A DNA stretch of 64,000 nucleotides from NCBI RefSeq assembly GCF_032854445.1, contig NC_088296.1:2503246-2567245 (forward strand). Direction: 5' to 3'. Shown one piece after another: positions 1 to 64,000 of this stretch. This DNA is from Liolophura sinensis. Lineage: Eukaryota > Mollusca > Polyplacophora > Chitonida > Chitonidae. Within the stretch, counting starts at the first letter, position 1. The number at the start of each line of letters is the position of its first letter. The position numbers and the translations under genes were made by a program. The notes under the pieces are model-generated. The model searched no databases, was not told where the DNA came from, and saw only the letters and a program-made list of their open reading frames with translations.

Positions 1-81
1 AGAGTGTACTGTTTGTGAAGCCCTGAAATTGTCCAGCCCAATCAATATAGTTTTGTCTCCAAAATTAAATTGTAAATTGGG

Positions 82-188
82 CGGTTCCTAGAGGACCACT
101 CGGTTTCCACCCACCATAATTCTGACTGCCGTCATACAAGTGAACTATTCTTGAGTACGGCGTAAAACACCAGTCAAATAAATATATA
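82..188 (+). repeat. tRNA-derived SINE family 1, 3' part
   Basis: The 3' half of the dominant SINE of this window: the stretch with CACCATAAT, then TTCTTGAGTACGGCGTAAAA and an A/T-rich AAATA tail. The tRNA-like head is missing, so this is a 5'-truncated or eroded copy. Confidence 0.75.
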
Positions 189-3150
189 ATGAACAGATGA
201 CTGTTGTGACAAGCAGTTCTCATTCTCACAACTTCCCGCATTCATTAATATTGGTTGCCCCACTTATGGTCTAGCCTTAACCAACCAGTTGGCTATATTT
301 TTCTACTGTATTATATTTCATGTCTGTGCTTGTCTCTATGTATACTGGCTGATGTCTGTGATCAGTGAGCTCCAAGGTATTAACAGTCGAGAGAAAGCTG
401 ACAAACCAAACCCTGATTTATGACGGGCCAGTTCATTAAGTCCGAGGAAAGCTTGAAGTTTTGTCGCGCTGTTAACGTGTCAGTACACAGATATGAAAGG
501 TACATGGACACGGCGAATATTGTTGGTCCTAAGGGGGGGGGGGGGGGACCGTGCGGGATTGGGGGTGAGGTGGTGGGTGATTCTTCATAGTTTAGAACTC
601 CACATGCTCACCTGGCAAAGGCCTGGTGCTTCACTTGGAAAGAGTTTAGTTTTTTCTAGGCTGCAAATATGTGGGTAGCCACTTCAACAAATAGCCGTTT
701 CACTTGGCTTGAAGTATTCTCATTGCCCTTAGCACATATTTGTTATTTTTAATTTTTGATTTGGCTGCACAGCTGTAGTACAGTGGTGTAAATAAACACT
801 GCCCTGAAAACTTGAACCTTTGTAGTGTTTACAACATCTAGTAGTAAATTACTCCATAGTGTGCAGGGCTTTCGAAAAGGGCAGAGATGAGGCTTTCATG
901 CCCATAATAGCTGCCTGTGTGTTATACTAACACATATGGCTGGTTATAAACTTCATAGTATTTTGCCCATTCAGCCTCAGATTCTTCAAGGGTTTTCTCC
1001 CAGCTTGGTTCATCTATTCATTCATTTATTTATTTATTTATTTGTATCATTAGTATGATTATAGGCAAAGAAAATGCTTACATGATGGATGTGTGAAATG
1101 GAAGACCACAAAATACTGTCTCACATCAGGTTTTTGCCACATAACCCATGCAAACTGCTAGTAGATTTTATTGTTCAGAATGCATATAGATCTATGAATG
1201 CATTCATTAATGTACCTTGAAAGAAACATGGCCAAATGGAATAAATTTTGCTCCCACATTACACATTTAAAATGGAGTTTATGAACCCCCAATTTTTTAT
1301 ATCTTTCATGCCAGCAGTACTTTTTATAAAGTTGCCATTTTTTGTTTTTTTTTTTAAATTGTTGGTGTTTTATGATTGAAGTAAAATCCAGATAAATATC
1401 AAACCAAATATGAACATTTATTTATTTATTTATTTATTTAATTAATTTAGTAATTTTCTTATGAACGGCCTGAATCTTTACAGAGGCCTATACTTGTGAA
1501 AGAGACTATAGAAAGTTTGTGCAAGTTATTTTTGTTTGGATCAAGGGAGACCACTCGTTTTTGTTATGTGCAACAGGTTGCCAAGCTTGTTTTCTCTCAA
1601 GTCTTGGGTGTTGCTCTCCATTAAAATTTTTTTTCTCAGGAGTTATCTCCACTGAGTGTATGCTAATTGTTTAAGACATGCTAGCGAGGACTGAAATTCA
1701 ACCAAAGGCAACAAATTGTCTATGTTTAGATGACAGATTTTAAATGTTTTCCCCTTGATTGATTTTTAATGTTGAAAGTTTGACATAATATGTCTTGCAA
1801 CAGTTTGATTTCATGTCACAAAATTTTATAACTTTTTGGGGTTAAGGGACTTAAAGGAAAAGGCCTCTGAAAATCAAAGTTAGCATCACTAAATAGACCA
1901 CTTCAAACTGTGCATAAATATTCTTTCATTTATTTTTTTAGATTTTTGTGAAGAGAATTAAAGGCATTCAAACGTTTGAATTTTAAGGTGGGCTTTTTTA
2001 TGGACCGTACTATCAGATTTTAGGAACAGAAAGTTTTTCTAACTCTAATCACGACACTGACTGTTAGAATAGCTCTTTTTATCCATGAGTAAATGATTAC
2101 TGAAATAATGTTCCCAAAATTCCTTCTTTCTGGTGAACAGCAGGGAAAAAAATTGTTGTGACATCAGAGTTCCTAGAGAAAGGCACATGAAGTCCAGCAT
2201 AGTATTCAAATATTTGAATGCTTTTCAAGACTTTTTAAAAAAATCTGGAAAAAAAAGATGAAATTATTTTACGCCTAGTTTTCAGTTGTCTGTATGATGA
2301 ACCTTATTTCATATTTTAGCTTTGTTTTACTTTAGATTATTCCCAAATGAAGTTTTCTTTGGCCACATTTTATTAGCTTTTTTTTATGTTTTCGTCCTTA
2401 CCTAGGTGTTAACACTGTATTTTGCCGGTTGGTTTGTGTGTGTGATGGAACAGAACTACAAAGAAAGAGGCCTGGGCTTCAGCAAAATCTACATGTATGC
2501 CAATAGTTGCTTTGGGTGTTTGACAAAATGTGGTAATTCTCATTCAAAAGTGACTGCATGATGTACTGTTTTTCTACAATCTGTATGTTCACCTGGTGTT
2601 CGTTTTAAGCCTAGATTGAGGCCATTTCTCTGCCCAGACTAAAAAAAAAGAAAAAAAAAATTTTAGGTGATGCATTGATACTGCCAAAACCATCAAACGT
2701 AACTGGTGTAACGTAGCACCTGCATGAAGGCATAGAATATTCATGCTGCCGTATTCTGTGTACATGTAAGTAAAAAGAAGGGATTTTTTCTTTATTTTTT
2801 TCAACAAGGAGCAATGAGATATCAGGCTTGCTGGTTTTGGCAGTGTATGTAGGTTAGGTTCATGTCAAGATTGTAGGCCTGCAAATACCTTATTGAGGCA
2901 TGGTTGACAAATTTCAAAACCAGCCGATCAAACTACAGATTTCAGATGTTATTTACATGTAAAGTTTATTAGATGCCACTTAGTTTGTGACTGACAAGAC
3001 AGGAGTTGATGTCGGAGTCTGCCCTTGTTGGGCTGCTGGACAAAAAAGATTTAGGGCCAAAAGGTGTGCATAAGTAAATGTTTGTTTAGGCCAGATAGGA
3101 GAAAGGTTAGAAGTGGTCATGATTTTGTAGTAAATATAGATTTAGTATGG
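189..3150. other. non-coding stretch, no gene seen
   Basis: AT-rich sequence with stop codons in all frames and no exon-like segment I can support. It contains a long G run near 531-547 and TTTA/TTTAT simple repeats near 1018-1043 and 1410-1441. It could be intron or 3' UTR of a gene outside the window, but nothing shows which. Confidence 0.5.
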
Positions 3151-3330
3151 TTTATCTATTTGGTTGGTGCTTTACACCGGTCTCAAGAATGTCACTTAGG
3201 TGTCCAGTGTTATGGTGGAAGGAGTATCATCCAAATATGATTGAAGAGGAAGTCAGCATGAACTGGACTTGAACTCACAGAGACGGCTATGCTGAGAGGG
3301 TCCTTACATGTAGTGCTATGATGCATGAAT
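3151..3330 (-). repeat. SINE family 1, minus copy (diverged)
   Basis: Tail-to-head reading of the family on the minus strand: a diverged TTTGGTTGGTGCTTTACACC tail at the left, GTGTTATGGTGG in the middle, and the B-box-like GGACTTGAACTCACAG at the right. It faces the plus-strand copy at 3371-3552 head to head. Confidence 0.7.
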
Positions 3331-3370
3331 ATAGCAAGCAAAGGTGTACACACACTTTGATGTAAAGATG

Positions 3371-3552
3371 TACGGTCTCTGGTCGTACGTGGGAAGGTCT
3401 TGCAGCAACCATCGGTTGGTCGGGCAGCAACCTGCTGATAATCGTCGGTTTCCCCTGGGCTCAGCCCGGTTTTCACCCACTATAATGCTGGTCGTATAAG
3501 TGAAATATACTTGAGTACGGCATAAAACACCAATCAAATAAATAAATAAATG
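3371..3552 (+). repeat. SINE family 1, plus copy, 5' truncated
   Basis: Body and tail of the family: GTCGTACGTGGGAAGGTCT, CCCTGGGCTCAGCCCGG, TTGAGTACGGCATAAAACAC and an AAATAAATAAATAAA tail. The tRNA-like head is absent. With the adjacent minus copy it forms an imperfect inverted repeat of about 400 bp. Confidence 0.8.
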
Positions 3553-5436
3553 TTACCCGTTATCAACAGAAAATTGAGGAAAAGTGATTCCTATTTATTA
3601 TGAAACCCATCATGTGATGTGATGTGCTTAGATTACTGTACATTGTGTATTTTCAGGTGACATATTACCTGATTGTGGTGGATTCATCCGAAATTATATA
3701 TACATCATAACAAGTTTTTCGATGAAGGTTGATTTTCTTGCCAGTAAAACTTTGTGTTTAGCATCAAAAGAATCATTTTATGGCTTCATGTGCTTTTCAA
3801 AAGTGTGTTTTTGCGTAACAGACTTAGGTTGAAATACTGTATGTAAATGTACTCAGTTTTAATCTTTCTGGTCTACCTGCTAAGGGAGGGAAATAGAAGG
3901 GCTGGTCCTACCTATGTTTTGTCAAGTACCGATACAGTGCAGTAATTAGAGAGTATACAGGTGTGTGTGTGTGTGTGTGCGATAGCCGTTTTTTGGAGTT
4001 GAGCTGTATAAGGTTGTTGCATTGATGCGACTGTCTATGGGGTTATTGTGGATATGGTAAACCTTTGGTGTGAGGTGTGACCCCCAGTTTCTCCACCGAC
4101 CTTGTTGTCATCACAGAGGCATTTCATCCCCGTAACACTAGCAACCCCAGTTTTAATACCCAAGAATTTCAAGTAGGTTTTTCTAGAACCTCTTGTATGC
4201 CCGGGAGACACCTTCCGTGACCCCCCCCCCACCCCCCATCCCCAGCTCCTTTAACCATTTACCTGTGTTGTGTTAAAGACACCTATTAGAATGACTAAGG
4301 CCTTTGTTATGTCAGTGACTTTGCAACCTGTTGACTGTGTCACTTTATACACAAGAGCCAGTGAATTTACATATGAATTGAACAACTTAGCATGAATAGT
4401 CTGAATGGATGTGCATATGGCTAGTTTTTTTTTTAAGCCTTTAGGGGCTGGCGTGAAGTCGAAAGGGCCAAGAAAAAAACCTGTAAGTTGGTCAGGGTCG
4501 GGGCATTGTAAACGTGGTTTACACGGGAGGTTAGCATTGTCGTTGCTTTCACCTATGAATCTGACCACTGTCATATTGGTGAAATATTCTTTAATGCAGC
4601 TCTAAGAACCAGTCATTCAGTGAAGCAGGGTAGCATTTTCTTTTAGCTCATTTCTGCTGTGTATCTGCTTAAACACACGACTGTTTATACAGAGCGACTT
4701 TGAGTGACAACAACTTACCTCTACATCTGACGATATATATTTCTGGACTTTATTGGAGTTTTTTTTTTTGTTTTTTTTTGAAGAAGAAGAAACTAAATTG
4801 TGGCAAACCTAATTATAAGGCGAGGAAATACAGAACCCGAAGAGAGCCAGTGGGCTATGGTAGGTTGTGCATTGTCCCCCTTTTTTAAAGCAGGCACTAA
4901 GCACTGAAGACCTGGATTTGAGCCTTTGTCAGGCTGGCTGTGCCAGTGGCACCCCTATTTTACTGTAAGCAAAAGCACAAAATAGGTCCGATTCGGAAAA
5001 ATCAAATGGGCAAAAATTTGAAAAAAATCAAATATTTTTTTTTCTAAAAACAAAAATGTTTGTGTTCTAAAGTGTGTACCCCAATATACCTCTGAGTAAT
5101 GTGCTCCCTGCGAGGTATCGGTTATACACGTTTTAGCAGGCAGAGAAATATCTTAAAATGACATTTCCAAGCATTCACAAAATCTTTGTCCTCAACATCC
5201 ACGGGGCCCCACAAATTCCTGCATTCAGCACTGAAGATTTACCAGGGAAATAACAAACTGTGTAACAATCGGACTTGATAAACATTTTGAGGGAGATGAC
5301 TGCACATTAGTTTTTATCTTAGCAATTGATTGTTTTAAAGGATTGCTACATAGTACATACAGAGCATCTTAATGGGTTAGGCACTGTCCTCACCATTTGG
5401 CTTTTAAATGCCAAATGGCTTGAAAGTGCTTACATT
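3553..5436. other. non-coding stretch, no gene seen
   Basis: No supportable exon. It contains a (GT)n microsatellite at about 3961-3980 and a C-rich tract near 4219-4243. ORFs here are short and lack family motifs. Confidence 0.5.
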
Positions 5437-5632
5437 TTGATTTATTTGATTGGTGTTATACTCTGTACTCAAGAATATTTAACTTACCTAACGGCGGCCA
5501 GCATTATGGTGGGAGGAAACTGGGGAAATCCCACGATCATCGGCTGGTTGATGACAGACCGTCTCGCTTAGGGACAGAGAGGAAGCCACCATGAGCTGGA
5601 CTTGAACTCACAGTGATCGCATTCGTGAAAGA
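5437..5632 (-). repeat. SINE family 1, minus copy
   Basis: Reads from tail (TTTATTTGATTGGTGTTATA, a form of the family tail) through GCCAGCATTATGGTGGGAGG to the B-box-like GGACTTGAACTCACAGTGA at the right. Typical of the family but with a diverged head. Confidence 0.8.
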
Positions 5633-5759
5633 CCCTGCTTACATTTTGATAAAAAGTTTAAAAGTCTTAAAACTTGAAAAGGAGCTTATTATGGGCTGAA
5701 TACTAGAAAGAACTTGATGATAGTTAAAGGGTGTGGCCCAGCACGGAGAGGAGATGCCA

Positions 5760-6235
5760 TATTCACGGGCTGGGGCAGGAATAAGTGCAATGTGGATGAT
5801 GTTTGAGGATGGAATAGATGAAGATGCAATGTGGATGATGTTTGAGGAAGGAATAGATGAAGGTGCAATTTGGATGATGTTTGAGGAAGGAATAGATGAA
5901 GGTGCAATGTGGATGATGTTTGAGGAAGGAATAGGTGGAATGAGAATAATGTTTGAGGCAGGAATAGGTGCAATGTGGATGATGTTTGAGGCAGGAATAG
6001 GTGCATTGGGGATGATGTTTGAGGCAGGAATAGGTGCAATGCAAATGATAAGGCTGGAATAGGTGCAGGAACAAGTATGATGGTTGAAACACTTTGGCAC
6101 AGAGAGAAGACATGATAGTCACTGGCTGAGGCAGGAATAGATGCGATGTGGGTGGTGTTTGAGGCAGCAGTAGGTGCAAGAACAGGTATGATGTTTGAAA
6201 CACATCAGCACAGAGAGAAGACATGATAGTCACTG
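5760..6235 (+). repeat. tandem array derived from the miR-92 5' arm
   Basis: At least eight units of 33 or 39 bp (length differences are multiples of 3) lie at 5760-6060, followed by two longer, diverged units of about 100 bp up to 6235. The consensus has GAGGCAGGAATAGGTGCAAT followed by GTGGATGATGTTT. This is almost exactly the 5' arm and start of the loop of the miR-92 hairpin just downstream (6236-6303). The longer units continue into segments aligned with the miRNA 3' arm but mutated in the mature region. Because unit lengths are multiples of three, the array also keeps an open frame on the plus strand (5733-6062); I treat that as a by-product and not as a gene. Confidence 0.85.
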
Positions 6236-6303
6236 GCTGAGGCAGGAATAGGTGCAATATGGATGATGTTTGAAACACATATTGCACTTGTCCCGGCCTC
6301 TGT
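6236..6303 (+). ncRNA. mir-92: miR-92 precursor, copy 1
   Basis: microRNA of the miR-25/92 family. The mature 3p sequence occupies 6280-6301 and contains TTGCACTTGTCCCGGCCTC with the seed ATTGCAC. The hairpin is clear by eye: GAGGC at 6239 pairs with GCCTC at 6296, and GTGCAATATG pairs perfectly with CATATTGCAC, leaving a loop of about 16 nt. The mature strand starts with T, as in many bilaterian miR-92 members, whereas copies 2-5 start with AATTGC. The hairpin sits between an upstream array resembling its 5' arm and downstream decayed copies of its 3' arm. Expression and Drosha/Dicer processing cannot be judged from sequence. Confidence 0.88.
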
Positions 6304-6745
6304 AGGTGGACTGACATCATCCATTCCACAAAAAGTACATTGTCTCAGCCTCTGTAGGTGAACAGACACCAACTGTACCACAAATGTACGCTGCCCCAGC
6401 CCCTGGATGAAGACTTCTGGGTGTGGACTTACATGAGCTGTATCACAAAAAGTCCACTGTCACAGCCTTTCTAAATGCACAGACATCGACCGTACCACAA
6501 AAAGTACATTGTCTTGGACTGCTCATGAATGTGGACTGATGTCCATTTGTACCCAAACAAGTGTGTTGTCCCGGCATCTAACGGTGGGCTGACATTAGCA
6601 TACCACAACTAGTACAGTTTTTGTCACCTGAAGACTAACATAAGATGTTGCACAAAAGCACGTCTTGTCTGACTGTATCACCTAGAGATGTCCACAAAAA
6701 GTCCGCTGCGTCGGCCTCTGTAGGTTGACTGACTTTAAAATGGTA
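6304..6745 (+). repeat. decayed tandem copies of the miR-92 3' arm
   Basis: About eight diverged units of roughly 50-65 bp, each with CCACAAAAAGTACATTGTCT-like sequence followed by a form of CAGCCTCTGTAGGTG. The first unit matches the hairpin's 3' arm and flank closely (GTCTCAGCCTCTGTAGGTG against GTCCCGGCCTCTGTAGGTG). A further isolated unit lies near 7213-7255. None retains an intact miR-92 seed. Confidence 0.7.
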
Positions 6746-6779
6746 CCACAATCATACATTATGTGCATGGGGGCGTATC

Positions 6780-8605
6780 GCGTGAAGCTTTGTTCAGCAG
6801 TCACGTTTTTCGAATGGTTTGTGGTTATTTACTGTTTTGTGCCAAGAACTGTCCTTTCATAGTTTGTTGGTCAACTTCATATGTTTATGACATAATTTTG
6901 GGGCTTTTCGGTAAATTAAATAAGCTACGCTAAAACTTTTCAGATCTGTCTTGAACATGATACAGGACAGAAAAGTATTGTAATTAACCTAAAATTTAAT
7001 GCGGAACGAGGGTACTCATTTTGCCGGATTCGTAAATAGTCTGCCATTGATATAAGGGCATTTACAAGTAGAAAGGTGTTACTTTAGGTTAATTTAGAAT
7101 GTAGGATGATATCTGATTGGGAAAATGTGAGTTCCATGCCCCCAATTCTTTTGCTGCAATGTGACATGTACCTATTACATACATTTACTTATTTTTTGCT
7201 CTCAAAAAATATCGTTCACAAAAAGTAGGCTGCTCCAGCCCCTATATTGGAGGGCTGAAATCCGTTCAGTGTTAACAGATCATTAAGGGCTGACGGTGAA
7301 TTCCTAGTCATGTCCCCTGGCTATCTCCTTGACGAACAATGGTGCGGTCAGCCTGTCTCTCCACATAGCTTTCTTAACACATGCAGCTTCCGTGGAACTG
7401 GGCACCCTGGTTGCCCAGCGATCGCGTGGGTAACCAGGAGAAAATGTAACGCTGTCGAGAAGGGGAACTTGTTACGGTCTCAAAACCCCAGTACGTGGTA
7501 TGCGTGCACGTGATCAGGCCGGTCGGTAAGGGGCCGACGTGCAACAACCTGTTGTAAACTTAATTGTGAAGAATCTCCGCGACTACACAATTCGGGAAGC
7601 CGGGTCGGAGAAAAATGCTCGAATGGTGGAGTGTCAATTGATTCGGGTTAAAAGGCGGCGTTTGTCCTGCAAACTTCACTTTTATGCATGTGCATTTGAC
7701 CGACACGTTGACTTGGTCTGTAGCTCCTGTCTCCTGGTGAAATGGGTAAACTTCGAGTGCCCGCTTCACCTACTCTTGAGCCCCCAAGGCAACAGTCACT
7801 CGTATGTCCCGACGTGTTAACATAGATTGCAGACAGAATGAAGAACTTTTACCGGCAGTGGCTTCTCGGGTTGTCAAGTTAATGAGATTAAGTCTTCTAC
7901 CGTGGCACTGTGTCTCAGATTGAAGATGTATTGACGGACTGACGGCTTGTGGATACGTGTGGCACGGAACTCCGGAAAGTCCCACAACTCACAGTCCCCT
8001 CGGTTCAACTGTGGGCGCAGGTAAGATAGACCAGCAAGCGCAGTGTACTTGTATGTACCTTACTCAGCTCCAAGTCAGCTGATTGTTCCATACATGCATA
8101 TATCAGCCTGATTTGCCTGGACCGCTTGGACGTGTTGTTTCTATCATGTTCATTAAATGTGTTGACAGCCCAGCATTTTGACAAATCCTATACCAATAAC
8201 ATCAACACATTGCTCTTCACGCCACGGCGTTTTAATGGTTAGAGGTAACGTTAACATGGACAGTTAAAATAAAACTCGGAGGTGAATTGAGAAGTGTCCA
8301 GATTTCAGCCGTGACATGTCACAATTTGCCAAGCAACTATCACACTGTTGTCTTTCACTCGACATGCTGTACTCGTGTGTCTCATTCGTGCCCGTCCTTT
8401 GTACAAGTAATTTATTCTGACATAAGCACACTGTTTCTTTATACATTTTAAATCGACTTAAAGGCGAAGAAGTGTTAAGACGATGATAGATATCATCCTT
8501 TCACAGAATACCGCTCAGATACCACGACCGGTCGTCGATCACTTACGACTGACACACACCGATGTTCTACTGCCCTTGTGACATTGTTATTTTAAGTCCG
8601 ACCTG
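6780..8605. other. non-coding stretch, no gene seen
   Basis: Apart from the isolated 3'-arm-like unit near 7213-7255, I see no exon, RNA gene or repeat array. ORFs at 7310-7820 lack recognisable domains and splice context. Confidence 0.45.
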
Positions 8606-8606
8606 G

Positions 8607-8830
8607 GCCACCGTGGATCAGTTGGCTAGCGCAGCGCAGTGACTTAGAAGCCTCTCACGAATGCCGTCGCTGTGAGTTCAAGTCTAGCTTATGCTGGCTT
8701 CCTCTCCGGACGTATGTGGAAAGGCCTGCCAGCAACCTGCGGATGGTCGTGGGTTTGCCCCGGGTTCTGTCCGGTTTCCTCCCGCCATAATGCTGTGAAA
8801 TATTCTTGAGTACGGCGTAAGACACCAAGT
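8607..8830 (+). repeat. SINE family 1, near full-length plus copy
   Basis: Starts with the tRNA-like head (CCACCGTGGATCAGTTGGCT, A-box region), continues through GTGAGTTCAAGTCTAGCTTA (B-box region) and GGTTTCCTCCCGCCATAATG, and ends at TTGAGTACGGCGTAAGACACC. Part of the body near the tail is deleted and the A/T tail is eroded. Confidence 0.85.
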
Positions 8831-8907
8831 CCGAATTATGACTTTTAATAGCGGTGTAAGAAGCCGGGTTAGACTTGGGTAAAGACGTGGGAGGGACTTC
8901 GTATTGC

Positions 8908-8992
8908 ACGGGCCTCCCTGGCCGAGTGGTTACGAGGCTCTGGAGCCTTTTACGAATGCGGTCGCTGTGAGCTCAAATCCAGCCCAGGCCGT
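8908..8992 (+). repeat. SINE family 1 head fragment
   Basis: Only the tRNA-related head: GGGCCTCCCTGGCCGAGTGG, then GCGGTCGCTGTGAGCTCAAA. It has a serine-tRNA-like TGGCCGAGTGG A box. The body and tail are absent. Confidence 0.7.
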
Positions 8993-11900
8993 TTAGCCTG
9001 GAAGGTTTAAACTTTTATGTAATATATGAAAGACACAAGACTCCGTTTCTTCTGATTCTTAAGTATCATGTGAAAATTCCATTTGGGAAGGTATTTTTTT
9101 CAGTGTTGGTAACTTTGACCTTCATAGGTTATCGGTATCCAATTTCTCATTCTCCATTGATTTTAGGGCATTCATAATTATACGGCTTCAAGCGTACATG
9201 CACTTCATGGTCTTGTGTGTATATTATTGCATATATGTGGAGAACAACCCTCGACCGCTATTAAACCATGTCTACATGTATGTGGGGTGAGGGTCACAAG
9301 TGTATTTTACGGCTACCCCCCCCCCCCCCCACACACACACACAGTTTACCTTCTTTGCACAGCTCCCACCCCCCCCCCCCACCCCCCACCCCCCCACCAC
9401 CACCAAAAGAACCTGCCTTTCCACAGTGTCAGGACATTCGAGTTCAAGCCACACAACGTTCCGTGGCCACTGATCCGTATAATTATCAATTGACTTCATA
9501 TAACCTGCCCTAATAACAAAGCTTGTATGCGTACACATGCTGGATCAAATTGATCCCGTTCACGCACAGTTCCACTGATTTGGCTGTGGCTCGACGCGAC
9601 ATGGCGACCTGTATACTGTACAGACTGGTATCCTTTTTTTTTTTTTTTTCTATGCACGTATTATCGGTCATTTCTGCACAGTTTGCTGACAGGTGAATCG
9701 AAGTTTTCTCGAATGAATTCTTATCAAGCCTGGTCATGAAAAAGTAGCATGCGAACAGTTATCCACTCGCCTTCTTTCCGTTTTAGGCGGTAAATGAAAT
9801 GTTCGAATATTCTGACATACAAATAACCTGTTGCACGATCAGATACAAATCATTCCCATAAATTCAACTTGCCTTTAGGACAAAGTGAGAGGCAAGTATC
9901 TTTCGCCTTATATGACCAAGACTCTTAATAAGATCGATAATGAGCAACTGCCATTAAACACTTTCATTGGCTAGAATGTGTAGTATTGTCACATGATTGT
10001 GAAAAAAAAAAGGTAAATTACATCATTACAAATACCCATCATAGTGGTACAACCAGTACAGTCACTAAACCAGTTCTCTGGCTGATAAAAAGTCTTTGCA
10101 ATAGTCTTGCGAAACATCGTATTATCCCGACTATCTTCATGTCCAATAAAGGCTGGGTGCAAGAACAGTGTACCATTACCACGCTCAACTTTCCGCTGCT
10201 CTGCTAAGACGCCTTTCTGGATTGGTTTGTGAAGAACCACACATGAAGAAAATTATTCGGTTGAAGAATATAGTCACGCGCAAACGTCAGTAGGGGGGGT
10301 GAGTGTCAAACAAAGCGTTCTAATTTTCCTGCAATCAACCTGCACGCGTGCAGGCAACGCGAGCTGAACGAGATTTCGCGAGGCTGTTGTGGCAATTGAA
10401 ATCTGCTATAAATGTTTTTGAAATTCGCGAGTCGACCACTATCCCAGTTGGATACAAGATAACCTAAGGTAGTGTGAGACTGGACAAGGTTACTGACGAA
10501 ATCAACTTGCCGTAATAAGAATAAAATTGTTGTCGCTGTGTCATCTATGACGCCGGTTCTGAAGCGATCTGAACGGCGTTCCAGTGGTTAGTCTCATTCT
10601 TAATTGCAGACATTTTTTTGTCATATTCTTTGATGTACATGTATATGAACGCTGATTTCAGCCGATGACTTGTTGACTTCTGCCAATGTATACTGCTGAC
10701 TCCTCTCCCCCCCCCCCCCCCCCCCAACTCGAGAGCCCCAGCGGCTCACCTGGGAGACTCAATTATGGTATTTGTCGCGCTAAGTGATTTACCGTTAGCC
10801 TGGCTTCTCGGCGGGCCACCAGTATTACCGTGGTCAACAAACGGTCTAGCCTTGTGAAGCTGTATATATACATGCAGGCTACTTCGGGCAGGCCTGCCTA
10901 TACAACTCCGTTAGTGGGACTTCTTTTAGTTGAACAATGCATGTGGTTCACAAGCTAAGCTCCAAGGCGTGACCGAACTTGTTGGTTGGCAAAACCCGGG
11001 CCTCTCCCACCCAATAAAGCCCCGTCAGACAGCCAGTGTGGCCCGTGTGTTTGGGCCTGTGCGTATCGCAATGTGTCCAGTTGGCCCCATAACGTACATG
11101 TATATGGCCTTATACCTAGCTATGGGTCACTGGTACACGGACGGCAGCGGCGTTGTGTAACTTGCATGTGCGAATTTAAGATGAACATTGCGGCTATATA
11201 TTTATGTAATAGGTTACACCGCATCTTGGCTCGGTCAATCTTCGACTGAAAATCTCTGTCAAAAGTTCATTGACTTAACGTGGCTTGTGGTTGTTTCCTT
11301 CGATGCACTAGACGAGTGCATTTGTGGTGCGCTTAGTCTGGAACCAATCAACAGGTAAGCGACCTGTGTTGTTTTGTGGTTTCTATGTGTGTGTGAGGAG
11401 GGTTAGTGCATGTCACCAAAATAGGAAAAGGACTAGTGTCGTAAGCATAGCGATTTTGTTTTCCTTTCTTTAGGTAATAAGTGGCCTGGAGAACAGCTGC
11501 ACTTTTGAGTGACGCCAGAAGTAGACAGTATATCGCCTGCGACACTTGTACTTACGTCAGATCAGTGTCTAAGCCGCTAAAACGCTCCCCCAGGGTAAAA
11601 TCAGGGCCAAAGTCTGGACTGTTATTGTTTATGTATTTCACTCTATTGGAGTAATATAAATAAGGTAGGCTATAACGATTGGAGAAAATCATCCGTGGTG
11701 AGTTTTGTCTTACAAATGATGTTGAAGAAAGTAAAAAGAAAAGAACAAACCTGATTTCAGTGAACACGCGGGATGGCTGTTTTTTTGCTAATCCTACTAG
11801 GGACATGAGATCATGCCCGACACCCTCCATATGACGGTGTCATTAACTGTTTAAAGTATTTTGGCTTATATTATAAAATAGAATCGACACCTGTGTATAC

Positions 11901-12400
11901 ATCGCACTAGAATACCTGTACAAATCTTTCCTTTTTTATGGTTCTTCGCATTGATTTGAAGATTTTCAATTTTGAGGCATGTTTTATCTATTAATTAGCT
12001 CACAATTGTCTGTGTGTTCTCCGTCTGTGGTTGAGTATTTTCAGAAATGACGTCAATGATGAACTTACCAGCTTAGTGGAACTAGCTTATTTTCACCAGC
12101 CCCGGTGGGGCCTCGTTAATGTGGTCTATATCAGAAAAGTTCACTCGGTAAAATGGCAGAACCCTTGGAAAAACTTGCCATTTTCTCCTGAAAACACTGA
12201 CTGCTCCACTCAAGCGGCCTTCAGAATTGTTCACATACAAGGTGGAGTTGTACCACTTTTTTGTCACTCTTTTGTACTTTGCAGCATCCAGGAACAACAT
12301 AATCATCTAACACCACGTCGTTACGCAGTAATATTCGTCGAGCGGCCAACACCGCGATGCAGGAAACATCGACGCTGTTTAGACTCATGTTCTTACGTCT
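8993..12400. other. non-coding stretch, no gene seen
   Basis: No exon or RNA gene that I can support. Long C-rich runs at 9316-9410 and 10707-10726 could form G-quadruplex or i-motif structures. It may be part of the primary transcript of the downstream miR-92 cluster, but no promoter is evident. Confidence 0.4.
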
Positions 12401-12403
12401 GCT

Positions 12404-12476
12404 GGAAGGCAGGCCTTGAAAGGTGCAACATTTTGAGCTGTAGAACTGAAATTGCACTTGTCCCGGCCTGCCTACC
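12404..12476 (+). ncRNA. mir-92: miR-92 precursor, copy 2
   Basis: The mature 3p sequence is at 12450-12471 (AATTGCAC seed end, then TTGTCCCGGCCTGC). The hairpin is excellent: GGCAGGCC at 12408-12415 pairs with GGCCTGCC at 12465-12472, and GGTGCAA pairs with TTGCAC. The loop is about 20 nt. The 75 bp containing the upstream flank and the 5' arm is duplicated at 14361-14448 without the 3' arm. The overlapping long ORF (12031-12513) is a chance reading frame. Confidence 0.93.
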
Positions 12477-12856
12477 AAAGACACCAATGATGGGAATGCG
12501 ACAGACAACCTAGTTCCTCTTGCAGAGTACTGGTGGAAGACTACAAACCTAACCGAAATCTGGAGGCTTCAGGAAAGAGTGAATAGTACCCACAGTTCAT
12601 CCAAAATGTCATGTGGAATCAGAACGTTTTTTTGTAGTTTTCGATTTGCATTATCAGGAGCCGGAAGGAGAGGACATCATTGTTAGTTTTCTGGGCATTC
12701 TATTTTTGAACACATCCTGTAACATTTCTTAGAAAAACTACCTCACACAAAAGAGTGTGGAAAAGTCCAAGAAGGAAAGCTACGGTATATCTCTGTCAGC
12801 GGAAGCTGGTCACAGCGGTCAGGCACGTGACAAGTCGTTGGTCTTCAGTGGTTGCT

Positions 12857-12934
12857 TCAGCTTTTGCAGGACGGAACATGTGCGATCTTTGTCTGAATCT
12901 GTTTCAAATTGCACTTGTCCCGGCCTGCTGAGGC
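12857..12934 (+). ncRNA. mir-92: miR-92 precursor, copy 3
   Basis: The mature 3p sequence is at 12907-12928, identical over 22 nt to copies 2, 4 and 5. GCAGG on the 5' arm pairs with CCTGC, and GTGCGAT pairs with ATTGCAC including a G-U pair. The stem continues outward (CTTCAGC with GCTGAGG, with internal mismatches). The 5' arm differs strongly from copy 2, so this is an old duplicate held together by selection on the mature strand. Confidence 0.9.
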
Positions 12935-13085
12935 GGAGCGTGCTCGCCCCGAACGCACTTCGTCTCTAGACATAACGCGTCATTATACGATAGTCACTTT
13001 CATATAAATGTACGAAGATGCTTGATAGTCTTCTCTAGGTTGATTCGAACTTTCGTTCGCTCTGTCGGCAGTTCAATCCCGAGTT

Positions 13086-13152
13086 ACGGCGGGCGAGACG
13101 TGTGCAACTTGCTGAGTTGTGAAGACAAATTGCACTTGTCCCGGCCTGCCCC
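13086..13152 (+). ncRNA. mir-92: miR-92 precursor, copy 4
   Basis: The mature 3p sequence is at 13128-13149. GGCGGGC at 13088-13094 pairs with GCCTGCC at 13144-13150 with one G-U pair, GTGCAA pairs with TTGCAC, and the middle of the stem has a few mismatches. The loop is about 20 nt. It lies only about 220 nt downstream of copy 3, so one primary transcript is likely. Confidence 0.9.
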
Positions 13153-13865
13153 TGCTCTGGGAACAGCAGCCATGTGATACAAGTGGCAGCCTTTCCCCAA
13201 GGAATTTCAGTCTTCTCGTTTAATTTACGGCTTTTACCTCCAAGGCATTTCTGTGCGAAAAGATTACCAGCCAACCCGTCCTTCTTCATAAGTCTTTTCA
13301 TGGAAGTGCAGCGAAATTACTCATCTTCCAGTCTCTCACCAAGGAAAAAAAAAAGATCTGGTTCAGGTGCCCGTCCCAGTGCGCTTTATTCATGTTCATT
13401 TTCTTAGATTCTTTGCTAACAGCAGCGACAAATTTGATTACACCTCGTGTCATTTACAATGCTTTCATGGGTGTGCATTCAAGTCATTGCTACCCAGCTC
13501 TTGTATCAGGTATTGAGATGTTCTGGATTTCAAACCCAGTTTCCTTCGCCATTAAACGATGACCACAGTCGATTGAGTTAGATGTTTTCTGATATGACAT
13601 TTAACACAAACATATTCCTTCCAGTACACGTGCCGCTCTTTTGTATCGCTTTACATCACTGCCACCACTAGACAAGCATAACCTTTGCAGACGAGACGCA
13701 CGTAGGCTTCCTTAGGTTTAGCCTGGCCACTGGTGTCGTGGTACGGGACTAATCAGCAGTCGTCTACACAAATTGTCCAGGTGTTGCTTGGGATGATCTT
13801 CTGAATAGTTCAGATAAAAAGAATTCTTGCGTATGACGTATAATGAGAAACAAAAGTTTTTGGTG

Positions 13866-13951
13866 TTTTCTTACATCACTTCCTACCTCATCAGCATGAT
13901 CCCGGTGACCTCGACGATTTCAAAGATTTGTACAAATTTTGCTAGTGGTGG
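13866..13951 (-). repeat. dispersed repeat R-A, copy 1, exon-like
   Basis: On the minus strand this begins CCACCACTAGCAAAATTTGT and contains AGGTCACCGGGATCA and GGAAGTGATGT. About 90 bp match a plus-strand copy at 63809-63900 at roughly 75% identity. The minus strand also shows an acceptor-like CTCCTTGCAG at about 13992-13983 and a donor-like GAG|GTAGGA, with an open frame between them. However, the homologous copy has stop codons in that frame, so I call it a repeat and not an exon. AGGTCA-nnn-GGRTCA resembles a DR3-type nuclear receptor site. Confidence 0.55.
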
Positions 13952-14205
13952 AATTGGTGTGAAGCGAACGTAGAGAGCGAAGCAAACGCTGCAAGGAGTA
14001 TAATAACACAGATCAGAGAAATGTGATGTACGAAGTTTGCCTAATTTTATCATAATGCACAAACTGTTATCTATACAGAAGATTGGTAGATGTATTGAGC
14101 CGTTTATGTGAACTTCCACTGTGTTCATATGCTCCTTGGAAACATCGAAGGTCGACATTAGATTTCCACTGCAAAGCTCCGTTGATGTCTGAGAGTAATC
14201 GTTGA

Positions 14206-14272
14206 TGCTTAGGTCGTGATGGCTGCAATATTGTTACCAATCAAATTGCACTTGTCCCGGCCTGCTCAGCCA
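14206..14272 (+). ncRNA. mir-92: miR-92 precursor, copy 5
   Basis: The mature 3p sequence is at 14244-14265. AGGTCG on the 5' arm pairs perfectly with CGGCCT (one G-U), and TGCAAT pairs with ATTGCA, with a short loop of about 15 nt. It lies about 1.1 kb downstream of copy 4 and is the last intact member of the cluster seen here. It is followed by diverged tandem units with CCACGATTGGCCAA. Confidence 0.92.
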
Positions 14273-14605
14273 CGATTGGCCAACAGTGACAGGGGTTTAC
14301 GTCAGAATCTGCACATCTGTGATTTGCCAACTGTAACGACTGAGGTTGAACAGCTACAATCGGCCAACAGACACCGCTATGCAGGAAACATCGACGCTGT
14401 TTAGACTCTTGTTCTTACGTCTGCTGGAAGGTAGGCCTTGAAAGGTGCCGCGCATCTGAGATTATACAGCCCCTGTATGCCAACTGTAACGTCTTTGATC
14501 ACACAATCATACAGCCACGATTTGCCAAATGTAACGTGTTTAGGACTGTGCAGCTAGTACTAGCCAGTTGTAACGTCTAAGATTGCACAGCCTCGATTGG
14601 CAAGC
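14267..14605. repeat. diverged tandem repeat downstream of miR-92
   Basis: Several units of about 50-60 bp share forms of CAGCCACGATTGGCCAACTG followed by TAACGTC and TGCAC. Units can be seen starting near 14267, 14316, 14352, 14468, 14510 and 14575. The array is interrupted by the duplicated fragment at 14361-14448. Confidence 0.6.
14361..14448 (+). pseudogene. truncated miR-92 duplicate, 5' arm only
   Basis: About 85 bp nearly identical to 12343-12427, which is the upstream flank and the 5' arm of miR-92 copy 2 (CTTACGTCTGCTGGAAGG, then TAGGCCTTGAAAGGTGC). The match stops before the loop, and no TTGCAC 3' arm follows, so no miR-92 hairpin can form here. Confidence 0.85.
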
Positions 14606-17107
14606 CCTAATCCCCAATCACCGTCATCTTTGGCATGAACAATGAGATTCGTTCTCTTACAGCGTCTTGAAATGAATTTCACACCGCAAACCTTTCTTGT
14701 GATCACAGGAGATTTTGGTATCCCGTCGATTTTATTGGCCATAATGCGAAGCGAAGTCCGGCCCATAAATTGTCAGCGGTTCAGGATAACGTTGAATGAT
14801 TAGGGGAAAAGACATCAAATAATGGATTTAGTACACCTCTAGAAAAAGTAAAACCACGTATGTTTCCATGAATACTATAGTCTGTTTCTTTCATCTTCGT
14901 ACAAGCAAGGTTAATACTGCGCTATGGGCTTCGTAATCGCCCTTGCTGTACTGTACATATAGCAGTCTTCAGACACCTGCTCTTTCGACAACTAATGTCA
15001 TTGTTTCTGGCGAACTTTCGCTGGGACATTTTCAGCCTACCACTGATCGTCCCTTATCAGTGCGTATTTCCTTCTTTCCAAGTAAATGCATGTACGTTAT
15101 GATCCGATATTTTCGGTAAGACATAATACAACAGCAATAAGCAGTGCTGCGAACGTTAATCGATGTGCTTTTATTGAAACGAATAGGCAGCGGAAAGTCA
15201 CTGCTATGAGGCAGTAGGCCCACTGGTGATCGCGAAAGAGGCGGAACAGCCAATCAATGTAGCTTGTGTTGTTGTTTCGCCACCAATTTCTGTCAAGCCT
15301 GTTTTGCCTCAAAATGCGCCCCACCCCACCTCCCCACCGATAACCCTGAACACATCGATGTGCAGGGGGATATTTTTTTGCGCTAGCACATCTACGTTTA
15401 GTGTGAAATAGATCTATCCCATACACCCCGTGCTTCCCATTACAGCTATATTCCATGTTGTTTTGAACTCCTTTAAGTGTCAGTAAATAAGGTGAAATGA
15501 TGTATATTTATGAAGGAAAGTTCTGGGTTTTGAAGAGTTAATATGACTCAGTAAATGAAGGTAGATGACGTCGGACATCGCTAGCTTGATTACATGAATA
15601 TGATTCCTTTTTTAGCTAGTCGCATATTTTTAACTGTCTGTGAGATAAGACATGCCACCAGAATTGCCTTTCGTTAGTAACACGTAACAACACAAGCTTT
15701 GCACATGGATGTGTTGGAAGTCTGTATTATTGAAAGGAAAAATCAGGTAGAATTTTATTTTTTCTAATTCATAATGTTGAACTCCATACACCTGGTTTCG
15801 ACGGCAAAAACTCTTTGCCTCGGGTCACGTTAAAATTATTCAAGAACAAATGGCACACCACAAACACTGAATTTGAAGAGTTAACCAATCCAAATGCATT
15901 TGCACAAGACAGTAAGTGATGCATCGTAACCTTTGTCTTCTCAGACTGTGACAACATATACCTTTCAGCGTATGTACCGCGCTTACTCGCTTCTTAGACA
16001 AAGCTGACCTTTGGAACCTGTGCGACGCACAAGAGCAGCCATCAATGAAACTGTTTCATGTGTAAATTAGAATCCTGAAGTCCTAACTGATTTAAGTTGA
16101 CAAGAAGCCGGGTTTCAGTAACTTTAAACCATTTGCCACCTATCAGTTTTATTTTCTTCAAAGACTAAATGTCCGTATCTTTTTTCATAGCTATATATAT
16201 ATATATCATGTAAAGCAACTCATCCTGTAATGCACGGCACCCGATCCGTGCTTGTTGAAATTGTATATAATTAAACAGCTGTAAAGCAGTGTCACCGACA
16301 TTAATCGTAAACTTTTGGATAATTTATTTGACACCGTTATTGTCAGAAATTTTCAAAAACATGGGTGGGGTGCCCTACAGGGATGTACAAAGCTTCTTTT
16401 GTGTCATTGTCTGCGTCATTTAGCTCTGCAATGTTCTTTCCCATCGCATTGCTCTACAAGATAATGCGTTATAATTAGAAAGGATTTAATTAGTGTATAA
16501 TGCTGATACGATCCGTATATTCTATGTGTTATGAGGATTATTTTCGAACAAAGATACAGGTAAATACAGATATGCAAATTGTCAGGATGCCCAAAATGGC
16601 ACCCGGTTCGGATTTGTCATCGTGCGAATGAGGAATATATTTTGGGATGGATTCCTATTACTACGTGTATTTTAATTGTATTTTATACAACATACTACAA
16701 AAACAAAACAAACAAAAAAAAACTGAATTATTTTCGTCATTAAGAGAATTTTAATAGATTTCTTCAACAAACCTGTAAACAAAAACTCGCTTTAGTTACT
16801 GTATAACAATCCAGACACACGCACTTTGGTGTAAACACTGGTTAAATGCGGGGAAAAATCCACACGTCTCACAGGCATAAAATATATTAGAAAATATAAC
16901 AATTCGAACAGAGCTATATTTCAAAATATATTATACAATTTGACTATAAAACAAAATAAAGCTGTATATATATTATCAGTGGAAATGTCTAAAACCGAGA
17001 AGTGAGCAAAGTTCAAAAGCCGTAGAGTACATCGCGGAAAAACGAATGGTTCTTATATTATGCGCGAAGTCAAAATGACAGCTGTTCATGCGTATTATAG
17101 AGTCCTG
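14606..17107. other. non-coding stretch, no gene seen
   Basis: AT-rich, with simple repeats such as ATATATATATAT near 16191-16207. No supportable exon, RNA gene or array. Confidence 0.45.
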
Positions 17108-17248
17108 GGGCCAGTTTCACAAAGATGTCGTACATGTGCGATAATCGCACTTATAAGACAATGGTACGGTGATAGTGACGTACAAAATATTGTACAACAA
17201 ATATACTATAAAAAAAAAATGTCGTACGCCGCTTTGTGAAACTGAGCT
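17108..17248. mobile_element. MITE-like element with 13-bp terminal inverted repeats
   Basis: The left end CAGTTTCACAAAG (17112-17124) is the exact reverse complement of CTTTGTGAAACTG (17232-17244). About 107 bp of non-coding, AT-rich interior lie between them, and ATGTCGTAC follows or precedes the ends. The size, perfect termini and lack of coding capacity fit a non-autonomous DNA transposon. A target-site duplication was not clearly identified. Confidence 0.6.
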
Positions 17249-17511
17249 CAGAGGCTAAGAGGAGTCTGGGTAACATTTCAACGCTAAACAAGGACGCAAG
17301 GGGACGGAACGCAATCCTAGTACAAACCTTAGACGAGGGGGTAGGGGGAGGGGCACATTTTAGCAAGACACCAGACACTTGAAAAAGGGGAGCTGAACAA
17401 CACATTAGTAGTAAACCTGAGATTTGGAGGGACGGAACAAATATTCCAGTGGGACACTGGACACGACAGAGGGCACTTGCCAGACTTGCGGGGATTTTAG
17501 CAGCATTTAAA

Positions 17512-17768
17512 CTTATTTATTTGATAAGTGTTTTACGCCGTACTCAAGAATATTTCGCTTATATGACCGTGGCCAGCATTGTGGTGGGAGGAAACCAGGC
17601 AGAGACCGTGTGAAACCCACGAACATCCGCAGGTTACTGGAAGACCTTTCCACGTACGGCAAGAGGGGAAGCCAGCATAAACTGGACTTGAACTCATTGC
17701 AACCGAATTGGTAAGAGGCGCCTGGGTCATTGCGCCGCACTGGCGCGCTAAACACGTCGGCCACAGAG
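17512..17768 (-). repeat. SINE family 1, near full-length minus copy
   Basis: Tail at left (TTATTTGATAAGTGTTTTAC), GCCGTACTCAAGAATATTTC, GTGGTGGGAGGAAACCAGGC, GGACTTGAACTCATTGCAAC (B-box region) and CGCACTGGCGCGCTAA at the head. Flanking ORFs on both strands are readings of this element. Confidence 0.88.
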
Positions 17769-20700
17769 TAAGTACAACATTTAAGTACTATGCCCGAGGC
17801 GTGGAGAAAAAGAACCAAGCAATAGCAGGACATAGTAAAGTTAAGGGGACGTCACATCTTTCCCGTGGGACACTGGAGACTATACATGAAACTTAAGGAA
17901 CGTATAAACACTAAAGTAAGATACGAGAGACTTACGTAACAACTTTCGAATACTAATCCTATGACACCGAGAAATAACAATACACCAGTACGGCGTTGGA
18001 GATTTCAGGTGATTGGGAAACTTTCTGTTGCAAACCAGACTTATGCACACGTGACAACACTCCATTAGGACACCGGGGGTGCGGGGGGTGGGGGGATACT
18101 ACAGTACCACACCGGAGAGGCATAGGGACGGAAAAGCATTCCAATGCTAAACCTCCGGTTATCTGTTGATGGAGGGCATGGTGCCCTACAGAAGTACTCT
18201 ACTTATTTGTCAGACATCAGTAAAGGTTTTGACTAAAAACATAAATGGAAATTCACTGAACAGGTAGAAATGTCCATTCAAATGTACATAATCAAGAAAA
18301 GGAAAAAAATGTCAAAAGATACTCATAATTTCTGAAAAACAAAAATGACATTATGGATGACAGTATTGGTCTAAAACTTTTAAAAGGGGGTAAAACTGAG
18401 CGAATTTATTATAATAGGAGGGTAAGCTTTTGTAGAGCATGGGTCACAAATGGCTTCGGGAGGCAGACGGACATGAAGTTAAGTGATCACATGATAACAT
18501 GTACCAAGCAAGTGCAGCCATTGAAGGGAATGTGTTCTCGGAGAGGAGGTAAATGTTACATGAGAATATTAAAGTGATAATTTAATTTACAGCACTGCAC
18601 GTCATCGTTATAAGATGCATAATCACGCCAATGTACTCTTAAGTGCGCGGTTCTTTACTCATTGAACTGAATAAGGCGTCACTATTAAATTCGCGGTGCA
18701 GTGTGGGACTTGGCGTGGGGCAAGAGTAGAAACTGTAAGAAAGGTGACATAACGCGAATCATTAAAAGGGATATATTCCACGTAATGCAAAATCGCTCTT
18801 AACGTGATTTCCTTTAACTTGAATATGACAGGAGTGACGCATGGACAGGAGTGTTATCTGATAACACACATATCTCGTTCTAAAGCGTGATTTCGCCATA
18901 CATGAATTTCATGGCGATCAAAGCCTCGTGTGCATTGAAACGAAAATAAGCTCCGGTATTCTTTATTGTTCTACAAACATTTACCCTTCACCCAGTTAAG
19001 ACCAGAGAAGTTGTGTATAACGACGGTCATTAATGCTGCTTTGAAATAAAATGCGTTGCAATCCGCACTTCCACGGCTTGGATCGAAACCCATGCTTTCC
19101 CGTGGAGCCCAGAATGGACATATTGCGTCTATGTACTTATATTTTCAGACATAAAAGTTATTTAATGAGGGGAGGCCGTGTGATATCTTGCCCTGGATGT
19201 AAATAATTTCTATGTTCTAATCAACTCTTACCTGCACCGCCGTCGTACAGCTGATATGTTCTTAATTCATATATTTGATTGGGGTTTTACGACGTTCTTA
19301 ATATCGATACTTACCCCGTTTCAAATCCCAAGATACCAAGCGGACACAGACACATAATAAAATCATAATTTGAATATGCAAACATACTTGCTTTGCAATA
19401 TGAAAACTTATTTCATATTGGACTTATCCACGAATGGTGAATTTGGTTACACCACAAACGATGAACATATCAAAAACAAAGGGGCAGAGAACCCCAGCTG
19501 ACTAAACCACAACATATCCACTGTAACACACACTATAAGTTATCTCCCCTGTACCATTTCAATAATCACATCACCAAGAACGGGATATTCCTTCCATCTT
19601 CCAGTTCAAAAAACCAAAAGTACCAGATCGCCAATATTTTTAACACACATCTGTTGTAAAAAAAACTTGCTGTTTTTGCAACAACAAAAAAACCCCCCCA
19701 AAAAACAACAACAAAAAACCCCAATTCATACATGAATGCTTAGAGATGTCAAGATACGGTACACTAGGTTCAGTGTTGGGAACACTGGTATCTGGTCAAC
19801 GGTGGAGTCTGGATGAAACACGGACTTTGATTCACAACAGGGATACTTAGAAAACACCGTGGCATTGTGCTCACAGGGGGCCTTGGTTTGGAAAGTAGGT
19901 TTTGGAAAGAGCTTGCCACAGTTAGGGGTTTGGAGTCGGGAAATCTGCTTAAAAAGGTAGCCAATGGAATGCTTGCAGGTATAGAGTAGACACAACTGTA
20001 AAGGAAAGCAATGAGAAATCTGTTACACACGAACGTCAAGAGAAACATGGAGAGCCTTCAGTTTTATACACTGGGAACCTTGGTCAAAACTGCGTCGGTG
20101 TCTTCGTTAACGCTGATTGCCTTGGTAAGAAATGGGGACCGTCTTGGAAAACCGTTGAAGTAGCGTGGGCTTAGGTTAAGCACATAACTATTTTCAACTG
20201 TAGGCACGAGTAAAGATATTGTCCCGTTGGACCGACCGGTTGAAGTCAGCCATTTAATTTTCAAGTTAAAGTGTGCGATCTGTTGGAAACCTTGATCACC
20301 AGGTTTTGGGATCACGTCAGTGTAGCAATAGTTACGTCCAGGAAGTTAGTTGCGGAAGAGTGCTCCTGTTGCAAGTTCCATAAATGGAACACAACCCAGC
20401 GATAATATGTTAAGGTACCAGTATTATGTTGTGCTGTGGTGGCTGATGGCGTCTAATTATGAGCGAGACCTTCGTGCACGGAAAGGCAGGACCCAAGCAT
20501 TCCGTGATCTTCGCGTCTTCCGCGGCGACACGACTTCCGCGGTTAGGTTAAAATCGCGACCTCCGCTCTAGATGGTTGCTATCAACCACCAAACTAAGCG
20601 GGTCTCCCTTGCTTGGATGAAGCTGGATGATTTTGGGTAATAGGCAAAGCGAAAAGGCTTGGGTAAATGGCAGCAAGGTGGTTCAAGAGAAGGAATGCAG
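17769..20700. other. non-coding stretch, no gene seen
   Basis: Only a short SINE family 1 tail fragment (about 19266-19305, minus) and A/C-rich simple sequence near 19684-19720 stand out. Degenerate echoes of GTGGGACACTGGA around 17450-17880 and 18060-18070 suggest an eroded tandem repeat. Confidence 0.4.
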
Positions 20701-20724
20701 CTCTGTGAAGGTTGATGGAGAAGA

Positions 20725-20870
20725 AGCCTCGTGAGCTGGGCACACGGAAGCTCTGGCAAGGTACAGGGAAGCTCATGGACTGGGCACACAAAAGTTCTTG
20801 GGCAGGACAGATGATCGCTCTTAGACAGGGTACACGGGAGTTCGTGGGCAGGGCACACAGGGTTGTGGCT
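20725..20870. repeat. degenerate short tandem repeat
   Basis: About four imperfect units of roughly 40 bp built around GGGCACACGGAAGCTC- and GGGCAGGACA-like words (for example CTGGGCACACGG, CTGGGCACACAA, GGGTACACGGGAG, GGGCACACAGG). Confidence 0.5.
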
Positions 20871-21049
20871 ACCGCTACAGGATATCAGCTCCAGTTCTCT
20901 GAAATACGAGTCAAATGCATTAGACATAGACAAAGCTATTACTATCCCCATTCCAACGTTTTAATAAAAATCAAATTGACTGACTATAAAATGCTTCTCA
21001 GTATTATATCGTGTGTGGGAACCATTTCTGAAAAAAGATCACTTTTGAA

Positions 21050-21350
21050 ATAAAAAAAATTGACCCTTTTAAAATAAACATTGATCGCTTAAAAAGTTTA
21101 GTATAACTTTTTAAACAAAAAGTGACAAGTTATAAAATTTAGTGCATTTATAAATTTAAAAAATCAATTTTTTATTTTATTAAATCATATTTTTTTTATT
21201 TTAAAAGTAGTATGTATGTTTAAGCTTTAAAACTAATCAAATTGTATGTGAAAAGTGAATTTTATCTAAAAAAATTGGTAAATTCTTATTTCAAAAAGCT
21301 TTCCTTGTTACAAATAGAGCTTCTTCATGACGAATCCATCTCAAAGTAAG
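21050..21350. other. extremely AT-rich 3' flank
   Basis: A/T homopolymer-rich sequence (AAATTTAAAAAATC, TTTTTATTTTATTAAA) just downstream of the minus-strand methyltransferase gene; probably 3' UTR or termination region. No coding potential. Confidence 0.5.
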
Positions 21351-21598
21351 TAGACTTTAAAGCGAGGGGTTTAAATTAGTTCAAACGGCAAGTCTGTGTG
21401 TTATAATGTCACTGTCAGTACTCATATTCCTCATTTTGCGATAATTTTCAAAAATCGGCTTTTCTAAAACCGTTGTGCTACATTTCTGACGTCAAACGCA
21501 AAGCGAATAGAAAAAACCGCTATGGCTGAACTAAACTAACACCCCACTTGGTTAAAACTCAAATACTATCAGTTACTGTTCTTTAAAACATTATCCGG

Positions 21599-22346
21599 TT
21601 ACTTTTTTATAACCGGTTCAAGACTAGAAAGTGGTAGAAGACATCTAATGACGTCATCAGATGGCGACGATGTGACGGAATGAGACATACTGCAGATTCG
21701 CTTGTGACCTTTCTTCCAAGCCTCCTTCTGGCATTTGCCGCTGCAGTACCACGCCCTGTGGCACTTGCCGCACGTTGGCAGTTTCTTGTCGCTCTCAGCT
21801 GGTGCGCCGCAGTTGGTGCACGCCTCCGGCCCGTCGCCTTCATACGTGCACCGGTCGCAGTTGCACCAGAAGTTGTATGCCCGATGTAGCCAAGCCCGGC
21901 GTTCCCGACGTGAAAGACGTGTGTCGATGTACGTCGTGAACAGCTCTTCGTCTTTCTTGAGCGGCTTCTTGGCTCTGACCTTGACTCCCACAGCGCCCTC
22001 TACCATAGCATCCATGATCTCCACGTTGTTGTCGCAGGAGTGATTGATACAGGCGTGCAGCGAGAACATCCCGGCGAACACAGCTTCCGGTTGACCATTG
22101 GTCAGCAGCCCCATGATGTAATTCCCCTTAGAGGTAGCTTTCACTTTGTCTACGAAGACTTTGAGAGGCGGTTCGGGATCAGAGAAGGCCTGGACGTTAC
22201 AGGTGGCCTGAAAGTAACGACCGTCAAACTCCCGCTGGGTGATGTCATAGGAGAGCCCGTCGCCGCAGTCGCGGAACACCTCAGCCATTATATGGTGCAT
22301 CTTTGGTATAACCTTAGCATTGCTGGAAGACCCGTAAGCGATGAAC
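21599..22346 (-). CDS. exon 3 of the TPR-MYND-SET-MYND gene
   Basis: Begins after acceptor TCTCTGACAG|G and ends at a TAA at 21601-21599. It encodes the SET core with NHSC, the post-SET cysteines and the C-terminal MYND finger. Candidate polyadenylation signals (AATAAA on the minus strand) lie at about 21171-21181, some 420 nt past the stop, in very AT-rich sequence. Confidence 0.92.
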
Positions 22347-25300
22347 CTGTCAGAGATCCACAACAGAGCATATGCTCAGTAAGTCATTTACACGCTTGAC
22401 TGGCGATGTATACGCTCTACTTATGTGTGAAAAGGTACATGTACTATAAAACGAAGAGTATACTTTTAAGGAAAATAGACACATATAGCCAAAAAATTTG
22501 AAAAAAGAAAAAAAAAACATTTTGAGTGCACACTTTATATTTCTTAATAATCCATCCATTTTATGCTCATTGTCCGCCAATGATCGGAAATGTTCGAAAG
22601 TGACTCGTCGATGACTCTAATGCCTCCAAATCGGGTTTTCATCCCAACAAAGTTGTTTTTGCAGTTATCAGTTAACGTAATTTCCGCTGGGACCTTCAAT
22701 AGTGAATCAAGTTTAAGGCCATTTTTACTCCTACGAAGAAAGCTGAGAAACTTATGTGAGCTTTTAATTGTTAGGCTATACATGTGTAGGCTATATCATA
22801 TATTATATACTGTATTCCATACTCCGAATGAAAAGTCAAACATTTCAATCATGTATCCTGTAAAACTGTTGCTTCATGTGACTGATGTGTAGAGCCTCTG
22901 AGGTGGATTCGGACTAGCCCCCTAATTATCAGTGGTCTGCCTTCTAGGCTGATATAAGTGAGATTCATGGGATTGTGTGCTTGCAGCCCGCAACCACTGG
23001 TTTGGGTGCGCCAATTAATGCAGACGTTTGTAAGGTTAGTGCCAAAGGACGAGGTTTTCTCGTACGTTTACCCAGTTTCAAAAAATAAACAGTTTTTATC
23101 ATTATTGCAAATGGTTTACCTTCTGAATGGAGACATCGCTTTTGACCAATGGTCGTTGGTAGGTCTGAGCAGGCCGTCCTCCTTGGCCTGCTGTTTGGCC
23201 TGAGATATAATGGATGCCCAAATACGCGCGAGGACCATAGGAGAGAACGAGGCGTTCCACACGCCCGACCAAGCGCCCATCGCCCCGCTGACGGCGCCTG
23301 TATACTGATCACACACCTCGTACAGTTTCTCAGCCGCTTGGTTTTTCGTCGGGCAGAGAATACTGTGATGTCGCACCCAGGCCTCTTTACGACATTTGTC
23401 ACTGCAGTACAGTTCATGGCAACAAAACTCGCACGGAAGCTTCTTTACTTCGGGCCAAAAACTCAGCACGGCTTTCTTCAACACGGGATCTCGCGCGATC
23501 TCACCGTCGGTGAAGTAGTCCTCTGGCCGTAGCAGGTTTTTGGCACAGTAACTGCATGCCGGAATGTTCAAAGAGTCTAAAGTTTGAGCTAGAACAAGAG
23601 GTGCATCCGCGAACACCATCTCTCCCTTGCGGATGACACCGGAACTCCGGATGGCCCGACCGTACTGCGTGAAATCCACCTTGATAGGGAAGCCATTGAT
23701 CAGTGGCCCATACAGCCTTTGCACACGAACTTGCTGAAACAAGATGGCGGCCTCCTCATCTTTTCCTGTGGACAGTTTTGAAGCTTTTCGTAACCAGGAT
23801 TCTGCGGTTACCGGAAATCCCAGCTCGCGCAGAATCTTCCCTGAAAGAACATTGGAAAACAAAAAGCGTTATCGTTTATCTACCTCAGACTGAACACAGA
23901 TATAAATTTGTTTATTCATATCATTCGAATTCTTTAGTATGAAGATAAGTAAGAAATAAAACACGTTCGATTGGAGCTCTGGTATCGTCCTGTGTGTACA
24001 GTACCGTCCTCATTATACAGTGTGACCTGTAGTGAAGCTGATTCCAAGAGCAAAACTGAGTGCTTGGGGTTTAACGTCGTACTTAACAATTTTTCAGTCA
24101 TATGTCGACGAAGGAATCCTTAGGGTGCATGTAATGTGCCTCCTTGTTGTAGGACGGATTTCCTGCCGCTCTTTTATCTAGTGCTGCTTCACTGAGATGT
24201 CTTACCGAAGGCAAATAAACCGCCCCGCCCCAGCCATTATACTGATACGGGTCAACCAATCGTTGCACTATTCTCTTCGTGCTGAACGCCAAGCGAGGAA
24301 GTTACAACTTCCTCTTTTAAGGTCTTAGGTGTGGCTCGACCCAGGATTGATCCTGGATCTACCGCTCCCGAAGCCGACGCTCTACCAACTGTGCTATCGG
24401 AGCCGGTTTTTTGAGCAAAAGGCTCCAAATCAAAAATACATGGCTTATGTGACTGAATTCATAATCAGGCCTATGATATACACAGCGAAAATTGGAAGGA
24501 AGCCAAATATAGCTGGAAATTATTTATTTATTAATTATATATATTCACTTACATATGACGGCGGTTGGAGGTAACTGGATTGGTCAGAGTGAACTACTGT
24601 TTTTTTCCTCGTACCTGACACAACGCGTTAATGCCGACAAAACCAGAGCTGAACTTGAACAAGCGACCTCACTACTCAAGGGCATGATAGTTACAGCGAG
24701 CGAAATCAGTGGGGATATACGTTAAAAATTTAACGCAGTTAAGCTTGTCAAACCAGCAAGACCTGGATTTGAACACACGACCTCAGAAGCCTAAGTTCAT
24801 TTAATTCCCACAGCGAGGGCGTTACTAGTATGAAGAAGAAAAGATGAATTCGAATAACATACACAATGATGTAGAGCTTAATTCAGCCAGATATATGCAA
24901 AAGCAGCGAGGACACTGTGGTAACGGGATATCTCATCAAGCGTAAGTCTTACCATCGGACCACTTTACATTTTATATGCCTCAATCAAGGACTTATTCTC
25001 TGTGCATGCGACGATACATAAACTGTGCAGACTACGGTAAGATCCCCTGTTACTCGGTGGCTGACGAATGAACGAGCACATTTACATATTTTCACCCTGT
25101 ACCACGTGCGAGGTTTCTATTCTCGGAATGACGCTGTTAACAGTGACTCCCGAAATAAACATCATACAAGATCTCTGGCTGTGACGTCATCTAGGCGCGT
25201 AATAGCGCGTCAGTCTTCAGTATCTTGTGCAACAGACCAGTATCCGTGCAGATCGCAAACCGACCACCCGTCGGGATCTCTACAGCTACACGTGCAACCC

Positions 25301-28300
25301 AGACAGACTCTACAGTATATACACAAAGAAATTGTAGATATCTCTGGTGTCCATCGCAAGAGTCTAATTTAAAGCGCGTGAGATGACGTACAGGCTCGGG
25401 TGAGTTAGACACAAGCGAATCTGTTTGGTTGACCAGCCAAGGGACTGTTGAATTGCTTAAATTATTTAATCTCGGTGGTTAAGAATTTTCACTAGAATGC
25501 GGCAATGGCGAGGTTTACTCGACAAGGAAACCAGAGTGACCGGTGTAAATCACCCCCCTTTCTCATCTATAACTTCTTGACATAAAGTCGAGGCAAAACC
25601 AGCAAGGAGGAGATTCGATCCTGTGACCCAACTGTTCAATTGTCGATCAGTTGGGTCAACATCTGTACACTGATTCCAGTAAAGTAGTTGCTTATTTAAT
25701 CTTATTTTAGAAGATGACAAAACATGCACCGGCAAACCGTCCTGCAACAATAATCCAGCCGTTGAAAATTTTTAATTGAGATGTGTCGTATGCAAACATC
25801 AGGCAGTCCAATGACAATAGTACCTTATTGCTGATGGCACACCAAAAACAAAGAGAGAACCAACAGAAAAGTTCTCAACGAAACGTCCCGTCGCAAGACA
25901 CTTTCGACACCCATCATGTACCCTACTGGAACTTAACGGAAGTCCGAATTCAAGGCATCCCGGATGCTGATTTGACTTTCTGGATTTAAAATGTAGGCCA
26001 CACGGGCGGGTTAGCGTTAAAAAGTCGATCCCATTACCATGTTTCTACAGCAGGTTACCCATCTCATTACCACACTACGCGTGAAATGTTTGTACAGCAG
26101 ATTTCCCATCTCATTACCACACTACGCGTGAAATGTTTGTACAGCAGATTTCCCATCTTATTACCACACTACGCGTGAAATGTTTGTACAGCAGATTTCC
26201 CATCTCATTACCACCCTACGCGTGAAATGTTTGTACAGCAGATTTCCCATCTCATTACCACACTATGCATGCAATGTTTCTACAGCAGGTTTCCATCTCA
26301 TTACCACACTACGCGTGAAATGTTTGTACAGCAGATTTCCAATCTCATTACCACACTACGCGTGAAATGTTTGTACAGCAGATTTCCCATCTCATTACCA
26401 CACTACGCGTGAAATGTTTGTACAGCAGATTTCCCATCTTATTACCACACTACGCGTGAAATGTTTGTACAGCAGATTTCCCATCTCATTACCACACTAC
26501 GCGTGAAATGTTTGTACAGCAGATTTCCCATCTCATTACCACACTATGCATGCAATGTTTCTACAGCAGGTTTCCATCTCATTACCACACTACGCGTGAA
26601 ATGTTTGTACAGCAGATTTCCCATCTCATTACCACACTACGCGTGAAATGTTTGTACAGCAGATTTCCCATCTCATTACCACACTACGCGTGAAATGTTT
26701 GTACAGCAGGTTTCCCATCTCATTACCACACTACGCGTGAAATGTTTGTACAGCAGATTTCCCATCTCATTACCACACTATGCATGTAATGTTTCTACAG
26801 CAGGTTTCCCATCTCATTTCCACATTTTGCGTGCAATGTTTCCCATCTCATTACCACACTATGCGTGCGATGTGTCTACAGCGGGTTTCCCATCTCATTA
26901 CCGCAGTGTGCGTGCAGGGTTTCTACAGAGGGATTCCCATCGCATCACCACACTATACGCGCAATGCATTCATAGGGGCTTTTCGATCTGATTATTACAT
27001 TATGTGTCTTCTATAAAATAACTTCGACTTTCCCAACTTCTTTTTGAAGCATAGTATGTGAACAATGTTTGAACTGAAGAGTTTACTGTCTCATTATTAC
27101 AGTACGCTCGATACGTTTAACCTTCTTACATTTCACCTGTGAATATTTCGTTATTAAGGTGAGTGTGCTATTTGTATACTGAAGTTTTCATTGTTACAGT
27201 TAGAGTTATTTTTCTCCTGAAGTTCTCCTAAAACTAGAGTATGTGTGCAATGTTATTACAGTCAGTGTGTAGTGTTTCTCCTGAAGTTTTCATTATTACA
27301 ACAAGGGAATCGTGTTTCTGTTGAAGTTTTCGCTATAACATTAAGTGCATAATCTTTCTCCTGAAGTTTTCGTTATTACAGTAGATAATATTTCTCAAGA
27401 TATTTTCATTACGACGGCAAGTGTGTAATATGTTTCCTAAGTTTTAGTTATTACAGTAAGTGTGTAATGTTTCTCCTGAAGTTTTAAATATTACAGAAAG
27501 TGTGTCCTGTTTCTGTTGTTTCAAGTCAAGTTTTCATTACTATAGTAAATGTTTTATGTTTCTCCTGAAGGTTTCATTTCTACAGAAATTGTTTTATGTT
27601 TCCTCTAAAGTTGTCCTTATTTCAATAAGTGTGTAATATTTCTGCTGAAATTTTCATTATTGCAGTAAATGATTTATGTTTCTTCTATGGTTTTCTTTAT
27701 TTCAAAGAGTGCGCAGCGTAATGACCCAGGAACCTCTCACCAATGCGGTCGCTGTGAGTTCAAGTCCCCTTTATGCTGGCTTCCTCTCAGGCCGTACATG
27801 GGAAGGTCTGCCAGCAACCTGCGGATGGACGTGGATTTTTCCCGGGCTCTGCCCGGTTTCCTGCCACCATAATGCTGGCCGCCGTCGCATAAGGGAAATG
27901 TTCTTGAGTACGGAGTAAAATACCAATCAAATAAATAAATAAAATAAATCAACATGTGTGTAATGTTTTTGCTAAAGTTTTCATTAATACAGTAGGTTTG
28001 GAATGTTTCTTTTGAAGTTTTCATTATTACAGTATTTTTTTATGATTATCTGAAGGTTTTCCTTATTACAAGGTTTGTTATGTTTTTCCTAAAGTTTTCG
28101 TTTTTCAGCAAATGAATAATGTGACACCAGATGTATTCGTTATTGCAGTAAGTTTGTGTAGTTTCTCCTGCACTTTCTTATTTCTATTGTAATTGTGCGA
28201 TGTTTCTCCTAAGGTATTGTTATTACAGTAAGTGCGTTATGTTTCCCGTGAAGTTTTCACTACAGTGAGTATGCAGTGTATCTCCTAAAGACTTCGCTAC

Positions 28301-29136
28301 AGTATTTGTCTGCATATTTGTTTCTTACCTCCCATCTTCCATACCTCAGCGGTTCGCATCCCTTGTACCACAGCATTACAGCATAGCAACGCTTCCTTAT
28401 ACTGTCCTCTACCAAACAGAATCTCCGCCTTCTCTTTCCATAGTTCGGGGTTGTTAGGGTCGACTTGTAGCGCTGTACCGTAACACACCAACGCTGCCTC
28501 TGTGTCCCCGTCCTTCCTCAGCTTCCGAGCCCATGCCCCGGCCTCACCCCTATTTTCCAAACACGGTGTCTCATCCGTTAAAGCAGGTACGTCGTTCAGA
28601 CGCTTCTTGTCTATGATTTCAGCCTCAAGAAGTAGCAGCTCGTCATCCCCTGGGTAGGGGTCCTGGGAACACAACTTTAAGGCGTTGTAATCGTCCTCCA
28701 CTTCCTTACTCCCTGTCTCTCGGGCTGCTAAGATGTCAGTCTGCATTTTCTTCAGATCAGTCACAATCGTCTTGTGGTTCGGATCAATGTCCAGCCCGCG
28801 TCTGTAGGCGTTCAGGGCGTCTTCAAATCTCCCGAGCTTCACGAGGATTTTGCCACACCAGATGTAACCGTCAATACAGACCGGATGTTGCTGGGTGACG
28901 CGGTAAGCCTCTGTCAGAGCCACAGCGTACTTCTTCTCCCCGTACAGCTTAGCTACGCTCAGCAGCTCGAAATTCACTTCACATCCCGCGTCTTCGTTAT
29001 GCTTCCCCGGTATCTCCGCGATACCTCTACCCGACGGGTCAGGTTCCCAGCCCTCTGCCGCCTCATCTTCACCCTGGATGTTCTGTTTGCCACCACCACC
29101 AGACGTGCCGTTAACATTACTGTGTGTGTCAGCCAT
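21599..29136 (-). CDS. TPR-MYND-SET-MYND protein (SMYD-type lysine methyltransferase family)
   Basis: Three coding exons, 29136-28329, 23840-23120 and 22346-21599, join in frame (intron phases 1 and 2, GT/AG borders) into 758 residues. Residues about 52-125 and 195-292 are TPR-like helices. G330-R331 begins the SET N-part. C365, C368, C406, C409, C415, C419, H428 and C432 form an MYND-like finger stretched by a roughly 37-residue insert between its first two cysteine pairs, as in SMYD5. N611-H-S-C614 and T648-Y-I-D651 are SET signatures, and C671-x-C-x2-C676 is the post-SET cysteine cluster. A second, canonical MYND finger (C686, C689, C702, C705, C711, C715, H724, C728) sits near the C-terminus, where SMYD proteins usually have helical repeats. 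SET motifs look intact, so S-adenosylmethionine-dependent protein lysine methylation is likely; the substrate is unknown. The start at 29136 has a strong context (ACCATGG); an in-frame ATG at 29166 is weaker. The subfamily is uncertain (SMYD4/SMYD5/SmydA-like). Confidence 0.9.
23120..23840 (-). CDS. exon 2 of the TPR-MYND-SET-MYND gene
   Basis: Begins after acceptor TTCTTTCAG|GG and ends at donor TCAGAAG|GTAAAC, phase 2. It encodes the last TPR helix, the SET N-part and the first MYND-like finger (residues 270-510). Confidence 0.92.
24060..24415 (-). repeat. SINE family 2, full-length minus copy
   Basis: On the minus strand it begins with a tRNA-like head (GGCTCCGATAGCACAGTTGG, A-box region; AGGATCAATCCTGGGTCGAG, B-box region). 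The tail contains ATGACTGAAAAATTGTTAAG and ACGACGTTAAACCCCAAGCA. The head folds only poorly as a tRNA (weak anticodon stem), so it is a tRNA-derived SINE and not a functional tRNA gene. It lies in intron 1 of the methyltransferase gene, same strand. Confidence 0.75.
26035..27000. repeat. 47-bp minisatellite with about 281-bp higher-order repeat
   Basis: About 20 units of 47 bp (core ACTACGCGTGAAATGTTTGT then ACAGCAGATTTCCCATCTCA). A six-unit block of about 281 bp recurs nearly exactly (26180 and 26461). Units on the right edge (26780-27000) are progressively diverged. It lies in intron 1 of the methyltransferase gene. Plus-strand ORFs here are repeat readings. Confidence 0.95.
27040..28300. 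repeat. diverged ~40-bp minisatellite, interrupted by a SINE
   Basis: Roughly 25-30 diverged units with the core TTTCTCCTGAAGTTTTCATT, ATTACAGTAAGTGTGTAATG, running to about 30 bp from exon 1's donor. A family 1 SINE interrupts it at 27709-27945. It is much older than the adjacent 47-bp array. Confidence 0.85.
27709..27945 (+). repeat. SINE family 1, plus copy
   Basis: GTGCGCAGCGTAATGACCC, GTCGCTGTGAGTTCAAGTCC, CTGCGGATGGACGTGG, TTGAGTACGGAGTAAAATAC and an AAATAAATAAATAAA tail. The extreme 5' head is missing. It is inserted in the ~40-bp minisatellite. Confidence 0.9.
28329..29136 (-). CDS. exon 1 of the TPR-MYND-SET-MYND gene
   Basis: Encodes residues 1-269: a Gly-rich acidic N-terminus, then TPR helices (for example LGRFEDALNAYRRGLDIDPN and GQYKEALLCCNAVV). 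It ends at donor GGGAG|GTAAGAAA, phase 1. Confidence 0.92.
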
Positions 29137-29185
29137 GGTACTCGAGTCAGGCAGGTAGCATCTCATGTACAACACTCCCTCTACA

Positions 29186-29248
29186 CTATACTAAACCATC
29201 ACTGTGTAACATCACCGCTTTCCTTTGACGCCCGACTGACTCCGTCAT
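29186..29248 (-). promoter_or_regulatory. possible uORF in the leader of the TPR-MYND-SET-MYND gene
   Basis: An ATG at 29248 opens a 20-codon frame ending TAG at 29186, 50 nt before the main ATG and in a different frame. A possible leader acceptor (GTTTCACAG) lies just upstream at about 29266-29258. Whether the transcript includes this segment is not known. Confidence 0.4.
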
Positions 29249-30332
29249 TTTAAACCTGTGAAACAAAAGTGTAAAGTAATAAAAAGAGGTCAAAATTTGT
29301 CTAGTGTGGCCTCTATATACCAAGTAAACTCCAAGAAGAAGAAAACGTTGCTTTTTTAAAAACTACTCATAAATTGCATATTCGTGACGCTTTATTGACT
29401 TTGTTATGTAATAACAGCTTTCTCTTTGGAAAGAAAAGTCCTGTGTACAATGAAGCTCTACAAAGCCTGACTACCAGTTCCGTTATAGTTTCAGTAAAAG
29501 GCCTTTCCTGCATGTATTTAATACGCCTTAGAATGTAGAAAAAGAATCGTTCCAAACAAACTAATCAAAGAACTAGCTGAGCGTCATGTAAATTCAGATA
29601 ATCAAAAGAATGTACATGAATTGTAAATGAATCAAATAAGAAAACTTATTCAATACAAGGAATATATATGCTTGTAGAACAACGAAACAAACAGAAACAG
29701 GAATGTATATAAACAGCTAAAACAATGAATATGCTTTCGAAGAGCAGTGTGTTGAAAAAGGGCAAGTCGCAGGTTACAGAAAGCCATCTGCGCCTGTCCG
29801 TGTAGCTGCCCACTCGGCATATTCAGATTGTTTAAACCAATAGTAATTGTGACATACATGTATAATTGCTTTTAATTCAGACGCTCATTTTTCAGCTCTG
29901 ATTTCCTTCTCTGGTTCTAAATGAAAACCCCGGAAGAGTAAGTCTATCAGGTAAGATAACTTACATGCATGTAGTAGCTGGACGAAATATGCGCCAACAC
30001 GTACGTGCACCAATTGAAGGGCAAGTACATGTCACTTGTGACGAGAAGTCCAAACCAAGAAATACACAGCAAATATGCTAAGTGCTGTGTGAAAAATCAA
30101 TGAATATTGAAATAAAGAAACTAACAAATGAACGAAACGCCATATAAAAAGTAAGAAACTATAGAATACCTATGTACTGGAATTCTAGCGAATGGAGGCA
30201 GATTCTATTCCTTTATGTTTATAAGAAACCCTACACGCATGGTGACAATTATAGATCGGACATTCCAGAGTGGATCAGAAAAATACTTTAGAATGATATG
30301 TTCTGAACGAAGTTTTGTGCTCAGCTTCGCTT

Positions 30333-30458
30333 ACAACAAAATCACGCAAATGGGTTAACAAAATCACGCAAATGGGTTTACAACGAAATCACGCAAATGG
30401 ATAAACAAGAAAATCACGCAAATCGGTAAACAAGAAAATCACGCAAATGGGTTAACAG
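30333..30458. repeat. five short tandem copies of ATCACGCAAATGGG
   Basis: Five units of about 22-26 bp with the core AAATCACGCAAATGGGT separated by TAACAA- or AAACAAG-like spacers. The GCAAAT word resembles POU octamer half-sites. Confidence 0.85.
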
Positions 30459-31534
30459 CAATGCTTTCTTGAGAGGAGACATTTTCTGGCTATTCCTCAC
30501 AGATGGAACACAAATAGTTTACTCCTTTCCGTGAAGAGTATGACTTTCTGGATACGAACATTTATACACTTCACTGCGAACTATAGTTACAAGTCAAGGG
30601 AAGGCGAGCTTTTCAATAATATATGTTAAATAGCCATATGCACATCACTACTAAACCAGAAAACAAAAAAAGTGGAGTTCACTGCTTGTCCTACTCACCG
30701 TACCTTGCCAATCTGCTCCCAGGTTGCTGTTCCCACGGACTTCGTCCTAGCTCTGCAGCCCCCAAGTCATGCAGCATCCCACTCAGCCACGGCCGATTGA
30801 CGACGTGGGGCTCCATAAGATTTCACCAGAATCATCGGTTCGCCTCGGATTTATGTGATGTATTTTGGGGAACGAATCTCAATACTGTATTCCTTTGCAG
30901 TATACAACAAACTATTTTACCGTTTTGAAATGGTGTGCAAATTTCTATCTACAACCAAAAAGAAATGTCACGGTACATCTTCTGTTAGAACATGTCGGTT
31001 TGGTTTTGCCTCCTACCCCTCGTTACCCGCCGGCGAGTGAAGGTCGTCCACCTACAGGTTGGTAGGTCTATAGGGTGCACTCACCAACATCCGAGGCGTG
31101 GGGAATGTGCGCCATGTGCTAGTGTGTGTAACGCGTGACGTCAAATCACTGGTTTTTTTCATAAGAAAAATCATAAGTGTTCAAGCCACGTATGCGGTGA
31201 GATTTCCTCTGGTTTCGTCGCCGATCATTTTTTAACGGTCCCGGAAAGGCAAGGTAGGGGACGATAGGCCGAAGTCACGGGAGTGGGGTGTGGTGTAGGG
31301 GTAGGGGCTGAGTGGAGCAGTTATGAGCTGATCGCCGCCAGCTGTGCAGGGTATCTGAGATCCGATACCTCCCCGCTGGTTTGCCCCACCCCTACTCAGA
31401 GCAGAGCTGCTAGCAGCTGACCCCCACGGGAGCCAACACACGTGGGCTGTTAGATACAGTACTGCCACTCTCCTCCTTTATACGCTGGATAGCCACAGAG
31501 AGAAAGCTGATGAAATTAGGCAGATAACAAGTGT

Positions 31535-31600
31535 TTATTTATTTACTGATTGATTGATGTATTCATTGGATTTTGTTATGCCACACTCAAGAATACTAAG
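31535..31600 (-). repeat. SINE family 1 tail fragment
   Basis: A diverged piece with GGATTTTGTTATGCCACACT followed by CAAGAATACTAAG, matching the tail junction of the family in reverse orientation. Confidence 0.45.
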
Positions 31601-32532
31601 TTGTTCAGATACGGATATTGACTACGCTTTACAGAAATAAAGTATGTCTACCTTTCAATAAAAACACCTGTTTTCAATAAGCCGTCTATCAAGTTATGGT
31701 TATTAACCGAAGCTTCCGTTTTTCGGGAGGACTGCAATATTGCGTATTTTAGAGAGTAAAGTCGCTTTCGCTGCCAGTGTACCATTTTATTTCGGCATCA
31801 AAATTATCTAAACTTTGGGCAGGTAGGAGTTTCAATGATGAAAGTTTGAAATTTTTGGCGAGACAACACAGAGACAGGTGGTGATGAAGCTGCGAGTGAC
31901 GTCCCCTTGGTGTTTATTGGTCACGAAACGTGTGGGACTGAGCTATATTTATGGTTGAACTTTCGTGACGGTGTTAGCGCAACATTATAAGTTTTTTAGC
32001 CAATTGGAGTTAAGTCGGTTGTACTTTAGAAGATGGAGGTTACTGCATGAGCATACACTGGGTGTATAAGATTATGGGCAGTGTCACGGACGGGAATCAC
32101 TATCCTTGACCCAGTGGAGTACTGGAGCAAATGCCAGCATCGGTGCATTGCTTAATAATGTGTGGCACCTCTGGCACGCAGTAAGGCACGACACATCTGT
32201 TCGTCAGCGAATTTTTTTAATGGTCATAATTCTATAGCCGTGTATAGGCTAACATGATGTCAGAAAAATTTATACTCTTACCTTGTATCCATACACACTT
32301 TAGAATTGATAGACAGCAATTTCAGATAGCAAAGCAATTAAGTGAAACAAGTAAAGTTGGCGTACTACCACAAGAAACAGGATGTATTTCTTTCGTAATG
32401 TGACAGCCGGGGATTCGTAGCTGTTTTTGTTGTCACTCTACTACTAAATACAAGTGCATTTTGCAGTTTGGTGTTAGACAAAAGATTGACGTCACAACAA
32501 ATGTTTAAAGTCTTCTAAAGGGAGGGTGTAGG

Positions 32533-32618
32533 GTCTTCCCGTATAGCTCAATGGGATATTGCAATGTTTGTATAGCATTTGGTGCGTGTGTTCGAATCCC
32601 GCCCTATCGCACACCAAA
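32533..32618 (+). repeat. tRNA-related fragment
   Basis: CCCGTATAGCTCAATGGGAT resembles a tRNA D-arm/A box and GTGTTCGAATCCCGCCC a T-arm/B box, 40 nt apart. The acceptor and anticodon stems do not close, so this is a tRNA-derived SINE head or a tRNA pseudogene. Confidence 0.5.
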
Positions 32619-33019
32619 CGAAGGCGCACTCAAGTGGTACAAGTCCTCACCGTCCACCTCGCAAATCACCAATTTTGAAATGTGGATTCGTTTAAAATAA
32701 TGAACGGCGCAGGCTATAGCGTGGCGTCACAGCAAACGACCAAGATGGGAGTTAACAGAGCAGAGCCCGGAACCCAAGACCATGAACAGGTTGCAGGAAG
32801 ATCTGCCCACGAACGAGGGACTGGGTTATAGCACTAAACATTATCGAGCGTTGGGTCATACCACATACTTTAAACATGGCACTTGCAACTGCCTCGCCTG
32901 GCGCTGAGCACTGAGAGGTAAAAGCAAAGAAACATAACTGGTTGGCTCGGTGTCAGTATAATTGGCTGGGTGAAGTCTCATTTCTGGTGTCTTGGGCATG
33001 ATACTTCAGTGACAGCAGC

Positions 33020-33135
33020 ACTTTGCCCACATAGACTCGCCCTGTCGCACGAATGCACTATGTATGTACACACACCTCGTCGTCGTCTTATGACTGAAAA
33101 ATTACGACGTTAAACCCCAAGCATACATACATGCA
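33020..33135 (+). repeat. SINE family 2 tail fragment
   Basis: Contains CTTATGACTGAAAAATTACG and ACGTTAAACCCCAAGCATAC, the same tail as the full copy at 24060-24415, followed by CATACATACATGCATA. Confidence 0.7.
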
Positions 33136-33619
33136 TACGTACCATGTTGCCTGGTTTCCAATTTTACAAGATCCACCCAATGTCAGCAACTTCCCTAGCT
33201 CTCTGTCCTTCAGCTTGGGCATGTAAACACAGAAGAGCTACAGTATTTTACCTTGTCAGCTGCCTGCCTGACAACGGAACCACAGTTAATCGATCTAACC
33301 CGGAAACCTCTTCAGTTTTGTCTTAAAGTATTCCTACAATGTAACTGTGAAATTGTCATTGTAAAGGCTCAGTATTTAAGCTAAAAAAGTATAATAAAAA
33401 CATTTTTTTTAGATATACTTGTATTTATTATCTGGTATATTTATGATGCCCGTTTGTGCGCGTTTTAAAGTGACGTCAGGGGCGAACAGTAGTCACGAAA
33501 GAAAGAAGCCATGTATAGGGTCTATGCCTAGGCTTTATTGTAACCCCTTCCTTTCTTCTTTCCATAACATTATTTTGCCAACGTTCATAATCTATATATA
33601 GCTGAGGATAAGTAGATCT

Positions 33620-34400
33620 GGATCTAAGCAGAACATGTGGCCCAGAGCTGACATATTCTGCTGGCGCATTGACCCAGATTTGACATTCCACCCCGCTTCC
33701 TCTCGTGAGGTCTTAGACAGATCTGGTCCAGCAATGGCGTGCTAATCCATTTTTGTATGGCCCAGGTCCGGCTTAAAACAGGTTCAATTATGTGGCCCAG
33801 ATCTGGCCCTGATACATCTTAATACTACTGGCCCAGATCTGGCATCCGGCTCCCCTAGCTCTTACTACCAGGTCTCAGCCAGATCTGGCCAAGCCATGGC
33901 GTACTAATTTGACCTTGTCTGGCCCAGGCCCGGCTCTAACCAGGATCATTTTTGATGTGGCCCAAAACAGGCACTGGTGCATTTCAGGAGTATAGGCCCA
34001 TACCTAGCATCTCGTTTTGCTACCTCCTGTTACGTCTCTGACTGATCTGGCCATACGTGGCGTGCTAATTTGGCTCTGATTGGCCCAGGTCTGGCTTCCC
34101 GCTGTGCTTCTTGCCAGGTCTCAATCAGATCTAACCCGGGCGTGGCCTGCTAATCTGGCCCAGGTCGATCTTCCCGCTGTGCTGCTTGCCAGGTCTCAGC
34201 CAGATCTGATGCAGGCGTGCTAATCTGGCCCAGGTCTGACTTCCCGCTGTGGTGCTTGCCAGGTTTCAGCCAGATCTGATACGGGCGTGGCGTGCTAATC
34301 TGGCCCAGGTCTGACTTCCCGCTGTGCTGCTTGCCAGGTTTCAGCCAGATCTGATGCGGTCGTGGCGTGCTAATCTGGCCCAGGTCTGACTTTAACCAAG
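33620..34400. repeat. ~75-bp degenerate-to-fresh tandem repeat
   Basis: Units contain GGCGTGCTAATCTGGCCCAG, TCTGACTTCCCGCTGTGCTG and GCCAGATCTGA. The four rightmost units (34090-34400) are similar to one another while the leftmost are strongly diverged. Words such as CCAGATCTGG are palindromic. Confidence 0.85.
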
Positions 34401-35284
34401 AACAGTAATATACATGTACATACACAAAATACTGGCGTGTGGGTATGCAAGGTTATACCGTAGAGGGTGTAGGTCTGTAAACCTTCTCAGTCGCGGATGT
34501 AAGGGATTCGCACGTTTAGATCACTTTCAGAAATTTCCGAGCTGGCCTGCCTTGGCAACTTTACGCAAAAGGCCGTATAGTTATGACAAGATTGTAATTG
34601 CGTCCTGAAAAAGAAAAAAAGCAATTGTGTTCATGCAACTTGGTTTTATTCGTTTTTTGCATGGCCAGAAAGCGCCTGGGGTATAGTTGGCACTTAGCCA
34701 AGAATCATCAACATGTAGAGTGTGACGTCATTACATCGAAGACCTGTTTCTGTTGTGTCCGGGCTTTGTGACAGTTCCGCAACAAGACCGTGTGCTGGAT
34801 GCTATGTAACACCAAACAGTATGTTATTTGGCGAGACTACACTGTACGCCTCGCACTCAGTGTGAGGCTACACCGCTTTGATCTGCCACGCAGTCATGCA
34901 GCTATATACATGTACCGCATCATGAAATCCTAGTCTCTCTCAAGCAATCTCTTTTCCAGACGCCAATCCCATACTGTTTTCTTTTACCGGGTGAGTTATG
35001 AGCCGGCTGAGTTAGTTTCTACAGGCAGTAGTATAATTACACAACATATGGGGACTACAAGTACAGTTCAGTATTCCTGTCAAAACCGTTTGTTTTAGTT
35101 GCTCATTTCCACAGCAGCTGTGTACCAGAGCATATCATGAGCCAGCTGTCAATCAGTATCAGGTGAAAGAAAGTGCATTAATTCACTGTACAAAAAATCT
35201 GTTAATGTTAAAGGAAAATATATTGATTGATGCTCAAGAGAATGTATCCTGTTATTATAACGTAATAAAAAAATGTAATGAATG

Positions 35285-35525
35285 AATGAATGCTTGTGAT
35301 TTAACGTCGTGCGTAACAAGTTTTCAGTCATATAAAGAGGATAAGTCATTAGGCGCGTGCACGTATACTGTGTCTTCTTGTGGCAGGGCGAGTCCATGCT
35401 GCTCAAGTGCTGTTACCACTGAAGTATCAAGACACCAGGCATGACACCCCACTAAGTCACGTTATACTGATACCAGAACAACCAGCTCTTTCCTTTGCTC
35501 TAGCCGCCAAGTGCGGCAACAAAAA
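35285..35525 (-). repeat. SINE family 2, minus copy, diverged
   Basis: Starts with the reversed tail (TTAACGTCGTGCGTAACAAG, TTTTCAGTCATAT) and follows the full-length copy at 24060-24415 through GTTATACTGATAC to GCCAAGTGCGG. The tRNA-like head is not clear. Confidence 0.6.
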
Positions 35526-35564
35526 GTATCATTTTTTAAGTTTTTGGTATGACATGACCCGAAT

Positions 35565-35750
35565 TTGATATAATAAAATTGAGTCAAAGTACTACTCTGT
35601 TAGATACATTTGTTTTGAGGTAATAATAAAATTGAGTCATACTCAAAGTACTACTCTGTTAGATACATTTGTTTTGAGGTAATAATAAAATTGAGTCATA
35701 CTCAAAGTACTACTCTGTTAGATACAACATTCGTTTTGAGGTAATAGAAT
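35565..35750. repeat. 59-bp tandem repeat, three copies
   Basis: Three near-identical units with TTGAGTCATACTCAAAGTAC and GTTAGATACATTTGTTTTGA; the first lacks a few bases. TGAGTCA is an AP-1-like word and lies in a small palindrome (TGAGTcaTACTCA). Confidence 0.9.
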
Positions 35751-36254
35751 ATGTGTGCTACATTTATGGCAGTATAACATGCTGTTGAAACATTCCAGCA
35801 TCGCTCAGGCAACAGGCTTTTTGATTATTTCCGTGGGAATAAGGAACCGGTATATGCCAAGACTAGCCTTATCATTTGTAACCATCTAAGACCTAATCAA
35901 GCTCATTTCGTAGTTTTAAAGCAGTCGTTGGGGATTCAGCACTAAAACAGTGATTTATCTCCGGAAATTTTGTTTTAATATTATGACGCAAAATTGAAAA
36001 TTATCTTTCAAATCTAAGTGCAGAAATAATACCACAAAGTTATCATCGTAAGACTGATTCTGATTTAAGTCTAAGACAGCTTCGGGAACCATGCACTAGA
36101 GATTGCAACTGTATGCAACGGGGGCATCATAACTCTGTAGAGGATTATACTGTGTGCCATACTGAGCTGATATACAGGAACTGCCCTAAAGAGATGGCCA
36201 TGCGCAGGTCTCCAAACCTTGCATAGGGAAAATATATCCTCTAAGCCATGTTCG

Positions 36255-36833
36255 TTTCAACAAAAAGTACACCCCTCAGTCTACCCAGTACTGACGTCAT
36301 CCGAGCCAGGAACTGATGGGAAAATTAACATTATTGGTGGACCGTGTCTGTCAGTCAGCGTCGATTAGCCGAGAATCGCCAACACGGATCTGAGACGATC
36401 TGAAACAAAAAGTACACCCCTCAGTCTACCCAGTACTGACGTCATCCGAGCCAGGAACTGATGGGAAAATTAACATTATTGGTGGACCGTGTCTGTCAGT
36501 CAGCGTCGATTAGCCGAGAATCGCCAACACGGATCTGAGACGATCTGAAACAAAAAGTACACCCCTCAGTCTACCCAGTACTGACGTCATCCGAGCCAGG
36601 AACTGATGGGAAAATTAACATTATTGGTGGACCGTGTCTGTCAGTCAGCGTCGATTAGCCGAGAATCGCCAACACGGATCTGAGACGATCTGAAACAAAA
36701 AGTACACCCCTCAGTCTACCCAGTACTGACGTCATCCGAGCCAGGAACTGATGGGAAAAGTAACATTATTGGTGGACCGTGTCTGTCAGTCAGCGTCGAT
36801 TAGCCGAGAATCGCCAACACGGATCTGAGACGC
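36255..36833. repeat. 145-bp tandem repeat, four near-identical copies
   Basis: Period 145 bp (starts at 36259, 36404, 36549 and 36694) with almost no differences (one A-to-G change in copy 4). Each unit carries a perfect CRE-type palindrome TGACGTCA and ATTATTGGTGGACC. Near identity means a very recent expansion or gene conversion. Confidence 0.95.
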
Positions 36834-37339
36834 ATAACATGGACAGAATGCTCATATCCAAATGTTTCATTGGGATTTAAAAATTATCTATTTTCTTTTA
36901 TTTTATTGGGATTTTTCGATGAGTTCAAGACTATTCCTTTTATATGACACGGGTTTTTTTTATTGATGGAGGAAATTGGGGTCAGGAAAATTACCGATCA
37001 AGGTAAGGTACCTGAGTAACCCCCCAAAGTATATAAAGCAACGGCCCGACTATCGAGGGTTGCGAGTGCAAGAATCGAACCTACGACTACTGGCCAAAAG
37101 TTGGTACATTTCCGGCTGAAGTCGCTCCACAAACGTAGGTATAGGCACCACTTCGGACATTCCTATACACTGAGTCTAGCGAAAGAGAACGTTCATCACT
37201 TGACAAACAAAACAAGCTGATTCAGATAATTGGAATCAAAGATGACTTTCGAAGTCGAAGAGAGGCCACAAGAGGTATCTGCTTAACAATGATTTGATCA
37301 GTACATCCGTGTACCATGCATCACAACATCTGTCAGTTA

Positions 37340-38150
37340 CTTACAGCACTGTGTCCTCTGTGGCGTAAGTTACTTACAGCACTGTCCTCCATTTCCGTAA
37401 GCTAGTTACAGCAGTGTCCTCCATTCAAGTAAGCCATTTATAGCACTGTGTCCTCTATTTCCATCAGTTACAGCAGTGTCCCCCATTCCGTAAGTTACTT
37501 ACAGCACTGTGTCCATTTCCGCATGCTACTTACAGCGTTGTGCCCCTATTTCTGTAAGCTACTTACAGCACTGTGTCCTCCTTACCCGTAAGTTACTTTC
37601 AGCACTGTGTCCTACACTCCCGTCAGTTACTCACACCACTATGTCCCCCATTCCCGTAAGTTACTTACAGCACTGTGTCCTTCATTTCCGCACGCTACTT
37701 ACAGCGTTGTGCCCCTATTTCTGTAAGCTACTTACACCACTGCGTCCTCCTTACCCGTAAGTTACTTTCAGCACTGTGTCCTACACTCCCGTCAGTTACT
37801 CACACCACTATGTCCCCCATTCCCGTAAGTTACTTACAGCACTGTGTCCTTCATTTCCGCACGCTACTTACAGCGTTGTGCCCCTATTTCTGTAAGCTAC
37901 TTACACCACTGCGTCCTCCTTACCCGTAAGTTACTTTCAGCACTGTGTCCTACACTCCCGTCAGTTACTCACACCACTATGTCCCCCATTCCCGTAAGTT
38001 ACTTACAGCACTGTGTCCTTCATTTCCGCACGCTACTTACAGCGTTGTGCCCCTATTTCTGTAAGCTACTTACACCACTGCGTCCTCCTTACCCGTAAGT
38101 TACTTTCAACACTGTGTCCTCCATTCCCGTCAGTTACTCACACCAATACT
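37340..38150. repeat. ~28-bp minisatellite with 169-bp higher-order repeat
   Basis: Basic units of about 28 bp with CGTAAGTTACTTACAGCACT and GTGTCC. From 37500, six basic units form a 169-bp block repeated almost exactly (37675, 37844, 38013). Diverged single units lie at the left edge. The four overlapping ORFs are the same frame repeated. Confidence 0.93.
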
Positions 38151-38159
38151 TATTCATTT

Positions 38160-41100
38160 GACTGGGTCTTTTATTCAACAATAATTCACTTCTACTGCGG
38201 TGGCCTGAACTTTGGTGGGAGCAATGTGGCAATATCACGGTGTACTATCCACTCCAGTGTGAAAACAAACTAAATCACACTTTCGTCATTTTGTAAAAAA
38301 AAAAATTATTTATTTGATTAGTATCATAACATACTGGTTACGGTACTGAAATAATCTTAAAATGCATCGCAATAGCACACATCTAGAAAACAAAGAAATA
38401 AAAAAGCAATGCCACGTAGAAATTATGGTACGATTATGCCCCTGTATGCTTTTATAGGCCTACAAATTAACGCACTCCAGAGCAAGGGACAACACCCTGT
38501 ATTTCTGTCCTATCTGTCCATGGTAAGGAATCTCGTTTTATCTTCCTGTACAAGCATCAGTATGTAATCGATTGACCCTTAACTTAGTCTACTGGACGGC
38601 ACCTTCCATCCGATATGATTTCAGTCATTACAGTACTGTCATACATCGTTATATGTACTTTTCTCCCTCTCAAGGCCGAACTTTGCATTCAAATATTTGA
38701 AAACTGTGTGGGCTTCATGAGCCATAATGAAGAAATCTAAGAACTCTGACGTCACATCAGTGTCGTGATTAGGTAAGAGGTCACAGTAAGATGGTGTACA
38801 TTGAACAATGTTCAATTCAAACATAATTTTACAAACCCTGAAAGATAAAATGCCATGAGAAAGAATCACAGTAAAATCTCTAATACACAATCCAAACAGC
38901 TCTTTCAAATTCAAACCTGCATAGGACAAGTTATCACGAAAAACTCTAACAGTTTTTTTACTTTCATACGAGGCTTCATCTAAAACATCTTATAGACAAC
39001 ACTATAGTGGATTTCAACAATAATTTCAAACTGGACAAAGTTTGTGATATGAATTCGTAAACTATATGTAAACACACATGTGTTACAATAATTAATCATA
39101 AACTCTGCACAAAGACCAAACTAATTCAATAGATGCTGTAGCGTCTAATTCATTATACAGGGGCTGCATGTGACATCATCACCTTGACAGAATAATAGCC
39201 AGTCGTCCATATTGGATTCCTGTTAACGTGTGCTGGTATAGCCACAAAACTCCAATATGGCTGCCGGAAGTGGGTCATGCGATGCAGCACCTCTTTAGGC
39301 CAACCAAACATGACCTTAACAGCGTAGCATGACACTTTTACTGTCATGTAATAGAATTCACATGAATGAAATGACCAGCTGTCTCGCGCTCAAACAGTGC
39401 AGAGCTATCCTTCTAACGTGACTGAAATAGTCACACACAACACGGTAAGAAATCCTTTTTTCTTTTTTTCTTTTTTGGGCCCACGGGACAACACTGCATC
39501 TGGTGAGGTGTATATACCATTCCCAAGATCCCCATCCTTGTGCCCCAGTTCAGCAGGCCAATGGGTTTGTCCTCTCTCAAACCATCAGCAGCCACTTCGA
39601 TATGCCAATTACTCAAAATAAATTTTCTCAGGCAAGCCTACAAATTTTCAGATTTCGGATACTGGAACCAAAAACTCCCCACAGCCCACTTAAAGGCCGC
39701 TGTACAGAAATCATGAAAAAAAAAAAAAAAACAACACATATGATCTCTGAAAAGTGCACACATTTCTCAACCCGTAATTCTTTTTCTTTAAACCTCTTCA
39801 CATCATCAAACATTCTCTTTCTCTCACGGCTTATAAAGCAATATATCAAATAACACTTTGGACCGCTGGTCCTATGGCAAATGGCAAAAATATGGCTAAC
39901 TGTAAATAAGACAAAGACATAGACAAATTGAAAGGTCAATATTATCTATTGTCGATACTGTGGCTGAGTAACTGAGTGGAGAATAGAAGTTCTGAATTTT
40001 TGGGTGTACAGGTAGGTCTTTCTGGTAGCACACAAGGGCCCAGTTGTTCGAAAGTGTATTAGCTAAAACTTATATTAAGTCAATTTTATACTTAAGATTT
40101 TCAGGCAAATTCATCAGCCAATTGAGCTGACCAAAGTCTAAGGATAACAGCAGCAGGCTTAGTTCATATTCATTGTACTGTTCTGCAATTATTTTTGGGC
40201 TGAGTACAAACAAGAGAACTTGGTCTAAAGTTAAATCTGGTATAAAGTCTACAAACAGTTTTGAACAACCGGACCAAGGTGACCAAGTATACAGGTGTAT
40301 ACAAAGCAGTACAAAGACTACAGCACAGAGAGTAAAACCAGAGCAGCGACGACAGTGTGATAGACGTACAGCACAGAGGGTAATACCAGAGCAGCGACGA
40401 CAGAGTGATAGACGTACAGCATAGAGAGTAAAACCAGAGCAGCGACGACAGTGTGATAATCGTAGAGCACAGAGAGTAAAACCAGATCATCGACGACAAT
40501 GTGACAGACGCACAGCACAGAAAGTAAAACCAGAGCAGCGACGACTGTGGAGATAGATGGCAAATGACACGTAACCGGCGAAATACGGTCTCTTGTCAAT
40601 TTACCTCTGTTAAGGTTTTAGTCCAGATGTTCAAGATACATGTATGTATGAACGAACTACACCATGATTTATGCAAAATTAGGTAAAAAAAAAAAAAATG
40701 CAGTGATGAAATATGACATATATTTGGCGCCACTAACCTAGAATTATTCAAAAGTCTGTACTGTTATCACATTTAACATACTAACACATTAAAATTGCAA
40801 AATTCTGTACAAAAAGAAACACACGCATAATAACAACTTGCATGTCAAGAATATTCCAAAGGGGACACCAAAACAGAAAAAAACTTGGCATCACAACAGC
40901 ATTAACTATACTGGAAGGAAAACTCCAAAATGAAATATACGTTCTTGTATGTAAAGTTTTTGGGTCACTGACATCTTTTCTTTCATTTTCATTCAATTGA
41001 AAGACAAAATGAGACTTTTCTTGTCTATAACGTTTCCACACTACATGTATTTAATGAATGAGATACACTGTACCAAAATGGGTTGAAAATTCATATGCAA

Positions 41101-42213
41101 GCCTGTGAAATGGTGTGACAATCATCTTCAATATTCTTCTCGAACCTTTCATGAAGAAGAAAAGGAGAGAACTGTATAAGTTTTTTTGTTGCACGTGTTC
41201 AAGCATGTTAAATCATGATTTTAACCACGTTTATATCGTTAACATATTCATAAACAGTGTGCACTGTCGTAATTCAGAATAATGCTTTGGTATAAACCAA
41301 AAACTTACAAACAAATAACGTATTGGAAATGCCACAAATACCCACCGTACAAAACGTGGGTAAAGTACAAACACACAACTCACATGAATGTGTCTGAAAG
41401 TATGAACATCATACACAGTTAGCTTTGTGATGGCTTTCAATCAATTCAAAGTTATCATTACTGTTTTGAGCTCTTACAAAGGACTGAATGACCACACAGT
41501 TTGACCCCCTGGAACTACAGATGCACTTTCCTGGAAGGTGGACTTCTGGGACATGTTCCGCAAAGCTTTCACAAGCTACAGTTGCCTGTAATTACCGGGA
41601 CAACATACATGTACTTTACACAATTACAACCAACTTAGCCTACGACAACTTGGGAGTTTGATGTCCTTTACTATCTATATTATATGTACAATATATACAA
41701 GACAAAAGTGGCTATGTTACAAGTTTCTATACATGTACTAGAAAGTAACTAACCTGGGCACTCTTTCAACAAACTTTGACCAAGATTTCTTCAACATAAC
41801 TTGAACAACTTTTTGGTGTTTTAGCATAAGATTGGAGAGTCAATTTAAACACACTGACGGCCATCTCAGGTTTGGATAAAACACAACACAACTTGCAAGA
41901 TTTAGCACACTGATCTTTGTTGTCAGTATTGATATAAATGACCCTTCACATGTCTACATATATAACTTCTATGACATAGGCGACTACATGTAAGGCCATG
42001 TTCAGTTTAATGTCTTTCTAGTAACCCAAACACTTACACGTACATGTTGTTTCTATTTCTTGCAGTGCTTTGTTTTTTTTTTCACCCATAGCATTTTTCT
42101 TTAGGCATAAAGACTTGTTTCAGACAAATGACCCATGCCAAATATTGCACAAAATACCCCTGTACATTTTCTTCACATAAAAGATACCAAACAGCTTGGA
42201 CACCAGTACATGT
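38160..42213. other. non-coding stretch, no gene seen
   Basis: AT-rich with A and T runs; it resembles UTR or intergenic DNA. The 96-residue minus ORF at 38639-38929 has no recognisable motif. GGGCCCAGTTGTTCGAAAG at about 40036 resembles the end of a MITE, but no matching second end was found. Confidence 0.4.
40317..40545. repeat. 48-bp tandem repeat, about five copies
   Basis: Units with ACAGCACAGAGAGTAAAACC, AGAGCAGCGACGACAGTGTG and ATAGACGT; period 48 bp. ORFs on both strands are repeat readings. Confidence 0.92.
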
Positions 42214-42475
42214 GTATTTATTTATCTGATTGGTGTTTTATGTCAAACTCAAGAATATTTCACCTATATGATGGTGACCAACATTATGGTGAGAGAAAGC
42301 AGGGCTGAGTTTGGGGGAATCCCCGACAATCCGCAGGTCGTTGACAGACATTCCCATGTACAAACAGAGAGAAAGGCAGCATGAGCTGGACGTCAACTCA
42401 AAACGACCGCATTCGGTGTTATTGCGCCACACTGGCATGCTAATCACTCAGCCAGGGAGGCTGCCTGGTACCTGC
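42214..42475 (-). repeat. SINE family 1, near full-length minus copy
   Basis: Tail at left (TTTATCTGATTGGTGTTTTA), CTCAAGAATATTTCACCTAT, GAGCTGGACGTCAACTCA (B-box region) and GCTAATCACTCAGCCAGGGA (A-box region) at right. Confidence 0.88.
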
Positions 42476-42784
42476 ATAATAAAACCTGATTTGGCATCAC
42501 CACAAAATATGAGCGTATGTGGGAAAAGGTACTCGTGTTTGCAGCATGAGTTTGTGTCAGTAACTGCAACAAGAAACACATTATCAACTAAACATGGCCT
42601 ACTGATAATGCCTTTACTATACAGCCGGAGTACTATAGGTGGTGTAATGATTAACATGACCTTGGCGTGAAACTTTGTGAAACTGGGAGCGGCACAACTT
42701 TCACACATATGAAAAAATAACACATGGACAAATCTCAGTATCATACTAAAAATGTAAGACTTCTATAAGCTCAGGATATATATG

Positions 42785-43700
42785 GCGTGTACATCTTGTG
42801 TTGAGCATCTGTATTAAGGTGGGCACATTATGTAGATTTCATGATGTTTGTTGACACTGCCATGTTTGCAGACACCCCACACCCCCACCCCCCACCCCAC
42901 CCCCGAAGCAGGCTCCACAGGAGTACATCTTGTGTTGAGCATGTGTTGATGTACAAGTACTAAGGTGGGCAGTGGCACATTATACAGACTACTGGATGTT
43001 TGTTGACGCTGCCGTATTTGCCCCCCACACCCCCCACCCCACCCCTGAAGCGGGCTCAACAGGAGTACATCTTGCGTTGAGCATGTGTTGATGTACATGT
43101 ACTAAGGTGGGCAGTGGCACATTATACAGACTACTGGATGTTTGTTGACGCTGCCGTATTTGCCCCCCACACCCCCCACCCCACCCCTGAAGCGGGCTCA
43201 ACAGGAGTACATCTTGCGTTGAGCATGTGTTGATGTACATGTACTAAGGTGGGCAGTTGCACAATATACAGACTACTGGATGTTTGTTGACGCAGCCGTG
43301 TTTGCCCTCACCCGCCGAAGCGTGCTCGACAGGAGTACATCTTGCACTAAGCATGTGTTGATGTACATGTACTAAGGTGGGCAGTGGCACATTATACAGA
43401 CTACTGGATGTTTGTTGACGCAGCCGTGTTTGCCCCCCGCCGAAGCGGGCTCGACATCTTGTGTTAATCATGTGTGGATGAACATGTACTAAGGTGGGCA
43501 GTGGGACACTATACAGACTACTGGATGTTTGTTGACGCAGCCGTGTTTGCCCCCCCCCCCCCCTGCCGAAGCGGGCTTGACATCTTGTGTTAAGCATGTG
43601 TTGATGTACATGTACTAAGGTGGGCAGTGGGACACTATACAGACTACTGGATGTTTGTTGACGCTGCCGTGTTTGCCCCCCACACCCCTTCCCTCCCCCA
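42785..43700. repeat. tandem repeat of ~110-155 bp, about seven copies
   Basis: Units contain GTACATCTTGTGTTGAGCAT, GATGTACATGTACTAAGGTG, ACAGACTACTGGATGTTTGT and a C-rich segment of variable length. Length variation is concentrated in the C-rich part, and several copies lack the adjoining CAACAGGAGTACATC-like segment. Minus-strand ORFs are repeat readings. Confidence 0.92.
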
Positions 43701-44259
43701 GTGGGCACGTCACCAGTACTTGTTTGAATGGGAACACGTTGGGTGGGTATAGTTATTATGCATGTGTTCATTGGTTAATTCCAGCTTACTTCATAAATGC
43801 TAAAATTCTCAAAATATCAGTCGCAATCACCGGTTCTCATGAAATTAGTTCAGTTTTATGATTTCGAATATAAAACAAAAATGTCTGAAATCAGTCAAAA
43901 TGAAATTTGACAAAAATGCCCATGCATGGGAGCCTATGTTAAAGGTGTCCGATATCCCCAGAAAAGAATACTCCCTATAAACCTGTAGTGAATATGTATA
44001 ACATGACATGTACACAAAGAATGAGTATTTGTCTGTAAGCTGAGATCAGTTGGCTGACAGACCACACTGTGAGGAAGTGTGTATGAAACAGGTACATGAG
44101 AATTCATCAACGCTTAATCAGGATCAGATCTGATTTTGACACACCTGTTCAGACATACATGTACCTGTTCAGACATACCTGCATACCTGTATAGTCGTGA
44201 ACACAAACACAGACAGTGGGGAAATCAGAGACAGTGTGATGGAGACAGTCTACAGGTAT

Positions 44260-45020
44260 AGTGTTCTCACCTTACACCTCAGTTACACCTTAGGGCAATT
44301 TCACCTCAGGATTCAAATATTTCACCTCATAATGGGTCACCTTGATATGTGTTCACCTCATATTTTCCTCCCAACCTGATGTGCTCACCTCAAGCACTAT
44401 TTACATCAACATTTGTTAAGCCCAAGATGCATTAATTCACCTCACTGATGGATCTCTTCACTTAAAGATCTGCTCATTTCATTATCTGGTTACTTGTTCC
44501 CCTCATGATCTCTACAGCTTATGATTCACCAAAACATGTGTTCATGTTAGAATTTTCTCACTTCAACTCTTCCTCACCTGATGATGCATTCATTTTAACA
44601 AGAGTTCACATCATGATCTGCTCTGTAAACAAGAGTTCACATGATGATCTGTTTCTGTAAACAAGGGTTCATCACATAATCTCTTCAGGTAAACAAGAGT
44701 TCACATAATGATCTGTTCTGTAAACAAGGGTTCATCACATGATCTCTTCAGGTAAACAAGAGTTCACATCATAATCTGTTCTGTAAACAAGGGTTCATCA
44801 CATGATCTCTTCAGGTAAACAACAGTTCATCACATGACCTCTTCAGGTAAACAAGAGTTCACATCATGATCTGTTCTGTAAACAAGGGTTCATCACATGA
44901 TCTCTTCAGGTAAACAAGAGTTCACATCATGATCTGTTTCTGTAAACAAGGGTTCATCACATGATCTCTTCAAGTAAACAAGGGTTCATCACATGATCTC
45001 TTCAGGTAAACAAGAGTTCA
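44260..45020. repeat. ~63-bp tandem repeat downstream of STX17
   Basis: About seven units at 44598-45020 alternate GTAAACAAGAGTTCACATCA and GTAAACAAGGGTTCATCACA, each followed by TGATCT. A diverged zone with TTCACCTCATAAT-like words precedes it from about 44260. It starts 145 bp beyond the STX17 stop and may be transcribed as 3' UTR. Confidence 0.85.
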
Positions 45021-45164
45021 GCTAAGTATTTGCATTCACCTTGAGAATTGTTCCCAGCATGATATGTTCACATGAAGGCTTTTTTATAGATAGTGATCTG
45101 GTCTTCATCATCACAGCAGTCATCATTATGTCCTGTCAGAAATACCAGCCTCCGCCTGAGGCTG

Positions 45165-45274
45165 TCAGCTGTCCTTTGTTTGACTCTCCTGGTTCTCTCT
45201 TCTGCTGAGATTCTTCAGTTCTGTTTCTTGTATCTTGTCTTGTCTCCCCTTGACCAATCTGCCACCAGCAAAGC
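45165..45274 (-). CDS. STX17: STX17 exon 7, C-terminal tail
   Basis: Begins after acceptor TTTGACTTTGCAG with GFAGGRLVKGRQDKIQ and ends with TGA at 45167-45165. It completes the second membrane segment and a charged cytosolic tail. No clear polyadenylation signal was located. Confidence 0.93.
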
Positions 45275-48200
45275 CTGCAAAGTCAAACAAATGTACCACA
45301 CAATGTACGACATGCTCTTCAGTTATAAGTCCAGTTTCAAGAGACATTGCTTTTACAATATACCAGACGGCAGGCCCAATGCCAAAACTAGGTCGAGGAA
45401 AAGGAAAATGGTTTTCTACATAAACAGTTCTTGGAGAGTTGAAGAGATATGTTTACAATCCTCTCCGAAAATCGGTCTTCAAAGACCTTGAAAATAATGA
45501 TCAATGCCACAAAAAATGAATAAGGTTCTTAATTCCCAATGATTGAGTGTATCAAAATTTGGTGTAAGTTTGGTGAACCTGGCTACAAACATTCAGGAGA
45601 TACTGGAAAGATGGATGGACAGACTAATGTCAATTCCTATGATGATTATTTAGGCTGAAAGTTTAAAAAACAAAATCATCATTCAGCGTTAGATACATTT
45701 TTCCAAAGTATATATGGTAGTGGCATTGAGGAGATCACTTTCATTTCTGTGAGATCACATAGCATGTCAGTGATCACAGACCCACCACACTGTGAGATCA
45801 CACAGCGTGTCAGTGATCACAGACCACCACACTGTAAGATCACACAGCATGTTATTGATCACAGACCCACCACACTGTGAGATCACACAGCACATCAGTG
45901 ATCGCAGACCCACCACACTGTGAGATCACACAGCATGTCAGTGATCACAGACCCACCACACTGTGAGATCACACAGCGTGCCAATGATCACACACCCACC
46001 ACTGTGAGATCACACAGCATGTTACTGATCACAGACCCAACACTCTGTGAGATCACACAGCATGTTAGTGATCACAGACCCACCACACTGTGAGATCACA
46101 CAGCATGTCAGTGATCACAGACCCACCACACTGTGAGATCACACAGTGTGTCAATGATCACACACCCACCACACTGTGAGATCACACAGCGTGTCAGTGA
46201 TCACAGACTCACCACACTGTGAGATCACACAGCATGTCAGTGATCACACACCCACCACACTGTGAGATCACACAGCGTGTTAGTGATCACAGGCCCACCA
46301 CACTGTGAGATCACACAGCGTGTCAGTGATCACAGACCCACCACACTGTGAGATCACACAGCGTGTCAGTGTTCACAGACCCACCACACTGTGAGATCAC
46401 ACAGCATGTCAGTGATCACAGACCCACCACACTGTGAGATCACACAGCATGTCAGTGATCACAGACCCACCACACTGTGAGATCACACAGCGTGCCAATG
46501 ATCACACACCCACCACTGTGAGATCACACAGCATGTTACTGATCACAGACCCAACACTCTGTGAGATCACACAGCGTGTTAGTGATCACAGACCCACCAC
46601 ACTGTGAGATCACACAGCATGTCAGTGATCACAGACCCACCACACTGTGAGATCACACAGTGTGTCAATGATCACACACCCACCACACTGTGAGATCACA
46701 CAGCGTGTCAGTGATCACAGACTCACCACACTGTGAGATCACACAGCATGTCAGTGATCACACACCCACCACACTGTGAGATCACACAGCGTGTTAGTGA
46801 TCACAGGCCCACCACACTGTGAGATCACACAGCGTGTCAGTGATCACAGACCCACCACACTGTGAGATCACACAGCGTGTCAGTGTTCACAGACCCACCA
46901 CACTGTGAGATCACACAGCATGTCAGTGATCACAGACCCACCACACTGTGAGATCACACAGCATGTCAGTGATCACAGACCCACAAACATGTCCTTTGTT
47001 ATTGTGCAATATCAACAGGGAACTTAACTTTTTTCTTCGTGGACATACTGACAGAAAAGATGTTAATAAAAGTTTTACTATAATATTTGACAAGAAAAAT
47101 CTTAAAGGGACGAGGTTCCCAACCAACAGTCATTCCCAAGCATTCTATCTTTTGTCCTTCCCTGTAATATGTCACAATTCTTCTGCACCGTACGTGTGCT
47201 CCTGATCTGGAGAATGTTGTGATGCTATACACGAGTAGCCCAGGGTTATTGTCCAGGCATAATTCAGCAACAACAAAGCCTTATCGTTAAGATTTATTTA
47301 TTTGTTTGATTAGTGTTTTACGCCGTACACAAGAATATTTTACTCATATGAAGATGGCCAGCATTATGGTGACAGGAAAACAGACAGAGCCCAGGAGAAA
47401 CCCATGACCGTCCACAGGTTGCCGACAGACCTTGTCACACACGGATTGTTAAGAAGACTTGGGCAATATATACTTTAGTCTCTATGGATAGGGTAAAGTT
47501 CTGGTTTGCTTGCCAATTTTGTCAAATTCACAAGTTCACCATTTTCCTTTCAAATTTCAACAGTAGGGGCACAAATGGTTTTGGTGATACTTAAAATAAA
47601 AGATATCCATACATGTTAGCAAGAATACCTGATTAAACTTTTTTCTGCACTATTCAGAACTTCATTAGCCTATTGTTTTGGGGTACTTGTTTGAGGTTTA
47701 ACGCCCCTTTCCACAGTATATATGGTATCGAATCATGAGGGTGATACTCTAACTTCAATCATTTTGAGAAGCAGCTGTATAAATGTCTGTCTGTGTGTTG
47801 GTTTGTCTGCTCACCGGTCACATTTCTAACATCCTATCTCGTAACTTGGGGCATAATCTCTTAACACGGAGTGTGAGTACAACGCAACACTGGCTTATGT
47901 ACATGTATGTTACATGAGAAGCAGCTGTATAAATGTCTGTCTGTGTGTTGGTCTGTCTGCTTCCCCGGTCACATTTCTAACATCCTATCTCGTAACTTGG
48001 GGCATAATCTCTTAACACGGAGTGTGAGTACAACGCAACACTGGCTTATGTACATGTATGTTACATGAGAAGCAGCTGTATAAATGTCTGTCTGTGTGTT
48101 GGTCTGTCTGCTCACCGGTCACATTTCTAACATCCTATCTCGTAACTTGGGGCATAATCTGTTAACACGGGGTGTGAGTACAACACAACACTGGCTTATG

Positions 48201-51200
48201 TACATGTATGTTACATGAGAAGCAGCTGTATAAATGTCTGTCTGTGTGTTGGTCTGTCTGCTCCCCGGTCACATTTCTAACATCCTATCTCGTAACTTGG
48301 GGCATAATCTCTTAACGCGGAGTGTGAGTACAACACAACACTGGCTTATGTACTTGTACGTCACAACTTTTTTAAATTTGTGTTTGTTACAATTAGGCCA
48401 TGCAGAAGATACCACAAATGACATCAACTTCCCAAAACACCCCCCACCCCCCACCCCAACTTGACCCCAGAAGCAAACTGCTTTCTTACCAACAATGCCG
48501 CCACCAACAGCTGCCAAACTTCCCACTTTCAGCCCAGCCACAAGCCCCACTGGACCCCCGATGACACCCCCGATGAGAGCCCCTGTGACCGGAAACATTG
48601 CAGCCTTCAACTTTGATGCCTGAGATGTAAAAGCAAAAAGACCACAATTAGACACCTATGCTACAAGTAAGTTTAATTAAATGAGTAAACCTTATGCTCG
48701 ATTAGAAAAAATCAAACTGCCTTTCTGGACATCATCTCAGTATTTAATGGTCTTTCATCTATATATCTATATATATGAAGATACATATATTCAATGTTTG
48801 TGTTTTCTTTGCCTTTAACAGTCTCTGCAGATCTGAGTTATATTAAAGCTGTCCATGGCTGTAATCTAAATGTCATGGTTACCGCTGAACTTATTTCATT
48901 CTGTATAAAAGTCACATGAGAAATGGTTTGAGGATATTCAGCTTTAAGGGACGCATGGAATGCTGGGTATTGTATCTTCATACGTAACTTAGGATGTGAA
49001 AGTATAATACAGCTGCACAGCCTTTTTCTCGGGGCGTAAAAATGGCTTTAAACTACAATTGTCCCGAGGCCCCAGCAGTCAGTCCTAAAATTAAGTAGCT
49101 TGCTGTAGTGATGTTAAGGGTAATAACTGTCAAAACAACTTTGCTGGCCAGTGGGGTGCTAAACTAGTCTCGCGTTCCCTGTATGCTTATCGATGGCGTC
49201 ATTTCTATGGCGACATTTACACCCACTGACACAAGTAATGCATAAAATAGAGAGGTTTGTAGGAAATATAAAATATGCCTCAAAAATGAACTTCTTTTGT
49301 GATTTTTTTTTTCCTTTCTTCAGTTTCCTTCAAATCATACTCTTTATTTTACAGTATCTTTTCATGTACCCGTTAAGATGGCAGGTCAGCCAACAGACAG
49401 AGAGGCAGAGCACTTACCTTTGACAAGCTATACACTCCCTGCTGCACATTTTCGTGAGCTTTGTCTATGTTTTCCTCAATTGTGTCAATCTTTTCCTGCT
49501 GGTCCTGAAACATTTTAATTCCCATATATCACTCTGCTCAGTACTCAATTTTGAGTCGGTCAGCCAAATGGGGCAGAGAATGCAGAAAACTATGACACCT
49601 CAACAGATGTATCTCAGAAAATAGTGGAGAATGTGACGCTAGTGTTGATACACTTCTTTACCTTTTCCATGGCTGTGTAATGTCACACTATGATCACAGT
49701 GGCTGATAACGGCCATCTAGACCATAAAGAGAATCGCAAATTTTCATCTCTGCAAACATGTGGAACATGCGAATGGGGTGCATCCTTGTTAAGGTTTAAG
49801 GGTGAAGGAACTCAAGACGGCCACTGGTACGCAACACGTACAGGTTTAAGGGTGAAGGAAATCGGAGCGCCACTGGTACGCACCACGTACAGGTTTAGGG
49901 GTGAAGGAACTCGGAGCACCACTGGTACGTACCACATACAGGTTTATGGGTGAAGAAACTCAAGACGGCCACTGGTACGCAACACGTACAGGTTTAAGGG
50001 TTAAGGAACTCAAGACCGCCACGGGTACGTACCACATCCAGGTTTAAGGGTGAAGGAACTCAGAGCGCCACTGGTACGCAACACATACAGGTTTAAGGGT
50101 TAAGGAACTCAAGACCGCCACGGGTACGTACCACGTCCAGGTTTATGGGTGAAGGAACTCAAGAGCGCCACTGGTACGCACCACGTACAGGTATTGGGGT
50201 GAAGGAACTCGGAGCGCCACTGGTACGTACCACATACAGGTTTATGGGTGAAGAAACTCAAGAGCGCCGCTGATACGCAACACGTACAGGTTTAAGGGTA
50301 AAGGAACTCGGAGCGCCACTGGTACGCAACACGTACAGGTTTAAGGGTTAAGGAACTCAAGACCGCCACGGCTACGTACCACATCCAGGTTTATGGGTGA
50401 AGGAACTCGGAGCGCCACTGGTACGTACCACGTACAGGTTTAAGGGTGATGGAACTCGGAGTGCCGCGGGTACGTACCATGTACAGGTTTATAGATGAAG
50501 GAACTCAAGAGCGCCACTGGTACGCAACACGTACAGGTTTGTGGGTGAAGGAACTCAAGAGCGCCACTGGTACGTACCACATACAGGTTTATGGGTGAAG
50601 AAACTCAGAGCGCCACTGGTACGCAACACGTACAGGTTTATGGGTGAAGGAACTCTAGCGCCACTGGTACGTACCACATACAGGTTTATGGGTGAAGAAA
50701 CTCAGAGTGCCACTGGTACACAACACGTACAGGTTTATGGGTGAAGGAACTCTAGCGCCACTGGTACGTACCACATACAGGTTTATGGGTGAAGAAACTC
50801 AGAGTGCCACTGGTACACAACACGTACAGGTTTATGGGTAAAGGAACTCGGAGTGCCACTGGTACGTACCACATACAGGTTTATGGGTGAAGAAACTCAG
50901 AGCGCCACTGGTACGTACCACATACAGGTTTATGGGTGAAGTAACTCGGAGAGCCACTGGTACGTACCACATACAGGTTTAAGGGTGAAGGAACTCTGAG
51001 CGCCACTAGTACGCAACGCGTACAGGTATTGGGGTGAAGGAACTCAAGAGTGATACAGGTACACACCAAGTACACTATCTGATTTGTCACGTTATTAACA
51101 ATTTTTCTCACAAGAGACATAAGGATTTGCATGCTGTGTTGATGAAAGACAAGTGATACAGGTACCTTGAAGTACTTAATTTTCACGTGGAACTAATTTT

Positions 51201-54200
51201 CGCGGATTTTGCAGTCAGTAATTTACCGTGAAAAATAATTTCTATGTAAAAACTTCCAATACTGAATCATAAAGGCTTATTTCAGGAAGTAGTGGTCTAG
51301 TAATAATGAAGGGAAATCTTTGCCGGGCTGGCAGAAATAAGAAAGCTTTTGAGAAGTTTGGATAAGAAAGCTCAGTGATTCAGCTAAAGGGAAGAAACAT
51401 TAGGCTTGAAATATATGCATACAAACTCTGGGGATAGGGCTGGGTGGGCATGAAACAAAGTGGGAGTTCATTGTTGGTTTCCAGTGAATGTTGCTCTGAG
51501 ACACGCCATCCCATTGGCTGTGTCTCTCCTGTAAGCCAATGAGTGAGCTGTTCACAGCACAATGGCTGTTTGAAAGCTTCGGCAATGCTATCAGTTTTAG
51601 ATCGGCTACACAGGATGTTTGAAACGGAAAACAATCCAAAACTAATCGTGTTGCTTGAGTGCGTTAATCAAGAATTAATGACTGGTGTTGAAATACTGGT
51701 TGCTGATTAAAATTACTCATCAAAGGTGTGAATTCTAGAGACAACTCTCTGAATTCTGCTCACGGTAGGTTCTCAGGTAATCTCACATATTTATTAAAAA
51801 ATACCTCATGGTTTTAATCTCTAATGCAGGATTAGCGACATCGCAGGAAATGGGAAATGGGAAAGGGTTAAAGCCACCCTTGATAATACCTGTTTGACAA
51901 ACTTGTGTAATTTGGGCCATATCATAACTAAGAAAATTAAACAATTTTAAGATTGTTACCTTGATTAAATTAATAAAAATTAATTCCCATAAACCCATTC
52001 TTGAAGTTTATCAGCGAAAATAAATTCCAGTGAATAATACAAAGTTTAAAGTATTCAACGAAGAGCACCATTTATTGTCCCAAATGCCACCAGAATTAAG
52101 GAATGACTTAACTATGGCACACCTTGTGTAGTAGTCGTCCTCAGTCGTGCAACCTAAGACTGAGCCATTACCTTCCCGTAAGATGATAATGATGAAGATG
52201 ATATTACTGAGAATGATTTTGTTAGTAAGGTTAATAATGACGACAGTGGAGGTAATGATGCTAGAGATGATACAGACAAAGATAATATTACTGAAGATAA
52301 TGCTGCTTTTATTGCATGATGATCATGATGATATGGATGAAGATGATCTTAGTGATGGAGATGATGCCAGCAATACTGCAAATGCAGATGGAGATGATGC
52401 CAGTGATACTGCAAATGCAGATGGAGATGATGCCAGCGATACTGCAAATGCAGATGGAGATGATGCCAGCGATAATGCAAATGCAGATGGAGATGATGCC
52501 AGCGATAATGCAAATGCAAACGGAAATGATGCCAGCAATACTGCAAATGCAGAGGGAGATGATGCCAGCGATAATACAAATGCAGATGGAGGTGATGCCA
52601 GCGATAAAGCCAATGCAGATGGAGTATGATGTTAAACCCCTAACACTCAATCACTCACTCAAATGCAGATGGACATAATGCCAGTGATAATACAAATGTA
52701 GACAGAGATGGATGAAGCCAGTGATAATGCAAATGTAGATAGAGATGATGAAAGAACATGATGATTATACATGATACAGATGAAGATAATGTTAGGGATG
52801 GAGACGGCTGCTATCACCCACTCCTCTCCGGCCGTAAGTGGGAAGGTTTCAGCAACCTACGGATGGTCGTGGGTTTCCCCTGGGCTGTGCCTGGTTTTCC
52901 ACCCACCATAATGCTGGCCACTGTCGTATAAGTGAAATATTCTTGAGTACATCGTAAAACACCAATCAAATAAATAAATAAATAAATGCTATCACCCACC
53001 ATAGTATGTTATTATAGAACAACAATGAAACAGATAAAGAAGTGTATCAACACTAGCATCATACTCTTGACTATTTTGTGAGATGCAGCTGATGAGGTGT
53101 TATAGTTTTCTGCATCCTCTGAACTCCTTAGTTGATGATAATGATGATGTTAGGGATGGAGATGACGCCAGTGATGACAATCACAAAGACAATGTAGATG
53201 GTGATGATGATGATGACGATGACGATGATGATGATGCTGCTGATGAAGACAATGACACTCTATGGAATCAGCCTACCTGTATCATGGTAGAGAAGTCATG
53301 GAATAGGGCATTCAGTTCAATCAGGCTCTGCAATGTAAACACAAAACACCTCGTCACCACAGTCACGCGCTGTGCAATAATATGTAGCAATAATACTACA
53401 TGGCAAATGATATCATTTTCAAAATAATATAATATTATTTCATGAATATTAAAGGTCATACGATCATGTAGCTCTTTCCTTTTGCACTATATACCAACTG
53501 ATCATTAAAGGCAGGGATCAGAAGACAGAATAAGATGCTGTTTCACTAGCCCCAAATGATACTTTACACCTTCAGTGAATGGGACATTGGTTTTATCATT
53601 TCTGGACACATTTAGCCACTACACCTTCACTACATTTGTCACATTTACCCTTAATACTATTCGTAAGTTTGCTGAAACAAATATCCCCATGATAATGATG
53701 TTACCTGTCCAAGGGAGATAACTAGGCTAAAATTTAGGTCAAACCAAGCTATTGTCCCTTGGCATGCCACACACTGATCCCACTTGGCATGCGTACATTT
53801 TGCGTTTTTTTTTGCACATACATTTGTGAAATTTATTTTTCAAAAAATAACACATCTTTACATGTATATGCTGTAAGACTGCTATGAGCATTCACAGAGC
53901 TGGCTAAGCCTTATCAACATATTCATCTGGACATATCACAGATCTGACACGACTGGCAATAAGCAAGAAAAACTGTCTCAAAAATTCTCCTCTATGAATT
54001 TTCCACCTAGGATTTTGCTAAGAAAAGAGTAGCTAACTACTACGGCATACATATACAAGTAGTAATATAGTAGGCTGCCATTTTGGTCCTTCTATACCTT
54101 CAGAACCCTGCATTTCTATTTCAAGAAATCTGATTGCAGTAGCTTACATGTGCAAAAGATATAATTAATTGCTTCTCATCAAAGTTAATGCTTTAGAATT

Positions 54201-57200
54201 CTTTCCTGTAGACTAATATCACCCTCTCCATAGAAGATATGAAGTGAGTGACTCAAAAACAAACTCAAGATCTGACCTAAAATCTTCATGTAAGTACTTC
54301 ATAAGTTTAAACAATGTCATTGGTTTTATACTTCGTAATTATTGTAGACAGCATAATCTTTGAGAGAAATTTAACATTCCTTTGTGGTCACTGTGTTGTC
54401 TGGGATGACTTAGGTGTGTACTTACCTCTCTCAGGTGGTCCCAGGACTCTGCAGAGTCTGTGTTGTCTGGGATGACTTAGGTGTGTACTTACCTCTCTCA
54501 GGTGTTCCCAGGACTCAGCAGCCTCTGTGTTGTCTGGGAAGAATTAGGTGTGTACTTACCTCTCTCAGGTGTTCCCAGGACTCTGCAGCCTCTGTGTTGT
54601 CTCGGATGAATTAGGTGTGTACTTACCTCTCTCAGGTGTTCCCAGGACTCAGCAGCCTCTGTGTTGTCTGGGATGAATTAGGTGTGTACTTACCTCTCTC
54701 AGGTGTTCCCAGGACTCAGCAGCCTCTGTGTTGTCTGGGATGACTTAGGTGTGTACTTACCTCTCTCAGGTGTTCCCAGGACTCAGCAGCCTCTGTGTTG
54801 TCTCGGATGAATTAGGTGTGTACTTACCTCTCTCAGGTGTTCCCAGGACTCAGCAACCTCTGTGTTGTCTGGGATGACTTAGGTGTGTACTTATCTCTCT
54901 CAGGTGTTCCCAGGACTTCGCAGCCTCAGTGTTGTCTGGGATGACTTAGGTGTGTATTTACCTCTCTCAGGTGTTCCCAGGACTCTGCAGAGTCTGTGTT
55001 GTCTGGGATGAATTAGGTGTGTACTTACCTCTCTCAGGTGTTCCCAGGACTCAGCAGCCTCTGTGTTGTCTGGGATGAATTAGGTGTGTACTTACCTCTC
55101 TCAGGTGTTCCCAGGACTCAGCAGCCTCTGTGTTGTCTGGGATGAATTAGGTGTGTACTTACCTCTCTCAGGTGTTCCCAGGACTCTGCAGAGTCTGTGT
55201 TGTCTGGGATGAATTAGGTGTGTACTTACCTCTCTCAGGTGTTCCCAGGACTCAGCAGCCTCTGTGTTGTCTGGGATGAATTAGGTGTGTACTTACCTCT
55301 CTCAGGTGTTCCCAGGACTCTGCAGCCTCTGTGTTGTCTGGGATGACTTAGGTGTGTACTTACCTCTCTCAGGTGTTCCCAGGACTCAGCAGCCTCTGTG
55401 TTGTCTGGGATGAATTAGGTGTGTACTTACCTCTCTCAGGTGTTCCCAGGACTCAGCAACCTCTGTGTTGTCTGGGATGACTTAGGTGTGTACTTATCTC
55501 TCTCAGGTGTTCCCAGGACTTCGCAGCCTCAGTGTTGTCTGGGATGACTTAGGTGTGTATTTACCTCTCTCAGGTGTTCCCAGGACTCTGCAGAGTCTGT
55601 GTTGTCTGGGATGAATTAGGTGTGTACTTACCTCTCTCAGGTGTTCCCAGGACTCAGCAGCCTCTGTGTTGTCTGGGATGAATTAGGTGTGTACTTACCT
55701 CTCTCAGGTGTTCCCAGGACTCAGCAGCCTCTGTGTTGTCTGGGATGAATTAGGTGTGTACTTACCTCTCTCAGGTGTTCCCAGGACTCTGCAGAGTCTG
55801 TGTTGTCTGGGATGACTTAGGTGTGTATTTACCTCTCTCAGGTGTTTCCAGGACTTCGCAGCCTCAGTGTTGTCTGGGATGAATTAGGTGTGTACTTACC
55901 TCTCTCAGGTGTTCCCAGGACTCAGCAACCTCTGTGTTGTCTGGGATGACTTAGGTGTGTATTTACCTCTCTCAGGTGTTCCCAGGACTCTGCAGAGTCT
56001 GTGTTGTCTAGGATGACTTAGGTGTGTACTTACCTCTCTCAGGTGTTCCCAGGACTCTGCAGCCTCTGTGTTGTCTGGGATGACTTAGGCGTGTATTTAC
56101 CTCTCTCAGGTGGTCCCAGGACTCTGCAGAGTCTGTGTTGTCTGGGATGAATTAGGTGTGTACTTATCTCTCTCAGGTGTTCCCAGGACTTCGCAGTCTC
56201 TGTGTTGTCTGGGATGACTAAGGTGTGTACTTACCTCTCTCAGGTGTTCCCAGGACTCTGCAGCCTCTGTGTTGTCTGGGATGACTTAGGTGTGTACTTA
56301 CCTCTCTCAGGTGTTCCCAGGACTCAGCAGCCTCTGTGTTGTCTGGGATGACTTAGGTGTGTATTTACCTCTCTCAGGTGTTCCCAGGACTCTGCAGCCT
56401 CTGTGTTGTCTGGGATGATTTAGGTGTGTACTTACCTCTCTCAGGTGTTCCCAGGACTCTGCAGCCTCTGTGTTGTCTGGGATGACTTAGGTGTGTATTT
56501 ACCTCTCTCAGGTGTTCCCAGGACTCTGCAGCCTCTGTGTTGTCTGGGATGATTTAGGTGTGTACTTACCTCTCTCAGGTGTTCCCAGGACTCTGCAGCC
56601 TCTGTGTTGTCTGGGATGACTTAGGTGTGTACTTACCTCTCTCAGGTGTTTCCAGGACTTTGCAGCCTCTGTGTTGTCTGGGATGACTTAGGTGTGTATT
56701 TACCTCTCTCAGGTGTTCCCAGGACTCTGCAGAGTGTGTTGTTTGGGATGAATTAGGTGTGTACTTATCTCTCTCAGGTGTTCCCAGGACTTTGCAGCCT
56801 CTGTGTTGTCTGGGATGACTTAGGTGTGTATTTACCTCTCTCAGGTGGTCCCAGGACTCTGCAGAGTCTGTGTTGTCTGGGATGAATTAGGTGTGTACTT
56901 ATCTCTCTCAGGTGTTCCCAGGACTTCGCAGCCTCTGTGTTGTCTGGGATGACTTAGGTGTGTACTTACCTCTCTCAGGTGTTCCCAGGACTCTGCAGCC
57001 TCTGTGTTGTCTGGGATGAATTAGGTGTGTACTTACCTCTCTCAGGTGTTCCCAGGACTCAGCAGCCTCTGTGTTGTCTGGGATGACTTAGGTGTGTATT
57101 TACCTCTCTCAGGTGTTCCCAGGACTCTGCAGCCTCTGTGTTGTCTGGGATGATTTAGGTGTGTACTTACCTCTCTCAGGTGTTCCCAGGACTCAGCAGC

Positions 57201-60200
57201 CTCTGTGTTGTCTGGGATGACTTAGGTGTGTATTTACCTCTCTCAGGTGTTCCCAGGACTCTGCAGCCTCTGTGTTGTCTGGGATGATTTAGGTGTGTAC
57301 TTACCTCTCTCAGGTGTTCCCAGGACTCTGCAGCCTCTGTGTTGTCTGGGATGACTTAGGTGTGTATTTACCTCTCTCAGGTGTTCCCAGGACTTTGCAG
57401 CCTCTGTGTTGTCTGGGATGGCTTAGGTGTGTATTTACCTCTCTCAGGTGTTCCCAGGACTCTGCAGAGTGTGTTGTCTGGGATGAATTAGGTGTGTACT
57501 TACCTCTCTCAGGTGTTCCCAGGACTTTGCAGCCTCTGTGTTGTCTGGGATGACTTAGGTGTGTATTTACCTCTCTCAGGTGTTTCCAGGGCTCTGCAGA
57601 GTCTGTGTTGTCTGGGATGACTTAGGTGTGTACTTACCTCTATCAGGTGTTCCCAGGACTTTGCAGCCTCTGTGTTGTCTGGAATGACTTAGGTGTGTAC
57701 TTACCTCCCTCAGGTGTTCCCAGGACTTTGCAGATCTGTGTTGTCTGGAATGACTTAGGTGTGTACTTATCTCTCTCAGGTGTTCCCAGGATTTTGCAGA
57801 TCTGTGTTGTCTGGGATGATTTAGGTGTGTACTTACCTCTCTCAGGTGTTCCCAGGACTCAGCAGCCTCTGTGTTGTCTGGGATGACATGTGTCTGCAGG
57901 GCTGAAGAGAGCTCTATATCCTCCATCCTCTCCCCCTCTCCTTGAGGTCCGTCGGCCACGTCACTTTCCACGTGCAGTATGGCAGGACCTACTAACAACA
58001 GGAATTGATTAACCTTTTAATGTATCTTGATTGGTCTTTTTATTTTGAACTCAAGAACATTTGGCGTTTTTAATGTGGCACTTATGTTTCTGGGTGGATG
58101 GAAACTGGCTCTACTACCACAATCGCATAACAAACTTTCTAGGAGCAAGACTCTTTCATCAGGCCTCCCTGATCAAAAGTTTCATAAGTTATGTATGAGG
58201 ACTGGGCTAGTGTCCGCACATTTAGAGAGGTCATGGAATAGGGCACTGCGTTCATTCAGGCTCTGACCCAGTAGTAAGGCGTGCCACCGACAACTGCTGA
58301 CACAAAAGGCGCAAGATCTATCCCAGCCATAGCCAAGCAATTACTAGTAACAGGTTCCTTCCAAACCCCACCCCATTTCTTATTGATTTAAGGGCCTTGG
58401 TGACAATAATGGTTGGTAGCAATCATGTGGCCGTCAACGCAGTCTTTACAATTGATAATACTTAATCATTTGTCTTCCACCAGTACAGCATTTTTGTGTG
58501 CAAGTTTGTTGATCCCATGCGAATGAATGAATGAATGAATGAATGAATGAATGAATGACAACGGCCTTTCAGCAAGATTTCAGTCACACTGTGATAATAC
58601 ATCCAATGCGGAGAAGCCTGTCAATGGCTTACTACAGGTTGGTGATTCACACTGGGCATTTAGGTACCCTTCACCCATTAAACTACTATCACATCAGTGA
58701 AAAACTACAATCAAATACATGCAAATAACTACTACTGAATGTTTTCACTACCTGACCCAAGTAACATCAGCTCACCAGACCTGTCCTGTCGACTGTGCAT
58801 GTCTGACCCACCACAGCTCTCCATGAACTCAACAACACCCTCCACAGCCAGCTTCTTCACCGCTAGCACTCTAGAGTCAAACTTTTCCCAGTCCTCTTCC
58901 TGAATCTGGTTCCTCGCTCTCTCCATCTCCCTCACTGTGGCGTTGATTTGCTGAACAGTGCGTGAGGCATTCACCTGCTCTGTGTGGAGACTGCTCCAGT
59001 CTTCATTGTTCAGAAACTAAACAAACAAGCAACTATTTATTATGTATTTACCATGAAAATTTGCCTGATATAGTGCATTTTTGGAGGCAAAAAATAAAGT
59101 ATATACCCTAAATGACCGAAAAATTTTTTTAGAGGCAAATACATATATCAAAATACTATGTTAGGTGCTGAACCTTACAACTTTCCCGTAGAATATCAAC
59201 CATTGTTCCAAGCAAAGGTCAAAACACCTCTCTACAATCAACAGGGGGGGCCTCCGTGGCTCAGTCGGTTAGCGCGCTAGCACAGCGCAATGACCCTGGA
59301 GTCTCTCGCCAATGCGGTCACTGTGAGTTCAAGTCCAGCTCATGCTGGCTTCCTCTCTGGTCGTACATGGGAAGGTCTGCCAGCAACCTGCGGATGGTCG
59401 TGGGTTTCTCCCGGGCTCTGCCCGGTTTCCTCCCACCATAATGCTGGCCGCCGTCGTATAAGTGAAATATTCTTGAGTACGGCGTAAAACACCAATCAAA
59501 TACATAAATAACTCTACAATCAACAGAACTCTCAGAATCAGGAAAAATGGGAAAGTTTGTCATGGACGAAATTTTTGGTGATTTAAGGTAAATGCAACTG
59601 TAAATGTGTATCAATACTTTCTGTGTTCAACAATTTTTGTTAACAGGATATTGATCTATGGTGCTCATAGCTCCCAGAGAAACCTTACAAACATCTGTCT
59701 AAGATGAACACCACTCTCAGTATCAGGCAGAATGAAAACACAGGTAACTGACAGTTGGGGGCCTCCATGGCTCAGTTGGTTAGTGCGCTAGCGCAGAATA
59801 ATGCCCCAGGAGTTTCTCACCAATGCTGTCGCTGTGAGTTCCAGTCCAGCTCATCCTGGCTTCCTCTCCGGCCGTAAGTGGGAAAGTCTGCCACCAACCT
59901 GTGGATGGTCGTGGGTTTCACTCGAGCCCTGCCCAGTTTCCACCCCTCATAATGCTGGCCACCGTCGTATAAGGGAAATATTCTTGAGTATGGCATAAAA
60001 CACCAATCAAAACATATAAATAAAATGAATAAACAGACAGTCAATACTTCCGGTCAAATACAGTATTTATTTATTAATTTGAATGACAGTTGATGTCATA
60101 CAATGAAATACATTTCTCTTATACAATGAGTATAAGACTTTGGAGTAAAAGGAGCCAGGCTAACCCAAGACAACAAAACCAGGTGCTTTATAAAGAAATA

Positions 60201-61238
60201 AATACAACATTGTGAAATAAATAAAGCCTAGATTAAAATTTTGTCAGAAAAGAACACAGGCTTCTCACTTCGATTCATGGATATAAACGGGTAGAGGAAT
60301 TAGCCCACCCCAAGTAACCCACTGCCCTGTACCGCGGGCACCAGATGTTTTACCTGACGAACCTTCTGCAGGGGTCAATGCCCCATGCCCCGGGCACCAG
60401 ACATGTTACCTGACAAACCTTCTGCTGGGGTGAAAAAGTTTGATCATTCACAGGATTTTCAGAGATCAAAAAAAAAAAAAAAAAAACTGATGACCTCAAA
60501 TGGAGAACAGAGGTACATACTCACAAGATGACATTAGAGAAATATTCGTAACTTCAGACACATAAATGACTGTTTGATGTAATTTGTCCACTTCCATGAA
60601 GATTGTTTTGCAGTGTCTATAACTCGAATTTAATACATTTTACACATTAGTTCCAAATGAATAACGTCAATTTTTCTTAAGGCAGATCTTAAAATATCGA
60701 ACATTTTGACCTTGTCCTTACCAATGTCTAACCTACAGTGCTGAGTGCCAGGAGAAAACCACTGGCCTGTGGTAAGTTACTGACAAATCTTTTCACAAGT
60801 GATGAATATGATATGCACACTATATTGGTGGAAGTGAAGAAATTCTCAGTAAATATTAGACTGTGCAAACTGCCAGACGTGCATAGTCAACAGCTTACAT
60901 GCTGTCACATGCTGTCATCTTGGCCTGAAAAGCAGGGATAGCCTTCAGTCACAAAAGTAGAAAGCAAATGTAAAGCCAAGCAAACAAAGAAAGAAATGGA
61001 CTGAACCTTTACCTGAGGAGTGCACAATTTAACACGACTTTTAACGTTTCTCTAGATGGTACCGGTACCTGTAGCTTACCTTTAGTATCTTCACCTGGTG
61101 TTTTTTTAAGCGGTCAATATTTGTCTCTAGGACCATAACAAACTTGCTGATACTGGGCTCCACGCGTTTGTACGGGAATTTTTGATAGGCATCGGATTCA
61201 CTGAGAGAGCGCCGGCGATCACAGTCAAATGACGCCAT
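45165..61238 (-). CDS. STX17: syntaxin-17, autophagosomal Qa-SNARE
   Basis: Seven exons join in phase into 317 residues (human STX17 about 302). Syntaxin-17 is recruited to closed autophagosomes and, with SNAP29 and VAMP8 in animals studied, drives fusion with lysosomes. Seen here: an N-terminal helical domain (residues about 25-125, with NASRTVQQINATVREME); W187-E-H-L190, matching the LC3-interacting motif known in human STX17; a SNARE motif from about residue 193 with the zero-layer glutamine expected at Q211 (DQQEKIDTIEENID); and the signature tandem glycine-zipper membrane hairpin, residues about 244-288, with K269 between its halves. The tail is basic and polar. The start at 61238 has good context (GTCATGG) and an in-frame TGA 12 nt upstream. 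The second human LIR position (FSLL) is here F204-S-T-M207, which is weak. Intron 3 is mostly a minisatellite made from the exon 3 end. Confidence 0.95.
45735..46985. repeat. 43-bp satellite in STX17 intron 6, with 514-bp higher-order repeat
   Basis: About 29 units with CACTGTGAGATCACACAGCA and TGTCAGTGATCACAGACCCA. A 12-unit, 514-bp block is repeated almost exactly: the variant CGTGCCAATG and its shortened neighbour recur at 45977 and 46491. Each unit holds two GATC sites and a GTGATCAC palindrome. Confidence 0.95.
47286..47450 (-). repeat. SINE family 1, minus copy, head missing
   Basis: TTGTTTGATTAGTGTTTTAC, GCCGTACACAAGAATATTTT, GCCAGCATTATGGTG and GACCGTCCACAGGTTGCC; it ends before the B box. 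It lies in STX17 intron 6, same strand as the gene. Confidence 0.85.
47766..48364. repeat. 150-bp tandem repeat, four copies, STX17 intron 6
   Basis: Copies start at 47766, 47916, 48067 and 48217 with GAGAAGCAGCTGTATAAATG. Each includes CACATTTCTAACATCCTATC and CACTGGCTTATGTAC. Copies differ by only a few bases. Confidence 0.95.
48490..48619 (-). CDS. STX17: STX17 exon 6, membrane hairpin
   Basis: 43 codons plus one base; acceptor CATCTCAG and donor GTTG|GTAAGAAA. Encodes ASKLKAAMFPVTGALIGG and the rest of the glycine-zipper hairpin that marks syntaxin-17. Confidence 0.96.
49418..49504 (-). CDS. STX17: STX17 exon 5, SNARE core
   Basis: 29 codons beginning DQQEKIDTIEENIDKAHE; acceptor AAATGTTTCAG and donor AAAG|GTAAGTG, phase 0. 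Contains the expected zero-layer glutamine. Confidence 0.95.
49785..51060. repeat. ~49-bp minisatellite in STX17 intron 4
   Basis: About 26 units with ACAGGTTTATGGGTGAAGGA, ACTCGGAGCGCCACTGG and the palindrome GGTACGTACC. Its right edge continues in diverged form. ORFs in both strands are repeat readings. Confidence 0.95.
52330..52760. repeat. 33-bp tandem repeat in STX17 intron 4
   Basis: About eight good units plus diverged ones with GATGATGCCAGCGATACTGC and AAATGCAGATGGA. The plus strand reads as an 11-residue acidic repeat (DDASDTANADG) because the unit is a multiple of three. It lies antisense inside an STX17 intron and is flanked by GAT-rich simple sequence, so I do not call a gene. 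Related GATGATGATG simple sequence recurs at 53135-53245. Confidence 0.88.
52822..52990 (+). repeat. SINE family 1, plus copy, 5' truncated
   Basis: CTCTCCGGCCGTAAGTGGGA, GGATGGTCGTGGGTTTCCCC, GTATAAGTGAAATATTCTTG and an AAATAAATAAATAAATAAAT tail. Confidence 0.88.
53277..53327 (-). CDS. STX17: STX17 exon 4 (51 nt)
   Basis: A 17-codon exon, SLIELNALFHDFSTMIQ, between acceptor TTTACATTGCAG and donor CAG|GTAGGC; phase 0 at both ends. It starts the SNARE motif. Being a multiple of three, its skipping would keep frame. A decayed relative lies at 58212-58262. Confidence 0.93.
54388..57895 (-). repeat. 67-bp minisatellite made of the STX17 exon 3 end plus its 5' splice site
   Basis: About 52 tandem units. 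Read on the gene strand, each has GACAACACAGAGGCTGC, TGAGTCCTGGGAACACCTGA, GAGAG|GTAAGTACACACC and TAATTCATCCCA. The first unit is the genuine end of exon 3 and its donor at 57837/57836; the rest fill about three quarters of intron 3. Donors vary: most are GTAAGT, a number are GTAAAT, and several are ATAAGT, in which the GT is lost. Most units are 67 bp (not a multiple of three), but copies 2 and 3 are 66 bp, so reading through copies 1 to 3 stays in frame. Unit types are mixed in blocks, as expected from repeated unequal exchange. Confidence 0.96.
57837..57988 (-). CDS. STX17: STX17 exon 3, with WEHL LIR motif at its end
   Basis: Residues 142-192; acceptor GTTGTTAGTAG|GTCC and donor GAGAGAG|GTAAGT, phase 0. 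The last 15 codons (PDNTEAAESWEHLRE) and the donor constitute the first copy of the 67-bp intronic minisatellite. Confidence 0.94.
58212..58262 (-). pseudogene. decayed duplicate of STX17 exon 4
   Basis: On the gene strand, after an acceptor-like TACTGGGTCAG, this reads AGCCTGAATGAACGCAGTGC and GCCCTATTCCATGACC. It matches exon 4 at about 34 of its first 39 bases and keeps the peptide ALFHD. The 3' third has diverged and there is no GT donor at the expected place. It sits in intron 2, upstream of exon 3. Confidence 0.75.
58520..58560. repeat. (GAAT)n microsatellite
   Basis: About nine perfect GAAT tetranucleotides in STX17 intron 2. Confidence 0.97.
58752..59016 (-). CDS. STX17: STX17 exon 2
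   Basis: Residues 54-141 plus one base; acceptor TTTGTTTAG|TTTCTG and donor GGGTCAG|GTAGTG, phase 1. It carries NASRTVQQ, a strong syntaxin-17 match. Confidence 0.94.
59230..59526 (+). repeat. SINE family 1, full-length, with 15-bp target-site duplication
   Basis: The reference copy of the family. CTCTACAATCAACAG flanks it exactly on both sides (59230-59244 and 59512-59526), the mark of target-primed insertion. The head has GCCTCCGTGGCTCAGTCGGT (A box) and GTGAGTTCAAGTCCAGCTC (B box); the body has CTGCGGATGGTCGTGGG and CCCGGGCTCTGCCCGG; the tail has TTGAGTACGGCGTAAAACAC and CAATCAAATACATAAATA. It is in STX17 intron 1, antisense to the gene. Confidence 0.95.
59757..60030 (+). repeat. SINE family 1, full-length plus copy
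   Basis: GCCTCCATGGCTCAGTTGGT, GTGAGTTCCAGTCCAGCTCA, TTGAGTATGGCATAAAACAC, then an A/T-rich tail. A second antisense insertion in STX17 intron 1, about 230 bp from the previous one and slightly more diverged. Confidence 0.92.
61080..61238 (-). CDS. STX17: STX17 exon 1
   Basis: Residues 1-53, ending HQVKILK at donor AAG|GTAAGC, phase 0. It begins the N-terminal helical domain (VEPSISKFV, then DRLKKHQ). Confidence 0.94.
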
Positions 61239-63800
61239 GACTTCAGATCAACCTGTTCGAAGGACATATATATACATGTACGATGGATTGCAATATCATC
61301 GTCTTAACATTTAAATCTTTCACACGATGTACATCCTAAATTGAACATTACACTCTGACTACATTATTTTCATTCATAAACTTCTTATTTTTTATTTTAT
61401 CTTGTTTATCCTGACTGAATGTTTTTGTTGGAACAGCTAGTTCAGTCTGACTCTCACACTGTCAAATCTGCGAAAACGTAGCTTGTACATCAACTTCCGG
61501 ATAAACAGACGTAATAATTTCTACCCTTGAGGCAAATTCACCGTCTATGTCGGACTGTCAACGTCTGTTGCCTATTCAGGAAGCATTTATGTTACGACTG
61601 TGGACGGCAATTTTGACACACGATTCGGTATAAGCGTGGAATACCTGGGGTAAGTGTCAACAACGCTTTGCCCATTTGCGTTTTTTTCCAACACGACGGT
61701 CAGTCAAATAGGTTAAGACGGTCCACAATTGTCTGCACCCTGTTACTCTTCAGATCCCTTACACAGGCTGAACCCGTTTTCAGCTAGTCGTTTATTCAAA
61801 ACCGCATCTCAGTCTGTGTGAAATAGGTCATGTTTACCGCCAAGCTTACTGTCCGCAAATCAATTGACAAACACATTTTAGCTTACTGTCCGCAAAACAA
61901 TTGACAAACACATTTTTCTACACATTTTTATCAACAGAGTGAGCTGGTTATACATCCAAAATTGTCACGACAAACCACATTAACCTTTCCGGTCGAAGAG
62001 CCTGTTAAGATTTCAGACGTGACCATCCTTGTTGTGGCGAGTAATTGAATTCCGGACAAAGCGAAGGCCACAAGAGATTGTAAGTTTTACATTTTGTGAC
62101 AGTTAGCTCACTGTAAGCGTGTTGTGTCCTTTTATTCCCATTTTATTTTGCCCAAAAGATCCTCTCTTTGAAGCGACAAAACCGTCTGACCAAGCAGGAC
62201 ATATGTCTGGAAGAATCCAGTGGAAACAGTTGATCGTTGACCGTTGTTGTTGTTATGCCCTCTCATTTTAGGCTTAGCAGCATATAAAATGCATTCGTTG
62301 CGCTACGTGTAAGATTAAGACGACCACTGAGAATGACTTGTAGGTCGAAGGTTCGAATCCAGTTCATGTCTTATTTTTTAATTTTTTTTGGTTTTTCACC
62401 AGTCTAGGGCTATCTTCGTACATGGTTAGCCCAAATCTAAGCTGGACGTACTTACCAAAGCCCACGGGTTTCCACAGACTGGTGGCAAAACTTTCACACT
62501 TTTGACCGGAGAGGAAGTCAGCATGATCTGGACATTAGGTTATCCACAGTATCTTCTGTCAGCACTTCTTGACATTCTAGATAGATGGCAGGATCCATAG
62601 AACAAGTTGTTGTGAGCTCTAAATTTTGAAAGAATGTCTCTTCTGTCTTGTTTTAATTAACGTGTAAAATAGATATGAATGGATTGTTAACCTACTGTAC
62701 TGTATTGCTATGTTAGATTGTGTGATTTGACTAGACAGGAAAGAGATTCTCCAAGAAAGCATGTTGTAATGTTGTAAAGACTTTTTATTGATTCATGACC
62801 AGTGAGTTGTAGCACTAAAACCTCCTACAATATCTACCAGCAGCTGGCAGTATGTGGACCCCTATCACGTGAGTGCAGTCAGATGTGTGTAAATAAGTAG
62901 CAGAAACCTTATGTATGTCACTGGTCACAAATTGTCCAAAAAAAAACTAAATCCAGCTAGTTTCCTGGAAAGTTTTTAGTGGTACATGTATTTCATCGGA
63001 CACATGCTTCATTTTACTGATTTCTTTGCCTTTAATTAAAGATAAGAGGTTTGCCAGATTTTAGGCTCTCTAGCTTCCTTGACTCATAAACTGGAGAGCT
63101 GTCAAAGAAATGAAAAATTCCGTCAGTCAACATAAAAACCGACATTAAAATGGAAATGAGGAGCCTGAATAAACACATGAACTCTGCATGTTTCAGTATA
63201 ATTCAACGAGCTGAATGATCTCCCTCCTTATTTGAACATTGTGACATTTGCCTTGTAAGTCGACTGAATGAACGTCAGAAATGTAAGAGATGGAGGTAGC
63301 GCATTTAACACTGTTGAATTGGTTTCAGTATATGTCAGGTAGAGATGTGAAGAGTAAATTTACACGATGGGAAGTGTGCCCCTGATTAGGTAGAATAGCT
63401 TGTACAGGGACGTTTGTGGTATAAATGATGTAAATGTTTACCTTTGACTACATGTAAGTTGCCTACTTGGCCTCATTATGAGAGGTGTATTGACCTTACA
63501 ATTGTGTCTCCAGGTAGGATTGTCAGGTATGATGATATCCCACAGGGAAATTGTAAGTCTCGGTATCAAAAGTGAGATTTTGTGACATTTATTTGCCTGT
63601 TAGAACACACTTTTGAGGTCATTTAGCTATATGTATGTCAGTTCTTAACAATCCAGCATGTGTTGAACATCTGCTGACATCTAACCCTCAGACCTCTTCA
63701 TAGTGCAGCTATGGTTAGGCTGTAGAGACCTGGTCAGTCACTGCTAAAATTTGTCTGTGTACGCATTCCTCTTACAGTGGATGTTCTCTACCCATATGTC
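61239..63800. other. STX17 upstream region, no further gene recognised
   Basis: It must contain the STX17 promoter. A TATATATA run at 61266-61273 is too close to the ATG (about 30 nt) for a normal leader. Plus-strand GGG|GTAAGTG near 61648 is a donor-like site that could belong to a divergent transcript, but no coding exon supports this. A tRNA B-box-like GGTTCGAATCC at 62350 is followed by SINE-like GGAGAGGAAGTCAGCATGAT at 62508-62527. Confidence 0.4.
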
Positions 63801-63905
63801 TACATCACTGCCACCACTAGCAAAATTTGTACAGAAACCTTGAACAATCCCCTAGGTCACCAGGGTCACAGTGATGCCGCAGGAAGTGATGTTAGAAAAC
63901 TCAAG
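63801..63905 (+). repeat. dispersed repeat R-A, copy 2
   Basis: ACATCACTGCCACCACTAGC, AAAATTTGTACA, AGGTCACCAGGGTCACAG and GGAAGTGATGTTAGAAAAC; the same order as the minus-strand copy at 13866-13951. A short third match (TACATCACTGCCACCACTAG) lies near 13653-13672. Stop codons interrupt every long frame. Confidence 0.6.
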
Positions 63906-64000
63906 AACTGAGCATTTGTTTCTGATAATAATTGATACATATCCATCCTCCGGATCTGAAGTATTCACATCATGTTTCTAGGCAACATTTGAAACAATTT

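Follow-up and report, generated by a model that had tools for sequence, protein, structure and literature searches.

A minisatellite in the chiton Liolophura sinensis multiplies the end of STX17 coding exon 3 together with its splice donor

The window analysed here is a 64,000-nucleotide stretch of contig NC_088296.1 from the chiton Liolophura sinensis. Its minus strand carries a syntaxin-17 gene (STX17) which, as reconstructed from the window sequence, comprises seven coding exons and encodes a protein of 309 aa. A tandem array of 67-bp units begins within the third coding exon and runs through most of the following intron. The features of the locus are as follows.

61080..61238, minus strand: STX17 coding exon 1, beginning at the ATG, with donor GTAAGC; contributes to the 309-aa protein that matches P0001 in full
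58776..59016, minus strand: STX17 coding exon 2, donor GTGAGC
57837..57988, minus strand: STX17 coding exon 3, of 152 nt; array unit 1 is formed by its final 51 nt (57887-57837)
53328..57836, minus strand: intron 3, 4509 nt, of which the array makes up 76%
54391..57887, minus strand: 67-bp minisatellite, 52 donor-bearing copies and a 19-nt partial copy at the far end
57771..57836, minus strand: in-frame interval of 66 bp between donors 1 and 2; the second of these is broken (ATAAGT)
57705..57770, minus strand: in-frame interval of 66 bp between donors 2 and 3; donor 3 is an intact GTAAGT at 57704
53277..53327, minus strand: STX17 coding exon 4 (SLIELNALFHDFSTMIQ), which follows exon 3 directly in the deposited protein
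49418..49504, minus strand: STX17 coding exon 5 (SNARE motif)
48490..48619, minus strand: STX17 coding exon 6, with the glycine-rich membrane hairpin
45165..45274, minus strand: STX17 coding exon 7 with the stop

The 309-aa reconstruction is identical to the NCBI L. sinensis protein "syntaxin-17-like isoform X2" (P0001), and the NCBI model therefore uses donor 1, the exon 3 donor GAG/GTAAGTAC that starts at 57836. Whole-protein homology places it among the syntaxin-17 proteins. The next named match is a syntaxin-17-like protein of Ptychodera flava (45% identity over 100%), and among the 91 matches listed identity is at most 50% for all non-self proteins, with P0019 and P0089 reaching 50% and covering 38% of the query. 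A Qa-SNARE motif is found, and the best PDB matches are both Syntaxin-17 (7bv6_B, E 9.6e-14; 4wy4_B, E 1.3e-10); the Pfam SNARE match (E 2e-4) lies under the curated cut-off (21.8 vs 26.8 bits). The residues WEHL at the end of exon 3 align with the conserved W-x-x-L of STX17, in which W occurs in 19 and Y in 1 of 22 aligned proteins, and L in all 22. We take this W-x-x-L to be the LIR of human STX17, and on this alignment the repeat would contain LIR codons, as a sequence-only reading of the window had proposed. The passages of PMC6464585 that treat the STX17 hairpin and IRGM do not mention the motif, and those of PMC7615515 name STX17 in a reference only.

That reading had also assigned the gene to STX17, the repeated border to the end of coding exon 3 and the array to the interior of the gene, with about 52 copies of a 67-bp unit at 54388..57895. 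All of this holds, the coordinates being correct to within 8 bases. TRF gives the array a period of 67, 52.3 copies, 93% matches and a score of 6049, the top score of 50 TRF rows, and the head-to-tail units fall within the size range of a minisatellite (about 10-100 bp). Each unit does combine the exon end with a donor as described, and consists of the last 51 nt of coding exon 3 (17 codons, VIPDNTEAAESWEHLRE) and 16 nt of intron 3, which is more coding sequence than the WEHLRE and less intron than the roughly 20 nt first attributed to it. Copy 1 is the end of exon 3 itself, leaving 51 extra copies. The 51 spacings between donor positions measure 67 bp in 47 cases, 66 bp in 2 and 65 bp in 2; both 66-bp steps adjoin exon 3, with no other spacing of that length, and the two units concerned carry one common deletion. 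WEHL is encoded at its unit position in 46 of the 52 copies.

The repeat is confined to this locus within the window. The minus strand holds 32 occurrences of the sequence AGGTAAGTA, which equals the number of GTAAGT array copies, and the plus strand none, while outside 54300-57990 the consensus unit has no ungapped window match above 35 of 67 bases. By raw count, identical unit pairs are commonest at lags 2, 9 and 11. Units 11, 13, 24 and 48 have the same sequence as the exon copy; ongoing homogenisation of the exon copy was considered and set aside, since retained ancestry explains the identity equally well. The multiplied exon end and donor of STX17 are confirmed as a real feature of the sequence. 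It is highly improbable that an assembly artefact has inflated the copy number, as the units carry distinct variants and the mean HiFi read (8,347 bp at 14X, according to passages of PMC11068029) exceeds the 3.5-kb array.

Tandem arrays are frequent in the window. TRF rows with a period of at least 25 and a score of at least 120, picked and merged, yield 19 arrays that cover 19% of it, 6 of them within the STX17 span. When the six in-gene arrays are placed at random, a splice border is covered in 98% of 20,000 draws; an array overlapping a splice border is unremarkable, and the unusual part is that the border lies inside the repeated unit. Scans of the window for tRNA genes and Rfam families gave no matches.

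The long run of near-identical donors proposed to follow the real one is present in part. GTAAGT stands at 32 of the 52 donor positions, but donor loss has occurred within the array: the G at +5 is gone from 14 copies, which are weakened to GTAAAT, and GT itself from 6, which read ATAAGT, so that GT is kept in 46. Of the 51 extra donors, 31 are the same as the true donor over positions -3 to +8, and their U1 duplex is likewise computed at -12.1 kcal/mol; donor 1 could therefore be favoured by position only. The GTAAAT copies (-6.9) come near the true donors of exon 6 (-8.0) and exon 2 (-8.1) in computed U1 pairing, and for this reason may be usable.

The consequences of using these donors differ sharply. 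Only donors 1-3 leave the protein intact, and the remaining 49 of 52 choices break it, so that splicing heavily at later donors would carry a cost. GT is absent from donor 2, and apart from donor 1 the STX17 frame stays open only with donor 3 among the GT donors of the array. By conceptual translation, use of donor 3 would add 132 nt, or 44 aa, to give a 353-aa protein with three WEHL motifs, and retention of intron 3 would yield a truncated product of 270 aa.

Mean minor-variant frequency among the units is 0.064 at donor positions +1 to +6, 0.043 in the exon part and 0.026 in the whole 16-nt intron part, and of 22 distinct changes within the 51-nt exon part 6 are synonymous, compared with 33 of 153 possible changes. 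Constraint on the array donors and codons thus leaves no sign in variant frequencies or synonymous share, although these tests are weak because array variants are few (2 of 6 donor sites are variable) and shared by descent. Local folding predicts that all GT-bearing copies are paired, with unpaired probabilities of at most 0.012 (donor 3 highest, donor 1 at 0.001), and assigns the six AT copies 0.088-0.202, the region median being 0.003. Against shuffles, folding revealed no significant structure (z -0.45; 0.66, -0.39, -1.46). An RNA structure that sets donor 1 apart from the other donors is not supported, as the sequence folds no better than shuffles.

The array is probably a near-neutral intronic minisatellite, with the first donor taken by exon definition and the other donors little used. 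A tandem duplication would have taken in the 3′ end of exon 3 plus the initial 16 nt of intron 3, and growth to 52 copies may have proceeded by slippage or unequal exchange in an array-rich region, with copies 2 onward all falling within intron 3. With exon definition set from the acceptor of exon 3, the nearest of many near-identical donors would be preferred, such that donor 1 would splice most pre-mRNAs and the other donors would be intronic decoys removed together with the intron. The array may be tolerated on account of exon definition choosing the first donor. It would then be selectively near neutral, with its own donors and codons decaying, and its later donors would be expected to see little use, giving mostly frameshifted, stop-bearing messages.

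The two in-frame 66-bp steps next to exon 3 count against the neutral reading. Donor 3 might serve as an alternative end of exon 3 in a share of messages, producing an STX17 with WEHL in three tandem copies and higher Atg8 avidity. Donors 1-3 alone of the 52 stay open, donor 2 lacking GT and donor 3 reading GTAAGT, and the only 66-bp spacings (2 of 51) come directly after the exon; if the shared deletion is counted as one event, the chance of that place is about 1 in 50 by a post hoc estimate. However, the most diverged units of an array often sit at its edges, and this would explain 66-bp units beside the exon. The name "isoform X2" implies a further isoform, X1, but X1 could equally use an in-frame exon 2 donor (GTAGTG) 24 nt downstream, which would place the exon end at 58752 and has a computed U1 pairing of -8.2 vs -8.1 for the donor used. 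Moreover, a query with residues 160-245 of the 353-aa form found the 309-aa protein alone (1 of 114 candidates), a null that is weak because the collection was clustered at 90%. On balance, such an exon extension is unlikely.

The decoy donors could instead tune STX17 output, by holding U1 or by causing unproductive splicing or retention (with the 270-aa product), at a level set by copy number. The 46 retained GT dinucleotides, the full computed U1 pairing in 32 copies and the truncation expected from a retained intron 3 are consistent with this, but the array donors bear no sign of constraint, and the array contains no A[AT]TAAA for U1 to guard, the single one in intron 3 lying outside it at 53837; output tuning of this kind is quite unlikely. 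A combination of the two, in which the in-frame steps are optional coding sequence that gives the 353-aa form via donor 3 and the remaining donors act as a decoy field, variable in copy number, that sets the amount of productive message, is very unlikely. Recursive splicing, suggested earlier and here taken to mean that each AG/GT of the array acts as a ratchet point, is not supported and is highly unlikely. Most units read GAGAG/GTAAGT or GAGAG/GTAAAT, with AG adjoining GT, but in the consensus unit pyrimidines make up only 35% of the 20 nt that precede GT, and these 20 nt end in GAGAGAG. The true STX17 acceptors have 60-75% pyrimidine in five of six cases, and the comparison is a modest test because the exon 5 acceptor has only 40%. 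The near-neutral minisatellite remains the preferred account of the array.

Identical 5′ splice sites have been duplicated in minigene experiments, in few, engineered copies. These resemble the chiton array in setting identical donors in competition in tandem, whereas STX17 offers 46 natural GT-bearing donors. The human IFI6 gene (6-16, G1P3) contains a minisatellite of about 26 copies of a 12-nt unit that starts near the end of exon 2. The chiton array likewise starts at an exon end and has a donor consensus in its units (46 of 52 with GT, 32 of 52 with GTAAGT), and passages of PMC4526556 cite Turri, Cuin and Porter 1995 (NAR 23:1854) for the IFI6 minisatellite as a supplier of multiple splice donors (Turri is also cited in passages of PMC2572611). 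As far as these passages describe it, the IFI6 array is thus also a minisatellite that multiplies splice donors, while the chiton array differs in its 67-bp unit, in the 51 nt of coding exon within it and in its location in an autophagy SNARE. The sequence-only reading was aware of no autophagy SNARE whose LIR-encoding exon border had become a satellite, and among the titles found none names STX17; as a kind, the array has a precedent in IFI6. Judged by titles and the starts of abstracts, the literature searched disclosed no second donor-multiplying minisatellite besides IFI6. Earthworm metallothionein genes also have arrays of minisatellite-length monomers in an intron of a lophotrochozoan gene, as STX17 does, but the relevant passages describe no multiplied exon end or donor (PMC12783039). 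The chiton STX17 array is a good natural test of donor choice, and not a new kind of system.

As a natural experiment, the locus presents 32 donors with the same -3 to +8 sequence and 14 weakened ones in series after one acceptor, and within that series an intact protein results from donors 1 and 3 only. RNA-seq of five L. sinensis tissues exists, as stated in passages of PMC11068029, under BioProject PRJNA973839. If later donors are used, the chiton would have an autophagy SNARE that varies in its number of putative Atg8-binding motifs. If they are unused, the array would be a measure of how much change at an exon border a conserved gene can bear, as well as a warning to annotators about exon ends that lie within minisatellites.

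The sequence-only reading had placed a 67-bp minisatellite of about 52 copies at the end of coding exon 3 of the syntaxin-17 gene (STX17), and TRF bears this out, delimiting the array at 54391-57887 with a period of 67 and 52.3 copies. The coding exons of the gene are as follows:

61238-61080, minus strand, STX17 coding exon 1
59016-58776, minus strand, STX17 coding exon 2
57988-57837, minus strand, STX17 coding exon 3
53327-53277, minus strand, STX17 coding exon 4
49504-49418, minus strand, STX17 coding exon 5
48619-48490, minus strand, STX17 coding exon 6
45274-45165, minus strand, STX17 coding exon 7

Joined, these seven minus-strand exons encode a 309-aa protein identical to NCBI syntaxin-17-like isoform X2 of Liolophura sinensis, a chiton recorded as L. 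japonica until its species name was corrected (PMC12441733). Its closest PDB matches in a sequence search are Syntaxin-17 SNARE motifs, and its Pfam SNARE match falls under the curated cut-off. For exon 2 there is an alternative in-frame donor, 24 nt downstream of the one used (58752-58776, minus strand), equal to it in computed U1 pairing and with a predicted product of 317 aa; it may be the source of the isoform X1 implied by the name of X2.

In gene sense, the consensus unit of the array consists of an exon part, GTC ATC CCA GAC AAC ACA GAG GCT GCA GAG TCC TGG GAA CAC CTG AGA GAG, directly followed by an intron part, GTAAGTACACACCTAA. The earlier description of the unit as exon 3 end, donor and intron stands, while its estimate of about 20 nt of intron gives way to 17 codons and 16 nt of intron. 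Copy 1 is the coding exon itself; the 51 further copies and 19-nt partial copy that come after it make up 76% of intron 3 (4509 nt). On the plus strand of 54391-57887, the consensus unit reads TACTTACCTCTCTCAG/GT, which resembles an acceptor and includes a branch-like motif.

When each of the 52 donor positions, numbered outward from the exon, was spliced in silico to exon 4 and the entire coding sequence read, only three preserved it: donor 1, giving 309 aa, donor 2, which would give 331 aa but has lost its GT, and donor 3, giving 353 aa. The remaining 49 lead to a frameshift or stop, and retention of intron 3 to a predicted stop after 270 aa. In each of the first two steps the unit lacks one base and the spacing is 66 bp, which is why donor 3 keeps the frame; each such step therefore adds 22 codons and one more WEHL, so that the predicted donor 3 product carries three of these motifs. 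Residues 160-245 of the 353-aa form matched only the 309-aa protein in a large protein collection, which is weak evidence against the longer form since the collection is clustered at 90% and partly built on gene models. WEHL aligns with the W-x-x-L of STX17 proteins, with W in 19, Y in one and L in all of 22 sequences hand-picked from 91 search matches for spread over animals. Its human counterpart, WETL, is an LIR that binds Atg8 proteins.

The donors comprise 32 GTAAGT, 14 GTAAAT and six ATAAGT, with U1 pairing energies, computed against the U1 end, of -12.1, -6.9 and -5.4 kcal/mol, respectively, compared with -9.5, -8.1, -10.7, -11.7 and -8.0 kcal/mol for exons 1, 2, 4, 5 and 6. GT is thus kept in 46 of 52 copies, and the weakened donors may be usable. 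The deposited protein model uses donor 1, and some other array donors have decayed. We infer that donor 1 is favoured through exon definition, in which the nearest good donor would be paired with the acceptor of exon 3 and no special device would be needed. RNA folding of the array gave no significant structure. Recursive splicing is not supported, as the unit has no pyrimidine tract (35%), although the test is modest, the poorest true STX17 acceptor being little better (40%).

Mean minor-variant frequency is 0.064 at donor positions +1 to +6, 0.043 in the exon part and 0.026 in the whole 16-nt intron part, and six of 22 distinct exon-part changes are synonymous, versus 33 of 153 possible; in these small numbers, from copies that share variants by descent, neither measure suggests constraint on the array. 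Units 11, 13, 24 and 48 are identical to the exon copy, while units 2-5, which adjoin it, differ from the rest by a mean of 5.1-6.6 positions versus 4.05 over all pairs, a picture in which the core stays close to the ancestral unit while the edge drifts. Identical unit pairs are commonest at lags 9, 2 and 11 (7, 6 and 6 pairs in raw counts), which we read as possible block duplications.

The array is probably an intronic minisatellite whose founding duplication by chance spanned the exon border. Such an event is unsurprising here given the abundance of arrays nearby: 19 of them, hand-picked and merged from TRF output (periods 25-150 bp), cover 12,352 bp, or 19% of the window, and six make up 43% of the STX17 coding span. 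As the assembly paper, in excerpt, gives 0.08% for "Other (simple repeat, microsatellite, RNA)" (PMC11068029), arrays of this period may have been classed elsewhere or missed in its annotation. One 34-bp minisatellite (37335-38147) has a consensus that includes, around the junction, GTAAGTTACTTACAG, a short inverted repeat with donor-like and acceptor-like strings. On its minus strand the window also holds SMYD-like open frames, which match SET and the MYND finger (21599-23868), and one open frame with tetratricopeptide-repeat matches (28297-29190).

Among the matches listed in open-licence literature, IFI6 was the only donor-multiplying minisatellite noticed, and none was in STX17. In human IFI6, two downstream repeat units act as splice donors, according to an excerpt of PMC4526556 citing Turri et al. 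(1995), whose title, as cited there, states the multiplied donors. In both genes a tandem repeat multiplies splice donors; however, later donors are used in IFI6, whereas for STX17 the likeness is one of genomic sequence. Since such a minisatellite is already on record, we would file the STX17 array with the IFI6 kind rather than as a new one.
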